Positions 1 to 32,836 of a stretch of 32,836 bases of DNA are shown here, piece after piece. The first letter of the stretch is position 1; the number at the start of each line of letters is the position of its first letter. The notes below the pieces were generated by a model. That model did not search any database, was not told the origin of the DNA, and saw only the letters and a program-made list of their open reading frames with translations. Source of the DNA: Pseudomonadota bacterium (lineage in GTDB: Bacteria; Desulfobacterota; Anaeroferrophillalia; Anaeroferrophillales; Tharpellaceae); contig DSCM01000074.1 of NCBI GenBank assembly GCA_011049115.1, positions 1 through 32,836 of the forward strand, read 5' to 3'. A program made the translations under genes and the position numbers.

Positions 1-75
1 AAGACATTACCAATAAGCAAACTTAAAATTTAACCATGAACATCAGTGCTTAACTTTATCTTGCAATCAGGGTGA

Positions 76-120
76 TCAATTTTCGATAATCACAACTGGT
101 CAAATTTCGGTTGTCATAAC
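76..120. repeat. Two approximate 21-bp direct repeats, possible IS-end remnant
   Basis: Positions 76-96 and 100-120 are related 21-bp units spaced 24 bp apart, matching at 16 of 21 positions; both have the form TCAA..TTTCG....TCA.AAC. Clustered repeats of about 20 bp built from this kind of sequence occur near the termini of IS21-family elements. No transposase or helper gene is in the window, so the IS link is only an inference. Confidence 0.35.
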
Positions 121-144
121 TACTGATTTTCTCCCCAGCCAAAA

Positions 145-180
145 CAAAGGCCGTTCCGGAGACTTCCGAAACGGCCTTTG
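145..180 (-). terminator. Rho-independent terminator downstream of the TRAP gene
   Basis: Two 16-nt arms (145-160 and 165-180) enclose a 4-nt loop. Read on the minus strand, all 16 pairs form with a single G-U wobble, and the stem is followed by a T-rich stretch (TTTGTTTTGG). It lies about 250 nt beyond the stop of the solute-binding protein gene and would end leftward transcription. Confidence 0.75.
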
Positions 181-428
181 CCTGCGGATATTCTGAGGCG
201 GAAAGAACCAACCAGTTTAAAATAATCGTGCCTATTCAGCCAGCCCGGATAACCTGGGGACACAATCCCGATTTCATCCAAAAATCAAGGGCAGGTCCCC
301 GATTTTCCAGTTTTCCACGTCTCAATACGAAAGCAACGACGCTGGATAGCGACTTCAGACCGCTATCGCGGCCACACATATGTGAAAGTAATCAGCTTTT
401 ACCGACTTACTTGGAAGCTACAAATAAT

Positions 429-1517
429 CTAGAGATACTTGAGCTTGGCGTAGCTTTCTTCCGATACCTTATTCCATTCTTCATATTGTTTTTTGAAAGC
501 CAGATAAGAATCGCAGACCTTCCTGGTAAAAGGATCCGCGGCGGCCAGCTCCGTCAGCAGTTCGTCGCTGTATTTTTTTAGCTGCGCCAAAACATCATCG
601 GGAAAACGACGTAACTGCACATGGTGCTGTTCCACCAGTTCCTTCAGATATTGATTGTTTTTGGCCTCGAACTCACAAAGCGACCACATGTTGGCTTTAA
701 AATTAGCGGCGACGATAATCGCCTGCAGATCCTTGGGCAGGGCGTCAAACTTCTGTTTATTGACCATGCATTCCAGGGTCGTACCCGGCTCATGCCAGCC
801 TGGCGTATAATAATACTTGGCCGCCTTGTAAAAACCCATCTTGTTGTCATGATAAGGGCCGACCCATTCGGTCGCGTCAATCACCCCCCGATCAAGGTTG
901 GTATAGATTTCTCCGCCGGCAACCAGCACGGCGTTGCCGCCGGCCTTGGCCAGAACCTTGCCGCCGAGCCCGGGAATCCGCATCTTCAGACCTTTAAGAT
1001 CCGCCACGCTGTTAATCTCTTTATTGAACCAGCCGCCCATCTGTACGCCGGTATTACCAGCCGGCCAGGAAATCAGATTAAACCTGGCGTAGAGCTCATT
1101 CCAGAGTTCCTGGCCGCCGCCGGAGACAATCCAAGCGTTCATCCCCTGAGCGTTCAGACCAAAGGGGACCGCGGCAAAAAACTGCGTAGCCGGATGTTTG
1201 CCGGCCCAGTAATAAGCCGCACCATGCCCCATTTCGACGGTTCCGGAACTAACCGCGTCAAAAACCTCCATAGCCGGCACCAGCTCGCCCCCGCCATAGA
1301 CCGTGATGCGTAAGCGACCGTCACTCATTTCCTCAATCCATTTGGCGGTATGATCAGCGGCTTCACCCAGAACCGGAAAATGCGGCGGCCAAGTGGTGAC
1401 CATCTTCCAGTTATAAACCTTCGCCGCCGTCGCTTTACGCGGTCTTAGCGCCATTCCGGCAACGCCAAGCCCAACCGCACCGACACCTGCCTTTTTCAGA
1501 ACCTCACGTCTATTCAT
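429..1517 (-). CDS. TRAP transporter solute-binding protein, TakP-like (2-oxoacid/lactate type)
   Basis: This 362-residue periplasmic binding protein belongs to the DctP/TakP group, which captures organic acids for a secondary TRAP transporter. The N-terminus is a Tat-type signal: a twin arginine in NRREVLKKAG, a hydrophobic stretch, and an Ala-rich cleavage region near residues 29-32. The middle of the protein (residues 210-250) carries the sequence EWVGPYHDNKMGFYKAAKYY followed by a GWHEPG motif, typical of TakP-type proteins that bind pyruvate and other 2-oxoacids with a cation. The ATG at 1517 begins the signal peptide directly. The membrane partners DctQ and DctM are not adjacent on either side, so this is an orphan binding protein within the window. 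A 2-oxoacid ligand would fit the oxidoreductase encoded at 5695-8364, but the exact ligand is inferred. Family assignment is firm. Confidence 0.9.
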   Translation of the reverse strand: MNRREVLKKAGVGAVGLGVAGMALRPRKATAAKVYNWKMVTTWPPHFPVLGEAADHTAKWIEEMSDGRLRITVYGGGELVPAMEVFDAVSSGTVEMGHGAAYYWAGKHPATQFFAAVPFGLNAQGMNAWIVSGGGQELWNELYARFNLISWPAGNTGVQMGGWFNKEINSVADLKGLKMRIPGLGGKVLAKAGGNAVLVAGGEIYTNLDRGVIDATEWVGPYHDNKMGFYKAAKYYYTPGWHEPGTTLECMVNKQKFDALPKDLQAIIVAANFKANMWSLCEFEAKNNQYLKELVEQHHVQLRRFPDDVLAQLKKYSDELLTELAAADPFTRKVCDSYLAFKKQYEEWNKVSEESYAKLKYL

Positions 1518-1628
1518 CCTCAGTTTTCTCCCTTGTCAGAATTTTAAAGATGACACCGTCAAGACAAACTAAAACATTATTATAGTCGGCTCCAAAGATA
1601 CTCCCACAGACAGTTTCTGTCAAGCTCA

Positions 1629-1691
1629 AATGCGGGAGCGAGCCCCGCAACCCTGACGGCGCCTCCGACGGCACGGCCGGTCGCAAACAAG
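1629..1691. repeat. Dispersed intergenic repeat, copy 1
   Basis: This copy contains the shared core TGCGGgAGCGAGCCCCGCA (from 1631) and, about 45 nt on, the second conserved block GGTCGCAAACAAG. The first block can fold as TGCGGG/CCCGCA. Related copies lie at 9118-9222, 19251-19354 and 29929-30052. This copy lies between the amidohydrolase and TRAP genes and abuts the inverted repeat at 1690-1727. Confidence 0.65.
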
Positions 1692-1727
1692 TACTTCGCA
1701 GAACAAGAAAATGTTCTGCGAAGTACT
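1690..1727 (-). repeat. Perfect 16-bp inverted repeat, possible terminator
   Basis: Arms 1690-1705 (AGTACTTCGCAGAACA) and 1712-1727 are exact inverse complements around a 6-nt A-rich loop. The element lies 85 nt beyond the amidohydrolase stop. There is no T-run after the stem on either strand, so simple intrinsic termination is uncertain. An RNA-protecting hairpin, or part of the adjacent dispersed repeat, are alternatives. Confidence 0.6.
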
Positions 1728-1812
1728 AAGCGGCCTCAAAAGGAGCTCACCCTGTCAGGAAAACCAGCGGCTCTTTTTCATCGGCGTGGGCCTCAAAAGT
1801 TTATTGACAAGT

Positions 1813-2658
1813 TTACTCAAGAGCAAATAAAGCGGCGGCGTTGTTGCCGCAGATCCGGTCAATTTGTTCCGACGTCAGGCCGCTTTCCGCCAGATCTTTG
1901 AAATAGCGCCGCGGTCGCAATAAAGGAAAATCACTGCCGAAAAGAATGCGCTCGAAACCAACCATTTCCCCTCCCAGACGATAGATATCGTTCTTGAAAA
2001 GATAGGGCGTCGCAGCCGTGTCATAATAGAGATTACGGGTAACTTCCGAAATTTCCTTTTTCAGAAGATGATAAAAAGGAAAGCCGCCGCCCCAATGAGC
2101 AAAGATGGTCGGGACATCCCCATAAAGTTTCAGAAATGAATAAAGATGGCGAAGCATAACATCGCTCTTGCCAGGATAAAGATGGCCGACCGGTTCATTG
2201 GTATGCAGCATGAGAACCTTTTGCCGAGTGCGCAACACCTCGATAACCGGACGAAAGCCATCGACGACCTGCCGATTAAACCCATCGACATAGAAAGCCA
2301 GTTCACCAACCCCATGCAGGCCCTGATCGAGACAACGCTCGCTTTCTGCCGCCGCCGCATCCGCATCGGCAAAGCCAAAACAGGCCATGCCCAGCAGACG
2401 ATTGGGATATTTCCTGATCTGTTCAATCACATAATCGTTGCAAAGTCTGGAGATTCCGGCATCTCGCCAGGGGAAGCCAAAAACCACCGAACGATCCACC
2501 CCGTCTTCCGCCATGACCTCAAGCAATTCTTCGGATCCAACCAAACGGGATTTGGGCGAGGCATAAAGGAGTTCGAAGTCAGGTTCACCGGGAAAAAACT
2601 TTTCTCGTTTGGCTCTGATTTCCGGTGGGAAAATATGGACATGCACATCTATGTTCAT
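1813..2658 (-). CDS. Amidohydrolase 2 family TIM-barrel protein
   Basis: This is a cytosolic metal-dependent hydrolase or decarboxylase of the amidohydrolase-2 (ACMSD-like) family, 281 residues from the chosen start. The metal-binding HxH lies at residues 6-8 (VHVHIFP). Further candidate ligands are the His in the strand ending MLHTNE, the His in FAHWGGG, and the late Asp in LFGSDFP. The start is the ATG at 2658, which has GAGGTG six bases upstream; an upstream ATG at 2664 and GTG at 2667 would add two or three residues but fit that site less well. It follows the secreted-protein gene by 86 nt on the same strand and is probably the last gene of the aminotransferase unit. The substrate cannot be read from the sequence. 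Confidence 0.85.
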   Translation of the reverse strand: MNIDVHVHIFPPEIRAKREKFFPGEPDFELLYASPKSRLVGSEELLEVMAEDGVDRSVVFGFPWRDAGISRLCNDYVIEQIRKYPNRLLGMACFGFADADAAAAESERCLDQGLHGVGELAFYVDGFNRQVVDGFRPVIEVLRTRQKVLMLHTNEPVGHLYPGKSDVMLRHLYSFLKLYGDVPTIFAHWGGGFPFYHLLKKEISEVTRNLYYDTAATPYLFKNDIYRLGGEMVGFERILFGSDFPLLRPRRYFKDLAESGLTSEQIDRICGNNAAALFALE

Positions 2659-2744
2659 CCGCATCACCTCTTACAAAAACATCTCCACAGCTCTGGGGAA
2701 AGCGAGCCCGGAACCGGATAGCAGCCTAACCTGAACCCGTAAGT

Positions 2745-3530
2745 CTAGCGGCGGCTCCAGCCACCAGCCCCCTTCAGCAACGCAGACGGCGGAGTAAAGC
2801 CCTTGAACTCCTGTTCCAGAGGGGCAAGAGGCTGCCCGCTAAAAAGCGAAGTCAAGCTAAGCCGCACTTTGTAGCGTTCATTCTGCAAAACAATCCCAGG
2901 CTGAATCAGCATCCCATAAAGCCCCTGACCACGACATTGCCGCCTTAAAAAGTCTACCGTGGTCTGATTTGCATTAGGCAGGCTGAACACCCGCAGATTA
3001 CCAAAGCCCGGCAGCTGCGCGGCTAGGGCCCGAGCCAGCTGCGCGGCAAGACCGGGATCGGCGGCCAGGTTGCCAACCGGAGTAAGATAGACGACCACCG
3101 GCTCCGGAACCCACACTCGATCGGCGACGACCAAGCCTTCGCCGCCTTCTTCAACCCGCATCCGGCAAAGATGACCCGAGCTTTCCATGACCGTTACCGA
3201 ACCCCGGAAAATCGGGGAAGCGGCCACGGCATCCCCCTGCTCGTCGAGCTCTACAGCGTCGCCGAACGCCAACAATTCAGCGCCGTAGGCCGGAACCAGG
3301 TCATCGAATTCGACAAGATAATCCCCACCCGGCAAAAGGGCGATGATTTCACCGCGGGCAGCGAGATTGGCGTTGAGTTTCTCCAGAACCAGAGCGCAAG
3401 CATTTTCTATGGAGGTCGCCTGAGCGCTACCGCTCAGCAACCAGAAAAACACCAGGACTGCTAAGACAATTCGACTGACGCTTACCGAATAACCCTGTTT
3501 TTTTCCCCCGGACTCGATATTTTTTTTCAT
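2745..3530 (-). CDS. Secreted protein of unknown function, FlgT/TolB-N-like fold possible
   Basis: This 261-residue protein has a Lys-rich N-terminus, one hydrophobic segment (about residues 20-38) and a likely signal-peptidase site at SAQA-T, so it should be exported. Residues 55-140 resemble a small beta-barrel pattern (GEIIALLPGGDYLVEF, then a segment that could match the SH3-like C-terminal domain of FlgT-type proteins). Residues 145-240 (starting VVYLTPVGNLA) could be an alpha/beta domain of the TolB-N/CsgG kind. I do not recognise a named family, and both comparisons are tentative. The ATG lies only 2 nt past the aminotransferase stop, so the two are probably co-transcribed and translationally coupled. 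No catalytic motif is evident. Confidence 0.7.
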   Translation of the reverse strand: MKKNIESGGKKQGYSVSVSRIVLAVLVFFWLLSGSAQATSIENACALVLEKLNANLAARGEIIALLPGGDYLVEFDDLVPAYGAELLAFGDAVELDEQGDAVAASPIFRGSVTVMESSGHLCRMRVEEGGEGLVVADRVWVPEPVVVYLTPVGNLAADPGLAAQLARALAAQLPGFGNLRVFSLPNANQTTVDFLRRQCRGQGLYGMLIQPGIVLQNERYKVRLSLTSLFSGQPLAPLEQEFKGFTPPSALLKGAGGWSRR

Positions 3531-3532
3531 CT

Positions 3533-4708
3533 CTATGCCAAAGCCCTGACAATCCGTTCTCCAGCCTCATTAAGTCGAGCTTCGGGAACCGTCAGGGAAA
3601 TTCGAAAATAACCCTCACCACTGGCGCCGAAACCATTGCCGGGAGTTACCAAGACCCCGGCTTTTTCCAGGAGCATGGCGGAAACCAGAGCGGAAGTCAT
3701 GCCTTTGGGATTATTAATCCAGAGATAAAAGGTCGCTTTGGGCGAGTTCAGAGTAAATCCCGCTTGGCGCAGAAACTCAACCATCAGATCCCGCCGTTTG
3801 CGATAGATTTCATTCATCTCCATAACACAGTGCTGATCAGATGAAAGCGCCGCAATTGCCGCCTCCTGAACGGCCTGAAACACCCCGGAATCAATGTTGG
3901 TCTTAACCTTACCCAAACCCGAGACCAGATCCTGGTTGCCAATCGCAAACCCAACACGCCAGCCGGTCATATTATAGGTTTTAGAGAGAGAATGGAATTC
4001 GATACCAATCTCTCGAGCCCCGGGAACCTCAAGAAAGCTCAACGGGCGATAACCGTCATAGGCCATCTCCGTATAAGCCGCGTCATGACAGACGATAATG
4101 TGGTTTTTGGCCGCGAACTCGACGACCCGCGCGAAAAATTCGTGATCTGCGGTGGCCCCGGTCGGATTATTGGGATAATTGATAAACATCAGCTTGGCCC
4201 TGGCCGCGATCTCCGCCGGAATCGCGTCAAGTACGGGCAGAAATCCGTTTTCCTCCTTCAGCGGCATCAGGTAGGGAATTCCCCCCGCAAAACTGGTGGC
4301 GACGGAATACACCGGATAGCCAGGATCCGGAACCAGCACATATTCACCGGGATTGACAAAAGCCAGCGGCATATGCGCGATCCCTTCTTTGGATCCAATC
4401 AGGGAAACCACCTCTCTGGCTGGATCGAATCTGACCCCAAAGCGACGGGCAAACCAATCGCTTACCGCTTGACGATAGGAAAGCATGCCGACATAGGAAG
4501 GATACTGATGATTCTCAACCTTGACCGCGGCCTGTTGCAGACGACTGACAATATGGGCCGGAGTCGGCATATCCGGATCCCCCACACCCAGATCAATCAC
4601 ATCAATCCCCCGAGCCTCGACTTCGGCTTTCATAGAATCAATCGCGGCAAATAGATACGGCGGCAGTTGTTTAATACGGTCGGCATACTCAAATTTACGG
4701 TTCGTCAA
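3533..4708 (-). CDS. dapL: LL-diaminopimelate aminotransferase (class I/II aminotransferase)
   Basis: This PLP-dependent cytosolic aminotransferase converts tetrahydrodipicolinate to LL-diaminopimelate in the one-step branch of lysine and cell-wall biosynthesis. The fold-type I landmarks are clear: NYPNNPTG at about residues 177-184 and the Schiff-base lysine in [12 protein letters not shown] at about residue 243. The N-terminal [16 protein letters not shown] segment is typical of DapL. I chose the TTG at 4708 because AAAGGAG lies six bases upstream and the resulting 391 residues match the family. An ATG at 4756 would add 16 residues but has no ribosome site. The secreted-protein gene follows after 2 nt. 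An aminotransferase of other specificity, for instance for branched-chain amino acids in this catabolic setting, is a less likely alternative. Confidence 0.85.
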
Positions 4709-4828
4709 GTTTAACTCCTTTATCGCTGTCGGGTCAGAGAACGGCGTGTTCTCCATAAAACCCGTTCTCTGAACAGATAATAATATGACTACTCAGTCTC
4801 GGGCGTTCCTCAGAGGTTCGCTATCTGT

Positions 4829-4879
4829 TTTTTTCAGCGCACAGGTTTTTTCAGCGCACAGGTTTTTTCAGCGCACAGG
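4829..4879. repeat. Three perfect tandem copies of a 17-bp unit
   Basis: The unit TTTTTTCAGCGCACAGG is repeated exactly at 4829-4845, 4846-4862 and 4863-4879. It lies about 120-170 nt upstream of the dapL start. The identity of the copies points to recent slippage or expansion. A role as an array of regulator sites is possible but not shown. Confidence 0.9.
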
Positions 4880-5012
4880 AAACCCCAATGACGGAATTTA
4901 TACCCGACATGGGGTTTCGCTGAGAAAAGCAACAAACCTCTCGAAGCGTGGCGGAAACTCACCTGAACCGTCACGAAGTCGCAACTCGTCTGCGTAGCCA
5001 CTCAAATATTAC

Positions 5013-5048
5013 AAAAAGGGACACTGTTTCTGAATGAAACAGTGTCCC
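5013..5048 (-). terminator. Rho-independent terminator of the 2-oxoacid oxidoreductase operon
   Basis: Two perfect 13-nt arms (GGGACACTGTTTC at 5018-5030 and its complement at 5036-5048) enclose a 5-nt loop. Read leftward, the stem runs straight into TTTTT (5013-5017). It lies about 160 nt past the stop of the ACT-protein gene and separates that operon from dapL. Confidence 0.92.
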
Positions 5049-5205
5049 CATCATTTTACCCTTAAATTTAATGGCTTTGTAAAAAACACCGGTTCTCCCT
5101 GATAGGACCGGCACCGAAAACCTTTCGGCACAGGGAGCCTCACCTCTGAACAGGCCTCCCTCGCCGGATGAATGTTAATTCGTTGCAGGAAATCAAAACT
5201 GAAAA

Positions 5206-5634
5206 TCAACCTTGATAAATCTCTTCGTTGAAGGTCTTGATCCACTGGCTGCGTAAAATTTCTTTTGCCCTCTGAATGTCATCAACCTCAATAATCAAAA
5301 TAGCATCTTCACCCTTCAGGGTGATGTAAGGGTAGAGAGTCTCGACATTCACCCGCGCTTCTTTCAAAGCCCGCAAGACAACATTCAGCCCGCCTGGATG
5401 ATCAGGGGTTCCAACCGCGATGACCTCTTTACTATAAACCGCGAAACCATTGGCCATCAGTACATTATAAGCCTGCTCCGGGGTATCGACGATAACCTTC
5501 AGACGATGGGGATCAAGTTCGGAACAAGCCATAATCCCTTTAATATTAATCTGCTCTTTCTCAAGAATCTCGCAGATCTGATTCAAGCGGCCCGGGGTAT
5601 TATCAATTGCTATCGAAAGTTGGGTAATGGACAT
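5206..5634 (-). CDS. Tandem ACT-domain amino-acid-binding protein
   Basis: This 142-residue cytosolic protein consists of two ACT domains and nothing else. The first (residues 3-65) opens with the typical ISIAIDNTPGRLNQI pattern and the second (residues 70-138) with a GTPDHPGGLNVVLRAL pattern. ACT domains bind amino acids, often branched-chain or aromatic, at dimer interfaces. Proteins of this shape often accompany 2-oxoacid or indolepyruvate oxidoreductase genes and acyl-CoA ligases in anaerobes. Here it is the last gene of the oxidoreductase operon, 60 nt after the gamma subunit, with AGGAG six bases before the ATG. A sensory or regulatory role tied to amino-acid supply is inferred; it carries no DNA-binding or catalytic domain. 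Confidence 0.88.
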   Translation of the reverse strand: MSITQLSIAIDNTPGRLNQICEILEKEQINIKGIMACSELDPHRLKVIVDTPEQAYNVLMANGFAVYSKEVIAVGTPDHPGGLNVVLRALKEARVNVETLYPYITLKGEDAILIIEVDDIQRAKEILRSQWIKTFNEEIYQG

Positions 5635-5694
5635 GTATTACTCCTGCAGAAATTTAAATTCACCTTTTCGCGCCCTGGTTTCCCAAAAACCGGG

Positions 5695-6228
5695 CTAAGC
5701 CAAATATCCGGCCCCTTTTTTCACAGCCTGACAACTGACTTCAAATAGTGCCTTTTTTCCTCCCATTAAATATTCAAGACCGGCAAAGATGGCCTCCTTA
5801 CTAGGCACCCCAGCCAGCCTGGCAAAAACCCCGAGCATCACCAGATTGGCTGAGCGGTCACTACCCAGTTCAAGGGCGAGAGCGGAAGCCGGAATGGAAT
5901 AGATATCGATGTCGCCGCGGGCGGGAACTTCTTCGGCCACCGATGAATTATAGATCAGTTTGCCGCCGGGCACCAGGCGGTGAATAAAAGCCGCGGCCGA
6001 AGGTTGGTTGAGCGCCACCACAATATCGGGTGCGGAGGCCACCGGCGAGGCGATCTCTTCATCCGCGATAGTAACCGTACAGTTGGCCGTTCCCCCGCGC
6101 ATGGCCGCGCCATAAGCCGGCAGGTAGGTCGCATGAAAACCCTGAATCATGGCCGCAGTGCCCATAACGTTGCCAAGGGTGAGCACCCCCTGGCCGCCGG
6201 AACCGGCGCAAAGAGTCTTGACAATCAT
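5695..6228 (-). CDS. 2-oxoacid:ferredoxin oxidoreductase, gamma subunit
   Basis: This 177-residue subunit is one part of the four-subunit enzyme that oxidatively decarboxylates 2-oxoacids to acyl-CoA and reduces ferredoxin. The N-terminus carries the gamma-subunit signature GSGGQGVLTLGNVM, followed by the conserved PAYGAAMRGGTANCTV stretch. Its length is normal for KorC/VorC-type gamma subunits. The start codon overlaps the stop of the beta subunit in an ATGA arrangement, indicating translational coupling and equal synthesis. Together with the neighbouring alpha, beta and ferredoxin subunits it probably handles branched-chain 2-oxoacids, judged from the VorB-type alpha subunit. Confidence 0.92.
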   Translation of the reverse strand: MIVKTLCAGSGGQGVLTLGNVMGTAAMIQGFHATYLPAYGAAMRGGTANCTVTIADEEIASPVASAPDIVVALNQPSAAAFIHRLVPGGKLIYNSSVAEEVPARGDIDIYSIPASALALELGSDRSANLVMLGVFARLAGVPSKEAIFAGLEYLMGGKKALFEVSCQAVKKGAGYLA

Positions 6229-6989
6229 CCCTTTTCCTTCCTTCTCTCATCACGCTTATCGGTCAGCAAGCCCGGTTTGTATTCTTTCACCATTTCATCT
6301 TCAATCCACCTGCAGGCGGCAACCGGATCCATTTTCCAGTTAGTCGGACAGGGCGAAAGAACCTCGACAATCGAATAACCAAGCCCCTCGACCTGGGTCT
6401 GAAAGGCATTGGTAATGGCTTTTTTAGTTTTGCGAATACCGGCGGGGGTAGCTACCGTAACCCGTTCGGCGTAAGCCACCCCGGGAAAACCGGCTACCAC
6501 ATCGGTGATATGCAGAGGATAACCGTCAAACTCAGGATTACGGCCATTGGGCGAAGTCGTCGTACTCTGGCCCAGAACCGAAGTCGGGGCCATCTGTCCG
6601 CCGGTCATGCCATAAACCGCATTATTGATGAAAATAACGGAGATATTCTCGCCCCGGTTGGCTGAATGAATCGTCTCCGCCGTCCCGATCGCGGAAAGGT
6701 CGCCATCCCCCTGATAGCTGATCACAAAAAGGCCGGGATTGGCGCGCTTGGCTCCGGTGGCGATAGCAGTCCCCCTGCCGTGAGCCGATTCGATCACATC
6801 AAAATCAAAATAGTGATAGGCCAGCACCGCGCAACCCGCCGGACAAACAAGATAGGCCTTACGGCCCAGATCCATTTCCTCAAGCACTTCCGCTACCAGC
6901 CGATGGACAATCCCATGTCCGCAACCAGGGCAATAGTGGCTGACCACATCTTTTTTATAGTATTCGGGCCATTTGTTTAAAAGTTCCAT
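6225..6989 (-). CDS. 2-oxoacid:ferredoxin oxidoreductase, beta (thiamine diphosphate) subunit
   Basis: This 254-residue subunit holds the thiamine diphosphate that performs decarboxylation. The cofactor motif GDGDLSAIG is followed about 25 residues later by INNAVYGMTGGQ, the classical GDG...NN pair. CPGCGHG near residue 20 and CPAGC near residue 50 supply conserved cysteines of the family. I start at the ATG at 6989, which has AAGGGA six bases upstream; a TTG at 7016 would add nine residues without a better ribosome site. The gene lies 96 nt after the alpha subunit and overlaps the gamma-subunit gene. Product family is certain; substrate preference is inferred from the partner VorB. Confidence 0.93.
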   Translation of the reverse strand: MELLNKWPEYYKKDVVSHYCPGCGHGIVHRLVAEVLEEMDLGRKAYLVCPAGCAVLAYHYFDFDVIESAHGRGTAIATGAKRANPGLFVISYQGDGDLSAIGTAETIHSANRGENISVIFINNAVYGMTGGQMAPTSVLGQSTTTSPNGRNPEFDGYPLHITDVVAGFPGVAYAERVTVATPAGIRKTKKAITNAFQTQVEGLGYSIVEVLSPCPTNWKMDPVAACRWIEDEMVKEYKPGLLTDKRDERRKEKG

Positions 6990-7085
6990 AGACGATCCCT
7001 TATCTCGGTTGGACAACGAGCTTCATATAGATTTAAAGCTCTCAAAGGACGGCTGAAGTAAAGTTCTGCAAAAAAGCGGTCCGGC

Positions 7086-8150
7086 CTAACTTAACATCCG
7101 TCGATAATAGCGATGAATTACCCGGGAGAACTCAATCGGAGTCGGAATAACCCCACCCGGACGACCATGAAAGGCAATTTCAGCCTGCTGTCCTTCCAGC
7201 GAGAGTCTGACATCCTCAAGCATCTGTCCGGTACTCATCTCAAAGACCAGAAAATTCTTGATTTTATGAGCCACCTTCTGCAGAATTTTATCCGGAAAAG
7301 GAAAAAGCGTGATCGGCCGAATCAGTCCGACTTTAAGACCATCCTTACGAGCCCGCTTGATAGCTCCTTTGGCAATGCGTGCGGTAGTTCCATAAGCAAC
7401 CACGGCAAAATCGGCATCGTCCATCATATAAAGCTCATACAGGGTTTCCTTCTCCGCCATTTCTTTATATTTACGCACCAACTTCCAGTTATGACGCTCC
7501 ATCGCCAGGCCATCCAGAATCAATGACGCCTGGTAACGACTGGGGCCGTCACCGCGTCCCCGTAGAGCCCAAGGTTTCTCGGGCAGCGCACCAATCGGCT
7601 CAGGGAAGATCACGGGTTCCTTCATCTGCCCCATCATACCATCACCGATCAAAAGGATCGGAGTCCGGTAGGTATCGGCCAGCAAGAAGGCTTTAAAGGT
7701 CAGATCCGCCAGTTCCTGGACCGAGGCCGGAGCCAGCACCGGAGTCCGGTAGTCCCCGTGCCCGCCGCCCCGGGTTGACTGAAAATAGTCACCCTGAGAC
7801 GGAGCGATATTACCGAGACCAGGCCCCCCGCGCATCATATTGACAATCACGGCGGGGAATTCAAAGCCGGCGAGAAAAGAAAGACCTTCCTGTTTCAGGC
7901 TGACCCCGGGGCTGGAAGAAGATGTCATCACCCGGGTTCCGGTCGAGGCCGCCCCGATAACCATATTAATCGCCGCCGTCTCACTCTCGGACTGAAGAAA
8001 TACACCCCCATGCTTTCGCATGTTCACCGCCATATACTCCCCCAATTCGTTCTGGGGAGTAATCGGATAGCCAAAATAACATCTGCAGCCGGCCCTGATC
8101 GCCGCCTCGGCAATACAGTGATTACCGCTCACGAAAACTTTATCCACCAT
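7086..8150 (-). CDS. vorB: 2-oxoacid:ferredoxin oxidoreductase, alpha subunit (VorB, 3-methyl-2-oxobutanoate type)
   Basis: This 354-residue alpha subunit binds substrate and CoA in a complex making isobutyryl-CoA, 2-methylbutyryl-CoA or isovalerate-derived thioesters from branched 2-oxoacids. It opens with GNHCIAEAAIRAGC and a FGYPITPQNELGEYM block. The strongly conserved VorB stretch then runs from RVMTSSSSPGVSLKQEG through MMRGGPGLGNIAPSQGDYF to GGGHGDYR. Length matches VorB proteins. The start overlaps the ferredoxin subunit by 11 nt. The gene order ferredoxin-alpha-beta-gamma is typical of Vor/Kor complexes. A 2-oxoglutarate (Kor) specificity is the main alternative, but the match to VorB and the branched-acyl-CoA genes upstream favour 2-oxoisovalerate. 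Confidence 0.9.
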   Translation of the reverse strand: MVDKVFVSGNHCIAEAAIRAGCRCYFGYPITPQNELGEYMAVNMRKHGGVFLQSESETAAINMVIGAASTGTRVMTSSSSPGVSLKQEGLSFLAGFEFPAVIVNMMRGGPGLGNIAPSQGDYFQSTRGGGHGDYRTPVLAPASVQELADLTFKAFLLADTYRTPILLIGDGMMGQMKEPVIFPEPIGALPEKPWALRGRGDGPSRYQASLILDGLAMERHNWKLVRKYKEMAEKETLYELYMMDDADFAVVAYGTTARIAKGAIKRARKDGLKVGLIRPITLFPFPDKILQKVAHKIKNFLVFEMSTGQMLEDVRLSLEGQQAEIAFHGRPGGVIPTPIEFSRVIHRYYRRMLS

Positions 8151-8364
8151 ACACCTCTATCGCCAGGTCGGGACAAACCTGGGTGCAGACCATGCAACCG
8201 ATACAGGCCCCCGGATTGACCGGTTCGGCCGGGTTGTAACCCATTTGGTTCATCTTTGCCGAAACCCCCAGAACCTCTTTTTTACAGGATGCGATACACA
8301 AACCGCAACCCTTGCAAAAATCGCGGCGTACCTTGACGGTAAACACCTTTTCTTTTTTACTCAT
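8140..8364 (-). CDS. 2x[4Fe-4S] ferredoxin subunit of the 2-oxoacid oxidoreductase
   Basis: This 74-residue protein passes electrons from the thiamine subunit to free ferredoxin. It contains two cluster motifs, CKGCGLCIASCK near residue 17 and CIGCMVCTQVCP near residue 55. I start at the ATG at 8364, giving MSKKEKVF and the usual length for this subunit; a TTG at 8472 would add 36 residues unlike any ferredoxin. It is the first gene of its operon: a terminator lies upstream at 8507-8534, so its promoter should fall within 8365-8506, where I see no clear consensus. Confidence 0.92.
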   Translation of the reverse strand: MSKKEKVFTVKVRRDFCKGCGLCIASCKKEVLGVSAKMNQMGYNPAEPVNPGACIGCMVCTQVCPDLAIEVYGG

Positions 8365-8506
8365 TTTTAAATTTCCACTCTCAGACTCAAGAAGTCGAAA
8401 TAACCATTGCGGCACTTCGTTCTCAGTTTGCGTAAGAATCTTAACCCGATCAAAGGGAGTCACTGTTAACAAATGAATGCAAAAAATTCAAGCTTTATTT
8501 GAGACT

Positions 8507-8534
8507 AAAAAAAACCGAGCCCAAAAGAGCCCGG
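8507..8534 (-). terminator. Rho-independent terminator of the mutase operon
   Basis: Arms CCGAGCCC (8515-8522) and GAGCCCGG (8527-8534) enclose a 4-nt loop. On the minus strand eight pairs form, two of them G-U, followed by eight T residues (8514-8507). It ends transcription coming from the mutase small-subunit gene and isolates the oxidoreductase operon. Confidence 0.85.
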
Positions 8535-8689
8535 CTTCCCCATTCTTGACCTGTACGGTAAAGTTTCAGCCGGCATTCACGCAACACGGCAAGACGCGCC
8601 AACGGCCCGACACTCCCCCGAAGCAGAGGTTCACCCAATAAAATTATTTTCCGGTAAAATCCAAGCCGGTCCGCAAACCTCAAAAAGAA

Positions 8690-9085
8690 TCAAACAACAT
8701 TTTCCCGAATCCATTGCACCGTTTCATCAACCGGGCTACCGGGAGTAAAAACTGCTTTAATACCAGCCTTTTTTAGTTGCGGAATATCATCTTCCGGAAT
8801 AATTCCACCACCGAAAACCGGAATATCGTCAGCTCCCTTTTCCGCCAGAAGCTCAACAATTCTGGGGAAGAGATACATATGAGCGCCAGCCAGGCTGCTG
8901 ACGCCGATAACATTTACGTCTTCCTGAATTGCCGTCGCGACAATCTCTTCCGGAGTTTGGTGCAGCCCTGTATAAACCACCTCAAAACCGGCATCACGCA
9001 ACCCCCGGGCAATAATTTTAGCTCCCCGATCATGGCCGTCAAGCCCGGGTTTGGCAACCAGCACCTTAATCTTTTTCTCGCTCAT
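8690..9085 (-). CDS. icmB: Acyl-CoA mutase small subunit, B12-binding (IcmB-like)
   Basis: This 131-residue protein is a stand-alone cobalamin-binding domain that supplies adenosylcobalamin to the large subunit. The B12 signature is complete: D16xH18xxG21 within [11 protein letters not shown] at 63-65 and GGG at 92-94. The length agrees with Streptomyces IcmB (about 136 residues) and with the separate small subunits of 2-hydroxyisobutyryl-CoA mutase and of split methylmalonyl-CoA mutases. AAGGAA precedes the ATG. It is encoded 137 nt after the large subunit, and that gap holds a copy of the dispersed repeat. The name icmB rests on the active-site residues of the partner subunit; the small subunit alone does not tell substrate. 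Confidence 0.85.
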
Positions 9086-9117
9086 GGGTCAATTCCTTGC
9101 ACTATATATTAACAATT

Positions 9118-9222
9118 CTCTAATACGGAAGCGAGCCCCGCAACCCAGAAGTGGCCATGCGGCCCGCAAACCAGTCTCCCCATCAATTCATTTCCTTTCT
9201 TTTCAAAGCGGAAACAAACCAA
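9118..9222. repeat. Dispersed intergenic repeat, copy 2 (between icmA and icmB)
   Basis: This copy matches copy 3 along roughly 100 nt: TAATaCGGAAGCGAGCCCCG, then a GGCCATGCGGCCCGCAA block, then CATCAATTCATTTCCTTTC and a terminal GGAAACAAACCAAC. It occupies nearly the whole gap between the two mutase subunit genes. The blocks TGCGG/CCGCA can form hairpins. Confidence 0.8.
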
Positions 9223-10899
9223 CTAAAACATACCCGGATCAGTATAGCGTCCATAAACCTTACGCCAACAATCACAGATCTCCTGAACGGAAACATACGA
9301 CTTGACAGCTTCAATCAAATGCGGCATCAAATTATCATTACCCCGGGACGCTGTTTCGATCGCTTGCAGACATGTCTGAACCTTGGCCGCATCACGAGAT
9401 TCCTTAGTCTTGGCCAAACGCTGATGCTGGCGTTTTTCAATCGCCGGATCAATTGTCAGAAGATCGACCTTCAGCGTCTCTTCCATGCGATATTTATTGA
9501 CCCCGACAATGGTTTTTTCGCCCGAATCGATCTGACGCTGATAATTATAGGCGGCATCGGCAATCTCTTTCTGCGGAAAACCCACATCTATGGCTTTGAG
9601 AATGCCGCCCATATCATCAATTTTCTGAATATAGTCAAGGGCTTTCTTTTCCATTTCATTGGTCAGGGCCTCGATAAAATAGGAGCCCGCCAGTGGATCA
9701 ATCGTATTCGTCACCCCGATCTCCTCGCCGATAATCTGCTGGGTCCGCAAAGCGATGGTGACGGCATGTTCAGTCGGCAGAGACAGCGTCTCATCAAGAG
9801 AATTGGTATGCAGAGACTGAGTACCGCCTAGAACCGAGGAAAGGGCCTGAAATGCAGTCCTGACCACATTGTTGTAAGGTTGCTGGGCCGTCAATGAACA
9901 GCCGGCTGTCTGCGTGTGAAAGCGCAGAAGCCAGGATTTAGGATCCTGAGCTCCGAAACGATCCCGCATGATCCGGGCCCACATACGGCGAGCAGCCCGA
10001 TACTTGGCGATTTCTTCAAAAAAATCGACATGAGCGTTAAAAAAATAGGAAAGCCGGGGCGCAAAATCATCGACTTTCAAACCCCGGTCAATACAGGCCT
10101 GGACATAGCCGATGCCGTCGGCGATCGTGAAAGCCAATTCCTGAACGGCGGTCGAACCGGCCTCACGAATATGATAACCGCTGATACTGATCGTATTCCA
10201 ACGCGGCACCTCTTTGGTACAGAATTCAACGGTATCGACGATGATCCGCATTGAGGGTTCGGGCGGCAGCATAAAGGTCTTCTGCGCGATAAACTCCTTA
10301 AGCATATCATTTTGAATGGTGCCGCCGATCTGATCCCGGCCAACCCCTTTCTTCTCTGCCACGGCAATATACATAGCCAAAAGAATCGCCGCCGGAGGAT
10401 TGATGGTCATCGAGGTGGTGACCTTATCCATGGGAATACCCTCAAAGAGAATCTCCATATCCGCCAGGGTATCAATCGCGACCCCGCATTTGCCGACCTC
10501 ACCCATGGCCATCGGACTGTCGGAATCGTAGCCCATCAAGGTCGGCATATCAAAAGCCGTGCTCAGACCGGTTTCACCATGCCCGAGAAGGTAGTGAAAG
10601 CGGGCGTTGGTCTCCTCAGCCCCCCCCATGCCGGCAAACTGCCGCATGGTCCAGAGACGTCCCCGATGCATACTGGCCTGGACCCCCCGGGTAAAGGGAA
10701 ACTGACCAGGAAAGCCGAGATCCGTATCATAATCAAGCGCCGTGATATCCTCGGGGGTGTAAATATTTTTGATTTCCTCATCGGAAACCGTGGAAAACCG
10801 TTCCAGACGCTCAGGCGCCCTGGCTAGGCTTTTGGCCAGCAATTTATTCCACTCCTGGTGGCGGGCTGCGACCCTTTGTATAGACTCACCTGTAAACAT
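9223..10899 (-). CDS. icmA: Isobutyryl-CoA mutase large subunit (methylmalonyl-CoA mutase family)
   Basis: This 558-residue TIM-barrel subunit of the B12-dependent acyl-CoA mutase family would interconvert isobutyryl-CoA and n-butyryl-CoA. Family features include [11 protein letters not shown], the [11 protein letters not shown] loop and the [14 protein letters not shown] and SLHTNSLDE regions. Substrate-defining residues fall at exactly the expected spacing: Phe88 (in RQFAG) in place of Tyr89 of Propionibacterium methylmalonyl-CoA mutase, Gln206 (in FIAQKT) in place of Arg207, and the conserved His243. Phe/Gln is the pair in Streptomyces IcmA, whereas 2-hydroxyisobutyryl-CoA mutase has Ile/Gln. 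The length matches IcmA (about 566). AAGGAGA precedes the ATG. It lies about 100 nt after an acyl-CoA dehydrogenase gene. Automatic annotation would likely call it methylmalonyl-CoA mutase; the loss of the carboxylate-binding Arg argues against that. Confidence 0.85.
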
Positions 10900-11001
10900 C
10901 TAACTTTCTCCTTGAACCGAAGGTCAACCGACGCCTCAAAACCGGCATCGGGTAACCAGGCGGAAACTACCGCAACGATAGTATTTCAATCACCATGATC
11001 A

Positions 11002-12150
11002 TTATAGACGACCGAGAATCTGTTGCGCAATAACCAGCCGCTGAATCTCAGAAGTGCCTTCGTAAATAGTGGTAACCCGAACATCCCGATACATTCTCTC
11101 CACCGGGTATTCAGCCGTATAACCGTTACCGCCGAGAATCTGAACCGCCTGATAACAGGAACGATTGGCTGCCTCGGAGGCGTAGAGTTTGGCCATTGAA
11201 GCCGCCGTCGTGAAAGGCTTCTTTTTCTGCTTCAGAAAGGCTGCCTGCAGAACCAGCAGGCGGGCCGCCTCAAGCTCGGTATAGGTATCGGCAATCCGCC
11301 ACTGCAAGCCCTGAAAAGTAGCAATCGGACGCCCGAACTGTTCTCTCTCCTTGGCGTATTCACAAGCATAATCAATCGCTTCAAGACCGATACCCAAGGC
11401 CAAAGAAGCAATCCCGATGCGCCCGCCGTCCAACGCCATAAAAGCTATTTTAAGTCCAAAGCCTTCCTTGCCCAGCAGGTTCTCTGCAGGAATCAGACAA
11501 TCTTCAAAAACGATTTCGCTGGTAATCGAGCCCCGCTGTCCCATCTTGTCTTCGGCCCGACTGACCGTAAACCCCGGAGTATTCTTTTCAACCAGAAAAG
11601 CGCTGATCCGCTGACTTCGGGGAGCGTCCTTGTCGGTCACCGCCCAAACCACGAAAACCCCTGCATATTCGGCGCTAGTTATGTAGATCTTACTCCCGTT
11701 TAATCGATAACCATCGCCCTCTCTAACCGCTGTCGTCTTCATGCCACCCGGATCGGACCCGGCCATGGATTCAGTCAGCCCGAAAGCTCCGGCGGAATAT
11801 TCACCGCTGCAGATTCGGGTTACATATTTCTCTTTCTGCGCCTCCGTTCCGAAAGCACAGATAACCTCGGCCACCATATTCGTTACCGACATGGTCACCG
11901 CCGTCGCGGCACAAGCGCGAGCCACCTCAATCATACCGAGACTGTAAGGTACGACCCCGACTTCTGCCCCACCGTAAGTCTCCGGTATATTCATCCCCAT
12001 AAACCCAAGATCAGCCATTTTCTTGAGATTACCGAAATCCATGCGATGTTCTTTATCAAGAATAGCCGCTTTGGGTTTAAGCTCGCTCTGAGCAAAATCC
12101 CGAACCACCTCCTGAATCATCAATTCATCTTCATTGAGAAAAAAATCCAT
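11002..12150 (-). CDS. Acyl-CoA dehydrogenase (short-chain type), copy 1
   Basis: This 382-residue FAD enzyme oxidises acyl-CoA to 2-enoyl-CoA and hands electrons to ETF. Visible family motifs are AFGLTESMAGSDPGG (flavin/substrate region), the GRIGIASLALGIG helix and the C-terminal IYEGTSEIQRLVIA with the catalytic base Glu at about residue 364, the position used by short-chain and butyryl-CoA dehydrogenases. It is the first gene of the mutase operon, with icmA about 100 nt downstream. It may therefore act on isobutyryl-CoA, 2-methylbutyryl-CoA or the butyryl-CoA product. It differs clearly from the second copy at 14345-15484, so the two probably divide substrates. Upstream lie a candidate operator (12289-12304) and a TTGACA element. 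Confidence 0.9.
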   Translation of the reverse strand: MDFFLNEDELMIQEVVRDFAQSELKPKAAILDKEHRMDFGNLKKMADLGFMGMNIPETYGGAEVGVVPYSLGMIEVARACAATAVTMSVTNMVAEVICAFGTEAQKEKYVTRICSGEYSAGAFGLTESMAGSDPGGMKTTAVREGDGYRLNGSKIYITSAEYAGVFVVWAVTDKDAPRSQRISAFLVEKNTPGFTVSRAEDKMGQRGSITSEIVFEDCLIPAENLLGKEGFGLKIAFMALDGGRIGIASLALGIGLEAIDYACEYAKEREQFGRPIATFQGLQWRIADTYTELEAARLLVLQAAFLKQKKKPFTTAASMAKLYASEAANRSCYQAVQILGGNGYTAEYPVERMYRDVRVTTIYEGTSEIQRLVIAQQILGRL

Positions 12151-12252
12151 TTATCCACCATCTTTCCAGGCGGTTGCAATTCCGGAAACAAACCGGAAAA
12201 TCCAACCTACGCCCTAAAAAACATAGAACAACTTTTTATTCAATCGGCGCCC

Positions 12253-12281
12253 TGCGTACACCAAAACCCCTGCTTTGTCAA
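12253..12281 (-). promoter_or_regulatory. Tentative promoter of the dehydrogenase/mutase operon
   Basis: On the minus strand a perfect TTGACA (12281-12276) is followed after 17 nt by TACGCA (12258-12253), a poor -10 match. It sits between the terminator of the preceding operon and the dehydrogenase start, about 100 nt upstream of that start. The -35 hexamer is the main support. Confidence 0.3.
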
Positions 12282-12288
12282 TCAAAAA

Positions 12289-12304
12289 CAGTTAACGTGA
12301 GCTG
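12289..12304. promoter_or_regulatory. Candidate operator, imperfect 16-bp palindrome
   Basis: CAGTTAACGTGAGCTG matches 14 of 16 positions of the perfect palindrome at 21729-21744. It lies seven bases upstream of a TTGACA hexamer, ahead of the acyl-CoA dehydrogenase/mutase operon. Its size and symmetry suit a dimeric repressor site; the regulator itself is not in the window. Confidence 0.5.
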
Positions 12305-12342
12305 GCGAAACGAAGCCGGAACCATTTCCAGGCAACCACACG

Positions 12343-12385
12343 AAAAAAGCCCCGCTGCGGCATCCTGCGACAGCAAGGGCTTTTT
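12343..12385 (-). terminator. Rho-independent terminator after etfA, probably bidirectional
   Basis: AAAAAGCCC and GCTG on one side (12343-12357) pair with CAGC and GGGCTTTTT on the other (12371-12385), with a C/G-rich apical region. A-runs and T-runs flank the stem on both strands. It lies 55-97 nt past the etfA stop. Confidence 0.88.
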
Positions 12386-12439
12386 AAATAATCAAGCCGG
12401 TATCCTCCAATCCACAAACGAAAAGAAAAGACCGAAGGC

Positions 12440-13402
12440 CTACTGCATTTCTTTCAGCTTGGCAACCAAGGCAGGAATGATCTGCTTCAGATCACCTTCA
12501 ATACCGTAATCGGCAACATTGAAGATATTGGCTTCTTCATCCTTATTAATCCCAACAATAACCTTGGATGAGCCCATTCCTGCCAGATGTTGAATCGCTC
12601 CGGAGATACCGGAGGCAATATAAAGATTAGGACTGACCACCTTGCCTGTCTGACCTACCTGCGCGGCGTGTTCACGCCAGCCGGCATCAACTGCGGCCCG
12701 AGATGAACCCACGGCGGCGCCCAGAGCATCGGCCAGGTCTTCAATCAGCTTAAAACCTTCGGGACCACCCAAGCCCCGACCGCCGGAACAAATAATATCG
12801 GCTTCCGTCAACTCCGGCCGATTTCCTCCGGAGAGATTGACGGCGCTCACACTAACCTTAGCAGCCGGCACTTCAACCGCGAAATCAACTACGGCACCCG
12901 CGCCGGCGGCTTCTGCTGCGGAAAAGACATTCGGTCTTAAAGTCGCCATTCGCACCGGTCCGGCAACCTTGAAGGTCCCAATCGACTTTCCAGCATAGAT
13001 CGGATGTTGAAAAAGGAAATCACCTTCATTAAACGCAATCGCCGTACAGTCGCTGACCAGTCCACAATCGACCCGCGCCGCCGCGCGAGCGGCGAGTTCA
13101 CGCCCGATCGCACTGTGGCCAAGCAATACCAAGGCCGGATTTTCCTGGTTGATATAGGCAGCCAGAACCGCAGCATAACTTTCGACCGTGTAGGTGGCCA
13201 AAGCGGCATGATCAGCCACCGCAATTTCGTCAACCCCATACTTCTTAAGATCTTCCGCCAAACCGGCTACGCCACTGCCGATCAGCAGGGCTTTCAGAGT
13301 TTCACCGGAGGCCGCAGCCAGCCGTTTGCCTTCACTCAAGGCTTCAAAGGTGATTTTACGCAAACTCCCACCACGCTGTTCAACGCAAACTACAATACTC
13401 AT
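12440..13402 (-). CDS. etfA: Electron transfer flavoprotein, alpha subunit
   Basis: This 320-residue subunit carries the FAD of EtfAB, the soluble acceptor for both acyl-CoA dehydrogenases. The C-terminal FAD domain shows the family pattern: CSGGRGLGGPEGF, then GSSRAAVDAGW, GQTGKVVSPNLYIASGISGA and the late INKDEEANIF stretch. The ATG lies 15 nt past the etfB stop with GGGAG upstream. It is the last gene of the thiolase-hbd-dehydrogenase-etfBA operon, followed by a terminator. Whether this ETF is plain or electron-bifurcating cannot be settled from motifs alone; the EMO-type quinone oxidoreductase elsewhere in the window favours a menaquinone-linked, non-bifurcating role. Confidence 0.95.
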   Translation of the reverse strand: MSIVVCVEQRGGSLRKITFEALSEGKRLAAASGETLKALLIGSGVAGLAEDLKKYGVDEIAVADHAALATYTVESYAAVLAAYINQENPALVLLGHSAIGRELAARAAARVDCGLVSDCTAIAFNEGDFLFQHPIYAGKSIGTFKVAGPVRMATLRPNVFSAAEAAGAGAVVDFAVEVPAAKVSVSAVNLSGGNRPELTEADIICSGGRGLGGPEGFKLIEDLADALGAAVGSSRAAVDAGWREHAAQVGQTGKVVSPNLYIASGISGAIQHLAGMGSSKVIVGINKDEEANIFNVADYGIEGDLKQIIPALVAKLKEMQ

Positions 13403-13417
13403 CTTATCATTACTCCC

Positions 13418-14197
13418 TTAGATAACCTTGGCTTCATCTTTGAGCAGCTGCACCAGCTTAGCCACCACTTCGTTAACCTCACCAGTCAACTTCTGTCCAG
13501 CTTTACGAGCCGGCGGCAATTCAGCAGCCGTCATCACCACCTTGGAAGCAACATCCTCGGCACTGAGACCGAGATCTCCCAGAGACAGCACGTCAAGTGG
13601 TTTACGTTTGGCTTTCATAATCCCCGGCAATGAAGGATAACGTACCTCATTCAACCCTTTCTGCGCGCTGATCAGCGCCGGCAGGGAAAACTCCAGAGTT
13701 TCGGTTCCACCATCGATTTCACGGGTCGCGGTCGCTTTGCCATCACCAAGAACCAATCCGGTCACGACATTGGCTTGAGCCAAATCAAGCTTTTCCGCCA
13801 GCCGTGAAGGCACCTGGGCAGCGCCATCATCCACGGCTTCCTTGCCGGTGAAAACGATATCATAGCCGGCTTCCTTTTCACTCAGAAGCTTAGCCAATGC
13901 CAACGAAACCGCCCGGCTGTCGGCTTTAGCCAACGCCGGATCGTTAATCAGAATCGCACGGTCAGCCCCCATAGCCAGACTGTAACGCAAAGCTTCCTGG
14001 GCTTTGTCACCACCAACCGTGACGACCAGAACCTCGCCCCCATTTTTTTCCTTGGTGCGAATGGCTTCTTCAACCGCGAATTCATCATAAGGATTGAGAA
14101 TCAGGTTTACTCCCTGGTCAGAGATCTGACCATCGCCACCGATAACAATCTTGGCCTCGGTGTCAAAGGTCTGTTTGATACAGGCTACAATCTTCAC
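13418..14197 (-). CDS. etfB: Electron transfer flavoprotein, beta subunit
   Basis: This 259-residue partner of EtfA contributes to the flavin site and docks on dehydrogenases. The N-terminus KIVACIKQTFDTEAKI, the NPYDEFAVEEAIR segment and VVTVGGDKAQEALRYSLAMGAD are standard EtfB landmarks. I start at the GTG at 14197 because AGGAGG lies eight bases upstream and the protein then begins at the conserved strand; the open frame continues 48 codons upstream (to 14341) without homology. The gap of 147 nt after the dehydrogenase gene contains a hairpin (14300-14327). The etfB-etfA order and spacing are typical. Confidence 0.94.
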   Translation of the reverse strand: MKIVACIKQTFDTEAKIVIGGDGQISDQGVNLILNPYDEFAVEEAIRTKEKNGGEVLVVTVGGDKAQEALRYSLAMGADRAILINDPALAKADSRAVSLALAKLLSEKEAGYDIVFTGKEAVDDGAAQVPSRLAEKLDLAQANVVTGLVLGDGKATATREIDGGTETLEFSLPALISAQKGLNEVRYPSLPGIMKAKRKPLDVLSLGDLGLSAEDVASKVVMTAAELPPARKAGQKLTGEVNEVVAKLVQLLKDEAKVI

Positions 14198-14299
14198 AAC
14201 AGCTTCCTCCTCTACAAGTTGAATTTTTAACCACGTCTCAACTGTCAATGTATACGGACCAGCGGGGATCAACCGGTCACCCCACCCTGGATGCAGAAC

Positions 14300-14327
14300 G
14301 GTTCGGTCCGACGGACCAAACCGAACC
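14300..14327. repeat. Intercistronic inverted repeat between acyl-CoA dehydrogenase and etfB
   Basis: GGTTCGGT (14300-14307) pairs with ACCGAACC (14320-14327), and an alternative inner stem GGTCC/GGACC is possible. There is no T-run, so it is more likely an mRNA-processing or stabilising element within the operon than a terminator. Confidence 0.5.
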
Positions 14328-14344
14328 ACAACTCCTATCAATTA

Positions 14345-15484
14345 TTATTTCAGCACATTACTGGCGATAACCAGACGCATGACCTCACTGGTACCTTCAT
14401 AAATCTCCGTAATTTTGGCGTCCCGGAAATAGCGTTCCAGAGGATAATCCGTGGTATAACCGTAGCCACCGAGAATCTGAATCCCCTGGGTGGCGGCCTT
14501 CATCGCGGTTTCGGAAGCCATCAGTTTGGCCATGGCTGCTTCCTTGCCGAAAGGCAGCCCCTGATCTTTCAGATAAGCGGCCCGATGGGTCAGAAGCCGA
14601 GCCGCTTCATAATGAGTCGAAAGATCGGCCAGCATCCACTGAATCGCCTGCAGCTGAGCAATGGGTTTACCAAACTGAACCCGCTCTTTCGCATAAGCAG
14701 TCGCATCCTCAATCGCGGCCCGGGCAATCCCCAGGGCCTGTGAGGCAATCCCGATCCGCCCGCCATCGAGCGTGGTCAAGGCCACCTTAAATCCTTTACC
14801 CATTCCACCAAGCAGGTTTTCCTTGGGAATCCGGCAATCATCAAAAACCAGCTCCGCCGTCGAGCTGCCGCGAATGCCAAGCTTGTCCTCGAGAGTACCG
14901 ACGCTGAAGCCGGGATTGTCAAGGTCAACAATGAAAGCGCAGATGCCACGATGTCCCTGGCTCTTATCGGTCTGCGCGATAACCACCGCATAATCGGCTT
15001 CATTACCATTAGTGATAAATATCTTACGCCCGTTAATAACCCATTGATCGCCGTCAAGCACCGCCATCGTCGACAGATTAGAAGCATCGGAACCGGCATT
15101 GGGCTCGGTCAGCCCCAAGCAGCCAAGTTTGCGCCCGCTGGCCATGTCGGCCAGATACTTTTTCTTCTGTGCTTCGGTCCCGAAAATTTTAATCGGCTCA
15201 CAGGCCAGGGAATTATTAACCGACATGATAACACCGGTCGCAGCACAGTGCCGGGAGATTTCCTCGATAGCAATAGCATAACAGATATTGCTCATCCCGG
15301 CGCCTTCATATTCAACCGGCACACTAACCCCCATCAAACCTAATGCGCCCATTTTCTTGACCGTGGCGGCCGGATATTTATGTTCTTTATCCACCTCCTT
15401 GGCGATTGGTTTAACTTCCTTCTCGGCAAAATCCCGCGCCATCTGCAACATCATTCTTTCTTCATCGGTGTAAGCAAATTCCAT
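14345..15484 (-). CDS. Acyl-CoA dehydrogenase (butyryl-CoA dehydrogenase-like), copy 2
   Basis: This 379-residue FAD enzyme probably oxidises butyryl-CoA to crotonyl-CoA, with electrons going to EtfAB. It has LGCLGLTEPNAGSDASN, a GRIGIASQALGIARAA helix and IYEGTSEVMRLVIA, with the catalytic Glu at about residue 363. I start at the ATG at 15484 (MEFAYTDEERMM) because GAGGAAA precedes it and the family begins there; the upstream extension to 15571 looks non-coding. It is flanked by 3-hydroxybutyryl-CoA dehydrogenase and etfBA, the usual setting of a butyryl-CoA dehydrogenase. The 266-nt gap after hbd shows no terminator, so I treat the group as one operon. Confidence 0.92.
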   Translation of the reverse strand: MEFAYTDEERMMLQMARDFAEKEVKPIAKEVDKEHKYPAATVKKMGALGLMGVSVPVEYEGAGMSNICYAIAIEEISRHCAATGVIMSVNNSLACEPIKIFGTEAQKKKYLADMASGRKLGCLGLTEPNAGSDASNLSTMAVLDGDQWVINGRKIFITNGNEADYAVVIAQTDKSQGHRGICAFIVDLDNPGFSVGTLEDKLGIRGSSTAELVFDDCRIPKENLLGGMGKGFKVALTTLDGGRIGIASQALGIARAAIEDATAYAKERVQFGKPIAQLQAIQWMLADLSTHYEAARLLTHRAAYLKDQGLPFGKEAAMAKLMASETAMKAATQGIQILGGYGYTTDYPLERYFRDAKITEIYEGTSEVMRLVIASNVLK

Positions 15485-15750
15485 AACGCATTTCCTCAAT
15501 ACAAAAAAATTATCAGCCATGTACCCGCGGCCGGCAAAAATGATCCGGACTAGCTTCGTAGGCACTGCCACCGACTTCGTTCCCCTTCAACCGTCATCAC
15601 TGCGACGCAGTTCTGTATCCGCCGCAGGCCTCAGTTTTCCAGGCGCCTCGCATTCGAAGTTGTTACTGTGCCATCCCGTTTTTTACGATTTTCAAACGTT
15701 GCCACGGGTTTATTAAGGTTTGTCCGGCACAAAAGAAGATCGCACAAGTC

Positions 15751-16602
15751 TCAGTTGTATTCGTAAAAGCCACGCCCACTCTTGCGCCCCAGAAAACCAG
15801 CGTCAACATATTTTTTCAACAGTGGACAGGGGCGATATTTGGAATCACCCAAGCCCTGATGGAGAACGTTCATGATCGCCAGGCAGGTGTCCAGTCCGAT
15901 CAGGTCGGCCAGGGCCAGCGGCCCCATCGGGTGGTTCATACCGAGTTTCATCACATTATCAATGTCCTCCGGCTTACCGACCCCCTCGAAAAGGCAATAG
16001 ACGGCTTCGTTGATCATCGGCAAAAGAATCCGGTTGGCGATAAAACCGGGATAATCATTGGCTTCACAGGAAATTTTCCCCAGGCGCGTAGAAAGTTTGA
16101 CCACCGCCTCAAAGGTTTCGCCATCGGTTGCCAGACCACGGATAACCTCGACCAACTTCATGACCGGAACCGGATTCATGAAATGCATGCCGATGGTTTT
16201 CTGCGGCCGCCTGGTAGCCGCGGCGATGCGGGTAATTGAAATCGACGAAGTGTTAGAGGCCAGAATCGCCGACGCCGGACAGATACGATCAAGCTGAGCG
16301 AAAATATCCAACTTGATTTTCTCATTTTCAGTCGCAGCTTCAACCACGAAATCTACGTCCTTCATATCCGCCAGCTGAGTGGTCGTCTTGATGCGTCCCA
16401 TCACCGCATCCATCTCAGCCTGATCCATTTTCCCTTTGTCAACCGAACGTTGCAAATTCTTTTTAATAACCGCCAGGCCTTTTTCGACAAAGGCATCTGC
16501 AATATCATGCATCACTACCTGCAGCCCGGATTGAGCGGCCACCTGGGCAATCCCGTTACCCATCTGCCCGGCCCCGACAACTCCAAATCTTTTAATCTCC
16601 AT
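15751..16602 (-). CDS. hbd: 3-hydroxybutyryl-CoA dehydrogenase
   Basis: This 283-residue NAD(P)-dependent enzyme oxidises 3-hydroxybutyryl-CoA to acetoacetyl-CoA. The Rossmann motif [13 protein letters not shown] lies at the N-terminus. The catalytic region shows SNTSSISIT and [17 protein letters not shown] with the active-site His, and the C-terminal domain has [11 protein letters not shown] and LADLIGLD. The start at 16602 has AGGAG six bases upstream and gives the standard length; an upstream ATG at 16623 would add seven residues. It stands between the thiolases and the acyl-CoA dehydrogenase. The hydratase that should make its substrate is not encoded in the window. Confidence 0.95.
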
Positions 16603-16694
16603 ATGCTTCTCCTGAATCAGCAAACCGCCTGCAAAACCTACTGCATACAGGCTGATGAAATTGAATATAACTTAAACTCCAGCCGGCGGCCAGA

Positions 16695-17975
16695 TCAGCG
16701 TCTTTCAACCACCATGGCCGCGCCCTGACCACCGCCGATACAAAGAGAGGCGAGACCACGCTCGGCATCATTTCTTTCAAGAACGTTCAACAGGGTCACA
16801 AGAATGCGGGCTCCGGAACAGCCGATCGGATGACCCAGAGATATTCCACTGCCGTAGATATTGGTTTTATCCATACTAATTCCGAGCTCACGCACACAAC
16901 CAATCGCCTGCGAAGCAAAGGCTTCATTGAGCTCGAAGTAATCGATCGCCTCCAGACCCATGCCGAGCCTTGACAACAGCCGTTTGATCGCCGGCACCGG
17001 ACCCAGACCCATGTACGCGGGATCAAGACCGCCTGACTGGAAACCTTTGATTACAGCTTTAACCTTCAGGCCCATGGCCGCCGCTTTTCCCGGGGTCATC
17101 AAAAGCAGAGCGGCCGCAGCATCGTTAATACCGGAAGCGTTGCCTGCAGTAACCGTACCAGTTTTTTTGAAGGCCGGGCGCAGCCGCCCCATTTTTTCGA
17201 CCGTGGTATCCATCGGCCGTTCATCAATGGAGAACGCAAGCGGATCCTTTTTATGTTGAGGAATCATCACCGGAACAATCTCTTCCGTAAACATGCCGGC
17301 AGCGATCGCGGCCCGGGCCCGTTGATGGGAAAGGGCGCCGAGTTCATCCTGCTCACGACGACTGATACCATAAAGCTCAGCAATATTTTCTGCCGTCAAT
17401 CCCATATGATAACCGTAAAAAATCTCCCACAGTCCGTCATGCACCATCAGGTCGACGGCTTCGACATTCCCCATTCGCGCCCCCCAGCGGGCCGTCGGCA
17501 GGGCATAAGGAATCCGGCTCATATTTTCCATGCCGCCGGCGATTACCACCTCGGCCTCGCCCAGAGCAATCGACTGGGCCGCCAGAGCCACGGCCTTCAA
17601 ACCCGAAGCACAAACCTTGTTAATCGTAAACCCACCGAATTCACAGGGAAGCCCCGCCCGAATCATGGCCTGGCGGGCAACGTTCTGACCTTGCGCCGCC
17701 CCAACCACATTTCCCATGATCACTTCATCGACCTGCAATTCGGTCAGGGCCGATTCCCACGCGCCATATTTACTTCCGATTTCACAATCATGGCCTTGTA
17801 AGGCCTTAGGGCGGGCAGCGGCGACATCGGCTCCGACCTGGGGACGACAACCGATCTTTTCGAGAACATTCCTGATAACGGTGGCGCCGAGATCAACCAC
17901 CGGAATATCCTTAAGGCTGCCGCCATAGGTTCCGATCGCAGTCCGGGTGGCACTGACGATTGCTACTTCACGCAT
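16695..17975 (-). CDS. Acetyl-CoA acetyltransferase (thiolase) with a 34-residue N-terminal insertion
   Basis: This thiolase cleaves acetoacetyl-CoA with CoA, or condenses two acetyl-CoA. All catalytic elements are present: nucleophilic Cys122 (NKVCASG), NEAFA, the His in GHPIGCSGAR and the second Cys in CIGGGQG. The protein is 426 residues rather than about 392. Compared with the neighbouring thiolase, about 34 extra residues lie between IGC (about 43) and ELQVDEVIMGN (80-89), pushing the nucleophile from the usual position 88-89 to 122. The start at 17975 (MREVAIVS) has AGGAG upstream. It is 57 nt after the other thiolase gene, in the same operon. The insertion falls in a surface region before the first core strands meet and should not remove activity. 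Confidence 0.92.
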   Translation of the reverse strand: MREVAIVSATRTAIGTYGGSLKDIPVVDLGATVIRNVLEKIGCRPQVGADVAAARPKALQGHDCEIGSKYGAWESALTELQVDEVIMGNVVGAAQGQNVARQAMIRAGLPCEFGGFTINKVCASGLKAVALAAQSIALGEAEVVIAGGMENMSRIPYALPTARWGARMGNVEAVDLMVHDGLWEIFYGYHMGLTAENIAELYGISRREQDELGALSHQRARAAIAAGMFTEEIVPVMIPQHKKDPLAFSIDERPMDTTVEKMGRLRPAFKKTGTVTAGNASGINDAAAALLLMTPGKAAAMGLKVKAVIKGFQSGGLDPAYMGLGPVPAIKRLLSRLGMGLEAIDYFELNEAFASQAIGCVRELGISMDKTNIYGSGISLGHPIGCSGARILVTLLNVLERNDAERGLASLCIGGGQGAAMVVERR

Positions 17976-18032
17976 TTTCGCATCTCCTATAAGTATGATT
18001 GTCACTGAGCTCAGATAACGGTTCGCTTAATA

Positions 18033-19217
18033 CTAAGCCAGATTTTCTATAACCATGGATACCGCCTCAGCGCCACCCAGACAAAGCGACGCCATGCCAT
18101 AACGTTTCTGCCGACGCCGCAGGGCATAAATCAAAGTAGTCAGAACCCGGGCTCCGGAACAACCAATCGGATGCCCCAGGGCCACGGCGCCACCGTTGAC
18201 GTTGACACGGGCAGGATCAATGCCAAGTGCCTTGATGATAGCCACACTAGAGGTGGCGAAAGCCTCATTTATTTCATGCAGATCGATATCATTGATTGCA
18301 AGACCGGCCTTTTGCAAAACCTTCGGGATCGAATTGATAGGAGCCACCAGAACGTCCTCCAGAGGAACCCCAGCCGCCCCTTGCGCGACGATCCGGGCCA
18401 AAGGCTGTAATTTAAGTTCAGAAGCTTTAGCGGCACTCATGACCAGCATGCAGCTGGCCCCGTCACTGATTTTAGAGGCGTTGCCGGCGGTAACAATACC
18501 ATTACGATCAAAAGCAGGACGCAATTTAGCCAAGGCTTCCAGAGTTGTCGCCCGCGGTCCTTCGTCCGTAACAAAGGCATAAGGATCACCCTTGCGTTGA
18601 GCTATCATCACCGGCAAAATTTCATCGGCAAACAGGTTATTTTCTATCGCGGCCAAGGCTTTGGCATTTGAGTCGATGGAATACTGATCCATGGCTTCAC
18701 GGGTAACGGAAAACTTTTTACTGACCAGCTCGGCCGTATAGCCCATATGGTAATCATTGACCACATCCCAGAGACCGTCATGTACCATGCAGTCGACAAG
18801 CTGACCGTTGCCCATGCGCAATCCGCCCCTGGCCCCAGGCATATAATAAGGAATATTACTCATGCTTTCCATGCCGCCGGCAACGATGATTTCAGCATCC
18901 CCGGCCTTGATCGCCTGTTCAGCCAGCATCACCGCCTTCAAACCCGATCCGCAGACCTTATTAACCGTAATCGCACCGCCGGCCATGGGCAAACCGGCTT
19001 TGATCATGGCCTGGCGACCCGGATTCTGGCCCAGCCCGATGGGCACGACGTTGCCCATAATTACTTCATCAACCAGGTTCTTATCAAGGCCGGCCCTTTC
19101 GATGGCGCCGTTGATGACCAGAGCTCCAAGCTCGGTCGCCGTGAGAGAGGACAGAGCGCCCTGAAAATTTCCGATCGCCGTCCGCAGCGGCGCAACAATG
19201 ACTACATCCTTAACCAT
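18033..19217 (-). CDS. Acetyl-CoA C-acyltransferase (thiolase), first gene of the beta-oxidation operon
   Basis: This 394-residue thiolase has normal length. The nucleophile is Cys89 (NKVCGSG); NEAFATSS and GGAVALGHPIGCSGAR carry the remaining active-site residues. The C-terminal Cys motif reads CLGGAEA where most family members have CxGGG, a small deviation. It may prefer a different chain length or branching from the second thiolase, for instance 2-methylacetoacetyl-CoA; this is inference. GAGGAG precedes the ATG. Its 5' leader contains copy 3 of the dispersed repeat, and no gene-proximal promoter consensus stands out. Confidence 0.92.
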   Translation of the reverse strand: MVKDVVIVAPLRTAIGNFQGALSSLTATELGALVINGAIERAGLDKNLVDEVIMGNVVPIGLGQNPGRQAMIKAGLPMAGGAITVNKVCGSGLKAVMLAEQAIKAGDAEIIVAGGMESMSNIPYYMPGARGGLRMGNGQLVDCMVHDGLWDVVNDYHMGYTAELVSKKFSVTREAMDQYSIDSNAKALAAIENNLFADEILPVMIAQRKGDPYAFVTDEGPRATTLEALAKLRPAFDRNGIVTAGNASKISDGASCMLVMSAAKASELKLQPLARIVAQGAAGVPLEDVLVAPINSIPKVLQKAGLAINDIDLHEINEAFATSSVAIIKALGIDPARVNVNGGAVALGHPIGCSGARVLTTLIYALRRRQKRYGMASLCLGGAEAVSMVIENLA

Positions 19218-19250
19218 TTTAATCTCCTCAAGAACACTAAACTATTGACT

Positions 19251-19354
19251 TCTAATGCGGAAGCGAGCCCCGCAGCCCAAACCCGGGCCTTGCGGACCGT
19301 AATCAAGCTTTTTCATCAGTTCATTTCCTTAGTTTTTTCAAACCGAAAATCAAC
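19251..19354. repeat. Dispersed intergenic repeat, copy 3 (upstream of the thiolase operon)
   Basis: This copy reads TAATGCGGAAGCGAGCCCCG, then GGGCCTTGCGGACCGTAA, then CATCAGTTCATTTCCTTAG and a closing CCGAAAATCAAC. It is the closest relative of copy 2 and is alignable over about 100 nt. It lies 34 nt upstream of the thiolase start codon, within the presumed leader. Confidence 0.8.
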
Positions 19355-19416
19355 GGCGCAGGACTAAATTTCGAACCGGTTACTCTATATTTTTGGCGCA
19401 GCGCTCTCGCCTCCAA

Positions 19417-20382
19417 CTATTTTTTCAGCAAGACCACATCCTGATAGTTATGACCGCCGGGATAAATTACAATTTCATCAAAATATCTTCCCCAGACATC
19501 AACCAGGTATTTTGTACTCAAAAAAACATTGCTGTTATAAGTTTTAGCTGTTTTATAAGTAAATACCATTCTGTCTTTCGGCATGGGAGAAGCGAGAAAG
19601 GATGGGGTTACATCGTACTCTGCAATATATTGATTCCCATCGACCAGCGCATCATAAATCCCATCTCCCGCTTTCATCCCCTTCCAGGTATTTTCAGTGT
19701 GAACCGTCAAGTAAGCGACGCCTCCTTTTCTCAGAATGCGCCTGAGTTCCAACAACCATGCATGTTCAAGCAAATCTATGTGAGAAAAAACTGAAAAAGC
19801 ATATAAACAGTCAAAATAATTATCCTCAAGGGGCAAATGAGGCAAACTGGTACTCTGAAAAGCCCTTATCTTTCCAGGAAGATACCGTCTCACCCATTCG
19901 ACATGACGACCATTGATATCACTACCCCAGACTTCAATTCCATTTTCCTGGGCGGCAAAATGTCGCAACACCCTGCCGGTGGCACAGCCAAAGTCAAAAA
20001 TCCGTGACCCAACTGCCAGCTCTAAGCCATGGGCTGAAGCCCGCTGCTTTATCAAGCAATAATCAAGCAAACCGCTCAACCAGAAATCATAATGTCTCTC
20101 ACCATGATACCCTTCTCGGTCAACAGTCAAAGGCAAAGGATAATTGTCCTTGGCGAGACATTCTTCAAGATTGGGCTTTAACTCCAGGGAAGCAAAGGAA
20201 GTATAAACCTCACCGCCGAGATATTTTTCAGCTGCACTGAGCTTGGCGAACCCATTTTCTTCCGAATTTATGGACAGGGCTGAAACCAGGGTTCCAAAGG
20301 TAAAATCATTGCCCTCCGGTCCTCCAGCGACAACGGCGTGCCGTTGAATAAAATCGATTGCCCGCTGTTTCAGTCTTGGTAT
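19417..20382 (-). CDS. Class I SAM-dependent methyltransferase, substrate unknown
   Basis: This 321-residue protein has a methyltransferase core with SAM motif I at IFDFGCATGRVLRHFA, a following acidic strand WGSDINGRHVEW, and the later YFDCLYAFSVFSHID and LRKGGVAYLTVHT segments typical of methyltransf-11/12 proteins. About 120 residues precede the core and do not resemble a domain I know. The ATG at 20382 is chosen because AAGGTG lies nine bases upstream; an ATG at 20430 would add 16 residues. The gene is visibly richer in A and T than its neighbours and has no evident link to acyl-CoA metabolism. It may be an acquired gene acting on a small molecule, sugar or lipid. Confidence 0.8.
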   Translation of the reverse strand: MPRLKQRAIDFIQRHAVVAGGPEGNDFTFGTLVSALSINSEENGFAKLSAAEKYLGGEVYTSFASLELKPNLEECLAKDNYPLPLTVDREGYHGERHYDFWLSGLLDYCLIKQRASAHGLELAVGSRIFDFGCATGRVLRHFAAQENGIEVWGSDINGRHVEWVRRYLPGKIRAFQSTSLPHLPLEDNYFDCLYAFSVFSHIDLLEHAWLLELRRILRKGGVAYLTVHTENTWKGMKAGDGIYDALVDGNQYIAEYDVTPSFLASPMPKDRMVFTYKTAKTYNSNVFLSTKYLVDVWGRYFDEIVIYPGGHNYQDVVLLKK

Positions 20383-20518
20383 CATTATTAGCGTCACCTT
20401 AATCTGGTCACTGGCCGCAGGTAAATTCATGCACCCAAATGACGTGGAGATTAATTTATTTCAGAAATGAGCTATGTATATACCACGTCTCCTGAATTTC
20501 CATGCCACCAACTTACAA

Positions 20519-21712
20519 TCAGACAATCTGTGCTGCTTTCAGATCTGCTATTTCCTCGGCGCTGAGCCCCAGGCCAAGTAGGATTTCATCTGTATGTTCT
20601 CCCAGACCCGGCGCTTGCCGGTGCGCGGAGGGCTTGAAGCCGTCAAGCATCACCGGACAATTCGTCTGCGTAAGATAACGCCCATCAGGCAAAGGAAGCC
20701 GCCAGAACATCCCACGGGACTGAAAATGAGGATCAGCCTGGACTTCGGCCATGGTGCGCAACACCTCACAACAGGTGTCACGGCCGGCCAACAACTCTCG
20801 CCAGGCCTGGGCCGAACGCGCGGCAAACAAAACCTCCAACTCCCTTTTCAGATATTCTTGCCGGGCCGGCTCCTGATGATCACCGGCAATCAGGTCTTCC
20901 CGACCAACCGCAGCGCAGAAATTGCGCCAGAATTTTTCTTCGAGAGCGCCGAGAGCAATTTCCCGCCCCTCTGCGGTCCGGTAGATCTGATAACAGGCCA
21001 GCTGCCCGTTAAAAATCGTCGTATCCGGAGACGGCTCCAGCCCCAGGGCATAATGATATGCGGAAAGCAGAGGCAGCATGCTGACCAAACCATCGGTCAT
21101 GGAAATATCCAGAAAGGCTCCGGGGCCGCCTTTCAGCACCCTGACATAAGCGGCCAGAATCGCGCCGGCCGCGGTCAGAGCCCCGCCGGCAACATCGGCC
21201 ACCTGAATTCCGGAAAGATTTGGGATTTCGCGATTGGCAGTGGTATTGAGAACCCCGGCTTCCGCCATATAGTTAAGATCGTGACCGGCCTTGAAAGCTT
21301 CCGGTCCACTGTGACCGTAACCGGTGATCGAGCAGTAAATCAGTTTCGGCTTCAGGGCGCGCAGTTCCTGATAGCCGCAACCCAGACGCTCCATCACCCC
21401 GGGGCGAAAGCTTTCCAGCAATACATCGTACTCAAGAACCAGCCGACGTAGCAGTTCTCGACCGGAGGTCGACTTAAGATTCAGGGTCAGAGATTTTTTA
21501 TTGCGATTGACCGCTAAAAAAAAAGCGCTGATACCATCTACCAACGGAGCCCAGCCCCGTAAGTAGTCACCCTCGCCCGGGGCTTCAACCTTCAGAACTT
21601 CAGCGCCGTAATCGGCGAGCACCATACTACAGAAAGGTCCCGGTAAAAGCCGGGTAAGATCCAAAACTTTAAGACCCTGAAGAAGATCATATTGAACATT
21701 TTCAGACATCAT
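20519..21712 (-). CDS. Alpha-methylacyl-CoA racemase-like protein (CoA-transferase family III)
   Basis: This 397-residue member of the CaiB/BaiF family begins with LLQGLKVLDLTRLLPGPFCS and the ADYGAEVLKVEAPGEGD strand. Family members are either formyl-type CoA transferases or alpha-methylacyl-CoA racemases. Here His144-Asp145 (AGHDLNY), Asp173 (VADVAGG) and Glu258 (GALEEKFW) occur at the same spacing as His126-Asp127, Asp156 and Glu241 of the Mycobacterium racemase. That favours epimerisation of 2-methylacyl-CoA thioesters such as 2-methylbutyryl-CoA from isoleucine. A CoA-transferase role cannot be excluded by motifs alone. GGAG lies seven bases before the first of two adjacent ATGs. A perfect palindrome occurs 17 nt upstream of the start. 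Confidence 0.85.
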   Translation of the reverse strand: MMSENVQYDLLQGLKVLDLTRLLPGPFCSMVLADYGAEVLKVEAPGEGDYLRGWAPLVDGISAFFLAVNRNKKSLTLNLKSTSGRELLRRLVLEYDVLLESFRPGVMERLGCGYQELRALKPKLIYCSITGYGHSGPEAFKAGHDLNYMAEAGVLNTTANREIPNLSGIQVADVAGGALTAAGAILAAYVRVLKGGPGAFLDISMTDGLVSMLPLLSAYHYALGLEPSPDTTIFNGQLACYQIYRTAEGREIALGALEEKFWRNFCAAVGREDLIAGDHQEPARQEYLKRELEVLFAARSAQAWRELLAGRDTCCEVLRTMAEVQADPHFQSRGMFWRLPLPDGRYLTQTNCPVMLDGFKPSAHRQAPGLGEHTDEILLGLGLSAEEIADLKAAQIV

Positions 21713-21728
21713 CAGAGGGCTCCAAAGT

Positions 21729-21744
21729 CAGTTAACGTTAACTG
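21729..21744. promoter_or_regulatory. Candidate operator, perfect 16-bp palindrome
   Basis: CAGTTAACGTTAACTG is fully self-complementary. It lies 17 nt upstream of the racemase-like gene start, where a bound repressor would block transcription or early elongation. A near copy (14/16) lies upstream of the acyl-CoA dehydrogenase/mutase operon at 12289-12304. Confidence 0.6.
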
Positions 21745-21759
21745 TTAAGCAAGGATCTG

Positions 21760-21795
21760 AAAAACGGGGTCATTTTCTTCATTATCATGACCCCG
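21760..21795 (-). terminator. Rho-independent terminator of the respiratory operon
   Basis: Nine-nt arms CGGGGTCAT (21765-21773) and ATGACCCCG (21787-21795) enclose a 13-nt loop; leftward the stem is followed by TTTTT. It begins 8 nt past the stop of the hexaheme cytochrome gene. Confidence 0.9.
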
Positions 21796-21803
21796 CCGCC
21801 CTA

Positions 21804-22430
21804 CTATTTTTCCTCTATTTTTTCAAGAACTTTTTCTTTTTCCACCAACTTCACAAAATGACACAATTCGCAACGATCAGCTTTCGTGTCAGCCTGGTGG
21901 CATTCTCCCAGAAAACAGCCCTGCATTCTCGGACGGTTGGTTGCAATCGCGTATTTATCATGGGCTACCGCGTAATGACAGACCATGCAGTCATCAATTT
22001 TGACTTTTTCGGCCTTATAATGCTTGGCATGGGAGATCTTGACAATCCGCGTGCTTTTAACCTCCTGCAATTTAGGAATCTCGGAATGACAGCGTAGGCA
22101 GTTTTCATTCAAAACCGAGCGGCCGCTGTTGTAATGCACCGGAATGATTTTGTCCCGATAATGAACAATCGGATTGCTGCCTGATTCAGGAAAGGCGCCC
22201 AGAGGTTTAGTGTGACACTCATAGCAGGTCACTTTGGCGGCCGGATGAGACTGAGAGGAGTGCCATAGCTCATGGATTGTCGGATGACAACTACGACAAA
22301 GTCCATCATCCTTATCAGTGTAACGAGCAATCGCAAAAAAACCAACTATCACTGAAACCACGATACCGATTATCAAACTGGTCTTCAACCAGACCGGCTG
22401 ATCACTATAGAAGCTGAAATCAATCTTCAT
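21804..22430 (-). CDS. Membrane-anchored hexaheme cytochrome c, NapC/NrfH-like
   Basis: This 208-residue protein has one N-terminal membrane anchor (about residues 16-36) and a periplasmic heme domain. Heme-binding motifs are CRSCH (45), CYECH (69), CLRCH (111), CMVCH (148) and CELCH (187), plus the unusual CFLGECH (172), a CX4CH site, making six potential hemes. It is the last gene of the respiratory operon, 242 nt after the molybdopterin-family subunit; that gap has no clear gene. In sulfate reducers the Qrc complex combines a hexaheme cytochrome with a molybdopterin-family subunit, an FeS protein and an NrfD subunit, the same set found here. It likely exchanges electrons with periplasmic cytochromes. 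Confidence 0.9.
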   Translation of the reverse strand: MKIDFSFYSDQPVWLKTSLIIGIVVSVIVGFFAIARYTDKDDGLCRSCHPTIHELWHSSQSHPAAKVTCYECHTKPLGAFPESGSNPIVHYRDKIIPVHYNSGRSVLNENCLRCHSEIPKLQEVKSTRIVKISHAKHYKAEKVKIDDCMVCHYAVAHDKYAIATNRPRMQGCFLGECHQADTKADRCELCHFVKLVEKEKVLEKIEEK

Positions 22431-22672
22431 ACGCTTTTCACCTAATCACATCCTTCTGCTACGGAGTATCAGCCCAGCAACTTCTTCAAGTGACTGCGGC
22501 TAAACGCCAGAAAGGCACAACTTTGCTGGTTACGGTTCTGTAAAAAAGTCAGCGGCCAAGCCACCGAAATATCCTTAGAGTTTCGGAGATAACCAAGATT
22601 TACAGGATGGTTATTCCACTTTCTCCAACCAATCGACTCAACCCGCCGGTTGAAATTTTTTTGTCGACCCAA

Positions 22673-24976
22673 TCAAACCTTTTTGAGGCGCACCGTCGTA
22701 TCAAGCGTAGTCATGCCGGAATTTTCCCGGTCTCTATCGCTTTTAAAAATACGTCTGATATCAACGCCATTTCCTTTTTCCTGCCACCAGATCGGCTCGA
22801 CCTTATCCCAGGAGCGCAAACGAAAGGAAAATGGGGTAAAATGAATCGGATTATGTATCAGCAACGAACGGGTCATGGGATCACTGTCGGCAATGGCTCG
22901 GGCTTTGGCAACCTTCCCCATCTCCGTATGACCGAGCCCCAGGGCAATCGCCACGCAGGAAGGATGAATGGCTTCGCTGAGCCAGGCTCGTACTTCCAGG
23001 GTACCAGCTTTAGTTTTAACCTGAACCAGGTCACCCTCCGAAATTCCCAGACGAAAAGCCCGCCGAGGATGAATCCACAAGGGATTATCGTGCCTTAACT
23101 CGGATAAATACTTTGAATTGGCCGTCAAATTATCAAGTTCGTGCCAACGGTAAGGAATCAGGGTAAAGTTATCCTCTGCGCTTATTTCCAGGGACTTCGC
23201 AAAAGGTGCAAATTTGCTGATGGTAAGCGATGGCCTCAAATCAGCCGTTTCAAACTTGTCTTGATAGCACTGAAAACCACTGGCCTGCAATTTATGCCAA
23301 GCGATCCCGGCGGCGGCAAATTGAGGGGCAGAAAACTGCTCTTCCAGCCAAGCCTTGAACCTCGGAGCCGCGTTCTCACTCTCACCTGCGAGAACCTTTT
23401 CCAGTTCCAGCACAATCTGGTTGAAATCCCGAGTCTCTCCGACCGGCTGCCGCCGGGTCGCAAACAAATCGAGATTGTTCGCCTTCGCCTGCCGTAAAAG
23501 CAGAATTTCATCAACCAGCTGCGAAACCGGCTGGCGCAGCGAGAGAACTCGACGACCGTCGGCCAGGGGCATATCCGCCACCCCCCAACCCTCAAGTTCA
23601 GTCGCCGCCGGGAGAATAATATCTGCAAAAACCGAAGTTTCAGTGAGATGGGTATCAATTGCCAGATGAAAGGGAACTTTATACGGATTGCGCCACAACA
23701 CATGGGAATAGGGTCCGCTGAAGGTCGCGAAAGCGGGATTGCAGGCATAGCTCAAAACCGCCGGCCGGTTACCCTTGCCTTGCAGCCAGTCGGCAAACCA
23801 GTCCAGTGAAACTCGCTCTCGTTCACGTTGACCGGCACACCGTCCGAGACCGGAGCCCAGTCCGTCCTCTTCGCTGTAATAATACAATCCTCCGGGACGT
23901 CCCAGGCTGCCGAGGAGCACATTCAAAAGTTCTACGGCCGCCGCACTATGCCAGCCATCGTGGGCCGACAGCAATTCCTCATCATAAATCGCCATGGCCG
24001 GGGTTTTACGCGCCATTTCACGGGCCAGATCCGTGATCTGACCTTCTTGCAAACCAATCCGGTCGGCAACCAGGGACGGCTGATAGCTTTTCAGCAGCGC
24101 TTTTAATTCATCGACTTTAAGCCTCTGTCGGGAAAGGGAGCGGGCGTCATAAAGACCACTTTCAAGCAGACAATAAGCCAGGGAGCGGGCCAAGGTCCCG
24201 TAATCAGCCGGAGCCACCGGCAACCAGAGGTCGCTGCGGCCTCCGGTATTGTTTAAACGCCCACTGACGGTCACCAGTCTAGCCCCGTTCTTTACTCGTC
24301 CGGCAATCAGCTGACGCATATCGGTCAACATCTGCGATCCCCTGATATAAGGATCGGCGGCGAAGTTAAGAATGAAACGACTGCCGGCAAAATCACGATG
24401 ACAGCCACTCACTCCATAAAGCTGCAGGCGCAATTTCTTCAGGGCCTGATCAGGCAAATCTTCCACCGCCAGCGCCTGAGGGAAGAGTTCAAGCAAACGC
24501 TCCTCCATAAGCTCGCTGCGCCCCAGTAAAAGGGCCACTCCGGTTCCGCCGGCGGCCTTGTAGGGTGTCAGCTTTTCCGCGATCAGCCGATAGGCTTCAG
24601 CCCAACTGACATTCCGCCATTTACCACTGCCGCGCTCGCCATCTCGTACTTTGGGTTGTAAAATCCGATCCGGATCGTAGAGCCGATCAAGCTGGCCATA
24701 GGCTCGAGCGCAAAGTTTACCTTCATTGAGAGGATGAGCCGGATTGCCATGCAACATCACAATCCGATCCCCTTCTCTATAAGATATCAAGCCGCACCGA
24801 TTCTCACAAAGCCCACAGGTCGTCGGCATTGGATTTCTGAATTTCCTCAGGGTCCTGGCCTGCTGACGATTCCACGGCTTACGATACTTTTCCGCCAGCT
24901 TTAATGTATCCGGCAAGGCCAGGGCACCGCCGCTGACCGCCCCCAGTTTCAAAAAATTTCTGCGATCTATTTTCAT
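22673..24976 (-). CDS. Molybdopterin oxidoreductase-family large subunit (Psr/Qrc-like), Tat-exported
   Basis: This 767-residue protein starts with a Tat signal (DRRNFLKLGA then a hydrophobic stretch). A [4Fe-4S] site follows: CGLCENRCGL near residue 54, with the fourth Cys in KLCARAYGQ near residue 89. The molybdopterin fold is recognisable from WRNVSWAEAYRLI, DLWLPVAPADYGTLARSLAY, HLTETSVFADIILPAATELEGWG and the C-terminal IHPRRAFRLGISEGDLVQVKT domain. Between LYGVSGCHRDF (about 197) and FILNFAADP the segment that normally carries the Mo-ligating Cys, Ser or Asp and following helix is very short, so metal occupancy is doubtful; QrcB is a family precedent without molybdenum. AAGGA precedes the ATG. 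It lies 27 nt after nrfD. Thiosulfate or polysulfide reductase is the alternative reading. Confidence 0.88.
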   Translation of the reverse strand: MKIDRRNFLKLGAVSGGALALPDTLKLAEKYRKPWNRQQARTLRKFRNPMPTTCGLCENRCGLISYREGDRIVMLHGNPAHPLNEGKLCARAYGQLDRLYDPDRILQPKVRDGERGSGKWRNVSWAEAYRLIAEKLTPYKAAGGTGVALLLGRSELMEERLLELFPQALAVEDLPDQALKKLRLQLYGVSGCHRDFAGSRFILNFAADPYIRGSQMLTDMRQLIAGRVKNGARLVTVSGRLNNTGGRSDLWLPVAPADYGTLARSLAYCLLESGLYDARSLSRQRLKVDELKALLKSYQPSLVADRIGLQEGQITDLAREMARKTPAMAIYDEELLSAHDGWHSAAAVELLNVLLGSLGRPGGLYYYSEEDGLGSGLGRCAGQRERERVSLDWFADWLQGKGNRPAVLSYACNPAFATFSGPYSHVLWRNPYKVPFHLAIDTHLTETSVFADIILPAATELEGWGVADMPLADGRRVLSLRQPVSQLVDEILLLRQAKANNLDLFATRRQPVGETRDFNQIVLELEKVLAGESENAAPRFKAWLEEQFSAPQFAAAGIAWHKLQASGFQCYQDKFETADLRPSLTISKFAPFAKSLEISAEDNFTLIPYRWHELDNLTANSKYLSELRHDNPLWIHPRRAFRLGISEGDLVQVKTKAGTLEVRAWLSEAIHPSCVAIALGLGHTEMGKVAKARAIADSDPMTRSLLIHNPIHFTPFSFRLRSWDKVEPIWWQEKGNGVDIRRIFKSDRDRENSGMTTLDTTVRLKKV

Positions 24977-25003
24977 CTCAAAACGTCCTTTTGCAAGACT
25001 TCC

Positions 25004-25903
25004 CTACATCAGGGGAATGGCCTGACCGCCATACACGGTAACGATCCGCATGGCCAAAATACCGACCATATTCATCACGGCGGCGACTACAAGCCAGAAA
25101 TAGCTGCGGCGCATTCCCGGAATCATGACAATTATCATGGGTATCACTTTTCCGATCAGGTTTTCAACGATCACAAACCAGAATGACATCTTGCCGAACA
25201 ACATGAAGTGCGCTACCTCCTGAGCCTCCAGCTTGGAGTACAGGAGAACGCTGTAATCACAAAAAACCAGAAAGAGGTCAACCGCCAACAGCCAGCCCAA
25301 AAGTTTAGCCAGACTACCGATAAGTTCATCATTAATGACTTTTTCGGCGGTAAAAAAACGATCCCGAATCATAATCAGCAGAATCATCATCGAGATTCCG
25401 GAAACCATGGCCGAAAACAGAAAAACGATCGGCATCAGACCGGTATTCCAATAATCTCGCGCGACTCCGAGGGCCAGGATCCAGCCGGTATAACCATGCA
25501 CGGAAAGGGCCATAGGAATGCCGATCAGGCCGAAAATCTTAGTCATTTTCATATTCCCCCTGAACATGAAAATACCGTAGATTATCGAGTTGATCGGGTA
25601 GAGCATCAATAGAAAGGCTCCATATGACATAGCCGATACGGGATTTAAATACACGAAATGGTTCCAAACCGATTTAATCGGCCAGCCGACCTGCATAAGG
25701 AGGAACTGCGGCGCCAGCAGCAACAGGATTACCGCCGCGACCACCCCCATTTTACTGGCCGGTTTAAACTTGCTCATACCGAAGCCGTAAGAAAGCGTGG
25801 AAATCATGAAAGATCCGGCGCTTAATCCCGTACAATAGAAATAGTAAGAGATCAGAAAGGCCAGAGTGGTCTGATATTGAACATCGAAAACTACTTTTCC
25901 CAT
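25004..25903 (-). CDS. NrfD/PsrC-family integral membrane subunit
   Basis: This 299-residue protein has about eight predicted membrane helices and few charged residues in them. It has the NrfD/PsrC pattern with an early FLISYYFYCTGLSAGSFMIST helix. NrfD subunits exchange electrons with menaquinone at a site on the FeS-subunit side, without cofactors of their own. Its start overlaps the end of the FeS-protein gene by 13 nt, and the molybdopterin-family gene follows after 27 nt. The three together form the core of a Psr/Qrc/ACIII-type quinone-linked complex. Direction (quinol oxidation or quinone reduction) cannot be read from this subunit. Confidence 0.92.
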   Translation of the reverse strand: MGKVVFDVQYQTTLAFLISYYFYCTGLSAGSFMISTLSYGFGMSKFKPASKMGVVAAVILLLLAPQFLLMQVGWPIKSVWNHFVYLNPVSAMSYGAFLLMLYPINSIIYGIFMFRGNMKMTKIFGLIGIPMALSVHGYTGWILALGVARDYWNTGLMPIVFLFSAMVSGISMMILLIMIRDRFFTAEKVINDELIGSLAKLLGWLLAVDLFLVFCDYSVLLYSKLEAQEVAHFMLFGKMSFWFVIVENLIGKVIPMIIVMIPGMRRSYFWLVVAAVMNMVGILAMRIVTVYGGQAIPLM

Positions 25904-26517
25904 ATCAGTTTAGCCTCCCGCTTAATCTCCATCGTCGCCGGATCAAGTCCGATATAATAGACTCTTGGACCGGTACCCATTTCCGGTTTCAGGGTGGCCA
26001 CAGCCTCGGTCGCTACTAGTCTGGCCACTTCGCTCTTGGGATCGTTAAGATTGCCGAAAATCCTCGCACTGCTGGGACAGGCCTCAACACAACTCGGCTG
26101 CAGCCCAGCATCCACCCTGGTACTGCAGAAATCACATTTATCGATCATCCCTTTCTGGGGATGAATATATCTGACCTCGTAAGGACAAGCCGACATACAG
26201 TAACGACAACCGACACAAAGATGCGGGTCGACCATAACGATACCGTCCTCGCGTTGCCAGGCGGCATTAACCGGACAGACTTTGACGCAGATCGGATTCT
26301 CACAGTGATTGCAGAGTGTCGGTCGGAAAGCCCGGACAACATCCGGATATCCACCCTTTTCAATTTCCTTGACCCACGCGCGCCAGATCCCCAATGGAAC
26401 ATCATTTTCAATCTTACAGGCGATTTCACAGGTATGGCAGCCGACGCAGCGATTCAGGTCGATTACCATCCCCCAGCGCGGCAGGTTTTTATCTCTTTTC
26501 TGATGCGAATTGGACAT
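25891..26517 (-). CDS. 4x[4Fe-4S] ferredoxin-type subunit (PsrB/NrfC/QrcC-like)
   Basis: This 208-residue electron-wire subunit has four cluster motifs with 16 cysteines: CVGCHTCEIAC, CNHCENPICVKVCP, CVGCRYCMSACP and CDFC followed by CVEACP. It would connect the NrfD membrane subunit with the molybdopterin-family subunit. The protein lacks its own signal and is probably co-exported with the Tat-bearing large subunit. I start at the ATG at 26517, with GAGG six bases upstream; a GTG at 26529 that overlaps the previous stop (GTGA) is a real alternative adding four residues. The family is certain. Confidence 0.92.
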   Translation of the reverse strand: MSNSHQKRDKNLPRWGMVIDLNRCVGCHTCEIACKIENDVPLGIWRAWVKEIEKGGYPDVVRAFRPTLCNHCENPICVKVCPVNAAWQREDGIVMVDPHLCVGCRYCMSACPYEVRYIHPQKGMIDKCDFCSTRVDAGLQPSCVEACPSSARIFGNLNDPKSEVARLVATEAVATLKPEMGTGPRVYYIGLDPATMEIKREAKLIWEK

Positions 26518-26525
26518 GGTTTTCC

Positions 26526-27590
26526 TCACTCGCCTCCTTCTTTACGATAATAGCCGGCCGAGCGGTATAACACGAAGAGCAGGAGCGCCCCGGCGGCTCC
26601 GACCAGCAGAAGTAACACCGATAACCCGTAGAAATTACGCAGACACCAGACCGGGTACTGTTTTTCATAATCAGGATAGAGATGAAAGGGTCCCAGACCG
26701 GCCAAGGAGATCTCCTTTTCCGTGCGTTTAGTGTCATGGCAGCGGGCACAGGGAGCCTCGCTGACTTTTTCGCCGTGAGCCGCTTCACCCTGATGACAAT
26801 CAAGACAATTGCCCCGATCATAATCGAAACTTAAATCTCCTTTGCGATGCGCTTCCAGACGAAAGGTTGAAAGCCGTTCAAGCATGGTTGAAAGCTTCCT
26901 CTCTTTATGACAGACGCCGCAAGTCTCTGTCAGGTTGGCCCGGTTGACCGTGGATTGTTCTATACGAGCACCGAAAATATAGTGCCGGGTATGACAGTCG
27001 TAACAGTTGGGGGCATCCTTCTTCCCGGCCAGTAAAGCCTTGCCGTGTTTGGTCTGCAGATAATAACTATCGGTCATGAGCTTTCTTTTGGGTATCTTGA
27101 TACCTTTTTCAGCCAGTCGTTTCCGGGCTCCAAGAGGAAACAGTCCCTCGCTATCCGAATGACAGGCAAGGCAGTTCACTTTGGCGAAGCCGCTCCGACA
27201 ATGCCGAGCCGCGGCGGCGTCTTCATGACAATCGACACACTCAAGCTTTTGCGCATGCAGGGTTTGCTGATAAATTTTGGCATCAACCTGAAGCAGAGCC
27301 TGGGAACCATCAAGCCGCCCGGAGGCCAGATTAGGTTCCTTGTGACATTTCATACACTCTTCGGTCGTTCTCAGTTTGGGCACCTCAAGCGGTATCGGCA
27401 GCAGGCCATCTTCCTCGAGCATCAGAACCGGCTCTGCAGAGGCATTCGTCAGCGTGGTTGCCCGCACCTGCCCGGCGGGGAAAAGTCCGCCGAGCACCAA
27501 ACTCAGCCCTACACTCCAGAAAAGCCAACGATTCTTCACGCGCAGCCGCCCCTTCTCCGGAACCACCTGCGTTATCAATTTCCTAAACAT
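26526..27590 (-). CDS. Membrane-bound heptaheme cytochrome c
   Basis: This 354-residue protein has an N-terminal signal or anchor (about residues 20-40) ending in a VRATT-like cleavage region. Seven CXXCH motifs follow at about residues 79, 118, 140, 196, 224, 262 and 281 (CMKCH, CVDCH, CLACH, CYDCH, CGVCH, CLDCH, CARCH). A C-terminal membrane helix sits at about residues 320-342 with a positively charged tail. The ATG at 27590 has GGAGG six bases upstream and overlaps the EMO stop by 8 nt; a start at 27629 is less likely. Lying between the ETF:quinone oxidoreductase and the NrfD complex, it could relay electrons between the quinone pool and periplasmic carriers. I do not recognise a named family. 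Confidence 0.9.
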   Translation of the reverse strand: MFRKLITQVVPEKGRLRVKNRWLFWSVGLSLVLGGLFPAGQVRATTLTNASAEPVLMLEEDGLLPIPLEVPKLRTTEECMKCHKEPNLASGRLDGSQALLQVDAKIYQQTLHAQKLECVDCHEDAAAARHCRSGFAKVNCLACHSDSEGLFPLGARKRLAEKGIKIPKRKLMTDSYYLQTKHGKALLAGKKDAPNCYDCHTRHYIFGARIEQSTVNRANLTETCGVCHKERKLSTMLERLSTFRLEAHRKGDLSFDYDRGNCLDCHQGEAAHGEKVSEAPCARCHDTKRTEKEISLAGLGPFHLYPDYEKQYPVWCLRNFYGLSVLLLLVGAAGALLLFVLYRSAGYYRKEGGE

Positions 27591-29562
27591 CCCCAACCTC
27601 CAGGGCTTCCGCAACCAGTTCAACCACATCCTTAACTTTGACGTCCATTTCCCGATTATGAAACTTCAACCCATCTTCAAACATTACCATACAGAAGGGA
27701 CAGGCGGTCACCGCGATTTCCGGATGCTGCGCCAATGCCTGGCCGACCCGGTTATCGTTGATTTTGGTACCCAGGGTTTCCTCCATCCACATGCGCCCGC
27801 CTCCGGCTCCGCAGCAGAAACCACGCTTGTGATGGCGTTCCATCTCCGCCAATTCTAGCCCGGGAAGCTCACGCAAAATCGAGCGCGGCTCCTCATAAAC
27901 CTCATTGTAGCGCCCCAGATAACATGAATCATGATAAACCGCCCGAACCGCCAGAGGACGTTTCAACTGCAAGCGCCCTTCACGCAGCAATTGCGCGACA
28001 AATTCGGTATGATGCATGACATTGTAGTGTCCGCCCAACTGCCGGTAATCTTTCTTCAGAGTGTTGTAACCATGCGGGCACATTACCAGAATATTCTTAA
28101 CGCCGTAAGCGTTCATGGTCTCAATATTTTCCATGGCCAGCGTCTGATAGAGATATTCATTACCCATTTTCCGGGCTGAATCGCCACAACATTTTTCTTC
28201 AGCACCGAGAATCGAAAACGAAACCCCTGCCGCGTTCAGAACCTTGACAAAAGCATTTGTCACCTTTTTGTAACGGTCATCGAAAGAGCCTGAGCAACCA
28301 ACCCACAACAAGTAATCAACCGCACTGTTCTCCGCGAAAGTAGTAACGTCCTTGCCTTTCGCCCAGTTGCCCCGATCAGCCCAGCCGAGGCCCCAGGGGT
28401 TGCTGTTATTCTCGAAATTTTTAAACACGGTCTGGACTTCGACAGGGAAACTGCTCTCCATGAGAACCAGATTTCTTCTCAAATCGACAACCTTGTCAAT
28501 GTGCTCGACGAACATCGGGCAGACTTCCATACAAGCCCGGCAAGTCGTACAGGACCAGACTTCGTCCTCGCTCACATAACTGCCCAGCAAGGGCTTTTCG
28601 TCATCGGGCAGCCCCCAGGTAAGATCTTCTCCGTCTGACCGCCTCTTTTTGATAAGCGCGGCTTTATCGTAAAGACATTGACGGATATCCTGGACCAGCT
28701 TTTTGGGTGTCAACGGTTTGCCGGTGAGATAAGCGGGACAATTGTCCTGACAACGACCGCAACGGATACAAGCGTCGCTGTCCATCAGTTGTTTCCAGGT
28801 AAATTGATGGACATGGGCGACCCCGAAAGTCTCCGAATTTTCCACATCAAGCAGGCTGACGACGCCTTTGGCTCCGGTCGAACGATAGTAGTTATTGAGA
28901 ATACCGCTGATTACATGAAAAAGTTTGGTATACGGCATGGTGCCGACAAGCAGGATGACGGCGTAAAAATGAACCCTCCAGACCCAACCGATGGTCTGTC
29001 CGTCAAAGCCGGAACTGAAGGGAGAAAGGGCGAAGGCAATCAGGGATCCCAGTGGGGCGAACCAGCTTCCTTCCGGAGTGGTTATCGCCAGACGCAGGCC
29101 CTCCACCGCAAAACCGCTGAGAAAAATAAAAAACAGCCAGAGCAAAAGCAGGCCATCCTCGTTCCCTCGTTCGTCAAGACGCTCGGCTTCAAGGACATAG
29201 CGCCGGTAAACCGCCATCAACAGACCGATCAGAGCCAATCCGCCGATCAGATCGAGAACCAGGGATATACCACCAGCCGCCGCAGGTGCCAGAGCAGCGA
29301 TGTGAAGCTGGGCAAAAACCACGGCCAGGAATGGAACCATAAAACCAAAGAAAATGAACAGGTGCATATAGCCGGGCCAGGATTCCTCCATAATCCGGTC
29401 ATGACCAACAACCGACGCGATCATGGCCGCAAAACGACTGCCGGCCTCCCCCTTCCGGCTTTCCGGTTCACCAACCCGCCACCGTGCGATTTTCCTGGCG
29501 CTTCCGTAAAGCAGAAGCACTAAACTCAAACCGATAATCAATGCATCAAGTGAATTCAGCAT
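27583..29562 (-). CDS. Membrane FeS oxidoreductase, ETF:menaquinone oxidoreductase (EMO/EtfD type)
   Basis: This 659-residue fusion protein begins with a NarI-like b-type cytochrome domain (about residues 5-230, six hydrophobic helices, His-bearing segments such as YMHLFIFFGF and KLFHVISG). It continues with two [4Fe-4S] motifs (CIRCGRCQDNCP near 265, CTTCRACMEVCP near 338) and ends with two CCG domains (EEKCCGDSARKMGNE near 458 and RGFCCGAGGGRMWMEE near 583). This architecture is that of the ETF:(methyl)menaquinone oxidoreductase characterised in syntrophic fatty-acid oxidisers. It moves electrons from acyl-CoA dehydrogenase-reduced EtfAB into the membrane. I start at the ATG at 29562; a GTG at 29595 would add 11 residues. 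It is the first gene of the respiratory operon and is co-located with the etfBA/beta-oxidation genes. Confidence 0.9.
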   Translation of the reverse strand: MLNSLDALIIGLSLVLLLYGSARKIARWRVGEPESRKGEAGSRFAAMIASVVGHDRIMEESWPGYMHLFIFFGFMVPFLAVVFAQLHIAALAPAAAGGISLVLDLIGGLALIGLLMAVYRRYVLEAERLDERGNEDGLLLLWLFFIFLSGFAVEGLRLAITTPEGSWFAPLGSLIAFALSPFSSGFDGQTIGWVWRVHFYAVILLVGTMPYTKLFHVISGILNNYYRSTGAKGVVSLLDVENSETFGVAHVHQFTWKQLMDSDACIRCGRCQDNCPAYLTGKPLTPKKLVQDIRQCLYDKAALIKKRRSDGEDLTWGLPDDEKPLLGSYVSEDEVWSCTTCRACMEVCPMFVEHIDKVVDLRRNLVLMESSFPVEVQTVFKNFENNSNPWGLGWADRGNWAKGKDVTTFAENSAVDYLLWVGCSGSFDDRYKKVTNAFVKVLNAAGVSFSILGAEEKCCGDSARKMGNEYLYQTLAMENIETMNAYGVKNILVMCPHGYNTLKKDYRQLGGHYNVMHHTEFVAQLLREGRLQLKRPLAVRAVYHDSCYLGRYNEVYEEPRSILRELPGLELAEMERHHKRGFCCGAGGGRMWMEETLGTKINDNRVGQALAQHPEIAVTACPFCMVMFEDGLKFHNREMDVKVKDVVELVAEALEVGDV

Positions 29563-29778
29563 AGCCTTTCTTTCCCCTACTCCGGCAGCTGGCACCGGAA
29601 ACCTGACAAAAAATTCTGAGCTGCTGGTTTTCTAATGCCGGGGCATCATTTTTCACCCGGCCTAACAGCTTTTGTTACGAAAAATTACAACGAACCCTCA
29701 AAACCCTGAAAAGGTCCGGGCCGCGAGATTCACTCAATCATCGATGAATAACCACTCATCTGAAGATTACGGCGGGCT

Positions 29779-29807
29779 TGTTAACATAAGCACGAAAGCT
29801 TTGTCAA
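29779..29807 (-). promoter_or_regulatory. Tentative promoter of the EMO/respiratory operon
   Basis: TTGACA (29807-29802) is followed after 17 nt by TTAACA (29784-29779), a weak -10. The hexamer plus next bases, TTGACAAAGC, equals that of the candidate promoter at 12281. It lies about 215-245 nt upstream of the operon start and downstream of the chemoreceptor terminator. Confidence 0.3.
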
Positions 29808-29868
29808 GAGGCAACCTGTATACTTCATACGAAAAACACTGACTTCATCCCCGCCGTTTAAATGTAAG

Positions 29869-29898
29869 AAAAAAAACGAGGACGAAATTGTCGCCCTC
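29869..29898 (-). terminator. Rho-independent terminator, probably for the chemoreceptor transcript
   Basis: Arms GAGGACGA (29878-29885) and TCGCCCTC (29891-29898) pair fully on the minus strand with one G-U. The stem is followed by G and eight T residues (29876-29869). It lies about 185 nt past the chemoreceptor stop, beyond a copy of the dispersed repeat. Confidence 0.8.
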
Positions 29899-29928
29899 AT
29901 TTTCAATGCAAAATATATTTGTTCAACT

Positions 29929-30052
29929 ATAATGCGGAAACCAGCCCCACCGCACCCAAGCGGATCTTTCAGTCCGCACCCTACGAACAGCCGCTGGTCG
30001 CAAACAGGCACCATCTCAGTTTATGTTCCTGTTCCCTTACAACGAAAGTGAA
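29929..30052. repeat. Dispersed intergenic repeat, copy 4 (diverged)
   Basis: TATAATGCGGAAaCcAGCCCCacCGCA matches the core of the other copies with a few changes. It is followed by a GGTCGCAAACAGG block like that of copy 1, and CATCTCAGTTTATGTTCCT, which resembles the CATCAGTTCATTTCCTT segment of copy 3. It lies in the 520-nt gap between the chemoreceptor and EMO genes; that gap shows no gene. Confidence 0.55.
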
Positions 30053-30081
30053 CGATAAGTCGCAAAACCCGAAAGGCGATT

Positions 30082-32223
30082 TCAGAAAACTCCCTTGCCG
30101 TTGAAAAACGGTCCGTATTTTCGATCAACTCCTTTGATGTGACCGATCAGCCAGTCTTTGAGAAAAGTCAATAGATCCAGAGAAAGAGTGCTTTGCCCGG
30201 CTTTAAATTTTTTCTGAAAGTCAACCACTTTAGCGACCAGGTCGCGATGCAAAGCGACATGCCTGTCATAATCCGGATATTTGCATTCAACCATCAACCT
30301 TTCCTCATCGGCAAAATGAGTGTTCGTATAATCTACGAGCTCATCCAGGACCTGCCCGGCAACGTCACGACTTTCCCCCCTTTTCATAGCCTTGTAGAGC
30401 TCATTGACCAAAGCCACCAACCGGTGATGCTGCCGATCAAATTCAGCGACCCCGTTTTCAAAACTTGAAGACCAGGGCATCAGATCCGCGATCTCACCAC
30501 CACTTTGAGTTTTTGCGAACGTCGATACGGAATTAGCAACTTCTGCCGGCCGCTCCAGCCTGAAACGCAGAACAATATTTTTCAGCCGCTCGCTGAGCCC
30601 TCCCAAATCGGCGGCGCTGTTGTTGACCTGAGCGCTGCTTTCACTGAGCTCCGCCGCAATCGAGCTGACCTCGGCGATATCGGAAGAGATTTCTCCTGCA
30701 ACCGTTGAACTCTGGGCGATGTTATCATTGATTTCGGCGATGCCATGGGAAGCCTGGGCCACGCTGCCGGCGATTTCCCGAGTGGTAGCGGACTGTTCCT
30801 CAATCGCGGCCGCCACCGTGGTTACAAGTTCACTCACCTCTTCAATAACGCTGCTTACTTCCCGGATTTCAGACACAGTCGCTCCGGTCGAGCCCTGAAT
30901 CTCCTCGATTATCCGGCGAATATCCTGAGTCGCCTCAGCAGTCTGGCGGGCCAGCTCCTTGATTTCGTTGGCCACCACGGCAAAACCTTTACCGGCTTCA
31001 CCGGCCCGGGCCGCTTCAATAGTCGCGTTCAAAGCCAGCAGATTAGTCTGCTCCGAGATATCATTGATCACCGCCGTAACCTTGCCGACCTCCTGCGCAG
31101 CCCGTCCCAGTTCGTCAATTTTTTCCGAGGCCTGCCGGGTGCGCTCCACCGCAGCCAAACTGATTGCGCGGGTTTTCTCGGTGTTCTGAGCGATTTCCGC
31201 CACCGTCGAAGTCATCTCTTCGGCCGCGGCCGCCACCATGTTGACGTTACCGGCGATCGCTTCGGAGGCGTTGGAGACCGAATTCATATTGACGCTCATC
31301 TCTTCGGCCGCGGCCGCTACCGTGTTGCTCTTGCCCGAAGCATTTCCGGAAGCATCGCCCAGTTTTTCGGACAGCGTCGCCAGCTCAGCTGAGGCCAGGG
31401 TCAGCTGTTCCACCCCAGCGTAGATATCTCCAGCGATGACGGTCAACCCATTTTTCATCTCCGCCATGGCCGCCAGCATGCTGCCGGGCCGGGCTCCGGC
31501 GGCGATCTTGACACGCAGATCGCCGTCCGCGATTTTAGTCAGCATCTCATTCATATCCTCGGCCTCACCGCCCATGATGCGGACGAAACCGGAGCGCACC
31601 CAAAAGACTACCAGCAGAGCGATCAGAACCCCGGCTATCGCCACGCCCAGCACCAGAAACTTAACCTGCCCCTGTTTTGTCAGCGCCTTGTGATGCGCAT
31701 CCTTTTCGATTTTAAATAACGCTTCATCTAATCGGGCAAAGACCTTGACAACACTTTGCAGGGCATCTTGGGTCAGGGCCCGATAATCATTTTTTGCACC
31801 TTCTAGATCCTCGGCCTCAATCAGATTGAGGTTAATCTCCTTGATTGATTCATGCAAAATCCGATGCGGTTCTTCAAAGTCTTTCAGAATCGGCGCCAAT
31901 TCCGGGTAGAGCGTTTCAAGTTCTTTCCTCGGTTCACCATAAAGCCACCGGCCAAAATTACAAAGGTGATCGTCGGTTTCGACCTTGATCACAAGTCCTG
32001 GAGTATAATCCTGAAGCAGGGTCTGTTCGACCTCGCCAGTAAATCTGAGTTGATCTATCTCCATTCGTTGAAGCCGGGTAATCGTATCCACTGCCTCCAG
32101 GGAGCGATTCGCCATTCGAGTCATGTCGCCGACCCCAATATAGGCTACAGCGCCGAGCACAACCAACAAACCGCCGATCACAATCAAACCAGAAAAAATC
32201 TGACGACTGAGCTTTAAACGCAT
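30082..32223 (-). CDS. Methyl-accepting chemotaxis protein with periplasmic CZB-like and C-terminal hemerythrin domains
   Basis: This 713-residue chemoreceptor has a first membrane helix (about residues 8-30) and a periplasmic helical domain of about 155 residues. That domain carries a CZB-type zinc motif: His86, Cys88, the NFGRWLYG segment, His120 and His124. A second helix (about 188-208) leads to HAMP and the cytoplasmic signalling domain with its hairpin tip around [28 protein letters not shown]. Residues 590-713 form a bacteriohemerythrin domain with a diiron set: [28 protein letters not shown] and HIKGVD. Hemerythrin tails sense oxygen or redox state; CZB domains sense zinc or oxidants. 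The ATG at 32223 has GGGAGG eight bases upstream; a TTG at 32229 would add two residues. Confidence 0.93.
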
Positions 32224-32836
32224 AACCAAAACCTCCCGCTAAACCAGCAAATAGATATCATACAACTTTTATGGATTGAATTAATCATACCAACCTTGTA
32301 ATTTCCAAACACACCAGCTCAAAAACTAATGGGCTTTCACCTGGGTGGCCGCAATGGCAAACTGAGGGAGAGATTCAGTTCCCGGAGGCTGAAAATGATT
32401 GCCCTCCACTTCCAAGGCTAAAGCTTCTGGTTTTCCCGCGCCCCCCGATGGCTGAACTCGCGCCAGCACGCTCAAAAAGCAGCAATTTTAATGGGCTTCA
32501 GGCGCTGCAGGTGGGGGGACGACGAAATATCGCGAGATCTGACGGAAAAGCACCGAGCACCCTCAAAACTAAAAATGGCTGGAAGTCACCTGGTTTTCAG
32601 CGGCCCGGCCTGAATTCCAGGCGGATCCAAACCTGAGACGATGCGGCTCTATTTTAGCTTATCTGCAAGTCCCCAAGGTCAAAGGTCTTCTTATAGACCA
32701 CCAGGCCATGCTTTCCCGGAACCCGCAGGCCTGAGTCACCCTCCGTCATGACTTAAGTGAGAGCGGTTTTCTGACCGCGGCCCAATAGTTGTATTTATTA
32801 ACACATGGCACCGTTAATTTCCAGCGTTTTATGTTC
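32224..32836. other. Intergenic right edge, no gene supported
   Basis: About 610 bases upstream of the chemoreceptor. Open frames here are short and have no recognisable product. A TATGAT hexamer on the minus strand (32262-32257), 34 nt upstream of the chemoreceptor ATG, could be a -10 element, but no matching -35 is evident and it lacks a sigma-28 signature. I see no RNA gene or clear repeat. Confidence 0.5.

Follow-up and report, generated by a model that had tools for sequence, protein, structure and literature searches.

Central to anaerobic fatty-acid oxidation is the question by which route electrons at the acyl-CoA level exit the quinone pool. The window analysed here, the whole stretch of 32,836 nucleotides of contig DSCM01000074.1, raises it at a block of six genes: do they form an electron conduit from ETF to periplasmic cytochromes? 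All six lie on the minus strand between 21804 and 29562, where the first-pass annotation had placed them, and most overlap. The first encodes an EtfD-type ETF:menaquinone oxidoreductase (EMO, 27583..29562, 659 aa; Pfam CCG, Fer4 and Nitrate_red_gam). It is followed by a heptaheme c-type cytochrome with a signal peptide-like N-terminus and a C-terminal membrane helix (26526..27590, 354 aa), a DsrO/TtrB/NrfC-like 4x[4Fe-4S] ferredoxin-like subunit with 16 cluster cysteines (FeS, 25891..26529; Pfam Fer4_11), an NrfD/PsrC-type quinone-reactive membrane subunit (25004..25903, 299 aa; Pfam NrfD, 8.9e-33), a non-catalytic MopB-fold subunit with a Tat signal (22673..24976), and a hexaheme c-type cytochrome with an N-terminal membrane anchor (21804..22430).

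The overlaps measure 8 nt (EMO/heptaheme), 4 nt (heptaheme/FeS) and 13 nt (FeS/NrfD), and MopB follows NrfD after 27 nt. The description of six overlapping or closely spaced genes thus holds, and they make up one conserved operon-like unit. A single terminator had also been proposed. A good intrinsic terminator is indeed found 3' of the hexaheme gene (21745..21812, minus strand; an 11-bp-stem hairpin followed by a U run, -23.3 kcal/mol, z -3.5). Between MopB and the hexaheme gene, however, lies another terminator-like hairpin (22549..22567, minus strand, z -2.9), possibly a read-through attenuator, so that "single" is not certain. This gap is 242 nt long in the window and -4 to 95 nt in relatives of the same order. 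The position of the hexaheme gene in its own genome, 242 nt off and behind such a hairpin, counts against a conduit.

On the same strand, the block forms part of a beta-oxidation cluster. The downstream part begins with a family III CoA-transferase (20519..21712; Pfam, conserved position) and continues with two thiolases (18033-19217 and 16695-18005), a 3-hydroxyacyl-CoA dehydrogenase (15751-16623) and an acyl-CoA dehydrogenase (14345-15571), all assigned by Pfam and synteny. Then come etfB (13418-14341) and etfA (12440-13402), recognised as a pair by Pfam ETF/ETF_alpha, and, by Pfam, a second acyl-CoA dehydrogenase (11002-12150) and a methylmalonyl-CoA mutase-type large subunit (9223-10899). 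The first-pass annotation missed this etfBA pair (14341-12440), which lies about 13 kb downstream of the EMO block, and set the operon apart from etf genes. That view does not hold: the cluster has its own etfBA, presumably the electron donor of EMO, and in Deferrisomatales-type relatives etfBA stands directly upstream of EMO. The pair formed by the second acyl-CoA dehydrogenase and the mutase also flanks the EMO cluster in these relatives.

A search for the six-gene order elsewhere found it unbroken in 12 further genomes from the window's order (Tharpellales/Anaeroferrophillales kin), with beta-oxidation genes next wherever the contig continues, so the order is not unique to this genome. The EMO-linked complex occurs in 13 of the 15 family relatives searched and in 6/6 members of the sister family. 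Of 297 genomes sampled from the phylum, 28 carry an NrfD of this type, and 17 of them have EMO within 5 kb of it, counted from the listed places; well under one would be expected by chance. Together with the intact order in the 12 genomes, this indicates that the arrangement is not fortuitous. Deferrisomatales-type genomes, one of which is a single 4.2 Mb contig, have the order thl-hbd-ech-acd-etfB-etfA-EMO-cyt7-FeS-NrfD-MopB-cyt6-acd-mcm, and Candidatus Aminicenantes links the same genes with EMO last. Literature searches gave no paper that joins ETF, NrfD and multiheme cytochromes, though such clusters may have been mentioned before.

EMO unites in one chain a NarI-like membrane domain for heme b at the N-terminus, two [4Fe-4S] sites of ferredoxin type and two CCG domains. 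Its identity, already proposed from the first reading, is confirmed by the match to the solved mycobacterial EtfD chain 9ojn_A (E 2.7e-114), in which the heme, FeS and quinone-stacking residues align; H67 and H216 correspond to the heme ligands H78 and H241. H54, H67, H198 and H216 are conserved in the family, as are the cluster cysteines. A diheme EMO has been described for Syntrophus, and the four histidines are compatible with an enzyme of this type (PMC8805022). In domain architecture, heme and FeS ligands and etf linkage the protein resembles the EMO of Syntrophus aciditrophicus and Geobacter and mycobacterial EtfD, but here its gene shares a conserved unit with those of a multiheme NrfD complex, and the first CCG domain has, in the window's order, Gly where its last Cys would be (CPHG in place of CPHC). 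From its sequence, EMO is predicted to oxidise reduced ETF and to reduce menaquinone, which the etfBA pair in the shared cluster indirectly favours.

The annotation had counted 13 potential hemes, and all of them (7 plus 6 c-heme sites) are invariant in relatives. The heptaheme cytochrome has seven CxxCH motifs and seven further His, each invariant among 17 sequences, and its seven hemes are likely bis-His. A C-terminal helix is predicted at residues 308-350. The structural model is poor (pLDDT 63), and a fold search against the PDB gave no match. In the hexaheme cytochrome, which has five CxxCH motifs and one CX4CH, the six sites are invariant in 20/20 sequences. The CX4CH aligns with an ordinary CX2CH in other lineages, which rules out a degenerate non-heme site. 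The protein has a weak NrfH-like profile match; a sequence search of the PDB gave no useful relative.

The remaining subunits do not bear out the earlier label of a Qrc/Psr-type complex. Qrc membership is ruled out by profiles, trees and key residues. The NCBIfam models QrcB, QrcC and QrcD score 175, 123 and 51 bits against cut-offs of 440, 400 and 570. NrfD forms its own clade, outside the Dsr clade and separate from a fully supported QrcD clade, and FeS likewise stands outside both DsrO and the fully supported QrcC clade. In Qrc, QrcD Asp70 and Tyr110 are essential (PMC13059093). In a low-identity alignment made through E. coli HybB D58 and Y99, the D70 position is Tyr in 81/81 NrfD relatives and the Y110 position is Leu in 80/81 (Leu/Met overall). 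Psr is quinol-oxidising, and PsrC has Tyr where Qrc has Asp70 (PMC13059093); the NrfD of the block is thus PsrC-like at this site. Its quinone-site Ser S90, Tyr Y21 and Y102, and R286 are conserved. A sequence search of the PDB gave no useful relative of NrfD. FeS passes the NCBIfam DsrO cut-off (206.4 bits, cut-off 200) and scores 227 bits with TtrB, below the cut-off of that model, and DsrP reaches 63 bits against a cut-off of 350.

MopB has the full MopB fold, with PsrA (2vpw_A) as the best structural match and PsrA/PhsA as the best fold and profile matches; these complexes also share the PsrC-like Tyr in NrfD. Unlike in PsrABC and PhsABC, the Mo-ligating Cys (Cys173 of Thermus thermophilus PsrA) is found in 0/71 relatives and no other residue is conserved in its place, on which ground a Psr-type catalytic reductase is rejected. 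The relatives, like the window's protein, retain the four N-terminal [4Fe-4S] cysteines, and one related genome (L191) lacks MopB and keeps the other block genes. All this indicates that Mo catalysis is not the point of the subunit. QrcABCD likewise combines a multiheme cytochrome, a non-catalytic MopB, FeS and NrfD; QrcB, however, is reported to be without any cofactor (PMC13059093), whereas the MopB here keeps its [4Fe-4S] site. The block further differs in its second multiheme cytochrome, its linked EMO and its NrfD, which at 299 aa is shorter than the QrcD model of 408 positions.

A possible electron route can be drawn from these parts. The acyl-CoA dehydrogenases of the adjacent cluster would reduce EtfAB, and EMO would collect the electrons on the cytoplasmic side and pass them by way of its CCG and ferredoxin clusters and its two b hemes to menaquinone, for which the genome has MqnA/D-type synthesis genes. 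The FeS-NrfD unit would oxidise menaquinol on the periplasmic side and reduce the two multiheme cytochromes, while MopB would serve as a non-catalytic [4Fe-4S] scaffold. From the 13 hemes, electrons might go to periplasmic or outer-membrane cytochromes (an extracellular acceptor or partner) or to a periplasmic formate dehydrogenase or hydrogenase. Targeted searches of the genome show, next to a second etfBA pair, an MtrB/PioB porin and a decaheme lipoprotein, and also FdhN-like operons and operons for NiFe hydrogenase. Gene content, conservation, cofactor sites, Mo-ligand loss and the etf and beta-oxidation linkage are read directly from sequence; direction of flow, physical assembly and final acceptor we infer. 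With this distinction, we give the reading of the block as an ETF-to-cytochrome conduit a probability of about 0.6, and the earlier proposal of a role in moving electrons among ETF, quinone and periplasmic cytochromes is supported.

It is only a little short of even odds that EMO and the NrfD-multiheme complex are independent enzymes whose only link is the diffusible quinone pool and whose co-transcription serves supply, with no supercomplex. Chloroflexi, KSB1, Nitrospinota and others have the NrfD-FeS-MopB-cytochrome module without EMO. A family with a closely related EMO (f20) has etfBA-EMO-heptaheme and no adjacent NrfD module, so that EMO and the heptaheme cytochrome may work alone. Against this stand the recurrence of the linkage in several lineages, the tight junctions and the colinearity with dsrMKJOP. 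This alternative concerns assembly only and is compatible with the electron route of the conduit. The EMO tree unites the window's order with the Deferrisomatales-type genomes, but the NrfD tree rejects this pairing (p-AU 0.0008), and with it the idea that the linked NrfD modules in the two groups share one origin; the conflict implies that modules have been exchanged. For the linked EMOs, by contrast, the AU test does not reject a single clade (p 0.2). Both the f20 arrangement and the tree conflict count against a conduit.

We consider it unlikely that the system runs in reverse, in a Qrc-like manner, from a periplasmic hydrogenase or formate dehydrogenase through the cytochromes and the NrfD complex to menaquinone, with EMO and ETF then reducing enoyl-CoA (enoyl-CoA respiration). 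Qrc works in such a direction (PMC13059093), the Syntrophus EMO is reported to be bidirectional (PMC8805022) and the FdhN-like and NiFe operons could serve as sources. These operons, however, have membrane subunits of their own (FdnI-like, 227 aa; HyaC-like, 221 aa) and would not need a Qrc, the residues essential in Qrc are missing, and the genes alongside make up a complete set for oxidative beta-oxidation. That MopB is a terminal reductase (of polysulfide, thiosulfate or another compound) for ETF-derived electrons is very improbable, as its PsrA/PhsA likeness, its Tat signal and the two extra cytochromes are set against the lost Mo ligand, an identity of 43-47% between the order's two families where FeS and NrfD reach 73-85%, and its absence in L191.

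Among the known systems that the conduit resembles is DsrMKJOP (also Hmc and Tmc), which likewise combines a heme-b membrane domain and a CCG protein with a c-cytochrome, FeS and NrfD. The modules of EMO-heptaheme-FeS-NrfD stand in the same order as those of dsrMKJOP, M and K being fused in EMO. By this analogy, one transmembrane complex in which ETF takes the place of DsrC is plausible. Differences are the heptaheme cytochrome in place of the triheme DsrJ, the presumed partner ETF, the extra MopB and hexaheme subunits, and the placement of NrfD and FeS outside the Dsr clades; no match to dsrA was found in the genome (97% complete). Alternative complex III (ActABCDEF) shares the quinol:cytochrome role, a multiheme cytochrome, a MopB-like part and an NrfD subunit, but here FeS and MopB are separate genes, not fused as in ActB, and the operon has one NrfD, not two, and no ActD/ActE counterparts. 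Geobacter Cbc4 (CbcSTU) and Shewanella SirCD, which lack EMO and MopB, are also similar in that a quinol-oxidising FeS and membrane subunit (plus cytochrome) supply periplasmic cytochromes (PMC11434368).

More tentatively, with the odds somewhat against it, the block could encode an undescribed respiratory supercomplex with a DsrMKJOP-like build and a Qrc/alternative complex III-like periplasmic half, taking electrons directly from ETF and handing them through the membrane to 13 c-type hemes. As such it would be a dedicated conduit from beta-oxidation to an extracellular acceptor in Tharpellota-type bacteria, Deferrisomatales and Aminicenantes, and the missing quinone-pool exit of lineages for which no terminal reductase is known. 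The block is a natural case of shuffling of a dsrMKJOP-like module, with ETF as the cytoplasmic partner. It offers a specific and testable path by which fatty-acid electrons could reach periplasmic cytochromes, one that the window's lineage shares with Deferrisomatales and Aminicenantes, and suggests how some uncultured anaerobes without a known terminal reductase could export these electrons from the cell.

The six-gene unit is encoded on the minus strand and comprises, in order, an EtfD-type ETF:menaquinone oxidoreductase (EMO, 29562-27583), a heptaheme cytochrome (27590-26526), a 4x[4Fe-4S] FeS subunit (26529-25891), the quinone-reactive membrane subunit NrfD (25903-25004), the molybdopterin-fold subunit MopB (24976-22673) and a hexaheme cytochrome (22430-21804). 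This confirms the gene run described in the first-pass annotation, and the first three junctions overlap. Its single terminator is partly retained: a clear one lies 3' of the hexaheme gene, but a terminator-like hairpin also occurs in the 242-nt gap before that gene. As the corresponding gap is only -4 to 95 nt in relatives of the window's order, we assign the hexaheme gene to the unit. The window is one entire contig (32,836 bp) of the draft genome G000 (2.64 Mb, 143 contigs, 97% complete), whose close relatives include Candidatus Tharpella (L051, same family) and Candidatus Anaeroferrophillacea (L063, sister family, same order). Directly upstream of EMO (30082-32229) is a chemoreceptor that combines hemerythrin and zinc-binding CZB domains, and an MCP homologue occupies this place in several relatives, which suggests linked redox or oxygen taxis.

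The operon had been thought to stand apart from etf genes. This is not the case, as etfB and etfA, the presumed EMO donor, are found downstream in the same window. Genes for a CoA-transferase III, a methyltransferase, two thiolases and a 3-hydroxyacyl-CoA dehydrogenase follow the unit directly on the same strand, and then come an acyl-CoA dehydrogenase, etfB, etfA, a second acyl-CoA dehydrogenase and a methylmalonyl-CoA mutase-type subunit.

The unit is a variant of known modules, new against the open-access literature, and is neither Qrc nor Psr, the part of the earlier interpretation that did not stand. A Psr identity is rejected because the PsrA Mo ligand Cys173 is missing from 71/71 MopB sequences, with no substitute residue conserved there. 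Qrc is rejected as well: in trees, NrfD and FeS fall into a well-supported clade of their own, apart from QrcD/QrcC and DsrP/DsrO, and D70 and Y110, both essential in Qrc (PMC13059093), are replaced in NrfD by Tyr (81/81, as in quinol-oxidising PsrC) and by Leu (80/81) or Met, a comparison that is supportive only, being a low-identity alignment anchored on E. coli HybB. The quinone-site Ser is conserved. EMO (M+K), heptaheme (J), FeS (O) and NrfD (P) are colinear with dsrMKJOP; the FeS subunit, with 16 cluster Cys, scores above the NCBIfam DsrO cut-off.

Aligned to the solved mycobacterial EtfD (9ojn_A, E 2.7e-114; ligands from PMC13083937), EMO has H67 and H216 at the heme ligands H78 and H241, a complete set of ferredoxin Cys and a Phe at the position of the quinone-stacking Phe85. 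Two further conserved His (54 and 198) would fit a second heme b, as in the diheme EMO reported in Syntrophus (PMC8805022). Near residue 495, the first CCG domain ends in CPHG, not CPHC, in all EMOs of the window's order; the unusual FeS cluster known from EtfD should therefore have different ligands here.

The 13 hemes predicted earlier are borne out. Besides its seven CxxCH, the heptaheme protein carries exactly seven further invariant His, and the six heme sites of the hexaheme protein are invariant in 20/20 sequences, its CX4CH site aligning with a CX2CH of Aminicenantes and others. MopB is modelled with a MopB fold (pLDDT 80, PsrA closest), and the four Cys of its N-terminal [4Fe-4S] are kept in 72/72 sequences, PsrA included. 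At one locus (L191, 7712-12789) the MopB gene is absent while EMO, heptaheme, FeS, NrfD and hexaheme are kept, the hexaheme gene beginning 21 nt after NrfD; no etfBA is shown at this cluster. Since the Mo ligand is gone and the gene can be lost with the rest intact, MopB most likely has no catalytic role and serves as a conductor or scaffold.

The search for the gene order elsewhere found it complete in 12 further genomes of the window's order, the remaining member contigs stopping within the cluster, and in other lineages of the phylum, Deferrisomatales-type genomes (one a single 4.2 Mb contig), as thiolase-hbd-ech-acd-etfB-etfA-EMO-heptaheme-FeS-NrfD-MopB-hexaheme-acd-mcm. Aminicenantes carry heptaheme-FeS-NrfD-MopB-x-hexaheme-EMO. 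A survey of 297 genomes from the phylum gave strong EMO matches in 160 and an NrfD of this type in 28; EMO and NrfD lie within 5 kb in 17 of these 28 (counted from listed places), and in three others of them (G005, G180, G186) the neighbourhood is cut off by the end of the contig. In the EMO tree, the window's order and the Deferrisomatales-type group come together (100/98), whereas the NrfD tree rejects this pairing (p-AU 0.0008) and places the order near KSB1. Given this disagreement, exchange or recruitment of modules has happened more than once, and this favours functional coupling over inert inheritance. In a related EMO lineage (family f20), etfBA-EMO-heptaheme occurs with the NrfD module not adjoining.

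Several variants were also observed. The relative G006 holds two copies of the cluster (L041, L042), both with MopB ~45% and EMO 82% identical to the window's, pointing to possible replacement of the periplasmic half. In L080 (8559-13860), an ATP synthase a-subunit gene precedes an NrfD-MopB-hexaheme module that has no EMO; L122 has a similar-sized gene in that position, with a divergent etfBA-EMO close by. Outside the order, the most closely related NrfD (KSB1, L066:6896-17637) adjoin ferredoxin-type proteins and a FAD-binding fumarate-reductase-like flavoprotein in EMO's stead; here the periplasmic module is apparently the same and its cytoplasmic donor another. The Aminicenantes locus L069 (1671-4463 and 9624-10916) encodes two additional proteins, one of 430 aa between MopB and hexaheme with a weak beta-propeller (PD40) match, the other of 930 aa with a CarboxypepD_reg domain upstream.

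From these sequences we infer a Dsr-like transmembrane electron conduit with ETF as its cytoplasmic partner, on whose periplasmic side a Qrc/ACIII-like MopB and the hexaheme protein would be appended. G000 encodes MqnA/D-type menaquinone synthesis and complex I-like genes, and dsrA has no match in this genome. An extracellular or interspecies acceptor is plausible. At L160:5161-12621 (G000:C51), a second etfBA and an acyl-CoA dehydrogenase adjoin genes for an MtrB/PioB porin and a decaheme lipoprotein, probably another ETF-to-outer-membrane-cytochrome neighbourhood; further multiheme clusters of G000 (L163, L164) lie beside possible porins that lack a Pfam family match. Alternatively, a redox loop could pass electrons to formate or H2, for which operons for an FdhN-like formate dehydrogenase and a NiFe hydrogenase are present in G000 (membrane subunits named by sequence appearance). 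For Tharpellota, the terminal acceptor was left open and an octaheme HAO relative proposed (PMC9213671); the predicted six-gene complex may carry out the step preceding it.
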